Of a DNA stretch of 64,000 bases, positions 1-64,000 are shown one piece after another. The DNA is from Woeseiaceae bacterium. Its GTDB lineage: Bacteria > Pseudomonadota > Gammaproteobacteria > Steroidobacterales > Woeseiaceae. The DNA is taken from the NCBI GenBank assembly GCA_013043165.1, contig JABDOQ010000052.1:1-64000 (forward strand), read 5' to 3'. The number at the start of each line of letters is the position of its first letter. Positions within the stretch are counted from its first letter, which is position 1. The position numbers were made by a program, and so were the translations under genes. The notes beneath the pieces are model-generated. The model made no database searches. It saw only the letters and a list, made by a program, of their open reading frames with translations, and was not told where the DNA came from.

Positions 1-513
1 CGTATACGCGATGATGAAGATAGCGCCGACAACGACACCGGTCTCGTATTTCATGCCGAGGAAGCTGCTGAATGCCTTACCCGAGGACACCATCTGGGCC
101 GTCACGTAGGTCGTGACCATTACGACAATAATGAGAACGGCAACGCCACGGATGAGGTGCCATTTGTCCGCGAACTTCGCGGCAAGAACGTCGGGCACTG
201 TGATCGAGTCAGTTTCGTCGCCAAGCTGTTTGAGTCGCCTCGAAATCAACCCCCACGACAGCGCGATACCGACGACCTCACCGACAACGACCCAGTAGGC
301 CTGCATCCCGACTGCATAGCCCATGCCGGACAGTCCGAGCAGCAACCAACCGCTCTCGCCGGTCGCGTTGGTGCTGAAAGCAACGACCCAAAACGGCAGT
401 TTCTTGTCCGCCAGGTAGAAACCCGCCAGCGTGTGCGTTTCGCGACGACTCCAGATCGCCAGCGCCACCAGCACGCCCATATAAGCAATCAGGACAATAA
501 CGGTCGTTGACAT
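1..513 (-). CDS. Sodium:solute symporter (SSS/PutP-like), N-terminal part
   Basis: The reverse strand reads open from an ATG at 513 to the window edge, giving about 171 residues with no stop, so the C-terminal two thirds lie outside. The protein opens with a membrane segment (MSTTVIVLIAYMGVLVALAI), followed by a short loop (SRRETHTLAGFYLADKKLP) and a segment with FSTNATGESGWLLLG. This is the arrangement of the first helices of sodium/proline and related sodium:solute symporters, which import small organic solutes using the sodium gradient. The phrase DSITVPDVLAAKF is also typical of the family. The substrate cannot be told from this part. The start lies just upstream of the pssA stop region on the same strand, so it could be the last or next-to-last gene of that transcript. 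Confidence 0.85.
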   Translation of the reverse strand, partial: MSTTVIVLIAYMGVLVALAIWSRRETHTLAGFYLADKKLPFWVVAFSTNATGESGWLLLGLSGMGYAVGMQAYWVVVGEVVGIALSWGLISRRLKQLGDETDSITVPDVLAAKFADKWHLIRGVAVLIIVVMVTTYVTAQMVSSGKAFSSFLGMKYETGVVVGAIFIIAYT

Positions 514-525
514 CGATACCGGGCT

Positions 526-1254
526 TCAGGCGTCGCGGGTGATGCGGCCCGCAATGATGCCAGCGATGAACAGGAAAATGGCCATCCCGAACAGGTACTC
601 GGGCCAGGACCGCGTTACACCGCAGTAGTAAATGCCGGCAATCGAGAGAATTTGAAATGCGTTAATGAACTTGCTCTTGCGCAGCTTCGCTTTCGGGAAG
701 CGCAGCCGCGAAATCATGAGTAACGCCAGCACGAACATCAGCACGGGCATGTATAAATGCAGCGGTAATGATGCGCCTATGTCCGGATAACGAATCAGTA
801 CAAGCACCACGGAAGAAACCATGGCGCCGCCTGCGGCCGTGATCGGTATACCGGTAAACCAGCCGGTGCTGGGCTGGTCGGACACCAGGTTGAAACGCGC
901 CAGTCGCATTGCGCCCGCAAGCACGAAAACCGAGGTGGCGACCATCAATACCCAGAACTGCCCGGTATCGTAATCAATACCGCCAAGTTGCAGTCCGGCA
1001 TTGAGCATCAGCACAGCGGGTGCCACGCCGAATGCAACAAGGTCTGCCATGGAGTCAAACTCGGCGCCGAAGCTCGATGTCGCTTTCAACAGTCTTGCCG
1101 ATGCGCCATCGAGCACGTCGAGCAATCCGCACCAGACGATAATCCATGCGGCGAGCTCGAGATCGCCTAGCTGCGTCGTGACAATGGATGCCACGCCCAG
1201 CAACAGACTCAGAGCGGTGAAGCTGTTTGGAATGCTGTAACGAAGAACACTCAA
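526..1254 (-). CDS. pssA: CDP-diacylglycerol--serine O-phosphatidyltransferase
   Basis: This 242-residue membrane protein carries the full CDP-alcohol phosphatidyltransferase signature. Asp46, Asp49-Gly50, Ala53-Arg54, Gly63, Asp67 and Asp71 fall in the D-x2-DG-x2-AR-x8-G-x3-D-x3-D pattern that binds the CDP group and metal. About seven hydrophobic segments follow. The opening (RYSIPNSFTALSLLLG) and the stretch FGAEFDSMADLVAFGVAPA are those of phosphatidylserine synthases. The enzyme condenses CDP-diacylglycerol with serine as the first step toward phosphatidylethanolamine. It is slightly short for the family. Phosphatidylcholine synthase or another CDP-alcohol transferase is less likely. The sodium symporter starts 12 bases after its stop on the same strand, suggesting cotranscription. 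Confidence 0.85.
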   Translation of the reverse strand: MSVLRYSIPNSFTALSLLLGVASIVTTQLGDLELAAWIIVWCGLLDVLDGASARLLKATSSFGAEFDSMADLVAFGVAPAVLMLNAGLQLGGIDYDTGQFWVLMVATSVFVLAGAMRLARFNLVSDQPSTGWFTGIPITAAGGAMVSSVVLVLIRYPDIGASLPLHLYMPVLMFVLALLMISRLRFPKAKLRKSKFINAFQILSIAGIYYCGVTRSWPEYLFGMAIFLFIAGIIAGRITRDA

Positions 1255-1382
1255 GGGCTTGTCAGACCTCTAATTATTATTGGCCCCTCATTCTGCACAC
1301 CGCGGCGCCCTTTATCCACTACGCTGAAGCCGACGCTCAGCCAGCCTGGCCGCGAATCGAAATCGTCCTGCGCATGCGACCA

Positions 1383-2918
1383 TTACTCCGCTACTTGTGC
1401 AGCAACCACCGTCACCGGGCAATTGGCGCCAGCCGTGTAAGGACCGAGCCCCGTATTGACGCTCGCGATTTGTCCGGGGGGTATTTGACCAAGAACATCG
1501 TGACGTACCTGTTGCTGTCGGCCAGTTTCATCCGCATATTGAACAACAACCTGCACGCCCGTTATCTGCACGGCTGTGTCATTCTTGACCGAAACGACGA
1601 GCTTGCCGTTCGCGTCCGGATCGCAGCGACGCAACACATAGGCGCCCGGATTCGTCGGCAGCTCCAGTCTCACGAGTTCCGTCGTTGCCGCCTTACCGTA
1701 GTCACCGCCCGCGCCGGCCACCACCTTGTAGTGTTTGATCGCTTCGGGCATGTTGCCGCGCGCTCGCGCGATACCACCCAGCGCGTAATGTGCCGGCGCC
1801 GTCGGCAATAGCTCTATGCTTTTTTCGAGGTCGACAACGGCGCCATCGGTTTGCCCGAGCTCATTCCTGGCAAGTCCCCGCTGCAGGTGATAATAGAAGA
1901 ACTCATTACGTCGCTCGACTGCCCGATCGTAATTGGTTATCGCCATGTCGTACTTGTCGGCGACCAGACGAACGTCGCCTCGCAACGCATGGAAATGCGC
2001 TTCATCGGGGAACAGGCCAAGCGCCTTGTTGGCGAGCGCGAGCGCTTCATCCGTCTTTTTCTCCGAGAGGGCCTTGCGACCCTCATCGTAAGCGTCATAA
2101 GCCGGCTTGGTCGCGCGTGTCTTCTGCATAGCACGTTGAAATTCCGCTTCTCCGGTCTTGCCGCCGGCGGGCAAGCTCATCGCCGTCTGCCGGTTCGCGT
2201 TCACCCGTTCTTGTGACGGCGGGTGACTCGCGAACAAGCCGCTCAGCCAGTCGGTTCTTCTTCCCTCACTCAGGCGCACAAACGTCTCTTGCAGCGAGAC
2301 GGCGCCCTTCGGATCGTAGCCGGCCTTTGACATGTACTGCATGCCGTAGAAGTCAGATTCGAGCTCCGCATCGCGGCCGTATTTCATGGTCACCAGCTGT
2401 GCGGCGAGACCCGCGCCGCCCACCGCCAGGTTGCCGTAATCGCTGTCGCTCGACGCGACAGCGGTCGCCAGCACCAGTCCCTGTAACACCATGCCGCGCG
2501 AGATCTGGCTGGCCGTATGCCGCGCAGCCGCATGCACCACCTCGTGTCCCAGGACAGCCGCCAGTTCCGCCTCTGATTCGAGCTCCGTCAACAAGCCGCG
2601 ATTGATCGCAATTTTGCCGCCCGGCAATGCCCATGCATTGGGCACCGAGTTATTCAGCACAACGAACTCGTATGGCAGTGGCACCTCGCTTTGCGCCGCA
2701 AGACGCGCGCCAACACCGTCAACGTACCGCGTCAGCTCCGGATCGATGTCGTACTCGCCGCCCTGTGACTGCTGCATCGGGGCATAGTTCTGCTGTCCCA
2801 TCTGAATTTCGGATGCCGTGCTGACGGTCATGAGCTGGCGCTTGCCGGTAACGGGATTGACCGCGCAGCCGGCCAAAAACGCAAAGCTGATAGCAAGCAA
2901 AATCGTGGATTTCCGCAT
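1383..2918 (-). CDS. M48-family metalloprotease lipoprotein with TPR repeats
   Basis: The protein has 511 residues from the chosen ATG, which follows AGAGGT at a good distance; a start 24 bases upstream lacks this. The N-terminus is a lipoprotein signal ending in FLAGC, so the protein should be lipidated in the envelope. A zinc-peptidase M48 domain contains the HEVVHAAARH motif (HExxH) and a downstream glutamate region (DAELESDFYGMQYM) that would supply the third ligand. TPR-like helices follow (DEALALANKALGLFPDEAHFHAL, read in parts) and then a C-terminal beta-rich region. The layout is that of BepA/YfgC-like periplasmic proteases, which check outer-membrane protein assembly. The extra C-terminal domain distinguishes it from E. 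coli BepA, so the specific role is inference. Confidence 0.85.
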   Translation of the reverse strand: MRKSTILLAISFAFLAGCAVNPVTGKRQLMTVSTASEIQMGQQNYAPMQQSQGGEYDIDPELTRYVDGVGARLAAQSEVPLPYEFVVLNNSVPNAWALPGGKIAINRGLLTELESEAELAAVLGHEVVHAAARHTASQISRGMVLQGLVLATAVASSDSDYGNLAVGGAGLAAQLVTMKYGRDAELESDFYGMQYMSKAGYDPKGAVSLQETFVRLSEGRRTDWLSGLFASHPPSQERVNANRQTAMSLPAGGKTGEAEFQRAMQKTRATKPAYDAYDEGRKALSEKKTDEALALANKALGLFPDEAHFHALRGDVRLVADKYDMAITNYDRAVERRNEFFYYHLQRGLARNELGQTDGAVVDLEKSIELLPTAPAHYALGGIARARGNMPEAIKHYKVVAGAGGDYGKAATTELVRLELPTNPGAYVLRRCDPDANGKLVVSVKNDTAVQITGVQVVVQYADETGRQQQVRHDVLGQIPPGQIASVNTGLGPYTAGANCPVTVVAAQVAE

Positions 2919-2937
2919 GGTCTTACCTCTACTTAAG

Positions 2938-2967
2938 TTCACTTGCCATTATACCGCCTGATATAAT
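2938..2967 (+). promoter_or_regulatory. Candidate extended -10 promoter for the kbp-like gene
   Basis: A perfect TATAAT lies at 2962-2967, preceded by TG one base upstream (an extended -10). A weak -35 (TTCACT) sits 18 bases before it. The AGGAG ribosome-binding site at 2998-3002 and the ATG at 3009 follow at normal distances. It lies in the divergent gap with the M48 gene. Confidence 0.6.
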
Positions 2968-3008
2968 CCGCGGGTTAGCAATAAGGCAGTCAATAACAGG
3001 AGAATAAA

Positions 3009-3458
3009 ATGGGATTGTTTGATTTTGTAAAAGATGTTGGCCGGCAGGTATTCAATACCGACTCCGAAGCGGCAGATAACATCAAGCAGCACCTCGAGAT
3101 AAAGACCAGTGGTCTAAGCAACCTCACGGTGGAATTTGACGACGGTGTCGCGACCATTTGCGGCGACTGTTCGAGCCAGGCGGTGCGCGACCAGGCGGTC
3201 CTTATAGCCGGGAATATCAAGGGTGTGGAAAAGGTCGTCGCGGATGATCTCAAAGCGCCGCCACCGAAGGCAGAAGAGCCGGAAGAGAAAGCCGAGTTTT
3301 ACGAAATCGTCAGCGGCGACACGCTCGGCGGAATCGCAAAGAAATACTACGGTAGTGCCGGGAAATACATGAAAATATTCGAGGCGAATAAAGACATCAT
3401 TTCTGATCCCAACAAGATCTACCCTGGTCAGAAAATACGTATCCCGCTCGATAAATAA
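3009..3458 (+). CDS. kbp: BON-LysM protein, potassium-binding Kbp (YgaU) family
   Basis: The protein has 149 residues, exactly the length of E. coli Kbp/YgaU, and starts with the same MGLFxFVKD opening. A BON domain covers roughly residues 25-88 and ends in the pattern GNIKGVEKVVADD. A LysM domain covers roughly 97-147 (FYEIVSGDTLGGIAKKYYG, and KIYPGQKIRIPL at the end). E. coli Kbp is a cytoplasmic potassium sensor that changes shape on binding K+. No signal peptide is present, which agrees with a cytoplasmic place despite the LysM fold. It is followed 18 bases later by the DUF937 gene on the same strand. That both are transcribed from the promoter at 2938-2967 is inferred. Confidence 0.85.
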   Translation: MGLFDFVKDVGRQVFNTDSEAADNIKQHLEIKTSGLSNLTVEFDDGVATICGDCSSQAVRDQAVLIAGNIKGVEKVVADDLKAPPPKAEEPEEKAEFYEIVSGDTLGGIAKKYYGSAGKYMKIFEANKDIISDPNKIYPGQKIRIPLDK

Positions 3459-3476
3459 GAAGATCAAGGACAAATC

Positions 3477-4019
3477 ATGAACCTGATGGATTTACTGAAA
3501 GCCAGCGGCGGCGGTAACAGCGTCGGTCAGCTGGCAAAGACGGTCGGACTCGGATCGGCGGATACGTCGAAACTCGTCGAGGCGCTTGCGCCTGCGCTCA
3601 TGCGAGGCATGCAAAAGAACACGGCAGACGATTCAGGCCTGGCGGGATTGCGCAGTGCGCTGCAGACAGGTGGACACGATCGTTATATCGACAACCCGGA
3701 GTTGTTGGCGTCCGAAGCAACGCGCAACGATGGCAATAATATTCTCGGTCACATCTTCGGCAGCAAGGACGTCAGCCGCAATGTGGCCGCCGTCGCCGCC
3801 AAAGATACGGGTATCGATGCCAGCCTGATCAAGAAAGCATTACCACTGCTCGCCACCCTCGCGATGGGGGCAATGAGCAAAAAAACCTCGGCCGGTCGAG
3901 ACATTGGCTCGTCGGCCGCATCGGGTGGACTGGGTCCTCTCGGTGACCTGCTCGGCATGGGCAGCAAATCCGGCGGCGGCCTCGACGATATCCTCGGCAT
4001 GGCGCGGAAGTTCTTCTGA
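3477..4019 (+). CDS. DUF937 (YidB-like) protein
   Basis: This 180-residue protein has a glycine- and alanine-rich sequence with helical segments. The opening (MNLMDLLKASGGGNSVGQLA) and the pattern LASEATRNDGNNILGHIFGS are those of the DUF937 family, which includes E. coli YidB. The C-terminal 40 residues are low-complexity glycine/serine (LGDLLGMGSKSGGGLDDILG). The family has no settled biochemical function. The ATG follows AAGGACAAATC. The gene is the last of a two-gene transcript with kbp, ended by the hairpin at 4062-4087. Confidence 0.75.
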   Translation: MNLMDLLKASGGGNSVGQLAKTVGLGSADTSKLVEALAPALMRGMQKNTADDSGLAGLRSALQTGGHDRYIDNPELLASEATRNDGNNILGHIFGSKDVSRNVAAVAAKDTGIDASLIKKALPLLATLAMGAMSKKTSAGRDIGSSAASGGLGPLGDLLGMGSKSGGGLDDILGMARKFF

Positions 4020-4061
4020 CCGCCCGGTCGACCGGCAACCCGTTCTGCCGCAACACGAATT

Positions 4062-4087
4062 GGCCGACCTTGCGTCGGCCATTTTTA
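4062..4087 (+). terminator. Rho-independent terminator after the kbp-DUF937 pair
   Basis: GGCCGAC (4062-4068) pairs with GTCGGCC (4074-4080) around a five-base loop and is followed at once by ATTTTTAT. This is a textbook intrinsic terminator for the plus strand. It overlaps the 3' end of the convergent permease by two to three bases. Confidence 0.85.
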
Positions 4088-5446
4088 TGGGGCCACGGAC
4101 CGCCCGGATGTGAATATCATCATTAGCACGCCGACCAGCCACCAACCACCGACAATGAACCATTCATACGGCCAGATGAGTGCCGCGGGACTGAAGGGCA
4201 TGAACAACAGTCCAATCGAAAAAGACAATACAAACGCAGCGATACCCGTCGTGCGCCAGTAGCGCACCCGATACGGGCGCACCATGTCCGGCTCGCGATA
4301 ACGCAAGACGAGGAATGACAGAGCGACGAACGCATAGGCAATGACGACCCCGAAGCTGCCGGCATCGACGAGCCATACCAGCGTTTGTCGGCCGAAAAAC
4401 GGCGCCAACATGGATAACGCGCCGATCAGAATTACGGCGCGATGCGGCGTGTTGAAACGTGGATGCAGCGCACCCAGCGCAGTGGGCAGCTGGCCCGCGT
4501 GCGCCAGTGCATACACCGCCCGACTTGCGCCGATGAGAAACGCGTTCCAGCTCGTTAATATTCCGCCAATACCGCCAAGGATGAGCAGCTTGCCTCCCCA
4601 GTGCGTCCCGGTGAGTGCAGCTGTCGCGTCGGCCGTCGGCAGCGCCGCGGCCGCCCGTTCATCCGCGGTCAGTCCCATCGACACGCCCCAGATAATCAGC
4701 ATGTACCAAGCAATGGCCATGGCAATCGACACCATGAGTAATTTCCCGATGACCTCGAACGGAAGATCAATTTCCTCGGCCGATTGCGGAATGACGTCGA
4801 AACCCACCATCATCGTCGGCACTATGACGAGCACGCCGAGAACGCCTTTGTAACCGTCGGTGAATAATGGCTGCATATTGGCGGACTGGCCGGACAGCAG
4901 TGCACCCGACATCAATGTAATACCTGCCAGCAGTATGAGCGTCGTGACAAGCATTTGGACGCGCGCGGCCGTGCGAATCCCAATAACGTTGATTACCGTC
5001 ATCACTATCGCAGCGGCAACGCCAGCGGCTACCCACGTCGCGTTCACGTCCCAGCCTGCAACCGTCCAGAGGTAGCCCTTGCTGAAGTTCGGCGCCAGGT
5101 ACTCGATGACGGTCGGAAACGCGACGGCCTCGAACGTCACCACCGACACATAGGCCAGTAGAATGGCCCAGGTGCAAAGAAAGGATGCGTTTCTGCCCAA
5201 CGCACGATACGAATAAACGTGCTCACCGCCAGCCTGTGGCATCGCAGCGGCAAGTTCCGCGTAGGTATAACCGACGAGTATGACCGTAATGCCGCCGACG
5301 ACGAAAGCGACCATTGCACCCAGGCTGCCAGCTTCGTTGATCCAACCCCCGGTTAATGCAACCCAGCTCCAGCCAATCATCGCGCCGAACGCGAGCGTCA
5401 GGACCTCCTTGCGCTGGATGACTCGAATGAAATGACCTTGCGCCAT
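4085..5446 (-). CDS. APC-superfamily amino acid permease
   Basis: This 453-residue protein has about twelve hydrophobic segments. The first helix contains GAMIGWSWVALTGGW, matching the unwound glycine-rich TM1 of amino acid/polyamine/organocation transporters. The second carries VGGITVILVGYTYAELAAAM, with the conserved YAELA of the family. PQAGGEHVYSYRALG follows, another typical APC phrase. It probably imports an amino acid or related amine across the inner membrane by proton or sodium symport; the substrate is not predictable. No strong Shine-Dalgarno precedes the ATG. It is divergent from the Na/Pi cotransporter with only 46 bases between the two starts. Confidence 0.85.
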   Translation of the reverse strand: MAQGHFIRVIQRKEVLTLAFGAMIGWSWVALTGGWINEAGSLGAMVAFVVGGITVILVGYTYAELAAAMPQAGGEHVYSYRALGRNASFLCTWAILLAYVSVVTFEAVAFPTVIEYLAPNFSKGYLWTVAGWDVNATWVAAGVAAAIVMTVINVIGIRTAARVQMLVTTLILLAGITLMSGALLSGQSANMQPLFTDGYKGVLGVLVIVPTMMVGFDVIPQSAEEIDLPFEVIGKLLMVSIAMAIAWYMLIIWGVSMGLTADERAAAALPTADATAALTGTHWGGKLLILGGIGGILTSWNAFLIGASRAVYALAHAGQLPTALGALHPRFNTPHRAVILIGALSMLAPFFGRQTLVWLVDAGSFGVVIAYAFVALSFLVLRYREPDMVRPYRVRYWRTTGIAAFVLSFSIGLLFMPFSPAALIWPYEWFIVGGWWLVGVLMMIFTSGRSVAP

Positions 5447-5455
5447 TATTTATTG

Positions 5456-5493
5456 TTGTCTGACGAGTGATGGGGATGACTATACTCTGCCTG
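5456..5493 (+). promoter_or_regulatory. Candidate promoter giving a leaderless mRNA for the Na/Pi cotransporter
   Basis: TATACT at 5481-5486 resembles a -10 box and stands six bases before the GTG start at 5493, so transcription would begin at or very near the start codon. No Shine-Dalgarno sequence lies between them. A weak TTGTCT at 5456-5461 is 19 bases upstream, longer than ideal. Confidence 0.35.
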
Positions 5494-7178
5494 TGAGCGA
5501 GGAACTCGATCTCTGGAGACTGGCGGCAGGCCTCGGCCTGTTCCTGTTCGGCATGCATCAGTTGGAACGTGCGCTGACCCAGCTTGCCGGGCGCCCATTC
5601 AAGAAATTTTTACGTCAGTACACGGCGAAACCGCTGCGGGGCGTGCTGGCGGGGGCCATTACGACGGCTGCATTACAAAGCAGCTCGGTTGTCAGCCTGA
5701 TCGTCCTCGCATTTGTCGGCACGGGCATTATTTCGCTTGCCAGTGCCCTGGGCATCGTTTTCGGCTCCAACCTCGGGACGACAATGACGGGCTGGATCGT
5801 CGCGACGATCGGTTTCAAACTCGACATTGAAGCGCTCGCATTGCCGCTCGTGACCCTGGGCGGATTCGGTGTCGTCTGGTCCGCCGCCGGCACACGACGA
5901 GCCGGCGCAAGTCATTTCATCGTCGGACTCGGCCTGATGCTCATGGGTCTTGAGTTCATGAAGTCCGGTGCGCTGGTTGCGACGGCAATGTTCGATCCGA
6001 GCGCGCTTGCGGGTTATCCGCTGATCATATTCCTGCTGGCCGGACTGCTGCTCACGGCCATTATCCAGTCCAGCTCTGCAACGATCATGATTACCCTCAG
6101 CGCCTTGTACGCGGGCGCCATCCCATTGGAGGCGGCGGCTGCAATCGCTATCGGCGCCGACCTTGGCACTACGGTCACGGCGCTACTGGGAGCGCTGGCC
6201 GGTTCGGCCGCGAAGAAACGGGTCGCCGCAGCTGTGGTGTTGTTCAATGTGGTCGCTGACACGATCGCGTTCTTGAGCCTGGTTCCGCTGCTTAATCTCA
6301 TTACGAAGACAGCGGGTATCTCCGATCCACTGTTTGCGCTGGTCGCATTTCATAGCCTCTTTAACCTGATCGGCATCGTGATCTTCCTGCCCACTATTCC
6401 GCTACTCAGTAAATGGCTTGACGGTCGGTTCCGAGATGATGAAACGCCACTGTTAAGACATATAAAAGCGACTGACACCGCCGTTGCCGAAGCCGCCCTC
6501 GAAAATATCACGCGTGAAACATTGCGCTTGATCGATCAGGCCGCCGCGTTGAACCAGGTAACGCTGGACCTGCCGCCGGACCATACCTTTTACGACAGCA
6601 AGGACGATCGCAAAGGCGTCTGCATTTTCTCGCCCGAAATTGACTACGAGCGCTGTTATGCAGAGATCAAGCAACTCGAAGGAGAGATACTCCGGCACGC
6701 GCTCGCACTGCAAGGCAGGCCACTCGAGGCTGACGAGGCTGAACGTCTAAGCCAGATTATTCCGTCGATCCGCAATGCGGTGCAGGCCGCCAAGAGCATG
6801 AAAGACATTTACGCGGACCTCGAGCTATTCCGCGGTTCGGTTAACGACCGCTTCAATGCGTACTTCGGTCAGTTTCGCGAAGCGGCGCGCGAATTTTACG
6901 AGGCTCTCGATTCCTTGCGCAACTCGGACGTTCCTGCGATGCGCTTCGAGTCGCTTGTTGACATCAAGAAAAAGTCCGAAGACCTGCACAACCGCATGCG
7001 TCACCGTATCTACAACGAAGTATCGCGCGGCGAGCTTAGCGAGGTCGAAATATCGACATTGTTAAACGTAAACAGGGAACTCCTGGTCGCCAATCAGAGT
7101 CTCGCCTCAGCCCTGGCCGACGCCTTGCTGAATATGGAATCGTCGAGGGACTTCGCGAGTCTGCCGACGGCAAGATAG
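5493..7178 (+). CDS. Na/Pi cotransporter family protein with PhoU-like tail
   Basis: The 561-residue protein starts at GTG. Its membrane half, to about residue 310, contains two inverted repeats, each with a QSSS motif (TTAALQSSSVVSLIVLAF and LTAIIQSSSATIMITLSA). This is the signature of NptA/YjbB-type sodium-phosphate cotransporters. The cytoplasmic half from about residue 330 is helical and resembles PhoU (for example QLEGEILRHALALQGRPLEA). The family moves phosphate across the inner membrane; E. coli YjbB mainly exports it. There is no Shine-Dalgarno before the start, and a -10-like box sits six bases upstream. The first hemerythrin gene follows on the same strand. Confidence 0.88.
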   Translation: MSEELDLWRLAAGLGLFLFGMHQLERALTQLAGRPFKKFLRQYTAKPLRGVLAGAITTAALQSSSVVSLIVLAFVGTGIISLASALGIVFGSNLGTTMTGWIVATIGFKLDIEALALPLVTLGGFGVVWSAAGTRRAGASHFIVGLGLMLMGLEFMKSGALVATAMFDPSALAGYPLIIFLLAGLLLTAIIQSSSATIMITLSALYAGAIPLEAAAAIAIGADLGTTVTALLGALAGSAAKKRVAAAVVLFNVVADTIAFLSLVPLLNLITKTAGISDPLFALVAFHSLFNLIGIVIFLPTIPLLSKWLDGRFRDDETPLLRHIKATDTAVAEAALENITRETLRLIDQAAALNQVTLDLPPDHTFYDSKDDRKGVCIFSPEIDYERCYAEIKQLEGEILRHALALQGRPLEADEAERLSQIIPSIRNAVQAAKSMKDIYADLELFRGSVNDRFNAYFGQFREAAREFYEALDSLRNSDVPAMRFESLVDIKKKSEDLHNRMRHRIYNEVSRGELSEVEISTLLNVNRELLVANQSLASALADALLNMESSRDFASLPTAR

Positions 7179-7186
7179 CCGCCGAC

Positions 7187-7236
7187 CGTAGGTGATAATC
7201 CGAATGGAACAGCGTACAAGGCCCGGCCACAATGGC
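7187..7236 (+). repeat. Leader copy 1 upstream of the first hemerythrin gene
   Basis: The stretch beginning CGTAGGTGATAATCCGAATG closely matches the one at 7901-7947 (CGTAGGGGATAATCCCGATA). Both then contain AGCG, a CAAGGCCC/CAGGTCCC block and CCACAATGG/CCAAAATGG. The shared GATAAT could be a -10 element. The match shows that the duplication giving the two hemerythrin genes included their upstream DNA. Confidence 0.6.
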
Positions 7237-7261
7237 TCCAACAGGATTCACGGGAGGCAAT

Positions 7262-7819
7262 ATGCAGACTGAAGCCAGAGCGCTGATGCGTGAACTGCGT
7301 GAGGACCATCGCAATATGGCGACGATTCTCGACATGCTCGAAGGTGTCGTAGAACAAGCCTCGGCGGGAAAGGATCCCGACTTTGAGTTGTTTGCCGAAA
7401 TCATGCGCTACGTCACCGTCTATCCCGATGCCGTGCATCATCCGAAAGAGGATGTCGTGTACGAACAATTGCGAATCAAGCGCCCGGATCTGGCGAAGGG
7501 CCTTGAGGACGTTCCCATCGACCATGACGAAATTGCGGCACTTGGATCGGCCCTGCGCGACGACGTCGAAGCCATCAACGCCGGCGCCGCCGTGCGGCGA
7601 GAAAAGTTGATCGCCGACACAATGAGCTACGTGGACCGCTTGCGATCGCATATGGCCTGGGAAGAGAGAGACCTGTTCCAACGTATTGACTCGATGCTAT
7701 TCGCCGAATCTCAGGATATTGACGTCTCCGAATTCGAGCACATCAAGGACCCGGTTTTCGAGCTGGAAATTGAGGCCGGTTTTCGGCGCCTGTTATCGAG
7801 CCTCAAGGCCGCAACCTAG
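7262..7819 (+). CDS. Hemerythrin-domain protein (copy 1)
   Basis: This 185-residue protein starts at the ATG after GGGAGG; an ATG 30 bases upstream lacks such a site. It is a four-helix hemerythrin/HHE-type protein. Iron-ligand candidates are visible in order: His in LREDHRNMATIL, the pair in DAVHHPKEDVVYEQL, His in PIDHDEIAAL and His in RSHMAWEERDLF. Hemerythrin proteins bind a di-iron centre and handle oxygen, nitric oxide or redox stress, usually in the cytoplasm; no signal or membrane segment is seen here. It is the first of two tandem paralogues. Confidence 0.85.
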   Translation: MQTEARALMRELREDHRNMATILDMLEGVVEQASAGKDPDFELFAEIMRYVTVYPDAVHHPKEDVVYEQLRIKRPDLAKGLEDVPIDHDEIAALGSALRDDVEAINAGAAVRREKLIADTMSYVDRLRSHMAWEERDLFQRIDSMLFAESQDIDVSEFEHIKDPVFELEIEAGFRRLLSSLKAAT

Positions 7820-7879
7820 AAATATACGGCAACCGGAGCAAGCAGAGCCTCATTTGCACCCCCGCTGATTCATGGTTGT

Positions 7880-7897
7880 CCCTGCTGAAAAGCAGGG
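7880..7897 (+). other. Hairpin with GAAA tetraloop between the hemerythrin genes
   Basis: CCCTGCT (7880-7886) pairs perfectly with AGCAGGG (7891-7897) around a GAAA loop, a stable GNRA-type tetraloop. No run of T follows, so it is not a standard intrinsic terminator. It may attenuate or stabilise the message between the two genes. Confidence 0.4.
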
Positions 7898-7900
7898 CAT

Positions 7901-7947
7901 CGTAGGGGATAATCCCGATAGATCAAAGCGCAGGTCCCAGCCAAAAT
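7901..7947 (+). repeat. Leader copy 2 upstream of the second hemerythrin gene
   Basis: This is the partner of the stretch at 7187-7236, sharing the CGTAGGxGATAATCC core and the later CAGGTCCC-AGCC-AAAATGG block. It lies 30 to 76 bases before the second gene's ATG. Confidence 0.6.
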
Positions 7948-7976
7948 GGGTGGGAATGTGATCCTGGAGAGACGAT

Positions 7977-8528
7977 ATGCAACTCGACGGCACGGCGATT
8001 ATGCAGGAGCTTCGAGAAGACCATCGCAATATGGCGGCCATTCTCGATCAGCTCGATGATGTCACTTGGCTGGCATCTTCAGGGAAGGACCCCGACTTTC
8101 CATTGTTAGGCGAAATCATGCGCTACATGACCGTCTACCCCGATGCTGTGCACCATCCGAAAGAGGACGTCATGTATGAGCGGCTGCGCAGTGAGCGCCC
8201 GGACCTGAGCGAGGGTCTCGATGACGTTTGCGAGGATCATCGCGCGATCGCGGAGCTGGGTGCACGCCTTCGCGACGATGTCGAAGCTGTTATCGCCGGC
8301 GCCGCCGTGCGTCGCGAGAAGTTAATTGAAGACGCGTCGGCGTACGTCGGTCGATTGCGCGCACACATGCAGTGGGAGGAAGGCGATTTGTTCAAGCGCA
8401 TCGACTCGATGCTGGATGCTGAGCCGATGAATTTCGACGTTTCCCGGTATGCGCACGTCAGGGACCCGCTATTCGGGACTCAGGTCGACGACAATTTCGA
8501 GCGTCTCACGACGAGCATGCGGCCGTAG
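7977..8528 (+). CDS. Hemerythrin-domain protein (copy 2)
   Basis: This 183-residue paralogue of the upstream gene is alignable end to end. It shares REDHRNMAAILDQLDD, EIMRYMTVYPDAVHHPKEDV, the internal DHRAIAELGARLRDDVEA and HMQWEEGDLFKRIDSML. All iron-ligand positions are kept, so both copies should be functional. GGAGAG precedes the ATG. The two proteins differ mainly at the C-terminus and at surface positions, which suggests a duplication old enough to have diverged. Its role in oxygen, NO or redox sensing is inferred from the fold. It is convergent with the barrel gene, 15 bases away. Confidence 0.85.
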   Translation: MQLDGTAIMQELREDHRNMAAILDQLDDVTWLASSGKDPDFPLLGEIMRYMTVYPDAVHHPKEDVMYERLRSERPDLSEGLDDVCEDHRAIAELGARLRDDVEAVIAGAAVRREKLIEDASAYVGRLRAHMQWEEGDLFKRIDSMLDAEPMNFDVSRYAHVRDPLFGTQVDDNFERLTTSMRP

Positions 8529-8543
8529 CGACAAGACGGCGCA

Positions 8544-9800
8544 CTAGAAATACCACGCGAACTGCGCGAACAGTCCGGCGCCGCCCGACAGATAACGATC
8601 CGCCATATCGGACTCGATGCCGCCGAATTCCGTTCCTTTTGGGCCAAGCGGCACATTGATGCTTGCGAGAAGGCTCATGTTGTCGGACACACTGTAGTTC
8701 GTAACGAGCTGAAACAAACCGCTGGGATCCGAGACGTTCGCGAGCACGGTGGGCGTGAGCGTCCATAAGGGCGTCACTTCGATCAAGACACTGGCGGCAA
8801 GGTAGTGGCGACCAATCGAGAATAATTCGCCGCGCGTCACGCGACGAACCAGGTCCGGGTTGTTGGCGAGGCTAAGGGCATCATAAGCGTTCGATCGCTG
8901 GCCGAAACCATTGTAGAAATACTCTATGGCGCCGCTCATGTTCCTGTCGAACCAGTTCCAGGAATACGTCAGGTTCGTCACCATCTGCACATACGTATCG
9001 GCATCGGTACGCGTAGTCACGATATCGCCGCGCCAGATCGCGCCACCAATGCTCTTGCTACCGCCCACTCCCACGACCGGATCGCCGTAGCTTTGCGCCA
9101 TAAGCAAATCGAATTCAGCTTCTCCAGCGAAGCCGTGATACTTGACGGCCGCCGTAGACGAATCGACCTCAACATCGCCACTGGAGAGATTACGACGCAA
9201 GACGTAAGCTCCCTGCACGTCGTCGCCACTGTCGCGCAGGTACTGCACGTACAACATGTCATCACCGATCTTGTATTCCGTATCGATCGCCGCCGGGTCG
9301 AACGGGTTAACGAGGTCCATTGGCGCGTAGAACAGTCCATTCCCCCAGGACAGCGCTTGCCGGCCAAATCGAATGACGGCCTTTTCGCTCGCATAGCGCA
9401 ACGTCAGACGGTCGACACGATGCAAAACAAGTAGCTTGTCGTCGTCTTCGATGATGTCAGTAAGGTCAAAGAGCCGTCGGTCGTCGTCAGGCAAGCCGGG
9501 AAAAAAGATATCCGTACCGCCGGGCAATGCGCGACCGAGTTCGACGCTATCCCCATTGAGTGCCTGCAACTGGTATGCCGCATCGAAGGACCAGCGGCCA
9601 GCGTCTGACGTGAAATTCAGGCGCAGGTCACCGCTGACATCGAGCGTGTTATTGCCAACCAGGTCCCTGAACAGGCTCTGGCTGGGGTAAGACTGACCGG
9701 TCAGCGAAAACTTGGTATGTCCGCCGAACTGCGTCTTGCCATCATCGGCAAAAACTGCCGCCGACAGGAACAGCAACGCCGCAATGGATCTAGGCAGCAT
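8544..9800 (-). CDS. Outer-membrane beta-barrel protein of a LolA/FtsX operon
   Basis: From the ATG that overlaps the upstream ATPase stop, the protein has 418 residues. It starts with a signal peptide (MLPRSIAALLFLSAAVFA) and ends in AQFAWYF, with the terminal aromatic residue recognised by the BAM complex. The body alternates polar and hydrophobic residues as in transmembrane beta-strands (for example RLTLRYASEKAVIRFGRQAL and EFDLLMAQSY). The phrase WGNGLFYAPMDLVNPFDPAA recalls the DUF1302/alginate-porin class of barrels. It is the last gene of a five-gene operon with a LolA-like protein and a MacB/LolCDE-type ABC transporter, so it may receive or export the transported substrate at the outer membrane. 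That role is inference. Confidence 0.7.
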   Translation of the reverse strand: MLPRSIAALLFLSAAVFADDGKTQFGGHTKFSLTGQSYPSQSLFRDLVGNNTLDVSGDLRLNFTSDAGRWSFDAAYQLQALNGDSVELGRALPGGTDIFFPGLPDDDRRLFDLTDIIEDDDKLLVLHRVDRLTLRYASEKAVIRFGRQALSWGNGLFYAPMDLVNPFDPAAIDTEYKIGDDMLYVQYLRDSGDDVQGAYVLRRNLSSGDVEVDSSTAAVKYHGFAGEAEFDLLMAQSYGDPVVGVGGSKSIGGAIWRGDIVTTRTDADTYVQMVTNLTYSWNWFDRNMSGAIEYFYNGFGQRSNAYDALSLANNPDLVRRVTRGELFSIGRHYLAASVLIEVTPLWTLTPTVLANVSDPSGLFQLVTNYSVSDNMSLLASINVPLGPKGTEFGGIESDMADRYLSGGAGLFAQFAWYF

Positions 9801-10485
9801 GTTGCTCAATGTCGTCGACGATGCGACCGTCCAGCATGCGTACCAGGCGTTTCGCATAGCCCATTACGCGTTGATCGTGGGTAGCGATCACAAAGGTCGT
9901 ATTGTGATGCTCATTCAGTTCGGTAAAAAGCGCCATCAGTTCGTCCGATGTCTTGGAATCCAGGTTCGCTGTCGGTTCGTCAGCCAGCACCAGCGCCGGT
10001 CGCGAGACGATCGCCCGTGCGACGGCGACGCGCTGTTGCTGACCTCCAGACATTTCCGCCGGGCGCCGACTCTCGAGGCCCTTGAGGCCAACTTCTTCGA
10101 GGATCGCTAGTGATTTCTCCCGCCTGCTCGCCGCCGGTATGCCCTGCACCTGCATGACGAACTCGACGTTTTCCTGTGCCGTCAGCACCGGGATAAGATT
10201 GTAGGCCTGGAACACGAAGCCGATGCTGGCGAGCCGCAGGTCTGCGAGCTCGCCCTTGCTCATCTCGTCGATGCGTTGATCCGCGATCCAGACCTCGCCA
10301 CTGTCCGGAATGTCCAGCCCACCGATCGCGTTGAGCAAAGTTGTCTTGCCTCCTCCGGAGGGCGCGGACAGACAAACGAAACCGCCCTGCTGGATTTCGA
10401 TGCTCACATGATCAAGCGCCTTGATGTCCTGATCGCCTTGCCGATAGGTTTTGCAAAGATCTACACAGCGTACAGCCGTCATCAT
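9790..10485 (-). CDS. ABC transporter ATP-binding protein (LolD/MacB class)
   Basis: This 231-residue ATPase has a Walker A variant (SAPSGGGKTTLLNAIGGLD), Q-loop region (GFVFQAYNLIPVLTAQENV), signature (MSGGQQQRVAVARAI), Walker B (ALVLADEPTANLD) and the H-loop histidine (FVIATHDQRV). The sequence class is that of LolD and MacB ATPases, which drive mechanotransmission through FtsX-type permeases without moving substrate through the inner membrane. Its start overlaps the permease stop by four bases and its end overlaps the barrel start. Tight coupling of all five genes supports one complex. Confidence 0.9.
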   Translation of the reverse strand: MMTAVRCVDLCKTYRQGDQDIKALDHVSIEIQQGGFVCLSAPSGGGKTTLLNAIGGLDIPDSGEVWIADQRIDEMSKGELADLRLASIGFVFQAYNLIPVLTAQENVEFVMQVQGIPAASRREKSLAILEEVGLKGLESRRPAEMSGGQQQRVAVARAIVSRPALVLADEPTANLDSKTSDELMALFTELNEHHNTTFVIATHDQRVMGYAKRLVRMLDGRIVDDIEQHAA

Positions 10486-11714
10486 CCCACCTTTGTTATT
10501 GCTTCAACCGGCTCATAGCGTGACGCGCGCCACGCCGGAGACAGGCTCGCGAGAAATCCAAGGATCAACACGACAACGTTTGCACGAATCATGTCGCTCA
10601 AATACAACTTCGGGTACAGCACGCTCGAAGCGCCCATCATTTCCATGCCTTCTGCGACGGCCGAGATATCGATGCCGCCCTGCAACGGCTGGATCGTTGC
10701 CCAGGCCAGCAGGTCTCCAATGGCCAGACCTACGGCGAGCAACAGCATCGACTCGATAATAATCTGCCCAAGAATACTCGCTGGCTTCATACCGAGTGCC
10801 AGCATGAGCCCGATCTCGCGTACGCGCTCGAACACCGCCATTACAAGCGTGTTGACGAGACCAAACGACAGCGCCAGGAAAATCACGATCACCCAGATCA
10901 GCACAAAACCATCCATGACCTTGAGCATAGTGCCGAGATAGGTATCAACCTCATACCAGCGGCTGACTTCGAGCGAAGAATCCACCCTGGCGCTAACCTG
11001 TTTAAAGGTCGGTTCGATATTTCGATAGTCATCGGCGAGGAACACAATCTCGGTTGTCGTATCACCAATTCGCAACATCTTTTGTGCGGCTTGCTTGCCG
11101 ATAAATACGTAGGATTCCTCGAACGCCGGCATGTTCGCCTTGAACAGCCCGACAACGCGGAAGCCCCGGTCCGCAATCTCGTTCTCCGGGTCCTGGCTCA
11201 TAAGGACGACGCGCTTGCCGACCTCGGTTTCGAGTTTGCTTGCAAGCTCCCTGCCAATCACGATGCCGTTATCGTCGGCGCCCTCGAGAAAACGGCCTTC
11301 AACGTCATCGTAAGACACAAAGGAAAATTCGCGCTCGGCCGCCGGGTCGATGCCCAGCAACGTGACGCCCCGTGACTCACGTTCGCTGGCGATCACCGCC
11401 GGCACCTTCACTCGACTCGCCCAGGCCTTGAAGCCAGCGGTATCAAAAGCCCTGGCCAGTTCCGCATCACCAATAGTGATGCGATTGGATACACTCGGAT
11501 CATCAAGGAACAGCGGATGGTGAACCTGCACGTGACCCGGCAAAACGCTGACGCCGTCTTTGATCATTTGATCGACCATGCCGCGCGTCAGTGCCGTCAT
11601 GAAAATCATCGCCCATACACCGACGGAAATCGCACTCAGCATGATGATGGTGCGCCGGTGATTACGCCACAGGTAGCGCCAGGCCAGTCGCACAAGAACC
11701 GGTAGCAGGCGCAT
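10482..11714 (-). CDS. FtsX/LolE-type ABC transporter permease
   Basis: The protein has 410 residues. An N-terminal membrane helix lies in the segment RLAWRYLWRNHRRTIIMLSA, followed by a periplasmic domain of about 230 residues. Three C-terminal helices follow, including ALSFGLVNTLVMAVFERVRE and the family phrase REIGLMLALGMKPASILGQI. This is the four-helix topology of LolC/LolE/MacB permeases. The start shares one base with the stop of the next permease (TGATG) and the end overlaps the ATPase. With its partner permease it should form a heterodimer driven by the ATPase. No LolC/E hook motif can be confirmed by eye. Confidence 0.88.
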   Translation of the reverse strand: MRLLPVLVRLAWRYLWRNHRRTIIMLSAISVGVWAMIFMTALTRGMVDQMIKDGVSVLPGHVQVHHPLFLDDPSVSNRITIGDAELARAFDTAGFKAWASRVKVPAVIASERESRGVTLLGIDPAAEREFSFVSYDDVEGRFLEGADDNGIVIGRELASKLETEVGKRVVLMSQDPENEIADRGFRVVGLFKANMPAFEESYVFIGKQAAQKMLRIGDTTTEIVFLADDYRNIEPTFKQVSARVDSSLEVSRWYEVDTYLGTMLKVMDGFVLIWVIVIFLALSFGLVNTLVMAVFERVREIGLMLALGMKPASILGQIIIESMLLLAVGLAIGDLLAWATIQPLQGGIDISAVAEGMEMMGASSVLYPKLYLSDMIRANVVVLILGFLASLSPAWRASRYEPVEAITKVG

Positions 11715-12943
11715 CAGTTTGCCCTCATGGCTTCGACCGGGTGCAGTCGATGCAGGCGCAACGCAGGATACAGCGCCGCCAGCAGCGTAAACAGGAACAC
11801 TACCAATGGGCCGGCCACCATCGTCCAGGGCGTCACCTGCGGGTACACCCTCGCGGGCAGGTTGAAATTCGCGGCCATTTCTTCCATGCCCGGAATGGAC
11901 AAGCCGTTAACCGTGAACCAGCTTGTGAAGAGTGCGCCTGCGATCGCTCCGAGGACGAAGCCGATCAGGCCCATCATCGCCGTCTCGAGCATGACCAGGC
12001 GGCCGAGGCGGCCTGGCTTGAGTCCCAGCGACATGACAATGCCGAATTCGTGAGTGCGTTCGAGCACGGACATCAGCTGGGTGTTCAGGACACTGAATGC
12101 AACGAGGATGACCAGGATTCCGTACATGAAGAACGCGCTGCCCATATCCGCCTGAATCGCCTGCTTCAGACCCGGTAGCAGCGTGTCCCAGTCGTGCACG
12201 ACAAGATCACTGTCCAGAGGCAACGCCGCCACGATGCCCGGCCGCAGCAATTCAGCCTCATCGAGGGTGGTGGCGCTTATTACGACCTGGTGCCCTGCCC
12301 CGTCCATGTAGAAGATGTCTTGAAACGATTGCAGTGGCATCTCGGCGAAATTGCGATCGATATCGGCGACGCCGCTCTCGAAGATGCCAACGACAACCAA
12401 GACAGCTGCCGCGAACGAACCGTCTCGGCCGCTACCGAGCAAGGTCAGCTCATCGCCGGTCGTGACGCGCAAATTGCGAGCCAGCACGGCTCCGAGCACG
12501 ATCTCGGTGGCATCGTTGTCGCGCAGGTAGCGGCCGTCTTTGATTAGCCCGGGAATGCTCGAGACATGCGGCTCGAACGTCGGCTCGACGCCGAATATGC
12601 CGATACCGTAGCTGCGCTCCTCACTCGATGCCAGACCAAACGCCCAGCCCCTGGCGGCGATCGTGTCCGTTTGGAACGCTTCTCTCAGCTTCGACGCCAG
12701 CGGCACGATATCGGGCACCGTCTGTCGCATCTTCTGATCGTCTTTGTAGCCCGGCGCCTGAATCTGCATATGTCCGGTAAACACCTGCAACGTGTTATCG
12801 ATCATCAAGCCATACATGCCGAACTGAATCGAAATCATGAATACCAGCAAGACGTTCGAAAACACCATTGCCCCGATAGTCAGCCATGTGCGTTTACTGT
12901 GTCGCCAGAGGTTGCGCCACGCCAGGCGTAGGACGATGTTCAT
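11714..12943 (-). CDS. FtsX/LolC-type ABC transporter permease
   Basis: This 409-residue permease is paralogous to the following gene. It has the opening LRLAWRNLWRHSKRTWLTIGA, a large periplasmic domain, and C-terminal helices with THEFGIVMSLGLKPGRLGRL, the counterpart of the REIGLMLALG motif. Two different FtsX permeases with one ATPase match the LolCDE arrangement rather than the MacB homodimer. It begins 15 bases after the LolA-like gene's stop. The cargo could be a lipoprotein or lipid extracted from the outer leaflet of the inner membrane; this is inference from the family. Confidence 0.88.
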   Translation of the reverse strand: MNIVLRLAWRNLWRHSKRTWLTIGAMVFSNVLLVFMISIQFGMYGLMIDNTLQVFTGHMQIQAPGYKDDQKMRQTVPDIVPLASKLREAFQTDTIAARGWAFGLASSEERSYGIGIFGVEPTFEPHVSSIPGLIKDGRYLRDNDATEIVLGAVLARNLRVTTGDELTLLGSGRDGSFAAAVLVVVGIFESGVADIDRNFAEMPLQSFQDIFYMDGAGHQVVISATTLDEAELLRPGIVAALPLDSDLVVHDWDTLLPGLKQAIQADMGSAFFMYGILVILVAFSVLNTQLMSVLERTHEFGIVMSLGLKPGRLGRLVMLETAMMGLIGFVLGAIAGALFTSWFTVNGLSIPGMEEMAANFNLPARVYPQVTPWTMVAGPLVVFLFTLLAALYPALRLHRLHPVEAMRAN

Positions 12944-12958
12944 CGGGGGAATCTCTGG

Positions 12959-13711
12959 CTAGTCTCGCGGATTACGCAGATTTGAAAGCGTAAACACGCT
13001 GTCTTTCAGATCAATCTCGTACTCGACGTCGTTGACGCTGATCTCGGTCCACTCTTCGGGTTTTTCGATTTTCACCATGCGTTGTCGCTTCGCGATCGTG
13101 CGGCCACCCATTTCTCCAACTTCGAGGGACTCCAGTTTCTTCACGAGCCCGCCGTCCTGATCATAGAATGCGTGCTCGAGTACCACATGGTCATCACGGA
13201 TTTTGAGGACCTCCCTGCCCCAGACTACGGCCGCCTCTTCGTGCGGAATCGACTCGATGTCGTAGACGGTAATACCGTCGACCTCTTCACAATGAATTAT
13301 GGAGTGCTCGTACTGATCGACGATGTCATCGGCACGCGCAATATCCTTGTTGGAAAAGTCGGACCCCATCCAGCTTTGCGCCATCATCGACGACGGCACT
13401 TTGATAACCCGATTCACCTTGGGAGAAAACGTCCACATACTGTTTTCGTCAATCAATGTACCGTTGCCACGGTCTTTCTTCGGCTCGATGACGCGTACCA
13501 GCGACTGGTCGTTTCCTTTGGTCCAGGCGCGCATCGTCATTGATCGTTCCCAGTCAGGGCGATGAATAACCATGGTCATTTCGGTGTAGGAGGACAAGCC
13601 CCGCCAGTGGTCGATGGCGTCCCGCACGATCTGCGTCGCATCGCGCTCTTCCTGAGCAGCCTGTAACGGCAACGCAAACAGAATCAGGGGTAACAGGAAT
13701 CGGTTTTTCAT
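12959..13711 (-). CDS. LolA-like outer-membrane lipoprotein-sorting protein
   Basis: The 250-residue protein has a signal peptide (MKNRFLLPLILFALPLQAAQ) and belongs to the LolA-like, COG2834-type family. Typical phrases are YTEMTMVIHRPDWERSMTMR, the central ENSMWTFSPKVNRVIKVPSS and MAQSWMGSDFSNKDI. The fold is an incomplete barrel that holds a lipid or acyl chain in the periplasm. In many genomes these proteins stand beside MMPL/RND permeases or FtsX ABC permeases and an outer-membrane barrel rather than with LolB. It is the first gene of the operon, so it probably carries substrate between the permeases and the barrel. Confidence 0.82.
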   Translation of the reverse strand: MKNRFLLPLILFALPLQAAQEERDATQIVRDAIDHWRGLSSYTEMTMVIHRPDWERSMTMRAWTKGNDQSLVRVIEPKKDRGNGTLIDENSMWTFSPKVNRVIKVPSSMMAQSWMGSDFSNKDIARADDIVDQYEHSIIHCEEVDGITVYDIESIPHEEAAVVWGREVLKIRDDHVVLEHAFYDQDGGLVKKLESLEVGEMGGRTIAKRQRMVKIEKPEEWTEISVNDVEYEIDLKDSVFTLSNLRNPRD

Positions 13712-13742
13712 AGTGAATCAGACCACCTGGTCGCGAGGCTGT

Positions 13743-15341
13743 TCAGTCTAGATCAACGCCCTGCTTTTGCAACTCTTCGCACATTGCTTGCAAGTGATTC
13801 TCATATCGACGCCAGCGACCGATGGATCGCGTGTGTGCGGGCTCACGCACCTGCACCGAACTGGCTGTTGTAACCGCCGTTTTCTGCGCGTGAAAGTTCA
13901 GACAATCATCTTCCCAGGGCAGCTCGAGGTACTCGATCAGCGCCCTGGCGTTCGGCTCGAGATTACTCGCAGCATCTTCATACGCAATTTCGAAGTAACG
14001 CCCGCCGAATTGCTCACGATAGTGTTGCATGAGGTGGAAATAGCGCGCGTGGTGGCGCGCCATCTCGCGCTGCTCATAGGAATGCTTGTACGCATCCGCA
14101 AACAGCTGTTTGAAGCTCGCGAAGCATGCGTCCATAGGGTTGCGCCGTACGTGAACGATCTTTGCATGCGGCAAGGCCATGAGTATCAGCGGCACATAGA
14201 GATAATTGGGCGGCAACTTGTCGACGAACCTCGGCGTATTGCCGCGCATATTCTGCGTCGCCGCCAGGTACGCATTGCCGAGTGCGGCGCCGTCGAGTTC
14301 GCTGCCGCGTCGCAACAATTCCTCGGAAAATCGGCCGCCGCCGCGGTAGCGGGTGAGGCGCCGGACACTATTACCGAATTGGCGGAGTTCGCCTGCCGAA
14401 TGAACCTGTGAGTGGCTCGTTATCACGCGCTCGATCAGCGTAGTGCCGGTGCGCGGTTGGCCGACGACAAAAATTGGTGCTGATGAATCACTTCCAGGCG
14501 CCTTGCTGCTCAGCCAATCAGCCGTGAAGACGGTGTGCGCGGCGGCGAACATTTCTTCTTCGCCGGCCTCATCGAAGTCAAACGTCGTGCGCCGCGCAGC
14601 AGCCCCGCGTGCAAATGCGCGAAACGCTTCATCCCAATCCTCGAGGTCCTCGAGCTCCTTGCCCAACGCATAATTCAGGAACGCCGTTGCCTGGGCCGGG
14701 CGGCTGCGACCACCTAGTAAACCGCGCAGTGTGTCAACGTGTTTGTAGTCGGTTGCTTTTCTTAGTCCCGCAAGCACCCAGTGTGCGTTCGGACTTTCCG
14801 GTTCGATCTCGAGCGCCTTGCGCAAGCCTTTCTCCGCTTCGTCAAGATGGCCGAGGTACATCTCGCTGTTGGCGTGATTGACGAGGAACATCGGGTTGTC
14901 AGGGGCCTTTGAGGCGGCCTTGGTAAACCACTTCGCCGCTTCCTGCTGGTCGCCCTGCAATGAGAAGATCAATCCGAGCAGGTCGTGAACGATCGGGTCC
15001 CCATCCTCGAACTTCACGGCGCTCGCGAGCGCCTCATCCGCCATGACGGTCTGGCCGACCGAAAAATACAACTTGGCGAGCTGCGCCCAGGCGGCCCCAT
15101 GGCGCGGGTTCAGTATCGTCACCGAGCCGAATGCGCTGATCGCCATACGCGATTGCTTGGTTTCGAGTGCAATGAGTCCGACCAGGAAATGCCCCTCCGG
15201 CAGGTCCGGCTTTGCGCCCAGAACGCGCTTGCAACACTCTTCCGCGTTGTCGATCTCGCCAGCCTGCAAAGCATTGAAGCCTTGCCGCAGCATGTCCTGC
15301 ATCCAGGGGGCCGCAGGCGGTGTTTTTGCGGATCGATTCAT
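13743..15341 (-). CDS. TPR-repeat sulfotransferase
   Basis: From the ATG at 15341 the protein has 532 residues; the frame runs 198 bases further upstream but that part has no protein-like features. TPR helices fill the first half (for example NAEECCKRVLGAKPDLPEGH and EKGLRKALEIEPESPNAHWV). The C-terminal half is a sulfotransferase with the PAPS phosphate-loop phrase FVVGQPRTGTTLIERVITSH and the 3'-phosphate region KIVHVRRNPMDACFASFKQL. These enzymes move sulfate from PAPS to a carbohydrate, lipid or protein. They are abundant in marine Gram-negative bacteria, but substrates are mostly unknown. The gene follows the LolA operon start region on the same strand and may be transcribed into it. Confidence 0.88.
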   Translation of the reverse strand: MNRSAKTPPAAPWMQDMLRQGFNALQAGEIDNAEECCKRVLGAKPDLPEGHFLVGLIALETKQSRMAISAFGSVTILNPRHGAAWAQLAKLYFSVGQTVMADEALASAVKFEDGDPIVHDLLGLIFSLQGDQQEAAKWFTKAASKAPDNPMFLVNHANSEMYLGHLDEAEKGLRKALEIEPESPNAHWVLAGLRKATDYKHVDTLRGLLGGRSRPAQATAFLNYALGKELEDLEDWDEAFRAFARGAAARRTTFDFDEAGEEEMFAAAHTVFTADWLSSKAPGSDSSAPIFVVGQPRTGTTLIERVITSHSQVHSAGELRQFGNSVRRLTRYRGGGRFSEELLRRGSELDGAALGNAYLAATQNMRGNTPRFVDKLPPNYLYVPLILMALPHAKIVHVRRNPMDACFASFKQLFADAYKHSYEQREMARHHARYFHLMQHYREQFGGRYFEIAYEDAASNLEPNARALIEYLELPWEDDCLNFHAQKTAVTTASSVQVREPAHTRSIGRWRRYENHLQAMCEELQKQGVDLD

Positions 15342-15471
15342 GTCACGGGGCGGAGTTTCGGAAGACAAATTATACGCGCAAACATGGCGGCGGCACAGAC
15401 GAGCGGTTCTGCGCAGATGTCCGGAAATCAAATACGTGTTTCTCGCAATAGCACTCCGGGTCCTCATCGTT

Positions 15472-15481
15472 AGACTAGTCT
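15472..15481. promoter_or_regulatory. Perfect 10-bp palindrome before the CBS gene
   Basis: AGACTAGTCT is self-complementary and lies 26 bases before the CBS-domain ATG. It could be an operator or chance; nothing else supports it. Confidence 0.25.
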
Positions 15482-15507
15482 GTAGATAGACGAAGAAGGA
15501 CGGGGTT

Positions 15508-15963
15508 ATGTTCAGCATCGAAGCGATCATGAGTACCAACCTGATTACGGTGCCGCCGTCCGCGACTCTCGCGGAGGCTCGGACGCTGATGCACGAAAAC
15601 CGGATTCATCATATCCCGGTCCTTGACGACGAGAGATTGGTTGGCCTTATCACGTTGACCAATGTACTGGCCGCGACCGACAGCTTCTTGCGTGATCCGA
15701 AGAATCGTATTCATGCGAACGAAATTGTCATCGAAGATGCGATGGTCACCGACGTTGCAACGGTTGATATCGATGCCAGCCTGCGTCAGGCGGCGCTGTT
15801 TCTCGAGAAACACAAGATCGGGTGCCTGCCCGTCATGGACGACAAGAAGCTCGTCGGCATCATTACCGATACGGACTTTGTAGCGGTCGCCATCAATCTA
15901 CTCGAGCAGCTTGAAGAAACAGAACCGGACCTGGATGACTTCGACGACATAGACGTCGCCTGA
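15508..15963 (+). CDS. Tandem CBS-domain protein
   Basis: This 151-residue protein consists of two CBS motifs. The first runs about residues 5-60 (IMSTNLITVPPSATLAEART, then HHIPVLDDERLVGLIT). The second runs about 70-130 (AMVTDVATVDIDASLRQAAL, then IGCLPVMDDKKLVGIITDTD). CBS pairs bind adenosine nucleotides and sense energy state. With no attached enzyme domain it probably acts as a stand-alone regulator of a partner. The C-terminal 15 residues are strongly acidic (EETEPDLDDFDDIDVA). It is convergent with the AI-2E-type permease gene, six bases away, and shares no operon partner. Confidence 0.88.
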   Translation: MFSIEAIMSTNLITVPPSATLAEARTLMHENRIHHIPVLDDERLVGLITLTNVLAATDSFLRDPKNRIHANEIVIEDAMVTDVATVDIDASLRQAALFLEKHKIGCLPVMDDKKLVGIITDTDFVAVAINLLEQLEETEPDLDDFDDIDVA

Positions 15964-15968
15964 GCGGT

Positions 15969-17078
15969 CTACGCAGTCTTTTCCGACGCCCTGCTTCGAA
16001 GTTCGTATTCGGCGTCACGTTCGGATCCCAGCAGAATCGCGACCCATCGCGTACGCGCATCGCTCTCGAGCGCGAGCTTGACGGTCATCGTCAATGGAAC
16101 GGATAACAGCATGCCGACCGGCCCGAAGACCCAGCCCCAGAAAACCAGTCCGAGGAACACGACGAGTGGCGAAATGCCGACGCCATAACCCATCAGGCGT
16201 GGTTCGATCAGGTTTCCGAAGATTACGTTGATCGCGGCAAAGCCGATTGCCGTCGCCGTGGCCTCACCGGGGCCCAGCTGCACCAGCGCCAACAACACGG
16301 CAGGCACGGCTGCGATAATGGAGCCAATCGTGGGAACATAATTGAGCAGGAACGCCAACATGGCCCAGAGCAAGGGAAAATCAAGCCCGATGGACCAGGT
16401 CAGAAGTCCGGCGCACAAACCGGTCACCATGCTGACGATGGTCTTGATGCCGAGATAACGGCCGAGGTCCTGCAAGAATATTCTCGGACGATCGAACGAA
16501 CTCTCGCGCCGACCAAACGCCGCGTCCACCTTGACCTGCACGGTCGACGCCTCGAGCAATATGAAGATCATCGTAAAGAAAATCAGGAAGGTGTTGGTCA
16601 ATACGTCCTTCAGGCTGTTCAGAATAGTGGCCGCCAGGCCCATCGCCCAACCCGGGTCGACCATATCACCCAGGCTCTCGATGGACTGGTCACCCCTGAT
16701 GTTTTCCGCAATGAACTTGACGACACCGTCGACGATCGTGTCGAGCCGCGCCTGGTAGACGGGAATCGCTGCTGTAAAGTCTGCAACCGATGTACCCAGA
16801 ATCGCGCCGACGACCGCCAGTATCAACATGATCATCGTGACGATGACAAGAGCCGCCACGATTGACGGCACTCGTCTCGCCTGCAACCACAGCATGGGCC
16901 GCACCGTTATCAGGGCAAGGAATACCGCGATGAGGAAGGGCACGAGAATAACCTTCGCCATCTGCATGCCATAGATCACGACCACGATAGCCGCGGCACT
17001 CATGATGGCACTGCCTTTTGTTGGCGTAGTATCGTTCACGCTTAACCCGATCCCTGAATTTGCGAGAGATGATCGCAC
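15969..17078 (-). CDS. AI-2E family transporter (PerM/YdiK-like)
   Basis: The protein has 369 residues with about eight hydrophobic segments. It carries family phrases such as ILVPFLIAVFLALITVRPML, a periplasmic amphipathic stretch (QARLDTIVDGVVKFIAENIR), WAMLAFLLNYVPTIGSIIAA and the ending GVGISPLVVFLGLVFWGWVF-GPVGMLLSVPL. The family was named for AI-2 export by TqsA, but members also act as sodium/proton antiporters, so the substrate is open. Start choice is uncertain, since an internal ATG about 25 codons in (MSAAAIVVVIYGMQ) would also retain every membrane segment. The gene stands alone between convergent and divergent neighbours. Confidence 0.85.
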   Translation of the reverse strand: MRSSLANSGIGLSVNDTTPTKGSAIMSAAAIVVVIYGMQMAKVILVPFLIAVFLALITVRPMLWLQARRVPSIVAALVIVTMIMLILAVVGAILGTSVADFTAAIPVYQARLDTIVDGVVKFIAENIRGDQSIESLGDMVDPGWAMGLAATILNSLKDVLTNTFLIFFTMIFILLEASTVQVKVDAAFGRRESSFDRPRIFLQDLGRYLGIKTIVSMVTGLCAGLLTWSIGLDFPLLWAMLAFLLNYVPTIGSIIAAVPAVLLALVQLGPGEATATAIGFAAINVIFGNLIEPRLMGYGVGISPLVVFLGLVFWGWVFGPVGMLLSVPLTMTVKLALESDARTRWVAILLGSERDAEYELRSRASEKTA

Positions 17079-17156
17079 AATGAACGGGCATTCGCATGCC
17101 GTGAGATCGCCGTATCTGCTAATCTTTCCGGCCCATTCACGATTTCAGGTACGAAA

Positions 17157-17726
17157 ATGGCTGCTGTCGAATCACAGATGCTGGCGCTTGGAACCGAGGC
17201 GCCGGCCTTTACACTGCCGGACCCGGATGGCGTGACTCACTCGCTCGCCGATGACGCTAGCGCCTATCTCGTCATGTTTATCTGCAATCACTGCCCTTTC
17301 GTCAAACATGTACGCGAGGAACTGGCGCGCATTGGTCGGGACTTCACGGCGCGCGGAGTGGCGATCTATGCAATCAATAGCAACGACATTCAGAATCATC
17401 CTGCCGATGGCCCGGAATACATGAAAACAGAAGCACAGACCTGGGGCTATTCGTTTCCCTACCTGTTCGACGAGAGCCAGGAAGTTGCCAAAGCCTATCG
17501 AGCGGCATGCACACCCGATTTCTTTGTGTTCGACGCACACAAGCGGCTCGTCTACCGCGGTCAACTCGACGATAGCCGGCCGTCGAATGGATTACCCGTT
17601 GATGGCCATGACCTGCGCGTAGCGCTAGAGGCTGTTCTCGATTCCAGACCGCCGATCGTCCATCAAAAGCCGAGCATCGGCTGCAATATCAAATGGTCGC
17701 CCGGCAATGAGCCTGACTATTATTGA
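17157..17726 (+). CDS. Thioredoxin-fold protein (AhpC/TSA-like) with CNHC motif
   Basis: The protein has 189 residues and no signal peptide. It has the peroxiredoxin-like opening (LGTEAPAFTLPDPDGVTHSL) and a CxxC-type site Cys43-Asn-His-Cys46 in the phrase FICNHCPFVKHVREEL. The conserved ATPDFFVFD-like segment (ACTPDFFVFDAHKRLVYRGQ) carries the cis-proline. The C-terminal phrase PSIGCNIKWSPGNEPDYY is characteristic of this thioredoxin-like family, which is usually cytoplasmic. It is likely a thiol oxidoreductase or peroxidase; the physiological partner is unknown. It is convergent with a small secreted protein. Confidence 0.82.
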   Translation: MAAVESQMLALGTEAPAFTLPDPDGVTHSLADDASAYLVMFICNHCPFVKHVREELARIGRDFTARGVAIYAINSNDIQNHPADGPEYMKTEAQTWGYSFPYLFDESQEVAKAYRAACTPDFFVFDAHKRLVYRGQLDDSRPSNGLPVDGHDLRVALEAVLDSRPPIVHQKPSIGCNIKWSPGNEPDYY

Positions 17727-17766
17727 AAGTCGTTCGAGGGTGGCGCGATGGCACCGCGCCGGCATG

Positions 17767-18150
17767 TCACTTCGGCGTATAGAGCTCGGCCTCTTCGCGA
17801 GTGAGTTGGTCGATCTTGATGGTCCACCGCGCCAATGATGAGCTGACCCGCAGCTGATACAGTCCGGCCGACTTGAATAATTTGACGCCGTTGCCTTTGC
17901 GCTTGGTGTGCAATACCCGCCCGACATGTCTGCCGGTCTTTGCCTCGACGAGCGTGATTTCGAGCGCGATCATCTGATCGTAATCACCATCGAGTCGCCA
18001 ATCGAGCAACCACGGTGACTCCACGCGGAAGATAGCGGTGGTGGTATTGCCTGTGCCACGAAATTCTTTCACACGATCAGCAGCTACGCTCGACGGCGAT
18101 GTGCCGAGCAACAGCGAAGAAAGAATCACGGCTGGCAAAAATAAGCGCAT
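17767..18150 (-). CDS. Small secreted hypothetical protein
   Basis: The 127-residue reading frame from the ATG at 18150 is preceded by GGAGTCAGC, a better start than the ATG 12 bases upstream. The first 24 residues form a signal peptide (MRLFLPAVILSSLLLGTSPS, cut near VAADR). The mature part looks beta-rich (TTTAIFRVESPWLLDWRLDG, then YQLRVSSSLARWTIKIDQLT) and has a fold reminiscent of small periplasmic beta-sandwich proteins. No family is recognised. Confidence 0.65.
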   Translation of the reverse strand: MRLFLPAVILSSLLLGTSPSSVAADRVKEFRGTGNTTTAIFRVESPWLLDWRLDGDYDQMIALEITLVEAKTGRHVGRVLHTKRKGNGVKLFKSAGLYQLRVSSSLARWTIKIDQLTREEAELYTPK

Positions 18151-18294
18151 TGCTGACTCCATAATTATCCCTGGTCCGTGTAGCGGCGCCGCTGCCAGGA
18201 CTTGACGCCCGTATTGTTCAATTGTATCGCGCGAGCACCACAGGACCCAATGTTTTTACGCCGTACGACAGCGTAAAGATCGTGACCAGCACTG

Positions 18295-18462
18295 CTATAT
18301 GTCAATACGACGTACCAGCGAGTCGAGTTTTAGCGCCGACGCATCAACGTCGAGCAAGACGGGAGAGAGCCCTGCAGCATCCGCAAACTCCTGTTCGCGG
18401 GCCTGACCCGGCGCAACCACGACGGCCATCAGGCCGACGTACATTAGCATCCAAAGCTTCAT
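18295..18462 (-). CDS. Very small predicted secreted protein
   Basis: The frame gives 55 residues from an ATG after AAGAAAAG, or 63 from a GTG upstream. It starts with a strong signal peptide (MKLWMLMYVGLMAVVVAPGQ, cleavage near GQAREQE) and then a short acidic/hydrophobic tail (DAAGLSPVLLDVDASALKLD) that ends at RRIDI. The signal peptide and small size suggest a periplasmic peptide or accessory factor. No homologue is recognised, and it might not be translated. Confidence 0.4.
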   Translation of the reverse strand: MKLWMLMYVGLMAVVVAPGQAREQEFADAAGLSPVLLDVDASALKLDSLVRRIDI

Positions 18463-18612
18463 TACTTTTCTTGCGCGATTGATCACGTGACTCTCTCATC
18501 TGTATCCGGGTTTATGTTGTGAACACAGTCTACGGTTCCGAGCCGACCGATTGGTTGCAGCAATTTTCTATTTCGTAACAAAACGTATCAAAGGGCTTAT
18601 TGCGTAGTACCA

Positions 18613-19359
18613 CTAATACGCTATGCGTTTTCCATCCCATGCAAAAACGCCACCGGTATCTTCCGGGCGCAGCTGATCGATAACACCGATCAGGTATTGT
18701 GCGGAAATTTGCGAAGTGAAAAGTTGCCGCTGCGGTGTTCGCGACGTATAGGGCCGCGACAGTTGCGTATCCACCGTTCCCGGATGCAGGCCCGCGACCA
18801 CCGAGTCAGGCCATTGCCGCGCGTGTTCGATTGAAAGCGTCTTTATGAGCATATTCAAGGCGGCCTTCGATGCCCGATACGAGTACCATCCACCCAGTCG
18901 ATTGTCGCTTATGCTGCCGACACGCGCTGACAAAGACGCGAACACCGTTTTGCTCCCTTTACGAAGTTTGGGCAGGAAATGTTTTGCCACCAAAGCCGGG
19001 CCTGCAGCATTGACGGCGAATAGCCGCGTCAAGCCTTCGATATCGATCTCTCGCATGCTTTTCTCTGGCCGCAAATGTTCGCCCTGCCAGAGAATACCGC
19101 TTGCCACAATAACCAGATCGACTGGCCCGTTACTCGCAGAGATGTCGGCGGCGGCCGCGATTGATTCCTCATTTTCGAGATCGATAAAGGCGGTTTTTAC
19201 GTTCTTCGGGCCTGATGGCGGGACGCGCCGCGAATACGCAGTAAGATTGGCCACCCGAGAGTCGGCGGACAGTAATTGCACGATGGCCTGGCCGATGCCG
19301 CCGCTTGCGCCGACAACAGCGATATTGCTCTGAGATGAGAATGTGGGCAGTAACGACAT
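18613..19359 (-). CDS. SDR-family oxidoreductase (C-factor-like)
   Basis: The protein has 248 residues from the ATG at 19359; a GTG 15 bases upstream is the alternative. The nucleotide-binding motif is NIAVVGASGGIGQAIVQLLS and the catalytic Tyr-x3-Lys is in GGWYSYRASKAALNMLIKTL. The serine lies in KTVFASLSARVGSISDNRLG, and the sequence SARVGSI resembles the C-factor/CsgA-like class of short-chain dehydrogenases. The phrase VVAGLHPGTVDTQLSRPY is also diagnostic. The substrate is unknown. It faces the same direction as the NDUFA9-like gene 130 bases upstream and may be cotranscribed. Confidence 0.85.
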   Translation of the reverse strand: MSLLPTFSSQSNIAVVGASGGIGQAIVQLLSADSRVANLTAYSRRVPPSGPKNVKTAFIDLENEESIAAAADISASNGPVDLVIVASGILWQGEHLRPEKSMREIDIEGLTRLFAVNAAGPALVAKHFLPKLRKGSKTVFASLSARVGSISDNRLGGWYSYRASKAALNMLIKTLSIEHARQWPDSVVAGLHPGTVDTQLSRPYTSRTPQRQLFTSQISAQYLIGVIDQLRPEDTGGVFAWDGKRIAY

Positions 19360-19488
19360 AAGAAGATTCGGCACTTGCTCTTGCCGCCTTTAGGTTTCCT
19401 TTGCTTGGTTGCTGGAGAACGCAGGGTAGCGACACCTCATGGGCTGTTGATTACCAATCTGTATGCGTGTGTATCTGAAGGTTTCCGA

Positions 19489-20409
19489 CTACTTGCAGAG
19501 GTAGCTGAGCGTATCGGTCGTGAATCCACTGAGTTCACGACCGATGAGCTGTTTCAGAACCTCGGGATCGGCGATATTGCCCTCTTCAAGCATGGTCAGC
19601 TGGCCCCGCGTAACCGGGAAAAACGGGAGCCAGTCAAACAGCGTTGCGCCGACTCGCATGATCCATGTGGGCATCGGCAGAATCCACTTGTCTCTACCGG
19701 TCGCCGCCGCAATACGACGAAGCATCTCCTGCCACGACAATACCTCGGGCCCGCCGAGGCAATACGTCTTTCCTATCGTCTCGTCGTTTTCGAGCGCTGC
19801 CACGAAAGCGCTTGCGACATCGGCTATATAGACCGGCGACATGACGACGGCGCCTTTCCTCAGACTCCGGCCCGTGAAAAATGCGACGGCTGGAACCGGT
19901 GGCCGAATCATGTCGTTAAAAAGTTGCGTCGCAAACTCCATCTTGCCTTCGGGGTCACCAAATATGACGGACGGACGCAGCACGGTAACCTCGAGGCCGC
20001 TTTGTAGTGCGTGCTGCTCTGCCCGGTATTTGGTTTCCTGGTACGGCGTACCCGGTTGCTTTACGCCGTTGGCGCTCATGAGCAAGAGCCGTTTTACGCC
20101 CGTGGCGCGAGCTGCCTCGACCGTCCGTACCAGGCCCTGGTATTGCGCCTCCTCAAACGTGATTCCGCGACGCGGAAACTCTCGGAGGATACCGACGTTA
20201 TAAATCACCGCGGAACATTCCTTCATCAGCGAACGCAACGCGTCTTGCATTGCAAGATCCCCCGGTATTACGCGGACCTGTTTCGATTGGCGCGCTTTAT
20301 CCTCACTGCCGGCGCGAACCAGTAGTGACACCTCGTGACCAGCCGCCAGCAAGGCATCGGTGAGATGCCCGCCAACGAACCCGGTACCGCCGACAATTGC
20401 GACTCTCAT
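19489..20409 (-). CDS. NAD-dependent epimerase, complex I NDUFA9-like family
   Basis: This 306-residue protein starts directly with a Rossmann motif (MRVAIVGGTGFVGGHLTDAL). The atypical SDR lineage is shown by the phrases LLMSANGVKQPGTPYQETKY (Tyr-x3-Lys), EVTVLRPSVIFGDPEGKMEF and SPVYIADVASAFVAALEND. This is the NDUFA9/YwnB-like class, which binds NAD(P)H and, in bacteria, is often near ubiquinone or photolyase genes. The precise reaction is unknown. It is divergent from the photolyase, with 113 bases between the two starts. Confidence 0.8.
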   Translation of the reverse strand: MRVAIVGGTGFVGGHLTDALLAAGHEVSLLVRAGSEDKARQSKQVRVIPGDLAMQDALRSLMKECSAVIYNVGILREFPRRGITFEEAQYQGLVRTVEAARATGVKRLLLMSANGVKQPGTPYQETKYRAEQHALQSGLEVTVLRPSVIFGDPEGKMEFATQLFNDMIRPPVPAVAFFTGRSLRKGAVVMSPVYIADVASAFVAALENDETIGKTYCLGGPEVLSWQEMLRRIAAATGRDKWILPMPTWIMRVGATLFDWLPFFPVTRGQLTMLEEGNIADPEVLKQLIGRELSGFTTDTLSYLCK

Positions 20410-20434
20410 GTTCCGTGGCTCTCCGTATACTGGG

Positions 20435-20447
20435 ATTTGTTACAAAT
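20435..20447. promoter_or_regulatory. 13-bp palindrome in the photolyase/NDUFA9-like divergent region
   Basis: ATTTGT and ACAAAT flank a central T in ATTTGTTACAAAT. It lies 26 bases upstream of the epimerase ATG and 75 upstream of the photolyase start, so a regulator here could act on both genes. No binding protein is known. Confidence 0.35.
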
Positions 20448-20522
20448 GCATACGTTTCTTATCCACCGCTAATCATATACTGCCTGTCCAGCCTCGACTT
20501 GCTCGCACCCGGAAAAAATATA

Positions 20523-21965
20523 ATGGCAGAGTCAGCACCCGTAATTGTCTGGTTTAGACAGGACCTTCGCCTGACGGATAATCCGGCGCTGGATGCGGCC
20601 GTTCGACAGGGCGCACCCGTGCTGCCGATCTACATCCTCGATGATGAAAATGCGGCCGAGTGGAAGATGGGCGCCGCAAGTCGCTGGTGGTTGCACCACA
20701 GTCTCGAGCAACTCAACGCGTCATTGCGAGACAGCCTGCGGTTCTTTCGTGGCGATGCAACCACGATACTGCCTGAACTCGTCGATAAGGTTCAGGCGCA
20801 AGGCGTGTACTGGAATCGCCGCTACGAACCGTGGCGCATTGCTCGCGATACCCGTATCAAGGAGATGCTGCAGCGGGACTCTGTTCCGGTCAAAAGTTAT
20901 AACGGCTCGCTGCTCTTCGAACCGCCGAATACGACGAAGGCCGACGGCACGCCTTACCGGGTCTTTACGCCATTTTATCGCAAAGGTTGTTTGCAGAACG
21001 GCATCCCGCCGCGCAAGCCGCTGCCTGCGCCGAACGATGTCGCGTTATGCACCGTCGACGCCGGGCTCTCTCTTGACGAACTTGAGCTCATGCCGGAGAT
21101 CAACTGGTACAAGCACATGTCGGCCACCTGGTCGCCCGGCGAAGACGGTGCCGCAAGACGACTGCAGCAATTTCTTCAGTCTGGAATCAATCATTACGAC
21201 GAGGGTCGCAACCGGCCGGATCAGAACTATGTATCGCGACTGTCTCCACACTTGCACTTTGGTGAATTGTCGCCCAACCAGCCATGGTTCGCGGTGTACG
21301 ACGCCATGGCCGGCGAGGAATTGACACCCGATGCAGACCGCTTCCTGAGCGAGTTGGGTTGGCGCGAGTTTTCCAACAATCTTTTGTATAACGAGCCAAC
21401 ACTTCCCGCCAAAAACCTGCAGCGCAAATTTGATCGATTTCCCTGGATCCAGGACGAAGAGTCGTTGCGGCGCTGGCAGCACGGTCAAACCGGTTACCCG
21501 ATTGTAGACGCCGGTATGCGAGAGTTGTGGCGCACCGGCTATATGCACAATCGGGTACGCATGATCGTTGGATCGTTTCTCGTAAAGAACCTGTTGCAAC
21601 ACTGGCACCACGGCGCGCGATGGTTCTGGGACACGCTTGTCGATGCCGATCTCGCCAACAACAGCGCGAGCTGGCAGTGGATCGCGGGCTGTGGAGCCGA
21701 TGCGGCGCCCTACTTCAGAATCTTCAACCCGGTGACGCAAGGAAAGAAATTCGATCCGGATGGCCATTATGTGCGTCTTTATGTGCCGGAGCTCGCCGCT
21801 ATGCCCGACAAGTTCATTCACAACCCATGGGAGGCACCGGCCGAAGTACTAAGCGAATCAGGCGTGTTGCTCGGCGACGACTATCCCGAACCGGTCGTCG
21901 ACCTCAAGTCTTCACGTGAGCGAGCATTAGCCGCGTTCAAGTCACTGAGCCCTTCCTCATCGTGA
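20523..21965 (+). CDS. phrB: Deoxyribodipyrimidine photolyase
   Basis: From the ATG at 20523 the protein has 480 residues, a normal length for a class I photolyase. The N-terminal antenna-binding domain opens with VIVWFRQDLRLTDNPALDAA. The C-terminal FAD domain includes LSPHLHFGELSPNQ, GWREFSNNLLYNEP, GYPIVDAGMRELWRTGYMHN and NNSASWQWIAGCGADAAPYF. It repairs UV-induced cyclobutane pyrimidine dimers with blue light. Repair of 6-4 products is not excluded. The ORF extends 126 bases upstream, but that part lacks protein features and is discarded. The 3' end overlaps the convergent LysR gene by 29 bases. Confidence 0.93.
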   Translation: MAESAPVIVWFRQDLRLTDNPALDAAVRQGAPVLPIYILDDENAAEWKMGAASRWWLHHSLEQLNASLRDSLRFFRGDATTILPELVDKVQAQGVYWNRRYEPWRIARDTRIKEMLQRDSVPVKSYNGSLLFEPPNTTKADGTPYRVFTPFYRKGCLQNGIPPRKPLPAPNDVALCTVDAGLSLDELELMPEINWYKHMSATWSPGEDGAARRLQQFLQSGINHYDEGRNRPDQNYVSRLSPHLHFGELSPNQPWFAVYDAMAGEELTPDADRFLSELGWREFSNNLLYNEPTLPAKNLQRKFDRFPWIQDEESLRRWQHGQTGYPIVDAGMRELWRTGYMHNRVRMIVGSFLVKNLLQHWHHGARWFWDTLVDADLANNSASWQWIAGCGADAAPYFRIFNPVTQGKKFDPDGHYVRLYVPELAAMPDKFIHNPWEAPAEVLSESGVLLGDDYPEPVVDLKSSRERALAAFKSLSPSSS

Positions 21966-22881
21966 TCGCCTCGCACTCTCGATCCCACTGAGGCGTTCCT
22001 GAAAATCGTTCCACCAGGAAATCGATGAACGCGCGTACGCGGTACGAGAGGTGTCGTGTCGGCGGGTAAATCGCGTAGGCGGGCGATATCGGCCAGGTAT
22101 GGTCGGTCAATATCGGCACGAGATTTCCACGCCGGATCGACTCTGCCGCGATGAACGTTGGCTGCATGACGATGCCCATGCCGTGCGCTGCCGCGTTCGC
22201 CAGAAAGTCGCCGCTGCTCGCAGACATGACGGAGTCAATGTCGATAGCGCGCTTGTTGCCCTCGTCATCGACGTAAGCCCATTTGTTCGGGTCCGTGAGG
22301 TTGGAGTAGACCAGGCATCGATGATCGCTCAAGTCAGCAGGCGTTTGCGGTTCACCGTGGACCTTTAGGTAATGCGGCGACGCACAAATGACCGTATGCA
22401 CGTCGAACAACCGCCGCGCGATGTGCGACGAGTCTTGCAGCCGGCCGATACGCAACGCGACGTCGATGCCCTCCTCGATGAGATCGATACGCCGGTCATT
22501 GAGATTCAGATCAAATTCCACTTTTGGATGCAGCTTGCTGAATGCAGCGATGGGCTTACACATATGGCGCACGCCGAATGACAGCGGTAAAGCCACCCGC
22601 AGTGTGCCGCGCAGCTCGCCGTGCTCCTGCTGGACCGCGGCTTCGGCTTCATTCAGGTCTGCGAGAATCCTGGCGCTGTGCTCGTAAAAACTGCTGCCCG
22701 TCTCGGTGAGGTTGAGAACCCGGGTGGTGCGGCGCAAGAGCTGGACCCCGAGCCGCTCCTCCAGCGCCGATACACGCCGGCTGACCGCCGATTTTGCCGA
22801 TTTGAGCCGATCGGCTGCCGCGGTGAAGCTACCGGCCTCCACCACGGCGACAAATGCCTGTAAATCCTCGAATTTATCCAT
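21937..22881 (-). CDS. LysR-family transcriptional regulator
   Basis: This 314-residue regulator has the N-terminal winged HTH (MDKFEDLQAFVAVVEAGSFT, then SAVSRRVSALEERLGVQLLR). A substrate-binding domain from about residue 90 contains FDLNLNDRRIDLIEEGIDVA and the SHIARRLFDVHTVICASPHY region typical of the CrgA/YhcS-like subgroup. It is divergent from azoR and pirin genes, which are often induced by quinones or electrophiles, so it probably controls them. The operator-like inverted repeat begins at the base next to its start codon. Confidence 0.9.
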   Translation of the reverse strand: MDKFEDLQAFVAVVEAGSFTAAADRLKSAKSAVSRRVSALEERLGVQLLRRTTRVLNLTETGSSFYEHSARILADLNEAEAAVQQEHGELRGTLRVALPLSFGVRHMCKPIAAFSKLHPKVEFDLNLNDRRIDLIEEGIDVALRIGRLQDSSHIARRLFDVHTVICASPHYLKVHGEPQTPADLSDHRCLVYSNLTDPNKWAYVDDEGNKRAIDIDSVMSASSGDFLANAAAHGMGIVMQPTFIAAESIRRGNLVPILTDHTWPISPAYAIYPPTRHLSYRVRAFIDFLVERFSGTPQWDRECEAITMRKGSVT

Positions 22882-22904
22882 ATTGTTGCGTATTTCGAAA
22901 CAAT
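22882..22904. promoter_or_regulatory. LysR-type operator candidate
   Basis: ATTGTT (22882-22887) and AACAAT (22899-22904) are perfect inverted half-sites 11 bases apart, which fits the T-N11-A rule for LysR regulators. The left half abuts the LysR ATG, and azoR starts about 90 bases to the right. This placement suggests autorepression together with activation or repression of azoR. Confidence 0.65.
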
Positions 22905-22993
22905 CTTGTCTTGAGACTAGCCTTTATCTCGATAATGTCAACAGCGAAACTGCCGACATGCCATCAAATCGGACACCAGCAGGAGCAAGATCT

Positions 22994-23614
22994 ATGAAAT
23001 CCCAGCAAACTCATGTTCTCGAGGTCAACGCCAGCGGACGCATCGACAACTCGGCCAGCCGCGCACTCACGCGCGACCTGATCGCCGCACTGGACGATCG
23101 CTATGGCAATGTGCAGACGGTTCGCCGCGACCTCGCGCATGGCGTTCCGTTTGTGGACGCTGAGTGGATCGAAGCCAACTTTACGCCGGACGACGCCCGC
23201 ACGGAAACGCACAGAAAGGCGCTCGCGTTGTCCGATTCCCTGGTTGCCGAACTCCGGAACGCCGATGTACTCATCATCGGAACGCCCGTCTACAACTTCT
23301 CGATCCCGGCTGCGCTAAAAGCATGGATCGATATGATTGCGCGTGCGCGCATGACGTTTCGCTACACGGAAAACGGCCCCAAAGGCCTGCTCGAGGGCAA
23401 GAAGGCGTATCTTATTGTGGCGACCGGCGGCGTTCCCGTGGGAAGCGACATGGATTTCGCAACGCCGTATCTGAAACATGCGCTTGCGTTCGTCGGCATT
23501 ACCGATGTCGAAATCATCGCCGCCGACAGACTCAACAGCCAGGCTGAAGAGTCCATGGACGCCGCGCGCGCGCAAATCGCAGAACTAGTTCATCTTGCGC
23601 CTCAGGCGGCGTAA
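22994..23614 (+). CDS. azoR: FMN-dependent NADH-azoreductase
   Basis: From the ATG after CAGGAGCAAG the protein has 206 residues. It is a flavodoxin-fold NAD(P)H dehydrogenase. The opening HVLEVNASGRIDNSASRALT binds the FMN phosphate, and PVYNFSIPAALKAWIDMIAR and KKAYLIVATGGVPVGSDMDF are family phrases. AzoR enzymes reduce azo bonds and quinones by two electrons and protect against electrophilic stress. The long open frame upstream to 22706 is chance. The pirin gene follows 20 bases later with its own strong ribosome-binding site, and the LysR gene is divergent. Confidence 0.9.
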   Translation: MKSQQTHVLEVNASGRIDNSASRALTRDLIAALDDRYGNVQTVRRDLAHGVPFVDAEWIEANFTPDDARTETHRKALALSDSLVAELRNADVLIIGTPVYNFSIPAALKAWIDMIARARMTFRYTENGPKGLLEGKKAYLIVATGGVPVGSDMDFATPYLKHALAFVGITDVEIIAADRLNSQAEESMDAARAQIAELVHLAPQAA

Positions 23615-23634
23615 GTCGAAGGAGGTAGTGAATC

Positions 23635-24333
23635 ATGCTCGATATTATCCGATCCGACAGCAGGGGCAGCGCAGACCATGGCTGGCTGCGCGCCAAGCAC
23701 ACATTCTCGTTCGCCGAGTACCAGAACCCCGAGCGCGTTAATTTCGGCAATGTTCGCGTGATCAATGAAGACCGCATTGCGCCGGGCAAAGGTTTCGGGA
23801 CTCATCCGCATCGTGATATGGAAATCGTTACCTACATCATCGATGGCGCCATCGAGCACAAGGACAGCATGGGCAACGGCACTGTAATTACAGCCGGGGA
23901 AGTACAACGGATGACGGCGGGCACCGGCGTGCAGCACAGCGAGTTCAATCACTCGCAAGACGATGAGCTGCACTTGCTGCAAATCTGGATCTACCCGGAG
24001 AAGAACGGCCTCGAGCCCGGCTATGAGCAGACGCACTTTCCGCGCGCAGAAAAACTCAATCGCCTGCGCCTGGTGGGATCACGCGACGGCCGGGAGGGCT
24101 CGGTGACCATCCACCAGGACGTTGACCTGTATGCGAGCGTTCTCGAGAAGGGCAAAGAACTGTCCCTCGACGTGCGCAGCGGTCGCAAAGTACTCATTCA
24201 GGTCGTCAGCGGCGACATCGATATCAACGGTCAACAATTGTTCGCGGGCGATGGCGCGCAACTTGAAGACGAGCGCACGCTGCGGATCAGCGCCTCTACC
24301 GAGGCCGAGTTCCTCTTGTTCGATATGGGCTGA
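23635..24333 (+). CDS. Pirin-family protein (YhaK-like)
   Basis: This 232-residue bicupin starts after GGAGG. The pirin motif is clear: SFAEYQNPERVNFGNVRVIN, then GFGTHPHRDMEIVTYIIDGA with the metal-binding His-x-His and Glu, and TAGTGVQHSEFNHSQDDELH with further metal-site histidine. The C-terminal cupin holds LEKGKELSLDVRSGRKVLIQ. E. coli YhaK and pirin have quercetinase or redox-sensor activity. Together with azoR and LysR it forms a compact quinone/electrophile module. Confidence 0.9.
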   Translation: MLDIIRSDSRGSADHGWLRAKHTFSFAEYQNPERVNFGNVRVINEDRIAPGKGFGTHPHRDMEIVTYIIDGAIEHKDSMGNGTVITAGEVQRMTAGTGVQHSEFNHSQDDELHLLQIWIYPEKNGLEPGYEQTHFPRAEKLNRLRLVGSRDGREGSVTIHQDVDLYASVLEKGKELSLDVRSGRKVLIQVVSGDIDINGQQLFAGDGAQLEDERTLRISASTEAEFLLFDMG

Positions 24334-24354
24334 CGGCAAGGTTAGACTGTGGGG

Positions 24355-26220
24355 ATGCGCCTTATTGCCCTGGTCTCGAACATGTTGCTGGTCGCCGCAT
24401 GCGGCGGTGGTAGCGGCAGCGCACCAGCCGTGCCGATGCTTCCCTTGTCCGACACAACCGCGATCGCCGCGGTCCAGGGGGACGGCGCGACGAGCCCGCT
24501 CGCGGGACAGGCGGTGTCGATCTCCGGCATTGTCACTGGCGATTTTCAAGACAATGATGATGACGACACCCGCAATCTCGGCGGTTTCTATGTTCAGTCC
24601 GAGGCCCCCGATGCAGACCCGATGACGTCTGACGGCGTCTTCGTTTATGACGGCAACAACCCCGCCGTTGACGTCAGTGTCGGCGAGCAGGTCAGCGTGC
24701 AGGGCACCGTGAACGAATACTTCGGCGAAACCCAGATTTCGCAACCGACGGTGAAGATCACCGGCTCAGGCTCAATCCAGGCGACGGAGATAAGCCTGCC
24801 GGCGAGCGGCACAACGACAAACGATGACGGTGACCTGATCGCCGACCTTGAACGTTACGAAGGGATGCTGCTTCGATTTCCACAGACACTTTCCGTCACC
24901 AACCTGCGAAACCTTGAGCGATTCGGCTCGGTCGGCTTATCGCAAGGTGGACGCCTCTATCAATTTACCAATGCCAATGCGCCGGATCCGGCCGCGTACT
25001 CGGCGCACAAAGCCTCCAACGCTCGCAGGACCATCGAACTCGACGACGGCCTGCGATCATCAAACCCGGCCACGATTCGATATCTCAATGCGGGCACCGC
25101 GTCCGGATACACGATTCGTACTGGCGACACCATTGCCGGCGTCAGCGGAAACCTGCGCTACTCGAGGGGCAGTGGCGGAAACGGCGATGAGGCATGGCGG
25201 TTAATGCCCACAGCAGGCCCGCAATTCGACTCGATGAACCCGCGCCCCGGTCGCCCGTCCGTCGGCGGCAGCGTCCGTGTCGCGAGTTTTAACGTCCTTA
25301 ATTTCTTCTCGACTATCGATGCAGGCCAAAGCGTTTGCGGTCCGCAGGGTACCGACAACTGTCGAGGTGCGGACAGCGCGGAAGAGCTCGACAGGCAACT
25401 CGCGAAGACGGTGTCGGCCCTGGCACTGCTGAACGCCGATGTCGTCGGGCTCATGGAGCTGGAAAATAACAGCAATGCTTCTTTGCAAAGACTCATCGAT
25501 GCGCTGAACACGAAAATCGGGGCCAACGATTTTGCGTTTGTCGATACGGGCACGATTCATGACGACGCGATAAAGACAGGCTTTATTTACAAATCATCGA
25601 CGATCGCACTGAGGGGCCGGTTCGCATTACTGGATCGCAGTGTGGATTCACGATTCAATGACTCAAGAAACCGTCCGGCGCTCGCACAGACATTCGAGGT
25701 GATCAGCACAGGCGCCGCACTAACCGTCGTTGTCAATCACCTGAAGTCCAAGGGTTCTCCCTGCGACGCCGACGGCGATGCCAACCTCGACGATGGACAA
25801 GGTAATTGCAACCAGACGCGAACCAGCGCCGCGACAGCGATTGCGGACTGGCTTGCGACGGACCCCACGGACAGCAGCGACCCCGACTACCTGATCATTG
25901 GCGACCTCAACGCCTACACACGCGAAGACCCGCTAACGGCATTTCACACTGCGGGGCTCAGCAAGCTGCTCGGCGCCGACACCCACCCGTACTCATTCGT
26001 TTACGATGCGCAGGCAGGTGCGCTCGATCACGCCATTGCCTCAGCCGACCTCGTGCCGCAGGTCGTTGACACGATTGACTGGCACATCAATGCCGATGAG
26101 CCCGCTCTGCTCGACTATAACCTTGAGAACGATCGCAACCCGGCGTTGTTCGACCCGGACTCGCCGTATCGGTCGTCCGATCATGACCCTGTCGTTATCG
26201 GCCTCGAACTGACGAATTGA
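24355..26220 (+). CDS. ExeM/NucH-type extracellular endonuclease lipoprotein
   Basis: From the ATG the protein has 621 residues; an in-frame GTG six bases upstream is the alternative. The signal ends in LLVAACGGG, a lipobox. An N-terminal OB-fold-like domain contains QAVSISGIVTGDFQDNDDDD and NLGGFYVQS. The catalytic endonuclease/exonuclease/phosphatase domain begins near residue 300 (VRVASFNVLNFFST). It includes DVVGLMELENN, VVVNHLKSKGSPC, DYLIIGDLNAYTREDPL and the final SSDHDPVVIGLEL. These residues form the metal and phosphate site. The family degrades extracellular DNA for phosphate or nitrogen scavenging. Confidence 0.9.
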   Translation: MRLIALVSNMLLVAACGGGSGSAPAVPMLPLSDTTAIAAVQGDGATSPLAGQAVSISGIVTGDFQDNDDDDTRNLGGFYVQSEAPDADPMTSDGVFVYDGNNPAVDVSVGEQVSVQGTVNEYFGETQISQPTVKITGSGSIQATEISLPASGTTTNDDGDLIADLERYEGMLLRFPQTLSVTNLRNLERFGSVGLSQGGRLYQFTNANAPDPAAYSAHKASNARRTIELDDGLRSSNPATIRYLNAGTASGYTIRTGDTIAGVSGNLRYSRGSGGNGDEAWRLMPTAGPQFDSMNPRPGRPSVGGSVRVASFNVLNFFSTIDAGQSVCGPQGTDNCRGADSAEELDRQLAKTVSALALLNADVVGLMELENNSNASLQRLIDALNTKIGANDFAFVDTGTIHDDAIKTGFIYKSSTIALRGRFALLDRSVDSRFNDSRNRPALAQTFEVISTGAALTVVVNHLKSKGSPCDADGDANLDDGQGNCNQTRTSAATAIADWLATDPTDSSDPDYLIIGDLNAYTREDPLTAFHTAGLSKLLGADTHPYSFVYDAQAGALDHAIASADLVPQVVDTIDWHINADEPALLDYNLENDRNPALFDPDSPYRSSDHDPVVIGLELTN

Positions 26221-26223
26221 CGT

Positions 26224-27123
26224 CTATTCCGGCTTGCGAAATTTCAGCGTCATGCGATTCGATTCGCCGATCGCCTCGATTTCGGCCTTGAGGTCCGGAT
26301 TGTCAGCGCTGGTAGCGAATGAGGGTGGCAGCCGCCAGACGATGTCATCTTCTCCCGGTTGATCCATCGGGTTGGCGTTGATGTCGCTTTCGGCGATGAA
26401 CTCGAAGCCGGCCTGCTCGGCCGCAGCGATGACAAACGATTTCTTGAGATAACCATGGCTGCCGTCTGCGAACGCGTCGGACATCTCTTCGCGCGCATGG
26501 TGCTGCACGATGCCGAGCGTGCCGCCAGGTTTCAGTACATTGAAGGCATCGTCGAGCAAAGCGGTCAAATAACCGCCTTCGTCTTCAAAATTCGCGGCGT
26601 TGTGCAACACCCTGGCGAGAAATACTACGTCGGCCGTAGCCAGCATCGATGCTGGCGTTGAACCGAAAATAAAAGCACTCACCGTCGCGCTGTCGTCATC
26701 TCGCCACTCTTCGGCGCCGACCGGCCAGTCCGTCGTCCAGGTCCGCATCTTCTCGACGAACTCAGCGGTGCCAAATGCAAAATTTGGCCACATGTCCAGT
26801 GCGTAGTTTGCGCCGATCAGGTGGCCTTCCTTACCCAGGTAAGGGAGCAGGATTCGCGTGTACCACCCGCCACCGGGGAGCCCCTCGACGACCGTCATGC
26901 CGGGTTCAATGTCGAAAAATTCCAGCGTTTCTTTCGGGTGACGATACTGATAGCGCGCCTGTACGTCGGCAGGCTGTGCATCGAGCACTATGGCCAGGCG
27001 ACTGTTTTCCGCAGGCGGAGCGGCAGTTGCCATCTTCTTGGCGCCGGCTTCTACCGGTGTCTCGACGGCCGGTTGACAGGCAGAGACCGTAAATACCAGG
27101 AGTAACCCAATGTACTTGTGCAT
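26224..27123 (-). CDS. Exported lipoprotein with SAM-methyltransferase fold
   Basis: The protein has 299 residues from the ATG at 27123, which follows TGGGGA. A GTG 15 bases upstream is less likely. The N-terminus MHKYIGLLLVFTVSACQPAV is a clean lipoprotein signal. The mature part is a class I methyltransferase-like fold. Motif I is the unusual TVVEGLPGGGWYTRILLPYL in place of the usual D-x-G-x-G-x-G. Later parts include DVVFLARVLHNAANF and GTLGIVQHHAREEMSDAFAD. Such secreted methyltransferase-like proteins occur in several marine groups, but S-adenosylmethionine is not expected in the periplasm. The real function is unknown. Confidence 0.75.
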   Translation of the reverse strand: MHKYIGLLLVFTVSACQPAVETPVEAGAKKMATAAPPAENSRLAIVLDAQPADVQARYQYRHPKETLEFFDIEPGMTVVEGLPGGGWYTRILLPYLGKEGHLIGANYALDMWPNFAFGTAEFVEKMRTWTTDWPVGAEEWRDDDSATVSAFIFGSTPASMLATADVVFLARVLHNAANFEDEGGYLTALLDDAFNVLKPGGTLGIVQHHAREEMSDAFADGSHGYLKKSFVIAAAEQAGFEFIAESDINANPMDQPGEDDIVWRLPPSFATSADNPDLKAEIEAIGESNRMTLKFRKPE

Positions 27124-27168
27124 GAAATTCCCCAACACACCCAGATTCGACAGGTTGAAAATTATGCG

Positions 27169-27606
27169 TCAGTCGAGGCTTTGCAGCAACGCGTGAGTGT
27201 CCTTTCGAACCTCGCCAAGCGCAGCAATGATCCTGTCGTAGCTGTCCCTGTCGGGCCCGAGGCCTTGCCAGTCCTCGTCCCACACCTTCCACAGCTGCGT
27301 GGCGGATGCCGGAACATCACCGTCGAGCACTTGCGACAAATCCTTGATGGTCAGCACCAGCGCCCACCCGGTAAGCGGGTTGCCTTTGTCTTCGGCGTCC
27401 ATTTCCCAATGACGATGATAGACGACCTGCTGGAGTTCGCCGGCGTTACGCAGAACCTCCATCGAAATCAGGCGCTGATTCCGATTGTGCTCGCTGACCT
27501 CATTTCGCCACGTATTATAGCCAAGGCTGCTAATCGCAATAACAAGGCTGATCAATGCAACCGCGTTGCGTTGTAGTTGCTCTCGTATTCGGACTTTGTT
27601 CGGCAT
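27169..27606 (-). CDS. Membrane-anchored hypothetical protein
   Basis: The 145-residue protein starts at an ATG after AGGAGTGAGTG; a GTG one codon before is possible. It has one N-terminal membrane helix (NAVALISLVIAISSLGYNTW). A charged soluble domain of about 110 residues follows, with a helical heptad look (NRNQRLISMEVLRNAGELQQ). No family is recognised. It lies on the same strand between the MFS and methyltransferase-like genes. Confidence 0.6.
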   Translation of the reverse strand: MPNKVRIREQLQRNAVALISLVIAISSLGYNTWRNEVSEHNRNQRLISMEVLRNAGELQQVVYHRHWEMDAEDKGNPLTGWALVLTIKDLSQVLDGDVPASATQLWKVWDEDWQGLGPDRDSYDRIIAALGEVRKDTHALLQSLD

Positions 27607-27653
27607 CACTCACTCCTGTGCCCCCAGTCTATTAGACCGGCGCTCGGGATCGA

Positions 27654-28931
27654 TTATTTCGTGCCGGACGACGCTCGCGATGGCCACTGTGCATGCCTGT
27701 CAGATCGCTGCAGGCGCAGCAGCACGCCGACGACGGCGATTCCGATCGTCGCAACGGCTGTCAGAAACAAGAAGTAGTTCTGGTGACCGACAACGCCCGG
27801 TGACGCGTCCAGAATACGACCCGTGATCGGCGCAAAGAATATTTCCGGTGTGTAGCCCACAAAGGACACCATCCCGGCGACCGCCCCGGTCAGCAATGCC
27901 GGCGTCTTGTTTTCTTCGAGCAGCGCGAAGTACACGCCGCGCAATGCGAAGACTGCGAAAAAACTGACAAGGATATTTGCGTAGATAACCATCAGCCCGG
28001 AGCCGTCGGGTAATGCGATCGAGAGCATGCCGTAGCTCATGAGCAAGACGAAGAACGAGGCACCAATCGTCTTGCTTGCGCTCCAGCGGTCTGCGGCAAA
28101 TCCGGCCGTGATTGCCGCAAAAGGCCGTATGTAGGCGCCGTAAGCCGACAGTTGGGCCCCCTCGATTTCATCCATACCCAGCACTTGCACCGCATACAGC
28201 GAGTAGTTGTCGAGCCCTTTATAGCCGCAGTAGGCACAGACAATGACGGCTGCCTGAGCCCAAACCAGTGGCCGTCGCGTGACGAGCGCTGCATTGTGAA
28301 AGAGCCCCTGACTGCTGTCGCCAACGTGCTTCACCGGCGGAATCAGCAACCACGTCAGTCCGGCCGTTACGATCGCGGCGATCGAATACATAAAAATCAC
28401 AGCGCGAAATGCGGCGCGCCGCTCCTCGTTGGTCACGTTCGCCGCGTCATCCGGCAAGTACCCGGCGAGAACTGCGATGCCCAAGGTTGCGAATATCGCA
28501 GCTGCTATGCCGCGACCGCCCTCGAGAACACCGAACGCCCGCCCTTGCGACGTGTGGCCGCCCCACTCGCGGGTCGCCCGAATAAGCGCCGCCCAGAACA
28601 ACAGTATCGTCGTGACGCCCCAGTAGCCATACAGCAACGCCATTCCCCACACGCCCGGATACGTCGCCATGTAGAAGCCACCAGCGCCTGTCGCAAGCAG
28701 CGAGACGGTAAGAAGAGACCGCGCCGAAAATCGGTCGGCCAGCATGCCACCGGGAAAGTACGCAAGCATCGCCGTTACGCCATACACCGCAAATACGTCG
28801 CCGAGCTCAGTGTTGGTAAAACTGAAGGCCTCTAGCAGGGTTGGCCGAAAGAATCGCGCTGTATGGAATGGCAGGCCGAAGACAATCTCACCAGCGACCA
28901 CGAGCGTGATGATCAAAAAATATCGTGACAT
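27654..28931 (-). CDS. Major facilitator superfamily transporter
   Basis: The chosen ATG at 28931 gives 425 residues beginning MSRYFLIITLVVAGEIVFGL. The frame continues 309 bases upstream, but that part overlaps the VOC gene in another frame. Twelve hydrophobic segments are present, with an MFS A-motif-like loop (GGMLADRFSARSLLTVSLLA) and a second-half loop (GFAADRWSASKTIGASFFVL). The family moves small solutes across the inner membrane. The substrate is unknown. It starts 14 bases after the VOC gene's stop, which suggests cotranscription. Confidence 0.85.
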   Translation of the reverse strand: MSRYFLIITLVVAGEIVFGLPFHTARFFRPTLLEAFSFTNTELGDVFAVYGVTAMLAYFPGGMLADRFSARSLLTVSLLATGAGGFYMATYPGVWGMALLYGYWGVTTILLFWAALIRATREWGGHTSQGRAFGVLEGGRGIAAAIFATLGIAVLAGYLPDDAANVTNEERRAAFRAVIFMYSIAAIVTAGLTWLLIPPVKHVGDSSQGLFHNAALVTRRPLVWAQAAVIVCAYCGYKGLDNYSLYAVQVLGMDEIEGAQLSAYGAYIRPFAAITAGFAADRWSASKTIGASFFVLLMSYGMLSIALPDGSGLMVIYANILVSFFAVFALRGVYFALLEENKTPALLTGAVAGMVSFVGYTPEIFFAPITGRILDASPGVVGHQNYFLFLTAVATIGIAVVGVLLRLQRSDRHAQWPSRASSGTK

Positions 28932-28944
28932 ATGGCTTAGCTCA

Positions 28945-29343
28945 TCAGGGGTCGTAAGACGCGTCGACGAGCCTCCTGGAAATCCACCAGGCGTTTCCGG
29001 CCGGATCGGTGATTCCCGCTTGCCTGTCGTCGTAAGACATGTCGGCCGCGTCGAACAGCTTGACGGCTCCGTTTCCGATCGCTTTTTCGAGTGTTTGGTC
29101 AACGTCTTCGACGTAAACATAGTAGGAGCCCGGCATCGGCAGTATGTTCTCGTTGTCCGCCTCGCCCACCATGAATGTCGACGTACCGATCCGGATCCTT
29201 GCGTTTGCCACGCGACCGCCCGGAAACTCAGTCCTGCCAACTTCCTCGGCGTCGAAAACCTTGCTCAGGAAATCGATGAATTCGTTTGCGTCGTTCACGA
29301 TCATGTATGGAAACACTGTTCCGTAGCCGTCCGGTATATACAT
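28945..29343 (-). CDS. VOC-family protein (PhnB/glyoxalase-like)
   Basis: From the ATG at 29343, which follows GAGAGGTG, the protein has 132 residues; a start six codons upstream is possible. The sequence shows two beta-alpha-beta-beta-beta modules of vicinal oxygen chelate proteins: YMIVNDANEFIDFLSKVFDA, then SYYVYVEDVDQTLEKAIGNG and ITDPAGNAWWISRR. PhnB-like members have no known catalytic role; others act as glyoxalases or drug-binding proteins. It lies directly upstream of an MFS transporter, which may point to resistance or export of a shared ligand. Confidence 0.82.
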   Translation of the reverse strand: MYIPDGYGTVFPYMIVNDANEFIDFLSKVFDAEEVGRTEFPGGRVANARIRIGTSTFMVGEADNENILPMPGSYYVYVEDVDQTLEKAIGNGAVKLFDAADMSYDDRQAGITDPAGNAWWISRRLVDASYDP

Positions 29344-29669
29344 CGTGTCACCTCTCTCCATTTATGACGTGCAAGAAGCTCGCTCGACAGCTTCTTTATC
29401 TAAAGCCCGAAAAGCCACCCGGATACGCGAAATGTGGTCGATCAACCTGCTTTGATGATATGGCATGGAAACACCCCCAACGAAGCGACATTGACGTATT
29501 ATAGGCTTCACGAACCCGGATGGCCGCGTAATGAACTGAAAACAAATTCAGGCCAATCGTCAGCTCGACCTCCGATTCGTGGATTGGTACTGCCGTTACC
29601 TGGACCAATAATCGTCATTTCTTGTTATTGTTGGTCAGGCGACTTTATCTTTTTTTGGGAGGTGCAACC
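29344..29669. other. 326-bp intergenic region between the VOC and AlgP-like genes
   Basis: No protein-coding frame here looks real. The region holds the VOC ribosome-binding site, an 8-bp inverted repeat AAGAAGCT/AGCTTCTT at 29373-29396 and an imperfect stem GACCAATAA (29603-29611) with TTATTGTTGGTC (29625-29636). A GGGAGG ribosome-binding site for the lysine-rich protein lies at 29657-29662. A divergent promoter pair is expected. Confidence 0.5.
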
Positions 29670-30299
29670 GTGACTAAGGAACTGAGCGATCTTGAAAAAA
29701 CCCTGCAACAGACGAAGAAACAATTTCTGACATCCGCCAAGCGCGCGACCAGGGAGTTGGACCGGCAACGGAAAAGCCTGAGAAAAGAAATCAGTAAAGC
29801 GAATGCACGTGCCAAGCGGACGCGAGCTCAACTTCAAAAGAAGACCGAGCGGCTGGCGAAGACGACGGCGAACAAGGCCAAACGGGAGCTCAGGAAACAA
29901 ATACGTAGCCTGGAAAAGATGCTCGACGGTGCCCGCGACGATGCGGTTCAGTTACGCAAAGACCTCGCTCCGGTTATGGACGACCTGGGCAACGCCCGCG
30001 ATCATCTGTCTCATGCGCTGCATGTAGACCGGGCACTGGCCAAGATTCGACGGCAGCTGGCCGGCAAGCCGGCGAGGAAGAAGGCCAGGAAGAAAAAGGC
30101 CACTAAGAAAAAAGGCGCGAAGAAAAAGGCTGCCAAGAAAAAAGCCACTAAGAAGAAAGCGACAAAGAAAAGAGCCACCAAGAAGAAGGCGGCGAAGAAG
30201 AAGGTCGCCAGGAAGCGACCGGCAAAGAAAAAGGCAACAAAGAAGAAAGCGGTCCGTAGAAAAGCGCCGGCACGCAGAAAGAAGGCCCGACGCGCCTAG
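29670..30299 (+). CDS. AlgP/histone H1-like lysine-rich protein
   Basis: The 209-residue protein starts at GTG, seven bases after GGGAGG; the frame upstream is discarded. Residues 1-130 form a charged coiled coil (for example SDLEKTLQQTKKQFLTSAKR and KRELRKQIRSLEKMLDGARD). Residues 132-209 are an almost acid-free tail of Lys/Arg/Ala in KKATKKK and KKAAKKK repeats. The layout matches Pseudomonas AlgP, PhaF and related histone H1-like proteins that bind DNA non-specifically and can affect nucleoid compaction or granule partition. Whether it acts on DNA or on storage granules cannot be told from sequence. Confidence 0.8.
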   Translation: MTKELSDLEKTLQQTKKQFLTSAKRATRELDRQRKSLRKEISKANARAKRTRAQLQKKTERLAKTTANKAKRELRKQIRSLEKMLDGARDDAVQLRKDLAPVMDDLGNARDHLSHALHVDRALAKIRRQLAGKPARKKARKKKATKKKGAKKKAAKKKATKKKATKKRATKKKAAKKKVARKRPAKKKATKKKAVRRKAPARRKKARRA

Positions 30300-30326
30300 G
30301 AATCCGCCTGATCGGTCGGGCGTGCG

Positions 30327-32384
30327 CTATTCGTCAGTCTCGGCAAGCCTCGCGGCATGCTCGAGCTCGTAAGGAGGCGGTGCGCCACCCGGCCCTTTCA
30401 GGTAATGGTCCATCCAGCGCTTGAACCGCAAGGCATAATCATACGTCGCAGCGGTGTTGCGATTACCGTGCTCTTCGCCTGGATAAATGACCAGGCGGAC
30501 CGGCGTATCCGTGCGGAGTTTGATGTGGCGATACATCTCCAGCGATTGGCTCGGGTGAACTCTCGGATCTTTGTCGCCCCCCATGATCAAGAGCGGCGTT
30601 TTCGCCTTGTCCGCGTGATAAACGGGGCTGCGCTTTAGCATCCACATCCAGTCTTCCCACGGCCAGGCGCGGGAATGAACGTTATACATCTCGTACGGAA
30701 TATCTCCGGTACCGAACTTGGAAACCTGGTTTGAAATTCCGACGAACGCAACAGCCGCTGCGTATTCATGACTGAGTGCAGTGGCGCCCCACATGGAAGC
30801 GTAGCCCCCGTAGGAACCGCCGGAAATACCGACGCGCTGCGCATCGGCCAGTCCCTTTTCGACCAGGTGTGTCTTGACGTCGACGATATCGTTGAATTCC
30901 TCCTCGGCGTAATCATTCTGACCGAGTTTTGAAAAGAGGACCCCGCGACCCGTGCTGCCACGGTAGTTCGGATAGACAACCGCATAGTCCTCTGCCGCCA
31001 TGACCTGCCCGGGCTGACTGTAACTCGACATCCAGCCATTCGATTGATGAGCCTCCGGGCCACCGTGAACGAAGACAACCAGAGGGTTGCCGCCTCTCTT
31101 CTCATTGAACGGATGAATCAGGACCGCTTCGAGCTCCAGGCCATCGCGCGCCGTGTATTTGATCGCCTCCTGCTTCGCCAATTTACGTTGACCAAGAATC
31201 GGGTTCGAGTTCGTCAGGCGCTTGGCTTCGCTACCGTCGCGCAACAAATACACTTCGGGTGGGTGTTGCGGCGTATCCGCGATGGCTGCAGCGACAGCTT
31301 GTCCCGGACGCGCATCGACCGACCGCAATATCGGTCCTGAAGACGGCGCCGATCCTTCTGAATTGGCGCTTGCGGTCGAGGCCGACGACCATTGCGTCCA
31401 GAGGCCACGCTGGCCCAACCAGCGGATGCTGGAATCGTCCCGCCAGGCGAAGTCGCCGATATGTCCCGGGTACTCCGGCACCAGATCGCGCCGAGCGCCG
31501 CCGCTTGCCGGCATGACGTATAGCCTGCCCTCACTCGGATCATTGATATCAACACTGCCGATGTAAGCAAGGTCTGCACCGCTCGGCGAGAACTCGAATC
31601 GCCCGAGCTTGCCCGTCGAACCCGCCTTGGCCAGAACCTTGCCGCTCGCAGCGCCGACGACGTAGATGTCGCGCGACGTGTACGAGTCATCGATCAATGG
31701 TGTCGGGGCCAGGCTGACGGCATAACGATCTCCATCGGGTGCCCACGCCAGGTTGGACGCGGAACCCGGCAGCTGCTGCGCGACCGCTACATTCGTTTCC
31801 AGATCGAGCATCCAGACCTTGGTTACAGGAACCGACTCTTCGTAGACAACCGCTTTGAATCCCTTGGTTTCGAGCTCGTCATGCTTTTGCGGCGGGGCGT
31901 CACTCGCCAGGAACGCGATGCGCTTGCCGTCGGGTGCCGGGAAAATAAGGCCCATCGCATTGACGTGTGTGAATTTTTCTATGGCCTCGCCGCCGGCAAT
32001 GGCAATTTCGAACAGCGAATTGAAGGTCGCATCCGGGTCCCGCTTCGCAACAAAATACAAAGACTGTCCGTCCACCGACCATGCAGCAGTCGAAATTTCG
32101 ATATTACCGATGACGTAGGGGCGCGAGACGCCGTCAAGATCGACGACGTGTAGTTCCTTATAGGGCAAGCCGTCGTCATCCTTGTAGATTTCTCGAGGCA
32201 CAGACAGCAAGTATGCGATTTGGTCGCCCGCCGGACTCATGAAAACACCGGTCACACGTTTTAATGCAACAACTTCTTCCAGGCTAAGCGCATCGGATTG
32301 GGCGACGGCTGTCGGAGAAAATGACAGCGTCATCAACAGAAACAAACTGGCGGTGCGAAAGCATTGGCGGATAGATGTGATCAT
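30327..32384 (-). CDS. S9-family prolyl oligopeptidase-like peptidase, secreted
   Basis: From the ATG at 32384 the protein has 685 residues with a signal peptide (MITSIRQCFRTASLFLLMTL, cut near AVAQS). Beta-propeller repeats occupy residues 40-400. The alpha/beta-hydrolase domain follows, with the nucleophile in VGISGGSYGGYASMWGATAL, aspartate in PLLIMGGDKDPRVHPSQSLE and histidine in VIYPGEEHGNRNTA. This matches acylaminoacyl-peptidase/DPP-like S9 enzymes, which cleave short peptides, here in the periplasm or outside. The VIT gene is divergent, 161 bases away. Confidence 0.9.
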   Translation of the reverse strand: MITSIRQCFRTASLFLLMTLSFSPTAVAQSDALSLEEVVALKRVTGVFMSPAGDQIAYLLSVPREIYKDDDGLPYKELHVVDLDGVSRPYVIGNIEISTAAWSVDGQSLYFVAKRDPDATFNSLFEIAIAGGEAIEKFTHVNAMGLIFPAPDGKRIAFLASDAPPQKHDELETKGFKAVVYEESVPVTKVWMLDLETNVAVAQQLPGSASNLAWAPDGDRYAVSLAPTPLIDDSYTSRDIYVVGAASGKVLAKAGSTGKLGRFEFSPSGADLAYIGSVDINDPSEGRLYVMPASGGARRDLVPEYPGHIGDFAWRDDSSIRWLGQRGLWTQWSSASTASANSEGSAPSSGPILRSVDARPGQAVAAAIADTPQHPPEVYLLRDGSEAKRLTNSNPILGQRKLAKQEAIKYTARDGLELEAVLIHPFNEKRGGNPLVVFVHGGPEAHQSNGWMSSYSQPGQVMAAEDYAVVYPNYRGSTGRGVLFSKLGQNDYAEEEFNDIVDVKTHLVEKGLADAQRVGISGGSYGGYASMWGATALSHEYAAAVAFVGISNQVSKFGTGDIPYEMYNVHSRAWPWEDWMWMLKRSPVYHADKAKTPLLIMGGDKDPRVHPSQSLEMYRHIKLRTDTPVRLVIYPGEEHGNRNTAATYDYALRFKRWMDHYLKGPGGAPPPYELEHAARLAETDE

Positions 32385-32545
32385 GAAAGTAGTGCCCCGG
32401 TTTCTTGGTAATTCTGCGTTAGCAGTTGCAACGGTGTTGGCGAGCAAGATGCCCGCCCGGAGGATAAACCCGGCACGGTTTCAATGCCAGCTGCCGCCGG
32501 ACGCATGGTAGGATTCCGACGAGCAAATTTCGAGCGAGTTATCCA

Positions 32546-33235
32546 ATGAGTCACCACGAACACCACAAGGCCCATCGCGTAGGATGGTTGCGCGCGGCCG
32601 TTCTGGGCGCAAACGACGGCATAGTCTCGACCGCGAGCCTGATTATTGGTGTCGCCGCGGCAAGTAGCACCCACGGCAATATTCTGCTCGCCGGCGTCGC
32701 CGGCCTGGTCGCAGGCGCGATGTCAATGGCGGCAGGCGAGTATGTCTCCGTCAGCTCACAGGCCGACACTGAGAATGCTGACCTGGAGCTCGAACGGCTG
32801 TCTCTGGAGCATGATTTCGAGACCGAAAAAGTGGAGCTTGCGGAAATCTACGAAAATCGCGGGCTGGAACCTGCATTGGCGCTACAGGTTGCCGGGCAGT
32901 TGATGGAGCATGACGCCCTGGGAGCGCACGCCAGGGATGAAATCGGCATCTCCCATATTGTCAGCGCTCAGCCGGTACAGGCGGCGATTTCTTCGGCGGC
33001 TACGTTCGTCGTCGGTGCAGCTCTTCCCCTGGCTGTAGCGTGGGCAATGCCCGGGCCTAAGCTTATTTCCGCGGTCGCTGTATCTTCCCTCGCCTTCCTC
33101 GCCCTGCTTGGCGCATTGGCGGCTCGCGCTGGCGGCGCGCCGATTGTTGCCGGCGCTACTCGCGTTTGTTTTTGGGGCGCGCTCGCAATGGCGCTGACGG
33201 CGGGTGTCGGGCGGCTATTTGGCGTCGTCGCCTGA
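32546..33235 (+). CDS. VIT1/CCC1-family transporter
   Basis: This 229-residue membrane protein belongs to the vacuolar iron transporter family. It starts with the conserved HKAHRVGWLRAAVLGANDGIVST. MSMAAGEYVSVSSQADTENA and the cytoplasmic metal-binding domain follow, with glutamates in LEHDFETEKVELAEIYENRG and HDALGAHARDEIGI. Three hydrophobic segments complete it. The family moves Fe2+ or Mn2+ out of the cytoplasm. It overlaps by reading frame with, but ends eight bases before, the M64 peptidase, which suggests one transcript. Confidence 0.9.
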   Translation: MSHHEHHKAHRVGWLRAAVLGANDGIVSTASLIIGVAAASSTHGNILLAGVAGLVAGAMSMAAGEYVSVSSQADTENADLELERLSLEHDFETEKVELAEIYENRGLEPALALQVAGQLMEHDALGAHARDEIGISHIVSAQPVQAAISSAATFVVGAALPLAVAWAMPGPKLISAVAVSSLAFLALLGALAARAGGAPIVAGATRVCFWGALAMALTAGVGRLFGVVA

Positions 33236-33242
33236 GGATCGC

Positions 33243-34658
33243 ATGATGAAACGATTTGTAAAAAGGCATACCTATACCGCCCTGGTCTTCGCGGTGCTGA
33301 CTTCGTCAGCCTGCGCTGCAGAAATTCCCGGAACGATGCGTGTCGATTTTTTTCACAGCGGCAATCACTCGGCCGAGTTGCTCAGTCTGGATCAGCTTGT
33401 GATCGAGCCGCTGCCCTGGACCGGCAATATGGCACAGCCCATCGACCGCACGCTGCGTGGCAAATACCTTTTCGAAATCGTGAGCAACGGGGTGACCGCA
33501 TGGTCGAGAAGCTTCAGCAGTATCTACGGTGAATGGGAAACGACGTCCGAGGCGCGAGAAATCAATCGTTCTTTTCATGAATCCGTACGATTCCCGTCGC
33601 AGGACGAAGTCTTTGAGATCGTTTTGAAGAAACGCGACGCGAACAATCAGTTCGAGGAAATCTGGCGCATCGAACTCGATCCGGATGATGTTCTCGTGCA
33701 TCGGGAATCGGCCAGGTACGCCGACAAGGTTATTGCCATTCACAAAGGCGGTGATCCGGCCAACACCGTGGACCTCTTGCTCATGGGTGATGGTTACACG
33801 GCCGAAGAACACGATGCGTTTATCGACAAGGCGAAAATGCTTGCCGACGTGTTATTCGCGACATCACCGTTTAAGGAGCGCAAGGATGACTTCAATATCT
33901 GGGCCCTTGCACCGGCCGCGCCACAATCCGGCGTGTCGAGACCATCGACGGGCACTTACCGGGATTCACCGATTGGTGCCACCTACGATGCGTTTCGTTC
34001 AGAGCGTTACATACTGACGTTTGATAACAAGTCGATGCGCCGAATTGCTTCGTCGGCGCCGTACGATTTTATCGAGATCCTGACCAATACCGATGTATAC
34101 GGCGGCGGCGGAATTTACGGCTTGTTCAGCACAGCCGCTGCGAACAGCGAATGGGCGCCGTACCTGTTCGTGCACGAATTCGGGCATCATTTTGCCGGAC
34201 TGGCCGACGAGTACTACACGAGCTCGGTCGCTTACGAGGCTCCAGCTGAAATTTCGGAACCCTACGAACCCAACGTCACGGCTTTGCTCGACCCGAAGAA
34301 GCTGAAGTGGAAACACCTCGTGCAGTCAGAGACCCCATTGCCAACGCCGTGGCCAAAGGCTGAATTCGAGAAGCATTCGATTGCCGTGCAGCAACGTCGC
34401 GCAGAAATGCGTGCGGCCAACGTCAGCGAAGCCGAAATGAATTCGCTCTTTCGGTACACCAGGGATTATGCTGACGCGCTGTTCGAAAAGTCCGGTCAAG
34501 AAGGTGTGGTCGGTGCGTTCGAAGGCGGTAATTACCAGGCCGAAGGCTACTATCGATCCGAACAGAATTGCCTGATGTTCACGCGTTCTGAATCTTTCTG
34601 TGCGGTCTGTGCCGCAGCTATCGAGAAGGTCATCGACGAATACACAGTGTCGGACTGA
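33243..34658 (+). CDS. M64-family (IgA peptidase-like) metallopeptidase, secreted
   Basis: From the first of two adjacent ATGs the protein has 471 residues with a signal peptide (MMKRFVKRHTYTALVFAVLT, then SSACAAEIP). The catalytic site FVHEFGHHFAGLADEYYTSS is the HExxHxxGxxDE pattern of M64 peptidases. Upstream, NTVDLLLMGDGYTAEEHDAF and FNIWALAPAAPQSGVSRPST are typical of the family. Related secreted proteins from Bacteroides and Clostridium cleave IgA or mucin; in a marine cell other substrates are likely. A C-terminal Cys cluster (NCLMFTRSESFCAVCAAAIE) may form disulfides. It follows VIT by seven bases. Confidence 0.85.
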   Translation: MMKRFVKRHTYTALVFAVLTSSACAAEIPGTMRVDFFHSGNHSAELLSLDQLVIEPLPWTGNMAQPIDRTLRGKYLFEIVSNGVTAWSRSFSSIYGEWETTSEAREINRSFHESVRFPSQDEVFEIVLKKRDANNQFEEIWRIELDPDDVLVHRESARYADKVIAIHKGGDPANTVDLLLMGDGYTAEEHDAFIDKAKMLADVLFATSPFKERKDDFNIWALAPAAPQSGVSRPSTGTYRDSPIGATYDAFRSERYILTFDNKSMRRIASSAPYDFIEILTNTDVYGGGGIYGLFSTAAANSEWAPYLFVHEFGHHFAGLADEYYTSSVAYEAPAEISEPYEPNVTALLDPKKLKWKHLVQSETPLPTPWPKAEFEKHSIAVQQRRAEMRAANVSEAEMNSLFRYTRDYADALFEKSGQEGVVGAFEGGNYQAEGYYRSEQNCLMFTRSESFCAVCAAAIEKVIDEYTVSD

Positions 34659-34759
34659 CGCGCACCGACCGCTTCAAATAGCGGGCAACCCGCGGTGACT
34701 ACCACGCCGCCCGCGAAGCCCATAGCCAGCCCGTCGAGTTCAATCTTGTGAGTGGTCGC

Positions 34760-35521
34760 TCAGGTTCTGAGTTTATAGCCGGTTTTGAAGACCCAGCGCA
34801 CGATGGCCAGACACGCGATCAGAAACGCGACCGCCATGCCGAGGCTTAAGAAGACGCTGACATCAGCGTTCTCGTAAAAGCTCCAGCGGAAACCGCTGAT
34901 GAGGTAGACCACGGGGTTAAACAGGCTGATCGTCTGCCAGACCGGGGGCAGCATGCTGATTGAGTAGAATGTGCCGCCCAGGAACGTCAGCGGCATGATG
35001 ACGAGTATCGGCACAATCGTCAGCTTTTCCCAGCCATCGGCCCAGATGCCAAGCAGGAATCCGAACAGGCAGAACGATACGCAGGTCAGCAACAGGAACG
35101 CGACCATGATGACGGGGTGAGCGATTTCGAGATCGACAAAAAAGCTCGCGGTTCCGAGGATAATCGTGCCAATGATGACCGATTTTGTAGCGGCAGCACC
35201 AACGTAGCCCAATAACACCTCGCCATACGACACCGGTGCCGACAGCACCTCGAAGATCGTGCCGGTAAATTTCGGAAAGTAGATGGCGAATGACGAGTTC
35301 GAAATGCTCTCGGTCATTATCGACAACATGATCAGGCCCGGCACGATGAACGAGCCATAGCTCACGCCGTCGATCTCCGTAATACGGGAGCCGATCGCGG
35401 AACCGAATATGACGAAATACAGTGACGTCGACAGCACCGGCGCGACGATGCTCTGTACGACGGTCCGGAACATACGCGCCATCTCATAACGATAGATGGC
35501 TTTAACAGCATGAAAATTCAT
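34760..35521 (-). CDS. ABC-2 type transporter permease (YadH-like)
   Basis: The protein has 253 residues with six membrane segments. ABC-2 phrases include [20 protein letters not shown] and the C-terminal half-signature [20 protein letters not shown], followed by [20 protein letters not shown]. This matches the YadH/ NodJ-like exporters that pair with a DrrA-like ATPase. The first base of its start is shared with the ATPase stop (TGATG). With MarR and the ATPase it forms an apparent drug or lipid exporter operon, but the substrate is unknown. Confidence 0.88.
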
Positions 35522-36444
35522 CAGGTTTTTTTCACCAGGTCGACGAAGATATCCTCAAGCGAACTTTGCGTGGTCTGTAAATCATTGAATCGAATACCGG
35601 ACCTGCGCAAGTCATTGATCAGGTCCGTAATTCCGGTGTGCTCCCCTTTGGTGTCATACGTATAAACAAGCCTGCGCCTGTTTCGGCTTAGCTCAAGGTT
35701 ATAGTTGCTGAGTTGAACTGGCACATCATCGAGCTCTTCGTACAAATTCAGCATGAGCTGCTTCTTGCCCATCTCGCGCATCAGTTTCTTCTTGTCCTCG
35801 ACCAGAATGATCTCACCGTTGTTGATAACACCGACCCGATCCGCGAGCTGTTCCGCCTCTTCTATGTAGTGCGTCGTCAGGATGACAGTCACGCCTTCCT
35901 TGCGCAGGCTCTTCACAACATTCCACATGTCCTGACGAAGCTCGACATCCACGCCGGCCGTGGGCTCATCGAGAAACAGTATCTCGGGCTCATGGGCCAG
36001 TGCCTTCGCTATGAGCACGCGGCGTTTCATGCCACCCGACAATTCCATGCTTTTCGTGTCTTTCCTGTCCCACAGGGACAGTGACTTCAACACTTTCTCG
36101 AGGTGGTCGGAATTGGCCGCTTTACCAAACAGGCCGCGGCTGAATCGGCAGGTATTCCATACCGTTTCGAAGCTTTCGGTCGGCATCTCCTGGGGCACGA
36201 GACCAATCTTGGCGCGAGTCTGGCGAAAGTCGCTGACGATATCGTCACCGTCGACCAGTACTTTGCCCTCGGTCAGGCGGGTAATGCCGCAAACGATGTT
36301 GATCAACGTCGTCTTGCCGGCACCGTTAGGCCCCAGCAGCGCAAAGATTTCGCTTTTGTTGATGGCCAGGCTGACGTTTTTGAGCGCCTGAAACCCACCG
36401 GCGTAGGTTTTGGTAAGGTCTCGGATGTCGATCACGGTATGCAC
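35521..36444 (-). CDS. ABC transporter ATP-binding protein (YadG-like)
   Basis: This 307-residue ATPase has Walker A ([20 protein letters not shown]), signature ([16 protein letters not shown]), Walker B ([20 protein letters not shown]) and the H-loop ([20 protein letters not shown]). A C-terminal extension of about 85 residues is typical of ABC-2 export ATPases. It works with the following permease gene. The MarR gene lies 75 bases upstream on the same strand and probably controls the operon. Confidence 0.92.
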
Positions 36445-36519
36445 GCCACGATGATACGACGAAAACGTTTTCGATAGTCAGCCCTTCGTCGGATGAAGCC
36501 CTATGCGGCGCATTGACGC

Positions 36520-36978
36520 CTACCTGGTCAGCAGCTGATCCAGTGCTTTGCCGACGCGGGTCATCACTTCGCCGGTCATTTGCAGTTCATTATCTTGCAT
36601 TACCGACGCCATCGCATCGATGATTTTGTTTTGTCGCTCAAACGACATCCGTACGAGTTTGCGGCCGGCTTCGGTCAGGCTAAGGCACTTGTTGCGTGTG
36701 TCGTTGGGGTCGCAGTCGCGACGTACCAGGCCCCTCGATTCGAGCTTCTTGATAAGCGCGGACACGTTGCTCTTTACGACCAGCAGGTTCTCCGCGAGCT
36801 GCTTCTGCGTAATGCCGTTTTTTTGCCAGATGGAGAGCAGGATCTCGTGCTGCGCCAGGGACAGATCGAGTTCGCCGAGGGACTGGTTTAGCGCACGATG
36901 GACTTTGAGATTGGTCCGTCCGACAGCCAGCCAGACGTCAAAACCTCGTGTTTTTTCGAGCTTTTCCCCGGATTTCAT
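36520..36978 (-). CDS. MarR-family transcriptional regulator
   Basis: From the ATG at 36978 the protein has 152 residues; the GTG start 21 bases upstream lies inside an operator-like palindrome and is less likely. The winged helix is visible in LSLAQHEILLSIWQKNGITQ, then NVSALIKKLESRGLVRRDCD and PNDTRNKCLSLTEAGRKLVR. MarR proteins are dimeric repressors released by phenolic or electrophilic ligands, or copper/oxidant. The gene is upstream of the ABC operon on the same strand and divergent from the alpha/beta hydrolase, so both are likely targets. Confidence 0.9.
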   Translation of the reverse strand: MKSGEKLEKTRGFDVWLAVGRTNLKVHRALNQSLGELDLSLAQHEILLSIWQKNGITQKQLAENLLVVKSNVSALIKKLESRGLVRRDCDPNDTRNKCLSLTEAGRKLVRMSFERQNKIIDAMASVMQDNELQMTGEVMTRVGKALDQLLTR

Positions 36979-36993
36979 CCACGCAGAATAACA

Positions 36994-37007
36994 GTTCACT
37001 TGTGAAC
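36994..37007. promoter_or_regulatory. MarR operator candidate 1
   Basis: GTTCACTTGTGAAC consists of the perfect inverted halves GTTCAC and GTGAAC around TT. It lies directly upstream of the MarR coding region. Its centre is exactly 42 bases, four helical turns, from that of operator 2. Confidence 0.7.
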
Positions 37008-37035
37008 CGTCTACGGTCTGGTTAAACTCCGTTTA

Positions 37036-37049
37036 GTTCATAGATGAAC
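37036..37049. promoter_or_regulatory. MarR operator candidate 2
   Basis: GTTCATAGATGAAC has the same 6-2-6 architecture and core letters as operator 1 (consensus GTTCAY-N2-RTGAAC). It overlaps the first possible ATG of the hydrolase at 37044, which favours the downstream ATG at 37065 as the real start. Confidence 0.7.
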
Positions 37050-37064
37050 CATCAGGAACCTGCA

Positions 37065-37805
37065 ATGCAAGAATACAGTGCTGACTACGAAGCGCCGAGC
37101 CGGCTCGCGACGCTCATGGAGCTGCGCGCGCCGCTCGACTGGGCATCACTGCTCTATCGGGCACCGCAGCTCGCCGCCGCACCCAGAGGTGACGGCAGGC
37201 CGGTGATGCTGATCCCGGGCTACGGGACGGACGAACTGTCGATGCGTCCGCTGGGCCGTTATCTTCAGTACCTCGGGTATGACGTCTACGACTGGGCGCA
37301 GGGACGCAACCGCGGCGATGTCGAAAATGACATTCAGCGCGTCGGCCAACGAACACGAGAAATCCACGATGCACTGGGCAACGCGCCGCTGACTTTGATC
37401 GGCTGGAGCCTGGGCGGCGTGTCGGCAAGAGAAGCGGCCAGGTTGTTCGAGCCCTACGTCAGGGAAGTCATAACACTGGGTACGCCGATTATCGGCGGAC
37501 CCAAGTACACCACGGTCGGTCGTCGGTTCGCGGAAATGGCAAACCTGGATCTCGATGAGTTCGAGAAAGAAGTGCATGCGCGCAACTCGATTGGTATCAG
37601 GCAGCCCGTTACGTCAATATACAGCAAGTCCGATGGTGTAGTTGCCTGGCAGGCAAGTATTGATACCTACAACAAGCAGGCCCGGAACATTGAAGTTAAC
37701 AGCTCGCATTTCGGGCTCGGCGCCAACGGCAAGGTTTGGTACCTGATTGCCAAGCTCCTCGCGGGCCGCGTGACAACCGGCAAAGGGGTCCGGGTCGTCG
37801 ACTAG
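37065..37805 (+). CDS. Alpha/beta hydrolase (lipase-like)
   Basis: The protein has 246 residues from the ATG after AGGAACCTGCA. An oxyanion-hole region (PVMLIPGYGTDELSMRPLGR) and the nucleophile elbow in LTLIGWSLGGVSAREAARLF are clear (Gly-Trp-Ser-Leu-Gly). The segment REVITLGTPIIGGPKYTTVG and an Asp region (SIYSKSDGVVAWQASIDTYN) complete a PGAP1/lipase-like catalytic core. No signal peptide is seen, so it acts in the cytoplasm. Divergent from MarR, it may be derepressed by the same ligand that it degrades. Confidence 0.82.
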   Translation: MQEYSADYEAPSRLATLMELRAPLDWASLLYRAPQLAAAPRGDGRPVMLIPGYGTDELSMRPLGRYLQYLGYDVYDWAQGRNRGDVENDIQRVGQRTREIHDALGNAPLTLIGWSLGGVSAREAARLFEPYVREVITLGTPIIGGPKYTTVGRRFAEMANLDLDEFEKEVHARNSIGIRQPVTSIYSKSDGVVAWQASIDTYNKQARNIEVNSSHFGLGANGKVWYLIAKLLAGRVTTGKGVRVVD

Positions 37806-37866
37806 ATATCCTGTAAGCAACAAACCTTTTACTCCTGGGCTCTGCCTGGCCCTGAACGATTTGAGC

Positions 37867-38724
37867 TCACCGAACCCTGTCAACCAGGCCGTCGATTGCC
37901 GCTCTGCACTCGGGCTCATTCAGCAAGGGAACATGCCCCCGGTTCGAGATCGGAACAACCTCGAGGTCCGGTTTGCGAGCCTGCATTTTCCTGACGATAT
38001 CCTCGGTCAAGAGATCCGACAGAACGCCCCAGAGCAACACAGCCGGCGTATTCGACAATGTATCGAACATCTGCCAGAGATCACCGGTCTTCGGTTTCAG
38101 CTTGCGTGCAGCCTCTCCCACATTAAGATCGACGTCGAGCTCGGGAATACCTTGTCCATTTTCGCGATAACCGCGCTGCACCAGTTTTCGCCAATCCGCA
38201 GCTGACAGCCCGGGAAAGAAGTGCGCATAGTTACTCCTGAATTGCGCGATCGCCTCGTCCCAGTTACGCACGGGCTTGGCACGGCCCGCATGTTCTCTCA
38301 CTCGCTTTGCCCCCGCAGGATTAACCTCCGGGCCGATGTCGTTCAGAATGACACCCGTGACTCTTTCTTTTTGCTGCGCAGACATTGCCATGGCGCAAAT
38401 CCCGCCGAGCGAGGTGCCAACGACGATGACTTTGTCGATTGCCAGCGTATCAAGCAATGCCCAGGTATCCTGAACATAGGTAGACGGATTATAGTTGCGC
38501 CACTCAGGATCATAATCGGAAAGACCGCGGCCTCGGAGGTCCGGCGTGATGACGCGGCGGCGATCGCTCAGGTAATTCGCGAGATCCTCGAAGTCCCTGC
38601 TGTTGCGTGTAAGCCCCGGCAGACAAAGAACGGGCGTGCCGCCTTTGTCACTGGAATAGTCCCTGTAATACAGCTGCAGCCCGTCCGAACTTTGAAAGTA
38701 ATGTGCGTTGTCGCCGTTTGCCAT
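37867..38724 (-). CDS. Alpha/beta hydrolase
   Basis: The chosen ATG at 38724 gives 285 residues; the frame extends 111 bases upstream to a GTG whose Shine-Dalgarno is too close. The fold is the classic epoxide-hydrolase/lactonase type: GTPVLCLPGLTRNSRDFEDL, then DLRGRGLSDYDPEWRNYNPS, and the nucleophile in VIVVGTSLGGICAMAMSAQQ (Gly-Thr-Ser-Leu-Gly). The catalytic His is in VPISNRGHVPLLNEPECRAA. The substrate is unknown. Confidence 0.85.
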   Translation of the reverse strand: MANGDNAHYFQSSDGLQLYYRDYSSDKGGTPVLCLPGLTRNSRDFEDLANYLSDRRRVITPDLRGRGLSDYDPEWRNYNPSTYVQDTWALLDTLAIDKVIVVGTSLGGICAMAMSAQQKERVTGVILNDIGPEVNPAGAKRVREHAGRAKPVRNWDEAIAQFRSNYAHFFPGLSAADWRKLVQRGYRENGQGIPELDVDLNVGEAARKLKPKTGDLWQMFDTLSNTPAVLLWGVLSDLLTEDIVRKMQARKPDLEVVPISNRGHVPLLNEPECRAAIDGLVDRVR

Positions 38725-38952
38725 ATCGCCTGCCGAGCGCTCTTCGAGTGGCGTATCGTACCGCACTGCGCCCTTCCAATTGGCTGCCACTCTGTTATAG
38801 TGCGCCGCATCCTGGCGCACATCGGTCTGCGCCACTTACTCCGGCCCCAGCAATTCCGCGGGTTTCGGAGCCTTTAAAGAATTCCCAGCCTGGACCGAAC
38901 CCCAAGCGACTACACGTCGCGAGCGGTCAGGCGACCTGGAGCAATAAATACA

Positions 38953-40233
38953 ATGTTATTCAATCAACTCGGCCTGTCGGCCGAACTGCTGCGTGCGGTC
39001 GATGAAAAGGGCTACAGCGAAGCTACCCCGATCCAGCAGCAGGCAATACCTCACATACTCGAAGGCCACGACATACTGGCGGGTGCCCAAACCGGCACCG
39101 GCAAGACGGCGGGCTTCACGTTGCCGCTATTACAGCGACTGCAGTTTGGCGAAATCAATCGCCGCAAGATTCGGGCTCTCGTACTGACACCAACGCGTGA
39201 ACTCGCGGCGCAGGTCGGTGAAAGCGTGCGTGACTACGGCCGTTACCTGCCATTCAGGACCGGCGTGATTTACGGTGGCGTAAGCATCAATACCCAGATC
39301 AGTAGACTGCGAAAAGGCGTCGATGTTGTTGTCGCAACGCCCGGTCGACTGCTCGACCACATGCAGCAAGGCACCATTGATCTTTCCGCGGTCGAAGTGC
39401 TCGTTCTCGATGAGGCCGATCGCATGCTCGACATGGGCTTTATTCGCGATATTCGCAAGGTGCTTAAGGTGCTGCCGAAGGAGCGTCAGAACCTGTTGTT
39501 CTCGGCGACGTTCTCGAAAGAAATAAAGCAGCTCGCTGCAAGCACGCTGAATTCACCCGCCGAGATTCAGGTTTCACAAGAAAACTCGACGGTGGACAAA
39601 GTCAGTCAGATTATCTACCCGGTCGATAAGAGTCGTAAACGCGAACTGCTCTCGCACCGCATCGGCAAGGAAGACTGGCAGCAGGTTCTCGTCTTCACCC
39701 GCACCAAGCATGGCGCCAACCGCCTGGCGACCCAACTCGAGTCTGATGGCATTACGGCAACGGCCATCCACGGCAACAAATCTCAGAGCGCACGAACTCG
39801 CGCGTTGCAGGAATTCAAGAACGGTTCCGTGCGTGTATTGGTTGCGACCGACCTGGCCGCGCGCGGCCTCGACATCCAGCGCTTGCCGCACGTCGTAAAC
39901 TACGAACTGCCACACGTCCCGGAGGACTATGTGCATCGAATCGGCCGAACCGCCCGGGCGGGCCATGAGGGCGCGGCAATCTCACTGGTCTGTGTCGATG
40001 AACTGAAGCTGCTGCGTGATATCGAGCAATTGCTCGGCTCTAAAATCACGAAAGAGATCGTAGCCGGTTACGAAGTAGATCCCCGGATCAAGGCGGAGCC
40101 AATACAAAACGGCCGATCGAGGCGATCGAACGGAGCCCGAAATGACGGTGCCAAAAAGCGCCGCTTTGGCGCACCGAAAAATCAAGGTGGGAAGCGCAAC
40201 GGCCCGCCGCGTCGGCGGCGCAAACGAGCCTAG
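38953..40233 (+). CDS. rhlE: DEAD-box ATP-dependent RNA helicase RhlE
   Basis: This 426-residue helicase has the Q motif region ([20 protein letters not shown]), Walker A ([20 protein letters not shown]), DEAD box ([20 protein letters not shown]), SAT motif ([16 protein letters not shown]) and motifs V and VI ([40 protein letters not shown]). A basic C-terminal tail of about 45 residues ([17 protein letters not shown] and later RRRRKRA) supports RNA binding. RhlE remodels structured RNA in ribosome assembly or decay, notably in the cold. The 228 bases upstream of the start could hold a regulatory leader. Confidence 0.93.
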
Positions 40234-40338
40234 CGCCTGCCGGGTTCGCTTTTCTTGGTTGCCCGTCCGTCGTTCGGCGGGCGCGTGACCTGACTTTATT
40301 TTCTGAGAAACCCGCAGCAGCAGGCTCCCTGTAATCAT

Positions 40339-41775
40339 CTACGGTCGCTGTTCATGCGCTTTGCGCCTTGGCCTTACCCGGCCGAGCGGTGCTATAGCCA
40401 GTAGCAGGACCATCAAGAACGCCGCACCGGGATACTTGATTGCATATACCAGTGGCGTCAGCACGATGCGGGTCATCAGCCGCAAAGATTCATGCTCTGC
40501 AATTACGCCAGCCACCGGCGGCGACGTCCGGTAATAAAAATCGACAAACGCGCGGCCGGGCGCGTTCGTCTTCAGGTATTTGTCGCGGAATGATCGCAGC
40601 AGTCGAACCTCAGGGTCGAGATAAGAACCATAGGCGGCGGTGGCGATAAAGCAATCGCCGTTATCGGAAACAGCCGGATTTTCCAAAAACTCAATATCAG
40701 CTTCGATAAACTGGAGTTGGCGATTAATCGTATCGAGCTGCGCATTCAGATTATTTATCATGCCAAGCTGTTGTTCAAACGGGGCATAGTCATTCAATGC
40801 TTGGGTGATCAGGATATTCGTGTTTTCCATACCGGCCGCGACGTTTGCAATTCTCCGCGCCAGATCCGCGCGGCCAACTGAGACCGCGTCGGGCACGACA
40901 TCGCTCTCGTACCCGATCGCAACGCCGTCCTCGACTACCATGTCAGTTTTGATGTTATCGGCGATCAATTTCAGCATCGACTTAACCGTAAATGGTGCTG
41001 GCTGCGGCGGCAGCGGGTTACAAGCAGAATCCGTAACTGGTTGGCCGGCCGGAATCGTTCCATCGATGGGACAAACGGGCAGGAAGGAACTCTGATCGCA
41101 ATCGGCCAGATCATCGCAGATGTACCGTGGCGCCGTGCCGTCACTGATCGGTGCCGGCAGCAGTGGCGCCGGCAGCGGCTGACATGCAGCATCAGTAGCA
41201 GGTTGACCAACCGGAATCGTGCCAGCGACGGGACAATTTGGGGGATCTTGTAATGTACAACACGTTTGTGGATTCTGATTGAAACACGCAGGAAAATCGA
41301 TCGTACAGTCATATGATGGCGCAGTGCCGTCACTGAGCGGGGTTCCTTCAGGAAACAGGGACTTGACTTCAAAGCTCATATACGCGTTGCCGCCGCCCAG
41401 GCTTTGTATGTACGCATCGTCGCCGTTCCGAGTGTCGTTGGCGGAGATGTTCCAGCTCTGGCCGAACCTCTGGCCAAAAGCGTCGCCCATTATCGACGTA
41501 TCGTGGAAGCGGATGCGCAGATTGTTCTCGCTGAGCCGGACCGTCTCGGCGTCAAAACCATCCGGCTTATTGTCTCCACAAATCTGCGGAGGATCAGCGG
41601 TATCGTTATCCACGCAAGGCACACAGTCGACACCCACACACAGTCGACCCTCGACAACTGGGGTCATCAGGTCATCTGTAATGATCTGATCATCAAGGAT
41701 GACCTGATCCGCTGTCAGGTTTGCCAACACCAGCAATCCGATGATGGTTATTACTATTCTCGTTACGCTTCGCAC
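40339..41775 (-). CDS. Secreted CFI-box C-terminal protein with Cys-rich repeats
   Basis: The 478-residue protein starts at GTG and has a signal peptide ([20 protein letters not shown], cleavage near TADQV). The N-terminal segment [20 protein letters not shown] and the later [20 protein letters not shown] resemble beta-prism and neck parts of YadA-like or tail-fibre proteins. Between them are two Cys-rich, proline-rich repeats of about 50 residues. Each contains DGTAPxYxC, CPxxGTIPxGQPxTDxAC and PLPxP. From Cys375 the CFI-box motif [20 protein letters not shown] begins, followed by a membrane helix ([15 protein letters not shown]) and a basic tail. CFI-box-CTERM is a putative sorting domain. 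The downstream-oriented paralogue lies 71 bases upstream on the same strand. Confidence 0.7.
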
Positions 41776-41846
41776 GATGCCCCCATGGGATTAGACGGTC
41801 ATTTCGTTAGGCTATAGGGTCTATCGAAAAACTACGGCGCCGGGTT

Positions 41847-42464
41847 CTACAAAGCGTTCACCCGGTCCAGTAAATCATTGACGCGATTGTTCAGTTCATC
41901 GATACGTATCTGGACGGCCGCAATTTCGGCCTCGATTGCCAGGGCGTCAGGACTGGTATCGATACCGGTCTGAAAGTCGACGAACTGCTGCATATTCACG
42001 GCGTCGGTGTCGGCCGTTCCCGGCGCGACATTAACGATCGGACGCTCGGCACCCGGGGCGCCAACCGAAATGGCATCGGGAACGACTGCTGAACCCGCGC
42101 CCAGCGCCACGCCACCCAGGTCGGTGGCCTGAACATGCAGCACTTCAAGGCCCGAACGCTCGTCGGTGATATAGAAATACGCCGATCCCGTCGTCGTATC
42201 ATCAGTAATGCCCATGAGCCAGTCATTGGTCGGAAAGCCCGCGGAGGTGCTCGTGTCTTGAAAGCGAATTTGAGGATCGCTGCTTTTTAACTTGATCGTA
42301 TCGAAGTCGAAAAGCTCACCGTCCGCGCAATCGGCGCCGACGCACTGAGAGCCGTCCACGATCAAATCATCATTGATGACCTGATCGGCCCAAACCGGCG
42401 CCGAAAAAAGTAGAACACCGATACAGGAAATGTATCGACCCAGGCTGAAGTTCGACATTGTCAT
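41847..42464 (-). CDS. Secreted YadA-neck-like protein, paralogue of the CFI-box gene
   Basis: The 205-residue protein starts at an ATG after GAGGAGTGAAA. It has a signal peptide (MTMSNFSLGRYISCIGVLLF, cut near VWADQV). The mature start DQVINDDLIVDGSQCVGADC and the segment FDTIKLKSSDPQIRFQDTST are shared with the larger neighbour. ISVGAPGAERPIVNVAPGTA followed by DTDAVNMQQFVDFQTG is very close to the neck/stalk junction (IxNVAxGTxxTDAVN) of trimeric autotransporters. The end is a short coiled coil (AAVQIRIDELNNRVNDLLDR). No translocation barrel is present. It is probably a trimeric surface or periplasmic protein. Confidence 0.7.
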   Translation of the reverse strand: MTMSNFSLGRYISCIGVLLFSAPVWADQVINDDLIVDGSQCVGADCADGELFDFDTIKLKSSDPQIRFQDTSTSAGFPTNDWLMGITDDTTTGSAYFYITDERSGLEVLHVQATDLGGVALGAGSAVVPDAISVGAPGAERPIVNVAPGTADTDAVNMQQFVDFQTGIDTSPDALAIEAEIAAVQIRIDELNNRVNDLLDRVNAL

Positions 42465-42686
42465 TTTCACTCCTCTTCGATCGGTCTTTTAGGTGACTTG
42501 GTAATGAAATGCGTGCAATCACGCAAGATTCAGGTTCGTTAAAGAAATCAAGGATAAAGCCGCCAGGCAACCAACGGCGCACACTTTCAGCTTCCTCAAT
42601 TCAGACCCCATTGCCTTTACCGGCTTTTTTATAGTTATGCTAGTGTTCACGGTACTCTATTCGCTATAGCGTAGCAATTCGATGCC

Positions 42687-42872
42687 TTACCAGGAACGAT
42701 ATCCATCCCCCCGAACGGATATCAAAAACCGGCTATCGTTACTTGGTGTCCTCGATTTTTTGCCCTCTTTGACTTCGCAGGACCAGGTTTCGGCAATACT
42801 GTCCGCGACGGCCATTCCACTGAAGCACAGCATGACGAGCGCGACCAGTGTCGCGGGTAGGAAGTTTTTCAT
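42687..42872 (-). CDS. Small secreted protein, possibly truncated
   Basis: The frame gives 61 residues with a signal peptide (MKNFLPATLVALVMLCFSGM, cut near AVADS) and a good ribosome-binding site GGGAGAACACG before the ATG. The mature part DSIAETWSCEVKEGKKSRTP resembles the opening of small exported proteins with an ETWxCxxxxGK pattern, but the chain ends only 38 residues after the predicted cleavage. It may be an intact small protein or the remnant of a longer one. Confidence 0.45.
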   Translation of the reverse strand: MKNFLPATLVALVMLCFSGMAVADSIAETWSCEVKEGKKSRTPSNDSRFLISVRGDGYRSW

Positions 42873-42898
42873 CGTGTTCTCCCGGTTAGTTGTTTTTG

Positions 42899-43951
42899 TC
42901 AGCGCTTGACTGTGACTGACTTCACCTGGGCAAATACCTGGTCGCCTTTTTTCAGGTCAAGATGTGCGACTGAGCGTCTCGTAACCAGTGCCAACAGGTA
43001 GTCGGTCCCGGCAACCAGCCGAACCAGCGCCGACGCGCCTCCCGAGGTTTGTACGTCGTCTATCTCCGCGGCGATGACGTTCAGTATGGTCGTGTCATCG
43101 GGCCTGCTCAGGCAGATGCTGACGTCTTGCGCCGCAATTCGCAGCCGAACGTCGCGCGCATTCGCATGATAGCGGCCGGGCACACTGAGCTCTCCTCCTG
43201 AAAAGTTGAGCTGCGTCAAATCGTAGTCACGGTCGTAACGCCAGGGCTTCGCCTCAATGACGGAACCGGCATTGGCTCCCGATAACATGGGCAGATCCAG
43301 CCGTGACAGCATTTCATGCAGCTCGCCGTTGGCCACAATCCTGCCGTCTTCAATCAATAACAGGTGGTCACACAGCCGACTAACCTCGTCGATGCTGTGG
43401 CTGACGTAAATCATCGGCACCGACAGTTCGTCGTGCAGACGGTCAAGATAGGGTAGCAACTCGTCTTTGCGACGCTGGTCGAGCGACGCCAGAGGTTCGT
43501 CCATGAGTACAAGTTGTGGGGATCGCAGCAAGACGGCGGCGATGGCAACACGCTGCGCTTCTCCGCCCGACAGGCCATCGGGCTTGCGGTCGAGCAGATC
43601 GCCCAGGCCCAACATCTCGACCACCTGTTTTTGGTCGACCATCGGGGCCGACGATCGACGTAAACCGAACTCGATGTTTCTGCGTACGTCCAGATGCGGG
43701 AAAAGCTGCGGCTCCTGAAAGACATAGCCGACGCCGCGCTTGTGAACTGGTCGACTATCGTGCGACAGGTCAGCTTCGAGCCCGGCAATACAGCGCAGTA
43801 ACGTTGTCTTTCCGGACCCCGACTCACCGAACAATCCTGTAATGCCGGCTGTGGGAATCTGCACGTCGACGCTGAGCTGGAAATTTCTGCGGCGCAACGT
43901 ATGTTTCAGCGTTACGGTGGTTTCGGCGGCTATGCTGGTAATTCTCGTCAC
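42899..43951 (-). CDS. modC: Molybdate ABC transporter ATP-binding protein
   Basis: This 350-residue ATPase has Walker A (TGLFGESGSGKTTLLRCIAG), signature (GLSGGEAQRVAIAAVLLRSP) and Walker B (LVLMDEPLASLDQRRKDELL). A C-terminal molybdate-binding TOBE-like domain from about residue 285 contains LNVIAAEIDDVQTSGGASAL. The start overlaps the modB stop by four bases. It energises molybdate import and may be inhibited by molybdate through the TOBE domain. Confidence 0.93.
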   Translation of the reverse strand: MTRITSIAAETTVTLKHTLRRRNFQLSVDVQIPTAGITGLFGESGSGKTTLLRCIAGLEADLSHDSRPVHKRGVGYVFQEPQLFPHLDVRRNIEFGLRRSSAPMVDQKQVVEMLGLGDLLDRKPDGLSGGEAQRVAIAAVLLRSPQLVLMDEPLASLDQRRKDELLPYLDRLHDELSVPMIYVSHSIDEVSRLCDHLLLIEDGRIVANGELHEMLSRLDLPMLSGANAGSVIEAKPWRYDRDYDLTQLNFSGGELSVPGRYHANARDVRLRIAAQDVSICLSRPDDTTILNVIAAEIDDVQTSGGASALVRLVAGTDYLLALVTRRSVAHLDLKKGDQVFAQVKSVTVKR

Positions 43952-44631
43952 CGCATACTCCAGCGTTTGTTAATGATAAACATTCCAAATAACACGAAAA
44001 AAGCGAAAACCAGCAGCAACAACGACATCTGGTGTGCAGCGCCATAATTCAGCGTTTCAACCTGATCGTAAATGGCAATGGAAATTACGCGCGTTTTGCC
44101 GGGAATATTGCCGCCCACCATCAGGACGACACCGAATTCGCCGAGCGTATGGGCGAAAGCCAGGACGGCAGCGCCGATGAAGCCGCGCACTGACATCGGT
44201 ACCGCAACAGCGAAGAACGCGTCCAGCTTCGATGCGCCTTGTGTCCAGGCAAACTCCAGTGTCTGTCGCGGCAGCGACTCAAAAGCGCTTTGCAGAGGCT
44301 GGACTGCGAACGGCAAACTGTAAACGCACGATGCAATTACGAGTCCTGAAAAAGAAAACGTCAGTGCACTACCGGTTATTTGCACCCACCAACTTCCGAT
44401 CGCACCGTGTGGACCCAGCAGGATCAACAGGTAAAAACCAATCACGGTCGGCGGCAGTACGATCGGCATCGCCACGATAGCCTGCGCGACCGGCTTGTAT
44501 CGCGATGACGTCTGCGACAGCCACCAGGCAAGCGGCGTAGCAATCAGGATCAGAACGACCGTGGTCACAAACGCAAGCTGCATCGAAAGCAGCAGTGGCG
44601 CGATAATCGACATGTCGGTCAGCTCGTCCAT
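43948..44631 (-). CDS. modB: Molybdate ABC transporter permease
   Basis: The 227-residue permease has about five to six membrane segments and the EAA-type loop (ESLPRQTLEFAWTQGASKLD). The phrases APLLLSMQLAFVTTVVLILI and FAHTLGEFGVVLMVGGNIPG followed by KTRVISIAIYDQVETLNY are diagnostic of ModB. It forms a homodimeric channel for MoO4 2- in the inner membrane with ModC. Its ATG overlaps the modA stop (TAATG). Confidence 0.94.
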   Translation of the reverse strand: MDELTDMSIIAPLLLSMQLAFVTTVVLILIATPLAWWLSQTSSRYKPVAQAIVAMPIVLPPTVIGFYLLILLGPHGAIGSWWVQITGSALTFSFSGLVIASCVYSLPFAVQPLQSAFESLPRQTLEFAWTQGASKLDAFFAVAVPMSVRGFIGAAVLAFAHTLGEFGVVLMVGGNIPGKTRVISIAIYDQVETLNYGAAHQMSLLLLVFAFFVLFGMFIINKRWSMR

Positions 44632-45401
44632 TAGTCCGGAACCCTGTAGCCGTGTCGAATAATGATTTCTTTGGCGGCCGGCGTGCTCAGAAAATCAAGA
44701 AACTGCCGGGCACCGGCATTGCTGCGCGCCCTTTTCAGCAGCACCAGCTGTTGCTGCAGCGAAGTGTTCGAAGTGGGCGGAACAATCCAGGTACAGGTTG
44801 CCGCAGGCAGATCAGGGTCCAATGTTTGCGACAGCGAAACGAAGCCAAGTGTCGCATTGCCGGTCGCGACAAACTGCAGCGTTTGCGCGATATTTTCTCC
44901 GAATACGGCACGCTGCGAAGCCGATTTCCAAAGGCCGGCCGCTTCAAGAAACTCACGCGCAGCGGCGCCATACGGTGCAGTTTTCGGGTTGGCGAGTGCC
45001 AGCCAGAGATAGTCACGTCGCTCGAGCACCTCACGACAGTCTTTGCCCCGCAACCGTTCATCACGTGACCATAGAACCAGGCTGCCGATCGCATACGTCC
45101 GCCGGCTGCCGGCTACCGTGTAGCCGGATTTTTCGAGCAACGAAGGGCGTTCGGTATCCGCCGACAGAAACAGATCGAACGGTCCACCGTTGATAATCTG
45201 TGCGTAGAGCTTGCCGGTCGATCCCGGGCTGATGCGAACCGGCACCGCGGTTGTTTCCGTGAAGGCCGCCGAGACTTCCGCCGCTGTCTTTGCAAAGTTG
45301 CTGGCAACGGCAACGGTCACGATGTCATCCGCAAGCAGCCCGCAGGGCAGCAAAGCTGCCGAAAGAAAATGCAAGAGCAGTCGTCCGGCAGTGAACCGCA
45401 C
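44631..45401 (-). CDS. modA: Molybdate ABC transporter substrate-binding protein
   Basis: The 256-residue protein begins at GTG, four bases after the glcB stop, and has a signal peptide (MRFTAGRLLLHFLSAALLPC, cut near GLLAD). ModA phrases include TVAVASNFAKTAAEVSAAFT, RISPGSTGKLYAQIINGGPF and DLFLSADTERPSLLEKSGYT. These contain the serines and backbone amides that bind molybdate or tungstate. Being four bases from glcB, it may depend on readthrough from the glyoxylate genes in addition to any promoter of its own. Confidence 0.92.
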   Translation of the reverse strand: MRFTAGRLLLHFLSAALLPCGLLADDIVTVAVASNFAKTAAEVSAAFTETTAVPVRISPGSTGKLYAQIINGGPFDLFLSADTERPSLLEKSGYTVAGSRRTYAIGSLVLWSRDERLRGKDCREVLERRDYLWLALANPKTAPYGAAAREFLEAAGLWKSASQRAVFGENIAQTLQFVATGNATLGFVSLSQTLDPDLPAATCTWIVPPTSNTSLQQQLVLLKRARSNAGARQFLDFLSTPAAKEIIIRHGYRVPD

Positions 45402-45405
45402 GCTT

Positions 45406-47598
45406 TTATGTCGCTAGCTGCGCTTTCTTCTGCCGGCGATAGCGATGCAAGAGCGGCTCGGTATAGCCGTTGGGCTGACTACAGCCTTCGAACACCAGTG
45501 CACAGGCGGCCTGAAAAGCGATGCTTGAGTCAAAGTCGTCACTCATGCGTTCGTATGATGCATCACCCTCGTTCTGCCTGTCGACGATTTTCGCCATGCG
45601 CTTGAATGTCTCGAGTACCTGGCCTTTCTTGGCTATGCCATGCAGCAACCAGTTTGCAATATGCTGACTCGATATTCTGAGCGTAGCTCGATCTTCCATC
45701 AGGCCAACATCGTCGATATCCGGGACCTTGGAACAACCGACACCCTGATCGATCCAGCGGACGACGTAGCCCAGTATTCCCTGTGCGTTGTTGTCAAGTT
45801 CAGCCTGAATTTCGTTCGCCGACAGCCGACTGAGATCGCCCAGAGGTGGCGTCAGGATATCGTCAAGACTCGCCAGCTTTCGTTTCGCGAGTGCGTGTTG
45901 CCGTTGGCGCACGTTAACCGCGTGATAGTGCATCGCGTGCAGCGTTGCGGCCGTCGGTGACGGTACCCACGCGCAGTTGGCTCCTGCTTCCGGGTGCGCC
46001 TGTTTGGTTTCCATCATCTGCAGCATCTCATCGGGCTTCGGCCACATACCCTTGCCGATCTGCGCCTTACCAGGCAGTCCGCAACGTATGCCGATATCGA
46101 CGTTCCAGTCCTCGTAAGCGTTAATCCATGGTTCTTTCTTGATAGCCTCTTTGGGCAGCACGGGCCCGGCCTGCATGCTGGTGTGAATTTCGTCGCCGGT
46201 ACGATCCAGAAAACCGGTATTAATAAATACTATGCGCTTGCTGACGGCACGAATGCATTCGGCAAGATTGATCGTCGTGCGGCGCTCTTCATCCATGACA
46301 CCGACCTTGATCGTATTGGACTCCAGCTCAAGCAACTGTTCTACCCGGCTAAAAAGCTTATCGGTAAAGGCGACCTCCTCCGGTCCATGCATCTTCGGCT
46401 TGACGATGTAGATGCTGCCGCTCGAACTGTTCGGCTGATACCCTTCGCGCCGACGATCAGTCATAGCGCATGCGGTCGTTATTACGGCATCCAGGATGCC
46501 TTCGAAAATCTCATCACCCGCCGTGTCGAGCACGGCATCGGTAGTCATCAGGTGCCCGACGTTGCGAACCAGCAGCAAGCTGCGACCCGACAACGCCAGC
46601 TCGCCGCCATCGGTAGCCGTGTATACACGATCCTGATTTGGCTTGCGCGTGATCGCCTTGCCCGACTTCTCGAGCGTCGCTTCCAGCTCACAAGTGATCA
46701 GGCCAAGCCAGTTTCGATACACGCCGACCTTGTCTTTAGCGTCGACCGCCGCGACCGAGTCCTCGCAGTCCTGGATCGTGGTTACAGCGCTTTCGAGAAT
46801 GACATCCGCAACGTTGGCAGTCGCGTCTCTGCCAACCGGGTGATCCGGGTTGACCTGGATTTCGATGTGCAGGCCGTTGTTGCGAAACAGATACCCGAGC
46901 TGCTCGCCATCGACTGAAAACCCGACGAACTGCTGCGGATCTTTCAGCGACTTCGTTTCGCCGTTGGCGAGGGAGGCCACGAAGACCGTGCCGGTATCCA
47001 GTCGATCGAGCCCGTAGCTATTGACATCCGCGTGGCTGACACCATCGAGTGGAATGGCATTATCAAGAAATGCGGTCGCGTAGCGAATAACGGCCGCGCC
47101 GCGTGCAGGATTATAGCCGCCGCCGCGCTGCTGCTCGTTGTCCTCGCTGATGACGTCGGTACCGTAAAGCGCATCGTACAGACTGCCCCAGCGAGCGTTT
47201 GCAGCGTTGATCGCAAACCGTGCATTGCTGACGGGCACCACGAGCTGTGGACCGGCAATGTCTGCGATCTCCGCATCGACGTTGGCCGTTTCGATCTGAA
47301 ACGGTTTTCCCGCATCGGCAAGATAGCCGAGGTCTTTCAGAAACGCGACATAGTCAGCCTGTTTCCAGGGATTACCCTGCCTCGCAACATGCCATTCGTC
47401 GATTTTCTGCTGCAGTTCATCGCGAACCGTCAGCAGCGAACGATTAATCGGTGTCAGCTCCGTGACAATCGATTCAAGTCCGCTCCAGAATACTTCGGAC
47501 CTGAAGTCGATCGACGGCAGGAGCTCCTGCTCGACGAATTCGAAGAAAACGCGAGAAATGCTCAATCCGCCAACGGATTGTCGATCGTCAATACTCAT
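45406..47598 (-). CDS. glcB: Malate synthase G
   Basis: From the ATG the protein has 730 residues, close to the 720-740 usual for the family. The start MSIDDRQSVGGLSISRVFFE aligns with family N-termini, whereas a TTG 24 bases upstream has the better Shine-Dalgarno (GGAGC). Landmarks are AGPQLVVPVSNARFAINAAN, ARWGSLYDALYGTDVISEDN and SGSIYIVKPKMHGPEEVAFT. It condenses glyoxylate with acetyl-CoA to malate, the second step of the glyoxylate shunt. The aceA gene lies directly upstream on the same strand. Confidence 0.95.
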   Translation of the reverse strand: MSIDDRQSVGGLSISRVFFEFVEQELLPSIDFRSEVFWSGLESIVTELTPINRSLLTVRDELQQKIDEWHVARQGNPWKQADYVAFLKDLGYLADAGKPFQIETANVDAEIADIAGPQLVVPVSNARFAINAANARWGSLYDALYGTDVISEDNEQQRGGGYNPARGAAVIRYATAFLDNAIPLDGVSHADVNSYGLDRLDTGTVFVASLANGETKSLKDPQQFVGFSVDGEQLGYLFRNNGLHIEIQVNPDHPVGRDATANVADVILESAVTTIQDCEDSVAAVDAKDKVGVYRNWLGLITCELEATLEKSGKAITRKPNQDRVYTATDGGELALSGRSLLLVRNVGHLMTTDAVLDTAGDEIFEGILDAVITTACAMTDRRREGYQPNSSSGSIYIVKPKMHGPEEVAFTDKLFSRVEQLLELESNTIKVGVMDEERRTTINLAECIRAVSKRIVFINTGFLDRTGDEIHTSMQAGPVLPKEAIKKEPWINAYEDWNVDIGIRCGLPGKAQIGKGMWPKPDEMLQMMETKQAHPEAGANCAWVPSPTAATLHAMHYHAVNVRQRQHALAKRKLASLDDILTPPLGDLSRLSANEIQAELDNNAQGILGYVVRWIDQGVGCSKVPDIDDVGLMEDRATLRISSQHIANWLLHGIAKKGQVLETFKRMAKIVDRQNEGDASYERMSDDFDSSIAFQAACALVFEGCSQPNGYTEPLLHRYRRQKKAQLAT

Positions 47599-47661
47599 AG
47601 GATTGGCCGCTGCTGATTCCAAGAGTATTAGCTCCTGCCGGACACGTACCTGTCAATCGCT

Positions 47662-48942
47662 TTATGCGACGAATTGCTCTTCTTCGGTGCTGCCGTCAAG
47701 CGCGGTCGTCGATGACAGTCCGTGCATGATCGTATTTTGCACCGCGTCGAAGTACCCGGCCCCTACAAAGGACTGATGCTTGGCCGCGCGGAAACCGAAC
47801 TTCTCGTCTGCGAACTCTTTTTCCTGCAGCTTCGAGTACGCGTACATGCCTTCCTGCTTGTAGGCGCGGCTGAGATTGAACATGCTCGAATTCAGTGCGT
47901 GCCAGCCGGCCAGCGTGATGAACTGGAACTTGTAACCCATCTTGCCAAGCTCTTCACGGAACACTTTCATCGTCGCATCGTCGAGATTCGCTTTCCAGTT
48001 AAACGACGGCGAACAGTTGTAGGACAACAGCTGGTCCGGGAATTCGGCGTGAATCGCATCGGCGAAGATCTTTGCCTGCTCCAGATCCGGCTTCGAGGTT
48101 TCGCACCAGATCATGTCCGCGTAGGGCGCATAAGCCAGACCGCGCGCGATCGCCTGGTCCATACCGGCCTTCGTGCGGTAGAAGCCCTCGGGCGTGCGTT
48201 CACCGGTGATGAACGGATGGTCACGATCATCGGAGTCGGACGTAATCAGGTTTGCCGCATCCGCGTCGGTGCGTGCCAGAAGCACTGTCGGTACACCGCA
48301 GACATCGGCGGCAAGCCGGGCGGCGTTGAGTTTCGCCACGGCCTCGTGCGTTGGCACGAGGACTTTGCCACCCATGTGACCGCATTTCTTGGCCGACGAA
48401 AGCTGGTCCTCGAAGTGTACGCCGGCCGCGCCAGCCTTGATCATGGCTTTCATCAGCTCAAACGCGTTCAGGTTGCCACCAAAGCCCGCTTCAGCATCGG
48501 CAATGATCGGTGGCAGCCAGTCAATGCTGTCATCGTCGTTGAGTGCATGAATCTCGTCGGTGCGCAGCAGGGCGTTGTTGATGCGCTCCACCATCTTCGG
48601 TACTGAATCGACCGGGTACAGGCTCTGGTCCGGGTACATTTCGCCCGCGCTGTTGCCATCGCCGGCAACCTGCCAGCCGGAGCAATAGATAGCTTTCAGA
48701 CCGGCCTGCACTTCCTGTATGGCCTGGTTGCCTGTCAGGGCACCCAACCCGCAAAGCGGTTCTTCCTGATTCACAAGACGCCACATCTTCTCGGCGCCCA
48801 GGCGAGCGAGGGTATGTTCGATCTGCACGGTGCCACGCAGTTTCACTACGTCTTCGGCGCTGTAACCGCGCTCGACACCTTTCCACCGCGGGCTGTTCGC
48901 CCACTCCGATTTGAGCTTGTTAATCTGTTCCTGTCGCGTCAT
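47662..48942 (-). CDS. aceA: Isocitrate lyase
   Basis: The 426-residue enzyme has the active-site [20 protein letters not shown] sequence, with the catalytic Cys, and the substrate region [40 protein letters not shown] and [18 protein letters not shown] are also family marks. It splits isocitrate to succinate and glyoxylate so that acetate or fatty acids can support growth. AGAGGACATTGCC precedes the ATG. Divergent from a RamB/ScfR-like regulator, it is followed by glcB on the same strand. Confidence 0.95.
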
Positions 48943-49020
48943 GGCAATGTCCTCTTTTCCCTGGGCACCGGATATCGTGCGAAAAATACTTGCTGTGTAT
49001 TGTACGCGCCATTATTATGA

Positions 49021-49057
49021 AATTTCACAGCAAAAATTTTACACTGTCAATTTCACA
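49021..49057. promoter_or_regulatory. Three direct repeats AATTTYACA at 14-bp spacing
   Basis: AATTTCACA (49021-49029), AATTTTACA (49035-49043) and AATTTCACA (49049-49057) begin exactly 14 bases apart. The first is part of TGAAATTTCA. The block lies just upstream of the regulator's AGAGGG ribosome-binding site and about 80-115 bases from the aceA start. Confidence 0.6.
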
Positions 49058-49069
49058 AGAGGGCTCGAA

Positions 49070-50623
49070 ATGAGCAGCCACCAGGGGCTGCGCCGCAAAG
49101 CGCACTTTTTAGGTACTAAAATCAAGAGCTTGCGAAAGCGCAACAACCTCACGCTGGAGGACCTGTCGGTGCGCTGCGTGCAGATCGATGCCGAGGCCGG
49201 CCCGTCAGTTTCTTACCTGTCAATGATCGAGAACGGCAAGCGGGTCCCTTCCGAACGCCTGATCGAGGTAATTGCCGAGATATTCCAGAAGGAAACCAGC
49301 TGGTTCTTCGACGAGTCGCTTGACGACGAGGCGATCGACACGGCGCCCGCCGCCGCGGTCAGCGGCATGCCGCTGGAGCCCGGCTTTCTGTTCTCGGAAT
49401 CGCTGTTGCAGCTCGCAATCCCCGAGCTGCTTGCACAGACCGGGACCACGGGACGACAGTTTGCCCACCTGCTTATTCGCGCGCACCAGGAGGCCAGTCA
49501 TAATCGCTTCCCCGATATTGAGCGCGCGGCCGAGTCCGTCGGCGAGAAACAGTTCCCGATGCACCTCGACAATTTGTTCACCATCGCGCGAGACCTGGGG
49601 CTCAAAGTCCAGTGGTTCGACAATTCCACGTTCGAGGACAAGGGCGAATCGGATCAACCTCTCAACACGCTGGTGCGGTCGTTCTTCGATGCGCCGGACA
49701 CCGTGTACATAAACCGTGAGCTGGAGAAGGATCCGGCGAGACTAAAATTCGATCTCGCCAACCATATCGGTCACATGGTTCTGCATGGCGGCGATGGCGC
49801 ACGTGCGCCGCAGGTCTCCGGCGGCCGCGTGTCGGGTCGTCGGCATGACAGCGAATCGCTGAACGTTGACGCGAAAGACATCCTGTACGCGTGGCGCGAC
49901 TTCGAGTGCAGCTATTTTGCCGCGGCACTGCTCGCACCGAAGACGCCATTCCGACAATTCCTCGCGCGGCAGGCCTACGCCATTGATGCGGCTGACAAGA
50001 TCGATCTGACCAAAACGCTCGTTATGCGGCGTATGCCGAGTGTTTCTCCGTACCCGCATTGGCACTATTTCGACGCCTACCCACCCGGTCATCTGCGAGC
50101 CGTTTATCGCGGCAACGGTATTCCATTGCCGTGGGGCAACATGAAGCTGGTATCAGACCCTTGTCAGCATTGGGCTGTTTTTCGAATGCTAAATACCCGA
50201 TCGACCAAACCTTCTTCGCAGATTTCCGTATTGCGAAGCGGCGATGACAAACGACTGTATTGCTGCCAGTCCGTCCGCAGTACGGATGCGGCCGACAATC
50301 CGCATGTCCTGTGCGCGGGTGTCGATCTTTCGCCTGCGCTCGCCGCACAGAACATCGATCCAAAACGTACGATCGATATGATCGAGGCGAGTTGCAACAG
50401 TAGCGGTGGTTCAGGGCCAATCCCGAGCGAAGCGCGCAAGCAGCTTCAGAGCATCTCCAAAATTTTGAACATCGGCTGGATTGAAGCAGGAGCGGCGAGT
50501 GACGCGACGATCATTTGTCAACGTAGCTCCAGCTGTCCGCGCGACAAACATTGTCTCGGCAAAGCACCACCGAAGCTCAAGCCCCAGATTGACAAAATTC
50601 GGGAAGCTGTTCTGAATACATGA
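49070..50623 (+). CDS. RamB/ScfR-type XRE-family regulator
   Basis: The ATG at 49070, after AGAGGG, gives 517 residues; the frame's upstream part is not a protein. The helix-turn-helix lies at residues 15-80 (TKIKSLRKRNNLTLEDLSVR, then SYLSMIENGKRVPSERLIEV). A large C-terminal ligand-sensing region resembles the short-chain fatty acyl regulator family, with an ImmA/IrrE-like part (DPARLKFDLANHIGHMVLHG) and a Cys-rich end (CQRSSSCPRDKHCLG). RamB of Corynebacterium, in the same family, controls aceA and aceB. The divergent aceA-glcB pair is the probable target, and the repeats before its ATG point to autoregulation. Confidence 0.85.
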   Translation: MSSHQGLRRKAHFLGTKIKSLRKRNNLTLEDLSVRCVQIDAEAGPSVSYLSMIENGKRVPSERLIEVIAEIFQKETSWFFDESLDDEAIDTAPAAAVSGMPLEPGFLFSESLLQLAIPELLAQTGTTGRQFAHLLIRAHQEASHNRFPDIERAAESVGEKQFPMHLDNLFTIARDLGLKVQWFDNSTFEDKGESDQPLNTLVRSFFDAPDTVYINRELEKDPARLKFDLANHIGHMVLHGGDGARAPQVSGGRVSGRRHDSESLNVDAKDILYAWRDFECSYFAAALLAPKTPFRQFLARQAYAIDAADKIDLTKTLVMRRMPSVSPYPHWHYFDAYPPGHLRAVYRGNGIPLPWGNMKLVSDPCQHWAVFRMLNTRSTKPSSQISVLRSGDDKRLYCCQSVRSTDAADNPHVLCAGVDLSPALAAQNIDPKRTIDMIEASCNSSGGSGPIPSEARKQLQSISKILNIGWIEAGAASDATIICQRSSSCPRDKHCLGKAPPKLKPQIDKIREAVLNT

Positions 50624-50670
50624 TTACAGTATATTTGTGACAATCAGCCGTTTTAGCGATTGAGTTAGTC

Positions 50671-51534
50671 ATGTCAAAACCTGAAGTAAAAGCTTTTTTC
50701 GACGAAGCAACGTTCACAGTAACCTACGTGGCCAGCGACCCGGCGACCGGGCGGGCCGCGATCATCGATCCCGTACTCGACTTCGATTCCGCATCCGGTC
50801 GCACGTCGACCGCCTCGGCGGATCAGGTCGTTGCTTTCGTCAACAAAAACAGGCTGACGATCGACTGGATTTTGGAAACCCATGTGCACGCGGATCACAT
50901 CAGCGGCACTCCCTATCTCAAGAAACAGCTCGGGGGCCAGACTGCGATCGGTAGGGGCGTTACCGCAGTGCAATCGACTTTCAAGAATATATTTAACCTG
51001 GCAGACCTTGCCACGGACGGCAGCCAGTTCGATCATCTGTTCGATGATGGCGATACCTTCGAGCTCGGCAGCATCAGCGCGCGCGTGATTGCAACGCCGG
51101 GGCATACGCCAGCATGCGTTACCTATGTCATCGGCGACACGGCCTACGTCGGCGACACGCTTTTCATGCCTGACTTCGGCACCGCCCGCACCGACTTTCC
51201 GGGTGGCAGTGCAGCGCAGCTGTACGGCTCCATCCACAAGATTTTTGCACTACCCGACGAGACCCGGCTCTTCATGTGCCATGACTACAAAGCGCCCGGG
51301 CGAGATGAGTTCGCGTGGGAAACGACCGTGGCCGCACAGCGCGACAACAACATACACATCAACAAGGGTGTTTCCGAAGAGGCGTTTGTAAAAACGCGCG
51401 AGGGTCGCGACCGTCAGCTCGGAATGCCAAAGCTGCTGTTGCCCGCTATCCAGGTGAATATTCGCGCGGGCCGGCTCCCGGACCCGGAAAACAACGACAT
51501 CCGTTATCTCAAGATTCCAATCAACGCCGTATAA
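50671..51534 (+). CDS. MBL-fold hydrolase, persulfide dioxygenase-like
   Basis: The 287-residue protein has the metallo-beta-lactamase core. The HxHxDH motif is in WILETHVHADHISGTPYLKK, a second histidine in ARVIATPGHTPACVTYVIGD, and the aspartate in YVGDTLFMPDFGTARTDFPG. This class resembles ETHE1/Blh, which oxidises glutathione persulfide to sulfite with one iron. The opening EVKAFFDEATFTVTYVASDP is typical of the family. A DUF442 sulfurtransferase-like gene lies downstream after yajD, suggesting a sulfide-detoxification function. Confidence 0.85.
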   Translation: MSKPEVKAFFDEATFTVTYVASDPATGRAAIIDPVLDFDSASGRTSTASADQVVAFVNKNRLTIDWILETHVHADHISGTPYLKKQLGGQTAIGRGVTAVQSTFKNIFNLADLATDGSQFDHLFDDGDTFELGSISARVIATPGHTPACVTYVIGDTAYVGDTLFMPDFGTARTDFPGGSAAQLYGSIHKIFALPDETRLFMCHDYKAPGRDEFAWETTVAAQRDNNIHINKGVSEEAFVKTREGRDRQLGMPKLLLPAIQVNIRAGRLPDPENNDIRYLKIPINAV

Positions 51535-51559
51535 TACTGCGAGGTTCAGGGCCGCTGAC

Positions 51560-51943
51560 ATGTCAACGAAGAAAACACAGGAAAGCCCTGGCGCTGAAGA
51601 CAGGGTCGTGGCCATGGCCCGGCGCGAGCGGGATCAGCGTGAGCAGGGTTACCGGGCGCAGGCATTCAAGCTATACCCCAGAATTTGTGCGCGCTGCGGA
51701 CGCGAATTCAGTGGTAAAAACCTGCGGGAGCTGACTGTCCATCACAAAGACCATAACCACGACAACAATCCACCTGATGGCAGCAACTGGGAGTTGCTTT
51801 GTCTGTACTGTCATGACAATGAGCACGCGCGGTATCAGGCCGCTGATTCATACGGTAGCGGTACCTCGGGCGAGGAGCCGGCGCCATCCGCTTCGCATAC
51901 GCCGTTTGCCAATCTCGACACATTACTGAATCACAAGAAATAA
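51560..51943 (+). CDS. yajD: YajD-type HNH nuclease
   Basis: The protein has 127 residues and matches E. coli YajD in layout: RICARCGREFSGKN with a CxxC pair, then LRELTVHHKDHNHDNNPPDG and SNWELLCLYCHDNEHARYQA with the second CxxC-H cluster. The HNH histidine lies in VHHKDHNH. The ending NLDTLLNHKK is also the family's. The cellular role is unknown. It lies between the persulfide-dioxygenase-like and DUF442 genes and overlaps neither. Confidence 0.9.
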   Translation: MSTKKTQESPGAEDRVVAMARRERDQREQGYRAQAFKLYPRICARCGREFSGKNLRELTVHHKDHNHDNNPPDGSNWELLCLYCHDNEHARYQAADSYGSGTSGEEPAPSASHTPFANLDTLLNHKK

Positions 51944-51950
51944 GAACTCC

Positions 51951-52283
51951 ATGCAGATCTATAAACTTACAGATGCGTGCTGCGTCGCAGGACAAATTCA
52001 GCCCGCGGATGTCGAAGCGCTAAAGAATAATGGGTTCGCTACGGTTGTGTGCAATCGCCCCGACGGCGAGGACTTGGGCCAACCCACCGCTGCGTCAGTC
52101 GCAGCGGCGTGCGAAAGTCATGGCGTGGCGTTTCACCATCTGCCAATTTCAAATACCGGCATCTCGGCGGAGATGGTTGAACGGTTCCAGAAGATCGTCG
52201 CCGAAAGTGACGGAACGGTACTCGCCTACTGCCGCTCCGGTCAACGCTCGTCCGTGTTGTGGCAGCAAAGCGGCTCACCCTAA
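51951..52283 (+). CDS. DUF442 (TIGR01244) sulfurtransferase-like protein
   Basis: The 110-residue protein has a phosphatase/rhodanese-like fold. The start IYKLTDACCVAGQIQPADVE and the active-site loop VLAYCRSGQRSSVLWQQSGS identify the Blh N-terminal (DUF442) family, with the catalytic Cys in CRSGQRS. In Blh proteins of rhizobia and Xylella this domain is fused in front of a persulfide dioxygenase; here the two are separate. The stop overlaps the convergent SDR gene by four bases. The RBS is weak (AATAAGAACTCC before the ATG). Confidence 0.8.
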   Translation: MQIYKLTDACCVAGQIQPADVEALKNNGFATVVCNRPDGEDLGQPTAASVAAACESHGVAFHHLPISNTGISAEMVERFQKIVAESDGTVLAYCRSGQRSSVLWQQSGSP

Positions 52284-53095
52284 AGCAATTTTTTCCGAAA
52301 CCGTTGCATGCCACTGATCCAGCGATCGTGATCACTCGCCTTGCGCTGCACGTAGGTTGTCACTTGCGGATGGGTAAGAATCAGGAAGCGGCCGGCCAGC
52401 GCTTCATCAATGATGATATCGGCAACGGCTTCCGGTCTCATTATGCCGTCGACGTCATTGCCCCTGAAGCCGCCCTCCATTGATTCCGAGTCGTCTTCGA
52501 TACCGATCATGCGCGTCGCTACTGCCTGCGGGCACACTACCGACACAACGATGCCGGCATCGCCGTAGTCAATCGCGAGCGACTCGGCGAAACCGACGGC
52601 CGCGTGCTTTGTCGCCGAATATGCCGAATCGCCGATCTGACTCAGGAGTCCGGCGGCCGACGCAGTATTCACGAGATGCCCGTGACCGCGTTGCAGCATG
52701 CGCGGCACCATCGCTCTCGCTGCGAAAACGTGGGCCATGACGTTTACCTGCCAGCACGCATCCCATCGATCTTCAATGGGGTGCATACCACCTTCGGCCG
52801 AAATGGCGCCACTGGCTCCGTCGCCGTAGCCGACGCCGGCATTGGAGATGAACATGTCGATTGGGCCATGGGCCTTTTCAATCTTTTCGACCAGTGCCAC
52901 GATCGCTTTTTCATCGCTGACGTCGAGAGCTTTGCCGACCCCTCCGATCTCGGCAGCAACGACCGACGCCGCGGATTCGTCTATATCAGCAACAACAACC
53001 AACGCGCCATCGTTTGCCAGGCGACGGCACAGTGCGCGGCCGATTCCGTGTCCGCCGCCGGTAACGACTGCGACCTTGATTTCAGGTTCTTTCAA
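52280..53095 (-). CDS. SDR-family oxidoreductase
   Basis: The 271-residue protein has the classical TGxxxGIG motif (VAVVTGGGHGIGRALCRRLA), NAG (MFISNAGVGYGDGASGAISA) and catalytic Tyr-x3-Lys (GDSAYSATKHAAVGFAESLA). VSVVCPQAVATRMIGIEDDS follows. The substrate is unknown; the C-terminal part resembles acyl/steroid-type SDRs only loosely. It is convergent with the DUF442 gene and lies on the strand of the FAD oxidase upstream, 28 bases away. Confidence 0.85.
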   Translation of the reverse strand: MKEPEIKVAVVTGGGHGIGRALCRRLANDGALVVVADIDESAASVVAAEIGGVGKALDVSDEKAIVALVEKIEKAHGPIDMFISNAGVGYGDGASGAISAEGGMHPIEDRWDACWQVNVMAHVFAARAMVPRMLQRGHGHLVNTASAAGLLSQIGDSAYSATKHAAVGFAESLAIDYGDAGIVVSVVCPQAVATRMIGIEDDSESMEGGFRGNDVDGIMRPEAVADIIIDEALAGRFLILTHPQVTTYVQRKASDHDRWISGMQRFRKKLL

Positions 53096-53123
53096 CGTGC
53101 GGCACTCCCTAAGCTTGATGTTC

Positions 53124-54419
53124 TCACAGCCGATCGATCAGTGAATAATAGAACATCGCGAGCACCATGCCCGGGTAACGCAGCAGCGTGCCTCCCGGGA
53201 ACATGTGTGTGGGTAATCCCGCAAAGACATCGAATCGTGTCGCAGTACCGCCAATCGCCTCTGCAATGACCTTGCCCGCGAAGTTCGCCGTCGAAATTCC
53301 GTGTCCGGAATAGCCCTGCGCGAAAAACACGTTGGGCTTCAGGCGGCCAAGATGTGGCAGACGGTTGACCGTGACTGAAAGGGTCCCACCCCAGGCGTAG
53401 TCGATCCGGGCATCGTCGAGCTGCGGGAATATCTTTAACATATAAGGACGAACGAACTTCGATATGTCGGCTGGAAATTCCCGGCGGTAATTTTCGCCGC
53501 CGCCGAACAACAGGCGATGGTCCTCCGACAGCCGAAAGTAGTCGACGACGAAGCGTGTGTCGTGAATACCGAAGCGCCCGTGAATCAGGTCTAGCGCGCG
53601 TTGCTCACCCAGCGGTTCGGTCGCAATCATGAAATTGTTGATGGGCATGATTTTTCTGGCGATCCGCCGTTCGAGCTTGTCGAGATAGCCGTTGCAGGCA
53701 AGCACCACGAAATCCGATTTCACGGAGCCCTGCGATGTCTCGACCAGCGAAGGGTCCGTGCGCGAATAGCTTCGCACGCGCGAGCGCTCGAAAATACGCA
53801 CACCGGCCTGCGATGCGGCGTTCGCAAGACCCAGCGTGTAGTTCAGGGGGTGCAGCGCGAGGGCCTGTGAATCGTAAAGGGCTTCCAGAAAACCGTCGGT
53901 CGCGACATATTCTCGCGTCTGTTTTGCATCCAGCGATTGACAGAAAGGATAGTTATATCGCTCAGCCAGCGCCTCGCTCAGCTCCTGCGGCCAACCCTGG
54001 TAGCGCTTCTTGTGAACGCCGACCAGCTGACCGTCCTGCAGGTCGCAGGGAATTCCGTGTTTAACCACACGCTGCCGAATCTCGTTCTTTGCCAGTTCCG
54101 CAAAATCCCAAAGCTGCCTGGAACGCTCAAAGCCGAAGGCCTCCTCGGTTTCGAACACGTCCTTGCGCTGGCCGCTACCGACGAGTCCGCCGCAGCGACC
54201 CGATGCGCCGAAGCCGATACGCTCTGCCTCGAGCAAGACCACGTCAAACCCCTGCTCGGCCAGGTTCAGCGCAGCGGAAAGGCCCGTGAAGCCACCGCCG
54301 ATGACACAAACATCGGCACGCTGTGCGCCGGCCAATGTCGCAAACTCGCGCATGCCCACGGCGGTCGCTGCGTAGTAAGTGTCAGGATGGCCCGAAGGCA
54401 GTTTCTTCTCTTTTTGCAC
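53124..54419 (-). CDS. FAD-dependent oxidoreductase (DAO family, PuuB/OrdL-like)
   Basis: The 431-residue protein starts at GTG. It has the FAD dinucleotide-binding motif ADVCVIGGGFTGLSAALNLA and the segment LLEAERIGFGASGRCGGLVG of the D-amino-acid-oxidase/sarcosine-oxidase family. Later, DFVVLACNGYLDKLERRIAR and the FAD-binding VNRLPHLGRLKPNVFFAQGY with GHGISTANFAGKVIAEAIGG are characteristic of PuuB/OrdL gamma-glutamylputrescine oxidases. The substrate could equally be another amine. The SDR gene follows on the same strand. Confidence 0.85.
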   Translation of the reverse strand: MQKEKKLPSGHPDTYYAATAVGMREFATLAGAQRADVCVIGGGFTGLSAALNLAEQGFDVVLLEAERIGFGASGRCGGLVGSGQRKDVFETEEAFGFERSRQLWDFAELAKNEIRQRVVKHGIPCDLQDGQLVGVHKKRYQGWPQELSEALAERYNYPFCQSLDAKQTREYVATDGFLEALYDSQALALHPLNYTLGLANAASQAGVRIFERSRVRSYSRTDPSLVETSQGSVKSDFVVLACNGYLDKLERRIARKIMPINNFMIATEPLGEQRALDLIHGRFGIHDTRFVVDYFRLSEDHRLLFGGGENYRREFPADISKFVRPYMLKIFPQLDDARIDYAWGGTLSVTVNRLPHLGRLKPNVFFAQGYSGHGISTANFAGKVIAEAIGGTATRFDVFAGLPTHMFPGGTLLRYPGMVLAMFYYSLIDRL

Positions 54420-54473
54420 AATGCGCCTTGATAATCAGGTAACGTACCGTTGTCCGCACCAAGAAAGAACAAC

Positions 54474-55079
54474 ATGTTTGACTCTGCCAGTCCAGCAGAA
54501 AGATCTGCTCAATCGAAAGATCAAAGTCGCGTGCTCTGGATTCTGTTGTCGATCAATGCAGTGATGTTCGTTGCAGAGATTATTGCGGGAATTGTCGCTG
54601 AGTCGACCGGACTAATGGCCGATTCGCTGGACATGCTGGCGGATGCGACCGTATACGCAATAGGGCTATATGCTGTTGGCAAGGCGGTTAGCGTGAAAGC
54701 AAGAGCCGCATTGATGAGCGGAATATTTCAGATTCTACTGGCCCTGGGTGTTGCCGCTGAGGTCGCGCGCCGTTTGCTCTTCGGCAGTGAACCTGAAGCG
54801 CTGATTATGATCGGCGTCAGCATGATTGCATTGCTTGCCAACATCGTTTGCCTTGTGCTGATCTCGAAGCATCGAGACGGCGAAGTGCATATGCGAGCCA
54901 GCTGGATATTCTCTAAGAATGACGTGATCGCGAATGTCGGCGTGATCTTCGCCGGTATCCTGGTGTACGTTCTTGCGTCCCCGCTTCCGGATCTCGTAAT
55001 CGGGGCATTGATATCCCTGATCGTCCTTCGAGGCGGTGTGTCGATCGTTACCGATGCTCGCCTCGAAAAAGCAGGCTAG
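54474..55079 (+). CDS. Cation diffusion facilitator-like transporter, lacking the C-terminal domain
   Basis: The ATG at 54474 gives 201 residues; a TTG 24 bases upstream is less likely. Six membrane segments are visible. The metal-site helix TGLMADSLDMLADATVYAIG has the S-L-D-x3-D pattern of CDF proteins, and the fifth helix ASWIFSKNDVIANVGVIFAG has the second N-D-x2-A-N-x-G site. The usual cytoplasmic C-terminal domain is missing. Such short forms occur in several families and may still function as Zn2+/Fe2+ exporters. The HAD gene starts nine bases later. Confidence 0.82.
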   Translation: MFDSASPAERSAQSKDQSRVLWILLSINAVMFVAEIIAGIVAESTGLMADSLDMLADATVYAIGLYAVGKAVSVKARAALMSGIFQILLALGVAAEVARRLLFGSEPEALIMIGVSMIALLANIVCLVLISKHRDGEVHMRASWIFSKNDVIANVGVIFAGILVYVLASPLPDLVIGALISLIVLRGGVSIVTDARLEKAG

Positions 55080-55088
55080 GCCGTCACT

Positions 55089-55733
55089 TTGTCTGTACAC
55101 ATCTACTTCGACCTCGACGGCACGCTAACCGACCCCTACGAAGGCATAAGCAAGTGCATTCTTTACGCGCTCGACGAACTCGGCATTGCCCACCCGAGTG
55201 ACGAATACCTGCATAGCTGCATCGGCCCGCCACTGTACGACACCTTTCCTGAGATGGTCGGCAAGGAGCGGACGCTCAGAGCGATTGATTTGTATCGGGA
55301 GCGATTTGTTGACGTAGGTTGGCAGGAAAACAAACCCTACGAGGGAATACTCGACGCGCTGGAGACAATTTCTGCTGCCGGTTGCACGCTGTTCGTCGCC
55401 ACCAGCAAACCGCGCGTGCACGCAGGGCGAATCGTGCAACATTTCGGCATGGGGCAATACATCGAACAAGTGTATGGCTGCGAACTGGATGGCACACGAT
55501 CCAAAAAAACGGAATTGCTGAAATACGCGATCGCTAAAAATTCAGGTGCGGAGAGACGTACGATGGTTGGCGACCGGAAACATGACGTGGTCGGCGCAAT
55601 CGAGAACGGCATGCGGCCGATCGGTGTTTCCTATGGTTATGGATCGGTTGAGGAACTGAGCAGCGCCGGTGCCACCGATATCGTCAGCACGCCGGGAAGC
55701 CTGCCTGAGATAGTACTCAAGGACTTTGCCTAG
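55089..55733 (+). CDS. HAD-family hydrolase (phosphoglycolate phosphatase-like)
   Basis: The 214-residue protein starts at TTG, nine bases after the CDF stop, with AGG nearby; no ATG fits. Motif I is YFDLDGTLTDPYEGISKCIL (Asp8 and Asp10), motif II is TLFVATSKPRVHAGRIVQHF, and motif III/IV lie in the segment KTELLKYAIAKNSGAERRTM and VGDRKHDVVGAIENGMRPIG. The cap helices suggest the Gph/PgmB-like subclass. It likely removes phosphate from a small sugar phosphate or glycolate-like metabolite. It may be cotranslated with the CDF gene. Confidence 0.85.
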   Translation: MSVHIYFDLDGTLTDPYEGISKCILYALDELGIAHPSDEYLHSCIGPPLYDTFPEMVGKERTLRAIDLYRERFVDVGWQENKPYEGILDALETISAAGCTLFVATSKPRVHAGRIVQHFGMGQYIEQVYGCELDGTRSKKTELLKYAIAKNSGAERRTMVGDRKHDVVGAIENGMRPIGVSYGYGSVEELSSAGATDIVSTPGSLPEIVLKDFA

Positions 55734-56555
55734 CTAGAACTGCGTCCACCGCGCCGTTATTCCTTTCAGCATCTGAACCAGCAGCCAGAGAAAGGCCAGC
55801 GGCAGGATGATTGTCTGCAAAACAAACAGCACAATCAGATCGACGATGTGCTCGACGGCTTTGGATGCATTCTCCTGCAGGTTTGCCAGCCGGTCAGAGA
55901 TATTGACAGATGCCAGCGACTCGTCGATTACCGAATTGAGACGATCCATGATCGACTGATCCTCACCGGTCGGCGTTTTCACATCCACGTTTGCTTCTTC
56001 AATCGCCTTTCCCGTTACCTCGAGCGCCGCTGTTGCTTCAGCCTGCTGCGGTGCCAGAAACGCGTCGGATATCAGGTTGGTTCCAATGACCAGAACAGGA
56101 ACTATGAAACGAACAACCAGGATCACCAGGAGTATCCGCGACGCTCCGGCAGCCATTTTGTTTTTGTTCAGGCGCGGCGTCCATAGAATGACAATAGCCA
56201 GTATGGAAGCAATGACCAGCGCCATCGTCACGGCCCGCGAAGCCGTGATGGTCAACAACACGTTCTGGAGCCCGAGGGAACTGGCGGCAACCAGCATGAC
56301 GCTGGAAAACTGTTCGACCAGATCGTTGATCGGATCCAGAATCTGGCCAACCGAAACCGTCACGCCGACGCCGACTTCGGTACTTTGAATAACCGAAATG
56401 ACACCATTGAGAGTTCGCGCGGCGGCAAACGTCACAAGCGCACGTTTTAACGCGTCCTCGGCATAGGAATCGGCGGCGTGATCGGCCACGCCACTCACTG
56501 CAACAGCCGACGCTATCAGCGCCAGCAGCGTCCAGATGATTCTTCGTTTGTCCAT
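55734..56555 (-). CDS. Membrane protein of unknown function
   Basis: From the ATG at 56555 the protein has 273 residues; the upstream frame is not convincing. About four or five hydrophobic segments are visible, including IIWTLLALIASAVAVSGVAD at the N-terminus and DLIVLFVLQTIILPLAFLWL near the end. The latter is followed by a short LVQMLKGITARWTQF. A soluble region of about 100 residues between them (VDVKTPTGEDQSIMDRLNSV and following) could be periplasmic. No family is recognised. It is divergent from the CPBP protease gene, 66 bases away. Confidence 0.6.
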   Translation of the reverse strand: MDKRRIIWTLLALIASAVAVSGVADHAADSYAEDALKRALVTFAAARTLNGVISVIQSTEVGVGVTVSVGQILDPINDLVEQFSSVMLVAASSLGLQNVLLTITASRAVTMALVIASILAIVILWTPRLNKNKMAAGASRILLVILVVRFIVPVLVIGTNLISDAFLAPQQAEATAALEVTGKAIEEANVDVKTPTGEDQSIMDRLNSVIDESLASVNISDRLANLQENASKAVEHIVDLIVLFVLQTIILPLAFLWLLVQMLKGITARWTQF

Positions 56556-56621
56556 CGTGAAGTCGTAGAATAGCATTGATGAGGCGCAATTAACCCGCTC
56601 GCAGAAAGCCGGAGCCAGGCC

Positions 56622-57494
56622 ATGAATCAACAACCTTTGCATTCAGTGCCCCCTATCGTGAGGTTTTGGCACCGAGTACCGATCGTCATCCGCGCCGTAG
56701 TGATCGGCTTTCTCGTTTTCGCGATTGCGGGGTCCGTCGCGTGGACACTGGTCCTGTCCCTCATACCGCCGCCATGGTCGATTCTGGCGATGGTCGCCAT
56801 CCTGTGGGTCTACTGGCGGTATTTCCGGGGAGACTGGTGGCCCGATTCAACCAGGGCGTTCAGGAAACAGTGTTTTCGCAGTACCAGTCTGCCAACTAAA
56901 GTCTGGACGTGGAGCCTGATCGCGGCGCTCACCGCCGCAGTACTATTACAGTCAATACTTGTCGTTACGTTTCGCATCGTGGAGTTTCCGGCAGAAGCAT
57001 GGAAATTGCCGTACGACTTTTCCGCACTCCCGGTTTGGCAGGTCTGGATGCTGCTGGTTCTGGCGGCCATGGTGGCTGGAATCACCGAGGAGATAGGCTT
57101 TCGCGGCTACATGCAGGTCCCACTCGAAGAACGCTATGGCCCCGTAGTTGCAATCACGATTGTGTCGGTAGTATTCACGGTCGCCCATTTCACCCAGGCC
57201 TGGGCCGGCGGCATTATCATCATATTGTTCGCAATCAGCGTAGTTTGGGGTGTGCTGGCCCGCGTCTCCGGTTCACTGATCCCTGGAATCGTCAGCCATG
57301 CGTCGACAGATGTCGTCAATTTCTCCTACTGGTGGACAGACATCGCCGGATCGTTCGACAAGGAGCCCATTAGCCAGACAGGTATCGATACACACTTTAT
57401 TTTGTCCCTGACCATTTTGTTGGCTCTGGTTTCGCTATTTGCATTTGCCGCTCGCAAGACGCTGCTTCTCCGCAGGGCATCGAATCCGCAGTAA
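56622..57494 (+). CDS. CPBP-family intramembrane metalloprotease
   Basis: The 290-residue protein has about seven membrane segments and the ABI/CPBP motifs EEIGFRGYMQVPLEERYG, FTVAHFTQAWAGG and ISHASTDVVNF. The Glu-Glu-x3-Arg, Phe-x3-His and His residues form the catalytic metal site. Homologues such as Rce1 process prenylated proteins or act in bacteriocin immunity; here the substrate is unknown. The 57509/57527 gene follows on the same strand, 15-33 bases later. Confidence 0.88.
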   Translation: MNQQPLHSVPPIVRFWHRVPIVIRAVVIGFLVFAIAGSVAWTLVLSLIPPPWSILAMVAILWVYWRYFRGDWWPDSTRAFRKQCFRSTSLPTKVWTWSLIAALTAAVLLQSILVVTFRIVEFPAEAWKLPYDFSALPVWQVWMLLVLAAMVAGITEEIGFRGYMQVPLEERYGPVVAITIVSVVFTVAHFTQAWAGGIIIILFAISVVWGVLARVSGSLIPGIVSHASTDVVNFSYWWTDIAGSFDKEPISQTGIDTHFILSLTILLALVSLFAFAARKTLLLRRASNPQ

Positions 57495-57526
57495 ACTCAT
57501 CACAGGCAATGACAGGGGTACAGGTC

Positions 57527-58312
57527 ATGGTTACGAGAGCGATCGAACGTTTGCGTCAGACCGACTGGCGCATTTTCATGGGCGGCATTCTTACGGTGCT
57601 CTGGTTGATCGCCGGCATCGTCTATATGCGGGGCGGGAACTTCAACAGAGCAACGATCTACGACATACCGCTCGAAGATATTGGCAGTTTCCTCGAGGGC
57701 GCGTTCGCACCGCTCGCGTTCCTGTGGCTGGTCATCGGCCTTTTTATTCAGCAGCGAGAACTGGCCGACAATACGGAGGTCCTGCGTCAAACCTCGATCC
57801 AGTCCGAAAAACAAACCCAGGCCATCGCGGCCACCGAGATGAATGCGCGCCAGGAGACGTTTTTCAAGATTGCCGAAAGCGTCAAGGGACAGCTGGGTGG
57901 AATCACGGGCATGCTGTTCATCTCGTGCGTAGGTGCAACAGAAGGTCAGCTCATCCCAAGGGACCGAATATCGGAGATGTGGCACATGCTTGCCAGGCGC
58001 GATGACCAGGTCTTCGCGCGTGAGTTCCTGCTGTTTGACGCGGATCAGTATGGCGGCTACGAGGCATTGTTCTACAAAACCGAAATTCGTCGCCGTCACA
58101 CAAGAAATTTTATCAGGACATTCGATCGGCTGATGGAAATGGCCAGGAACTGCGACAGCCCCAACGGCATAATCGCCGAGTCATTGGCGCAGACCGCACA
58201 CGGGCTTCTCTACAATCACATGCGGGAACATCAGCCGAAAGAGCAGGAAATAGAATGTGCACCCGTTGATACGGCGGACTACGAAAAAGTATTCGAACAG
58301 ACGCGAGCCTGA
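57527..58312 (+). CDS. Membrane-anchored protein of unknown function
   Basis: The protein has 261 residues from the ATG at 57527, after GGGGT; an ATG 18 bases earlier is possible. Two N-terminal hydrophobic segments (RIFMGGILTVLWLIAGIVYM and APLAFLWLVIGLFIQQRELA) are followed by a coiled coil (NTEVLRQTSIQSEKQTQAIA). A soluble helical domain of about 150 residues comes next (for example ETFFKIAESVKGQLGGITG). It resembles uncharacterised two-helix proteins sometimes classed as DUF4760-like, but no function is known. The start codon lies 33 bases after CPBP, so the pair may be a unit. Confidence 0.65.
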   Translation: MVTRAIERLRQTDWRIFMGGILTVLWLIAGIVYMRGGNFNRATIYDIPLEDIGSFLEGAFAPLAFLWLVIGLFIQQRELADNTEVLRQTSIQSEKQTQAIAATEMNARQETFFKIAESVKGQLGGITGMLFISCVGATEGQLIPRDRISEMWHMLARRDDQVFAREFLLFDADQYGGYEALFYKTEIRRRHTRNFIRTFDRLMEMARNCDSPNGIIAESLAQTAHGLLYNHMREHQPKEQEIECAPVDTADYEKVFEQTRA

Positions 58313-58341
58313 CAATTCATTCCGACCCGAGGAGAACGCTC

Positions 58342-59280
58342 ATGGCTACGAAAGTCGGCGTCATTCAAAAACCGCCGGTTTTGCTGGACCGGCAGAAGAC
58401 GATTGAGAGCATGCTGGAATCGATCGACGAAACGGTCGCACAGGGAGCGTCACTGCTCGTTTTTCCGGAAGCATACATTCCTGGCTACCCGACCTGGATC
58501 TGGCGACTTCGACCCGGTGGCGACATGGCACTGTCATCGGAAATCCACGCACGGCTGCGGCAAAACGCCGTGGACCTCGCCAGGGGCGACCTGCAGCCGG
58601 TGCAGGACGCGGCGGCCAGGCACGGCGTGACAGTAATAGTTGGCATCCACGAACTCGAAAGCAGATTTAGTGGTACTACCCTCTTTAACACCGTGGTTGT
58701 GATCGGGTCCGACGGAGCAATTCTCAATCGGCACCGGAAATTGATGCCCACCAATCCCGAGCGCATGGTGTGGGGCACGGGCGACGCGACGGGTCTCCGC
58801 GTGGTCGATACGCCGGCTGGCCGGCTGGGTACGCTGCTTTGCTGGGAGGCGTATATGCCGCTGGCCAGATATGCCCTGTATGCCCAGGACATCGACATCC
58901 TGGTCACGCCCACCTGGGATTGTTCCGACCGTTGGCAGGCGAGTATGCGCCACATTTCGACCGAAGGCGGTTGTTGGGTGATCTCGACGGCGACTGCCCT
59001 GCAAGGCAGTGATGTGCCCAGTGATTTTCCGGAACGTGACACGCTGTTTGATCCTGACGAATGGATCAACGACGGCAATGCGGTCATCGTCAAGCCTATG
59101 GGGGAGATCGTTGCCGGGCCGATGTGCCAGGAAAAAAGCGTGCTCTACGCCGAGATTGGCAAGGAAGAGGCGCGTCGAGCAAGACGCTCACTGGACGTTT
59201 GTGGCCACTATGCGCGGGCCGACATTTTCTCATTCTCAGTCAATCGGCAGCCGCTCGATCCCGTGAGCTTCTCGGACTGA
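58342..59280 (+). CDS. Nitrilase (carbon-nitrogen hydrolase family)
   Basis: The 312-residue enzyme has the full catalytic triad. Glu43 is in LLVFPEAYIPGYPTWIW, Lys133 in LNRHRKLMPTNPERMVWG, and Cys167 in GRLGTLLCWEAYMPLARYAL. The CWEAYMP and ERMVWG phrases match true nitrilases rather than amidases or N-carbamoylases. It hydrolyses a nitrile to a carboxylic acid and ammonia. The chain is about 20-50 residues shorter than typical nitrilases, mostly at the C-terminus. GAGGAGAACGCTC precedes the ATG. It is followed by a bidirectional terminator shared with the TonB receptor gene. Confidence 0.9.
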   Translation: MATKVGVIQKPPVLLDRQKTIESMLESIDETVAQGASLLVFPEAYIPGYPTWIWRLRPGGDMALSSEIHARLRQNAVDLARGDLQPVQDAAARHGVTVIVGIHELESRFSGTTLFNTVVVIGSDGAILNRHRKLMPTNPERMVWGTGDATGLRVVDTPAGRLGTLLCWEAYMPLARYALYAQDIDILVTPTWDCSDRWQASMRHISTEGGCWVISTATALQGSDVPSDFPERDTLFDPDEWINDGNAVIVKPMGEIVAGPMCQEKSVLYAEIGKEEARRARRSLDVCGHYARADIFSFSVNRQPLDPVSFSD

Positions 59281-59320
59281 ATATGGCCCTGTCACTTGCC
59301 AGTGACTTCGGCTAATCGGA

Positions 59321-59356
59321 CAAAAAAAGGGACGCCGTAGCGTCCCTTCTTTTGTC
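59321..59356. terminator. Bidirectional terminator between nitrilase and TonB receptor
   Basis: GGGACGC (59329-59335) and GCGTCCC (59340-59346) form a 7-bp stem, loop CGTA. A run of seven A lies on the left and TTCTTTTG on the right, so it can end both convergent transcripts. Confidence 0.88.
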
Positions 59357-59371
59357 TTACCTCATTTTCGT

Positions 59372-61981
59372 TTAGTACGAAAAGTTCGCCCGCACGTACC
59401 AGAACATGCCACGCGGGCTGTGCTGGCTCTGTACATAGCCGTAGAGGTCCGAGTCGCCATCACCAATCGCAAACGGCGGTTCCTCATCGAGCAGATTGTC
59501 AATACCAATCATCAACCGCGTATTCTCGATACCCGTGTAACTGGCCTGCACATTGAGAGTCAGGAAGGAATCGACCTTGCGCGATGCGTTCGTGTCGAAA
59601 TCGAGGACGCCGTCAAAATCAGCATCAGGCGTATCTTCGAACTCTCCGATGTAGTCAAGTTGCCCGAATAAACCCCAATCCCCTGCTTGATAATTTCCGG
59701 AAAACGACCAGCGTGTTTCGGGATACTCGTATTCCCCAGCCAGCGACCGAGTGACGAAGGTAGTGCCGGACGAATCCAGTTCGACGCGATCGAAGTCCAG
59801 AAGGAAAGCGTAATACAGGTTTAAATCCAGGCTGCCGGGACCGACGTCGGTCGTGTACGACGCCAACAAATCAAACCCTGACACCGACTGTTCGCCAATA
59901 TTGACAAAGCTCGTGCTCACTGACTGCAGAGGGCCCAGCGATTCACCGGGCTGCGGGGCACCGCGAACGCACACTGAGCTGTTCTGGTCGTTACAGAAGC
60001 TCGTGTAGAGGAACCCGAACGGCACGTCGTCTATCTTCTTTTCCTGCGTGATGTCCCAGTAGTCGAAGGAGACGCTAAGGTCTTCAATCGGATTAAGCGT
60101 CACGCCGAAATTGAAGGTTTCCGATTCTTCAGCCTGCAGGTCCGGATTGCCCGAGAAAATGACAAGGTAGTCGGTTGTCGCGCAGTAGGCGAGGTTGACA
60201 GCACAGCCATAGGTATCCTCGAAAAACAGGGATTCCTGCGACGGCCCCAGTCCGATTTGAGCCAGCGACGGAGCGCGGAAGCCCTGTCCCCAGGAACCCC
60301 GAACGGCGAACATGTCGTTGACATCCCAGCGTGCCGCAACCTTCGGGTTGGTGGTAGTGCCGAAATCGCTGTAGTCGTCGAATCGACCGGCCAGCTGCAG
60401 CTCGAAATTTTCGAGCACTGGCAACGAGAACTCCACGAAGGCCGAGAAGTTATCGCGGCTGGATGCTGCGGATACCGACTCCGTGCCGAAGATCAGGCCG
60501 CGCTGGAACTGGTCATCCGGAACGTCGGAAATGCTCTCCTCCCGATACTCGAGACCGGCCGCCATCAGCAAGGCGCCAGCTGGCATTTCGTAAATTTCCC
60601 CCGAGATCGTGGCATCGTAGGTCTTCAGAGTCGAGTTACCCTGACGCGCCAGGCTTGTTCTTACACGGTCCAGCACGTCCATCGAATTGAATGTCGTGCC
60701 GAAAATGTTGTAGTTGCCTGCGTCTATTTCCGCCTGCAGGAAATCGGTGCGTACCCACCCTTGTGAGCGGCTGCCGGTCTGCAACGACTCACTGCGTCCG
60801 TGAGATGCCGCGACCTCCCAGTCCCAGTTATTGAACTCGCCACGGAGTCCCAACAACATGCGCAAATTGTCGCTCTCGATGCTCCACTGGCGCGGGCCGG
60901 CGTCAACCGGGCGAAAACGGAAAACATCGATCGTCGTGGCGCCTGTAAACGGGTTGTCCGGGTGCGTCACCGGCACGGTCAGGCCGGCGGAATCGTCCAG
61001 CGGCGTCGGGGCACCCTGGGCTATCGATCTGTTGTGCTGGACGGCGATCTCGGTAAACAGTTCCATGTCCGCCCCGAAGTCCCGGTTGCCCAGGAGGATG
61101 AGGCCCGTGCGCTCGGCTCCCGGCGTCAATACGTTGAACGGGCCGTAGTCGAATACACAAACCCCAACATCCCGATCCGGCGGGCATGTCGGATCGACCG
61201 TTGTTACACCGTCTACGATGAAAGTCCCCGGGAAACCGCGGGACGAACGGAAGTCCTCGCCACCCCGTGAGGATTGATTGGCAGTAGCCAGCTTGGGCCG
61301 ATCGGCATTGAACAGGGTGCCATTCTTGAAGTAGTCGAAAATCATCGTAACGTTGCCATCTGCACTACCGGTGCCCCAGATTGCGGTAAGCATTGTTTCG
61401 TCATTGTCCGATTCTGACGTGTCGCCATATCCTGCCGTGAATTCGAACCCCTCGAAGTTCTTGCGCAACACAATGTTGACCACACCCGCTACTGCATCGG
61501 AGCCGTAAACCGCGGAAGCGCCGTCCTTTAGTACTTCGACTCGCTCGATCGCCGCCACCGGAATGCTATTGATGTCCACGAAGTTCGTCGTGATACTTTC
61601 TGCGAAGGAGCTGATCGCAACTCGCCGGCCGTTGACCAGCACCAGCGTCGCGTCGGCGCCAAGGCCACGCAAGCTCACGGCCGAAGCGCCGTTCGCGGTT
61701 GAGTCCTGGTTGTTGCCGCGCGTCGAAAACGTGCCATTGCCGGCTGCGGGGATCTTCTCCAGCAATTGTTGAAGGTTCACGTAGCCCGAGTCTTCAATAT
61801 ATTCGCGGTCGACCGTGGTGATAGGCGACGGACTCTCGAAATCAGACGCCCGACCGATCCGGGATCCGGTCACGACCACTTCTTCGACTTCCTGCGCAAA
61901 AGCAAGCTGCGCCGGCATAGCTGTCAAATCCAGCGCCAGGACGGCTATAACCAGTCCGGCCGATATCAAATACCTCTTCAT
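59372..61981 (-). CDS. TonB-dependent receptor
   Basis: The ATG at 61981 follows GAGGGGAAAG and gives 869 residues with a signal peptide (MKRYLISAGLVIAVLALDLT and after). The likely TonB-box segment is EVEEVVVTGSRIGRASDF. The plug domain includes VNLQQLLEKIPAAGNGTFST, and RGLGADATLVLVNGRRVAIS. Barrel strands run to the C-terminus MFWYVRANFSY. The class with VVVTGSRI is common in sphingomonads and marine gammaproteobacteria and takes up oligosaccharides, siderophores or other large substrates. Acidic Asn/Asp-rich loops (for example GDGDSDLYGYVQS) are typical. No specificity can be assigned. Confidence 0.92.
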   Translation of the reverse strand: MKRYLISAGLVIAVLALDLTAMPAQLAFAQEVEEVVVTGSRIGRASDFESPSPITTVDREYIEDSGYVNLQQLLEKIPAAGNGTFSTRGNNQDSTANGASAVSLRGLGADATLVLVNGRRVAISSFAESITTNFVDINSIPVAAIERVEVLKDGASAVYGSDAVAGVVNIVLRKNFEGFEFTAGYGDTSESDNDETMLTAIWGTGSADGNVTMIFDYFKNGTLFNADRPKLATANQSSRGGEDFRSSRGFPGTFIVDGVTTVDPTCPPDRDVGVCVFDYGPFNVLTPGAERTGLILLGNRDFGADMELFTEIAVQHNRSIAQGAPTPLDDSAGLTVPVTHPDNPFTGATTIDVFRFRPVDAGPRQWSIESDNLRMLLGLRGEFNNWDWEVAASHGRSESLQTGSRSQGWVRTDFLQAEIDAGNYNIFGTTFNSMDVLDRVRTSLARQGNSTLKTYDATISGEIYEMPAGALLMAAGLEYREESISDVPDDQFQRGLIFGTESVSAASSRDNFSAFVEFSLPVLENFELQLAGRFDDYSDFGTTTNPKVAARWDVNDMFAVRGSWGQGFRAPSLAQIGLGPSQESLFFEDTYGCAVNLAYCATTDYLVIFSGNPDLQAEESETFNFGVTLNPIEDLSVSFDYWDITQEKKIDDVPFGFLYTSFCNDQNSSVCVRGAPQPGESLGPLQSVSTSFVNIGEQSVSGFDLLASYTTDVGPGSLDLNLYYAFLLDFDRVELDSSGTTFVTRSLAGEYEYPETRWSFSGNYQAGDWGLFGQLDYIGEFEDTPDADFDGVLDFDTNASRKVDSFLTLNVQASYTGIENTRLMIGIDNLLDEEPPFAIGDGDSDLYGYVQSQHSPRGMFWYVRANFSY

Positions 61982-62013
61982 GTCTTTCCCCTCTAGGTCC
62001 GCCAAAAAACAGA

Positions 62014-62031
62014 TGTTGTAAATAAACAACA
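62014..62031. promoter_or_regulatory. Inverted repeat TGTTGT-N6-ACAACA upstream of the TonB receptor
   Basis: Six-base perfect half-sites sit about 33 to 50 bases before the receptor's ATG, between the promoter candidate and the gene. It may be an operator or an mRNA hairpin. Confidence 0.45.
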
Positions 62032-62116
62032 ATTTAACTGCAGGCACTGCAGTAATACGACAATAATTCACCGGAATGATTCAAATCTCGCGGCTTGTCG
62101 GCAAAGCTCACCTGTA

Positions 62117-62144
62117 ATCATAGCTTACGTACTTCATTCGTCAA
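62117..62144 (-). promoter_or_regulatory. Candidate sigma-70 promoter for the TonB receptor
   Basis: On the minus strand TTGACG and TATGAT are 16 bases apart, a good match to the consensus. The transcript would have a leader of about 130 bases before the ATG at 61981. Confidence 0.55.
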
Positions 62145-62158
62145 TGTTGCACCGTTAC

Positions 62159-62174
62159 AACAGTCGAAACTGTT
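62159..62174 (-). terminator. Weak hairpin after the aminomethyltransferase gene
   Basis: AACAGT and ACTGTT pair around TTCG (minus strand), a stable UUCG tetraloop. It lies about 75 bases after the stop. No T run follows, so termination is uncertain. Confidence 0.3.
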
Positions 62175-62250
62175 TCGGTCAGTTGCGGCATTCCCCTGGG
62201 TGTACGACAGGCATCAGGTCCCTGCACGGCCCGCCTCTCCGCGGTGCCGT

Positions 62251-63447
62251 CTAGTACGGACCCGGCGGCGTTGCCCCGCGACGCGGCGGGAACCAGAACG
62301 GCTTGTCGACGACTGTCGCTTGCGCCATTTTGCGATTCCAGTGCATCTCACGCTGATAGTAGATCTCGACCCATACCGAACTGCCGGGCTTGCCGTACGG
62401 CGTGCGCACGGTGCCAAGCGCGATGTTTTGTTTACAGACCGGCGACCACGCCGCTGACGTGATGAAGCCTATTTCACCTTTATTGCCTTTTTCCTTGCCG
62501 AAAATATAGGAATGGTGCGCTGGTTTGTTGCCCTCGATGTCGAGTTTCACCAGGCGCCATGTCGAACCATTACGTTTTTCTTCAGCCAGGGCTCGACGCC
62601 CGTTGAAATTCGGTTTCTTGAAATCGACGAGCCAGTCGAGGCCCAGTTCCAGCGGCGAACGTGAACGGCCCGTGCGCACGGTTTCGTCAGCCGGCAGGAA
62701 CTCCATGTGGGCGGCGAGAAAACCGGCTTCGATACGCGCCAACTCGAGCGCGTCGGTGCCAATCGCACGAATGCCGAAAAGTTTGCCGGCTTCGAACAGC
62801 GCGTCCCAGAGTGCCTCGGCCTTGTCGGGATCGATCCAGAGTTCGTAGCCGAGGTCGGCTGTAAAGCCTGTCCGCGATACCATGAGGTCGCTGCCCTCGA
62901 ATTCGCAGTGCGTTAAACCGAAAGGCTTGAGTTCTTCGAGACCTTCTATACCCATCGTGTTGAGTACGCTGAACGAGGTTGGCCCCTGCACGGCGAGTGC
63001 CGCAACGTCTTCGGTCTCGTGTGTAAGCGTCACATCGAAGCCGATGGCTGCCGCCTGCAACCAGGCGAAGTGACGTTCCTGCGAGCAAAGCCGGTACTCG
63101 CCCTCGCGCAAGTGGAAGATCGTGCCATCGTCGATCACCTGGCCCTGATCGTCGCACCAGACCGCATAGGCCACACGGCCCGGTCGAATTTTGGCCATGT
63201 CACGCGTGACCAGCCGGTTCAGGTAGTCGAGTGCGTCCGGACCCGCAATGCGGTACTTCGTCATCGGCGTCAGATCGAAAACTGCTGTTGCGTTTCGAAT
63301 CGCGAAGTACTCCATGTCTTCGCAGTACAGGGCATTGGCGCTCGAATAACCTTTCCATTCATGCCACTCGTTAACCGTATCCAGTTGTGAAAGCCGGGAG
63401 TAGAAAGGCGTCTTCAGACGACCCTGGTGTACGGGTTGGTTCTTCAT
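62251..63447 (-). CDS. Aminomethyltransferase (GcvT/DmdA-like) family protein
   Basis: The ATG at 63447, after GGGAGAAAGC, gives 398 residues. It matches the tetrahydrofolate-dependent T-protein fold: AVFDLTPMTKYRIAGPDALD, LVTRDMAKIRPGRVAYAVWC and DLMVSRTGFTADLGYELWID are conserved. GCV_T C-terminal barrel segments follow (EIGFITSAAWSPVCKQNIAL). The family moves one-carbon units from an amine or methyl donor to tetrahydrofolate, and includes the dimethylsulfoniopropionate demethylase DmdA and dimethylglycine enzymes. The 4-base ATGA overlap with the FAD gene upstream suggests a coupled demethylation function, but the donor is not known. Confidence 0.85.
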   Translation of the reverse strand: MKNQPVHQGRLKTPFYSRLSQLDTVNEWHEWKGYSSANALYCEDMEYFAIRNATAVFDLTPMTKYRIAGPDALDYLNRLVTRDMAKIRPGRVAYAVWCDDQGQVIDDGTIFHLREGEYRLCSQERHFAWLQAAAIGFDVTLTHETEDVAALAVQGPTSFSVLNTMGIEGLEELKPFGLTHCEFEGSDLMVSRTGFTADLGYELWIDPDKAEALWDALFEAGKLFGIRAIGTDALELARIEAGFLAAHMEFLPADETVRTGRSRSPLELGLDWLVDFKKPNFNGRRALAEEKRNGSTWRLVKLDIEGNKPAHHSYIFGKEKGNKGEIGFITSAAWSPVCKQNIALGTVRTPYGKPGSSVWVEIYYQREMHWNRKMAQATVVDKPFWFPPRRGATPPGPY

Positions 63448-64000
63448 GCTGCTTTCTCCCGGCGGAGGATGGCTCTCGCGGCATTTCGTCCGGCTGCACC
63501 ACTGACGCCACCACCCGGATGCGTACCGGCGCCGCAAAGATACAGTCCATCGAGCGGCATGCGGTACTGCGCTGCACCGCTGACCGGCCTCACGAAGAGA
63601 AACTGGTCCAGGGTAAGTTCGCCGTGGTGCCAGTGGCCACCCGTGATATGGAATTCACGCTCGATGTCTGCCGGCGTCAGTAGTTCGCTCGCCGTAATAC
63701 GCTGTTCAATGTCGGGCGCGTATTTGGCAATCGTTCGGATCACGGCCTTGTAAAACGTATCTCGCGCTTCATCATTCCAACCGCCTTTCAAGGCGTAGGG
63801 AGCGTATTGCACAACCGCCGACAATACGTGCTTGCCGGTGGGCGCGAAAGACTCGTCGCGAAAACTCGGGAAGGTCATTTCGACCACCGGGTTCGGTGAG
63901 CTTTCGCCATACTTCGCCGGATTGAATGCGCGCTCGACGTAGTGCTCGTCGGGCGCGATCACCAGGCGTTCGGCGAAGTCCTTCTTCGGCAGGCCTTCAA
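63444..64000 (-). CDS. Phytoene dehydrogenase-like FAD oxidoreductase, C-terminal part
   Basis: The frame is open to the window edge and gives about 185 residues of C-terminal sequence. YRMPLDGLYLCGAGTHPGGG followed by VSGAAGRNAARAILRREKA is the C-terminal FAD-binding motif of the phytoene-desaturase/COG1233 family. HGELTLDQFLFVRPV and SSPNPVVEMTFPSFRDESFA are also usual for it. The N-terminal dinucleotide-binding domain is missing here. The stop overlaps the aminomethyltransferase start, so the two probably form a single catabolic unit rather than carotenoid synthesis. Confidence 0.85.
   Translation of the reverse strand, partial: EGLPKKDFAERLVIAPDEHYVERAFNPAKYGESSPNPVVEMTFPSFRDESFAPTGKHVLSAVVQYAPYALKGGWNDEARDTFYKAVIRTIAKYAPDIEQRITASELLTPADIEREFHITGGHWHHGELTLDQFLFVRPVSGAAQYRMPLDGLYLCGAGTHPGGGVSGAAGRNAARAILRREKAA

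Follow-up and report, generated by a model that had tools for sequence, protein, structure and literature searches.

Two matched palindromes in the gap between a MarR-family regulator gene and a divergent lipase-like hydrolase gene are predicted to be operators of the adjacent MarR, which would act as an autorepressor and as a repressor of the hydrolase, with the distance between the operators set by the promoter; we put the probability of this reading at about 0.83. The locus lies in a 64,000-nucleotide stretch of a Woeseiaceae bacterium contig (the window), from the genome here called G000. Judged from the sequence, a dual MarR operator in the divergent promoter is very probably present; it is ordinary in kind, and its type of arrangement is already known. 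It provides a regulatory prediction for uncultured Gammaproteobacteria, with GTTCAYNNRTGAAC as the operator consensus for this MarR clade, and it predicts a leaderless message for the repressor. Judging from the entries listed, a search of a literature collection found no publication on this MarR–hydrolase locus.

The two matched 6-2-6 palindromes that a first-pass annotation had reported in the MarR–hydrolase gap are real. Site 1 (GTTCACTTGTGAAC, 36994–37007) and site 2 (GTTCATAGATGAAC, 37036–37049) were both confirmed as perfect palindromic 14-mers, neither assigned to a strand, lying 42 bp apart start to start and centre to centre. The gap that holds them is bounded by the marR start at 36978 (minus strand) and the hydrolase start at 37065 (plus strand). 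Scanning the window with the consensus GTTCAYNNRTGAAC, we found full matches at sites 1 and 2 only. Allowing up to two mismatches gave 10 matches against 7.7 expected; these weak matches are noise, and a wider regulon drawn from them was dropped because their number is that of chance. Among the 31 perfect 6-2-6 palindromes in the window, sites 1 and 2 form the only pair within 100 bp whose arms differ by at most one base, and a comparable pair arose in 1 of 150 simulated order-1 windows and in 0 of 150 order-3 windows. Across the whole 3.19-Mb genome there are three full-consensus matches, where the GC-corrected expectation is about 0.5. The third falls within an open reading frame, and so do the extra full-consensus matches in two related genomes, one each in G009 and G023.

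The regulator (152 amino acids; 36520–36978, minus strand, start ATG at 36978) matches Pfam MarR with an E value of 3.9e-16, its PF01047 domain scoring 59.1 bits against a curated cut-off of 24.6. Its five orthologues are 59–87% identical to it. The AlphaFold model has a pLDDT of 83.9, and its best Foldseek matches are MarR/MepR-type regulators (MepR, MarR and ST1710). The divergent gene encodes a lipase-like alpha/beta hydrolase (246 amino acids; 37065–37805, plus strand; Pfam Abhydrolase_1, 2.5e-7). Its model is well folded (pLDDT 87.2) with Foldseek matches to lipases and esterases, and Ser115, Asp190 and His215 are invariant in 14 of 14 aligned sequences (locus L050 of G075 was omitted from the alignment owing to a stop codon in its stretch), so the protein is probably an active serine hydrolase. 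A search by sequence against solved structures gave no match to the hydrolase, and a plasmid collection gave three matching records, at most 37.5% identical.

We examined the distribution of the locus in a genus set of 73 genomes, own genome included, with a threshold for MarR orthologues of E up to 1e-20. Six of the 73 genomes carry a MarR orthologue, and all orthologues found belong to one genus. In each of the six, the regulator is divergent from this hydrolase and both sites lie between the two genes, site 2 with two mismatches in G093. The palindromes thus passed the test of conservation in orthologous MarR gaps that had been proposed for them, and the conserved pairing with a MarR orthologue supports the earlier suggestion of a dual operator for the divergent MarR. 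G093 has a MarR together with its two-mismatch site 2, so site 2 is not essential everywhere. A genus-wide search for two full-consensus sites with 18–48 bp between them recovered the pair in 5 of 73 genomes, each time at the MarR–hydrolase locus, and in none of the reversed-pattern controls. These five genomes are all among the six with MarR, the sixth being G093 with its degenerate site 2. When the six gaps were compared, site 1 was invariant at 14 of 14 positions and site 2 at 10 of 14, against 18 of 59 in the rest of the gap (one-sided Fisher p 1e-6, for columns that are not independent of phylogeny or promoter constraint).

A wider search started from the hydrolase, homologues of which were matched in 42 of 119 genomes. 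The best 30 loci were scanned with up to two mismatches, and seven of them carry the site pair. Some hydrolase loci are incomplete on the relevant side: L052 starts at a contig end, and the upstream parts of L051, L054 and L056 are truncated. When 15 of the hydrolase loci were searched with MarR by tblastn, matches came only from the six MarR genomes. Site 2 has the full consensus in six of the seven pair-bearing genomes. Three of these six (G000, G067 and G036) have it as a strictly perfect palindrome; the other three (G009, G023 and G075) carry T and G as the inner arm bases, which are not Watson–Crick partners.

The seventh pair-bearing genome, G036, keeps the hydrolase and both sites, and no MarR orthologue was found in its assembly; it was accordingly excluded from the site-versus-gap count. 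Because site 2 is still a perfect palindrome there, one could argue that another regulator reads the palindromes and that MarR is merely their neighbour. We consider this very unlikely: all five full-consensus pairs fall among the six MarR genomes, the sixth of which also has the pair with a degenerate site 2, and the G036 assembly is 76% complete with a site 1 that departs from the consensus (three bases differ, one of them against the consensus). The reading in which the adjacent MarR is the cognate regulator is also in keeping with what lies upstream of the G036 hydrolase, where the marR −10 and ATG are gone and the hydrolase promoter geometry persists. In place of MarR, G036 has a gene for a putative lipoprotein and one that is Lgt-like, the G009 homologue of which matches Pfam LGT. 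This locus (L090, contig C60, about 6850–7080), which retains the hydrolase promoter geometry and a perfect site 2 in a genome that yielded no MarR, reflects either loss of the regulator or an incomplete assembly.

From the bases around the sites we infer two overlapping promoters. The predicted hydrolase promoter (37000–37028, plus strand) has a −35 element, TTGTGA, at 37000–37005, inside site 1, and a −10 element, TAAACT, at 37023–37028; the spacer is 17 bp, and the predicted +1, at about 37035, directly precedes site 2, which would thus cover +2 to +15 of the hydrolase transcript. In seven of seven genomes, TTGTGA (CTGTGA in G036) occupies the right half of site 1 and is followed, after 17 bp, by TAnA(C/A)T, with site 2 beginning 7 or 8 bp past the −10. 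The predicted marR promoter (36985–37013, minus strand) has a −35 element, TAGACG, at 37013–37008 and an extended −10, TGTTATTCT, at 36993–36985. Site 1 makes up 14 bp of its 17-bp spacer as well as overlapping the predicted hydrolase −35. All six MarR genomes share this layout: TAGACG (TAGAAA in G075), a 17-bp spacer consisting of site 1 plus TGT, and then TAnnnT. Each predicted promoter in the window has only 8 of the 12 bases of the sigma-70 consensus, and a consensus promoter scan of the window with a cut-off of 9 called neither.

The distance from the marR −10 to the ATG is exactly 6 nt in six of six MarR genomes, with varying sequence. The predicted +1 therefore coincides with the A of the ATG at 36978, leaving no room for a leader or a ribosome site, and because the ATG keeps this exact distance from the predicted −10 in every case, the marR mRNA is probably leaderless.

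The distance between the site centres is 42 bp in G000, G009, G093 and G023 and 43 bp in G067, G075 and G036. The first-pass annotation had described it as exactly four helical turns; that figure holds as an approximation, fitting four of the genomes and missing in three. In any promoter with a 17-bp spacer, the −35 element and the start point are about this far apart. Because site 1 lies on the predicted hydrolase −35 and site 2 at the predicted hydrolase start point, the dimensions of the promoter explain a spacing of 42 or 43 bp without cooperativity. The same annotation had inferred from helical phasing that the operator is cooperative, with dimers touching on one face of the DNA and a four-turn spacing selected for their contact. 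We regard such contact as unlikely. The spacing is indeed near four turns of 10.5 bp in seven of seven genomes, but its 1-bp shifts fall between the hydrolase −10 and site 2; because they lie outside the 17-bp promoter spacer, which is constant in seven of seven genomes, the promoter alone accounts for the distance. Moreover, two footprints of 24 bp, the size given for SCO3205 of Streptomyces in the part of its report available (PMC3737563), would leave roughly 18 bp of uncovered DNA between the dimers, and the motifs of EstR from Agrobacterium are 53 bp apart at locus L127 and are reportedly bound separately (PMC5201249, in part). Phasing thus lends no support to cooperativity, since the 42- or 43-bp spacing follows the predicted promoter elements. 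As promoter dimensions alone can place operators ‘four helical turns’ apart, caution is warranted in inferring cooperativity from such a distance.

For the circuit as a whole, we infer binding of MarR to the sites, repression and release by an inducer as follows. MarR dimers would occupy both palindromes and repress marR and the divergent hydrolase gene. A single dimer on site 1 would block both promoters, covering the marR spacer and the hydrolase −35, and a dimer on site 2, at the start of the hydrolase transcript, would provide a second block affecting the hydrolase alone. Release of MarR from the DNA, and with it derepression of both genes, would be brought about by an inducer; plausible candidates are a hydrolase substrate or product and a small hydrophobic molecule. 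With no leader on marR, the repressor could be remade once its promoter fires. The 42- or 43-bp spacing would be set by the promoter, from −35 to +1, and not by contact between dimers. The more specific proposal of a leaderless autorepressor, in which marR transcription starts at the ATG, one operator within a spacer silences both promoters and a second one, at +2 to +15, adds to the silencing of the target, has in our estimate slightly better than even odds. On the regulator side, the distances in this layout (17 bp, then 6 nt) do not vary by a single base among the six genomes where MarR was found. If true, such an arrangement would hold the repressor at a low level while allowing its rapid recovery.

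The closest parallel in layout is EstR–estC of Agrobacterium. As described in the available part of the report (PMC5201249), this MarR regulator is divergent from an alpha/beta hydrolase gene, both genes are repressed, and the two footprinted operators, 14-bp palindromic or near-palindromic elements (GTTATCGCGATAAC and AATATCGCGATAAG), overlap both promoters and are bound by EstR separately; the estC start point is 34 nt before its ATG. The window locus shares with that partial description the divergent MarR and hydrolase genes; two 14-bp operators overlapping both promoters are predicted here from sequence, in six of six MarR genomes. The operator motif, as far as it is given in the same text, is not the same as that of the window, and the motifs are spaced differently (53 bp at the EstR locus, L127, against 42–43 bp here). 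EstR and the window MarR are 30% identical over 91 amino acids, whereas EstC and the window hydrolase are not detectably homologous, the best local alignment having an E value of 0.1 over 19 residues. A further difference is that the window marR is predicted to be leaderless, and a leaderless regulator was not seen for EstR–estC in the portion of the report available (PMC5201249). The window locus is thus laid out like EstR–estC; we claim a likeness of layout and not membership of that system.

Two further systems were compared from partial texts. SCO3205 of Streptomyces is described as having two independent pseudo-palindromic operators in the gap to sco3204, predicted from a comparison of orthologues and later footprinted (PMC3737563, in part). 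It resembles the window in having two MarR operators in the gap to the neighbouring gene and differs in the consensus given there, TTnAAnnnTCAA; the likeness is one of layout and not of compared proteins. CrtR of Corynebacterium, in the available part of its report (PMC5401885), is a MarR repressor divergent from its target, with its own gene derepressed about 2-fold on deletion and its transcript reported as leaderless. The window regulator resembles it as a divergent, autoregulated and leaderless MarR repressor, the window's own properties being predicted. By the same partial account, CrtR differs in that it requires a short TTAA motif in the target promoter for binding, that the target is a carotenoid operon and that isoprenoid pyrophosphates are the signal named in the title (PMC5401885).

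The signal of the window MarR is probably not a peroxide sensed by a cysteine of the EstR type, judging from the protein sequences. The sensing Cys16 of EstR corresponds to Trp16 in the window MarR group, invariant in six of six; this position was reached by extending the ungapped pairwise alignment two residues outwards, and a seven-sequence MAFFT alignment has a gap near it. Residues 1–80 contain no cysteine in any of the six MarR proteins. The best NCBIfam match is OhrR (NF052638), at 55 bits against a cut-off of 200 and thus below threshold. Redox sensing as in EstR and OhrR was rejected as the default, since the sensing cysteine is absent and the OhrR model falls below its cut-off. A cysteine pair near the wing (C89 and C98 in the window MarR) is present in four of the six proteins, and was rejected as a conserved sensor because the G067 and G075 proteins lack it.

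For the hydrolase, the first-pass annotation had preferred the downstream of two possible start codons, and comparison among genomes agrees with that choice. The upstream ATG at 37044 overlaps site 2. Its frame is stopped within a few codons in four of seven genomes (G009, G023, G067 and G075); in G093 it lacks a start codon and is the wrong frame, which leaves G000 and G036 as the only genomes where it is open. With the upstream frame open in only these two and a Shine–Dalgarno-like AGGAA at 37054–37058 (plus strand) preceding the ATG at 37065, the latter is likely to be the start of the hydrolase. Six of the seven genomes have AGGA or GGGA 3′ of site 2, the exception being G075.

On the other side of marR lies an ABC-2 transporter pair recognised by Pfam and NCBIfam (34760–36444, minus strand; ATPase 35521–36444, permease 34760–35521), which is a neighbour outside the conserved module. 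A close permease homologue (E below 1e-100) is present in 64 of 99 genomes (52 of 61 in the genus and 12 of 38 others), so that the exporter is common across the genus and is mostly found in genomes without this MarR, itself present in 6 of 73. In two of the six MarR genomes, the window species and G093, MarR and the ABC genes point the same way, and no gene of opposite direction was recognised between them. G009, G023 and G067 have a DUF547 gene on the opposite strand between the two, and the best permease homologue of G075 is on another contig. Because the exporter is widespread against MarR in 6 of 73, because other genes intervene and because of the separate contig in G075, the sequences indicate that the exporter is a neighbour here and not a conserved partner; the DUF547 genes and the off-contig permease also led us to reject the exporter link as a conserved feature.

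The first reading of the locus had placed the exporter and the hydrolase under joint control through a shared ligand, which the contrast between 64 of 99 genomes for the permease and 6 of 73 of the genus for MarR does not support. Such control could come about by read-through from marR, with export and hydrolysis answering one ligand. In the window species read-through is possible: the ABC ATPase frame begins 75 bp past marR on the same strand, and no minus-strand terminator-like site was called. In G093, too, everything is on one strand, with genes for a putative lipoprotein and an Lgt-like protein lying between MarR and the ABC genes. Against it stand the mismatch in distribution, the opposite-strand DUF547 gene in three genomes, the separate contig in G075 and a separate perfect palindrome, CGAAAACGTTTTCG (36460–36473), that precedes the ABC genes here and in G009, and we think control of the exporter by MarR improbable. 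The CGAAAACGTTTTCG element lies just before the ABC ATPase start, has two mismatches in G036 and in G000 contig C103, and could be a separate operator for the transporter genes.

Finally, the window shows a break in identity at about 36085. Between 17619 and 36085 it is 98.5–99.9% identical to a contig of G067 (99.6% over 17619–35618 and 98.5% over 35500–36090). Identity drops sharply at about 36085, inside the ABC ATPase gene, to 82% over 36090–36480 and 71–76% over the MarR and hydrolase genes. Compared with G036, the window is 77–82% identical to the left of 36085 and, to the right, 89% over the 5′ end of the ABC gene and 91% over the hydrolase. Contig C103 of G000 carries a second, diverged syntenic copy of parts of 21414–36485 (75–82% identical). 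Its beginning (L118, 1–250) lies inside the 3′ end of a MarR-like gene and a brief DUF547-like stretch, and over 244 bp it matches G009 at 95% identity. Next come ABC genes, for which G036 is the nearest (89%) of the four compared. The pattern at 36085 indicates either a recent transfer or a contig that is joined or contaminated, in one or other of the two assemblies (G000 or G067). The break is 900 bp to the left of the operators, which were confirmed independently in other genomes.
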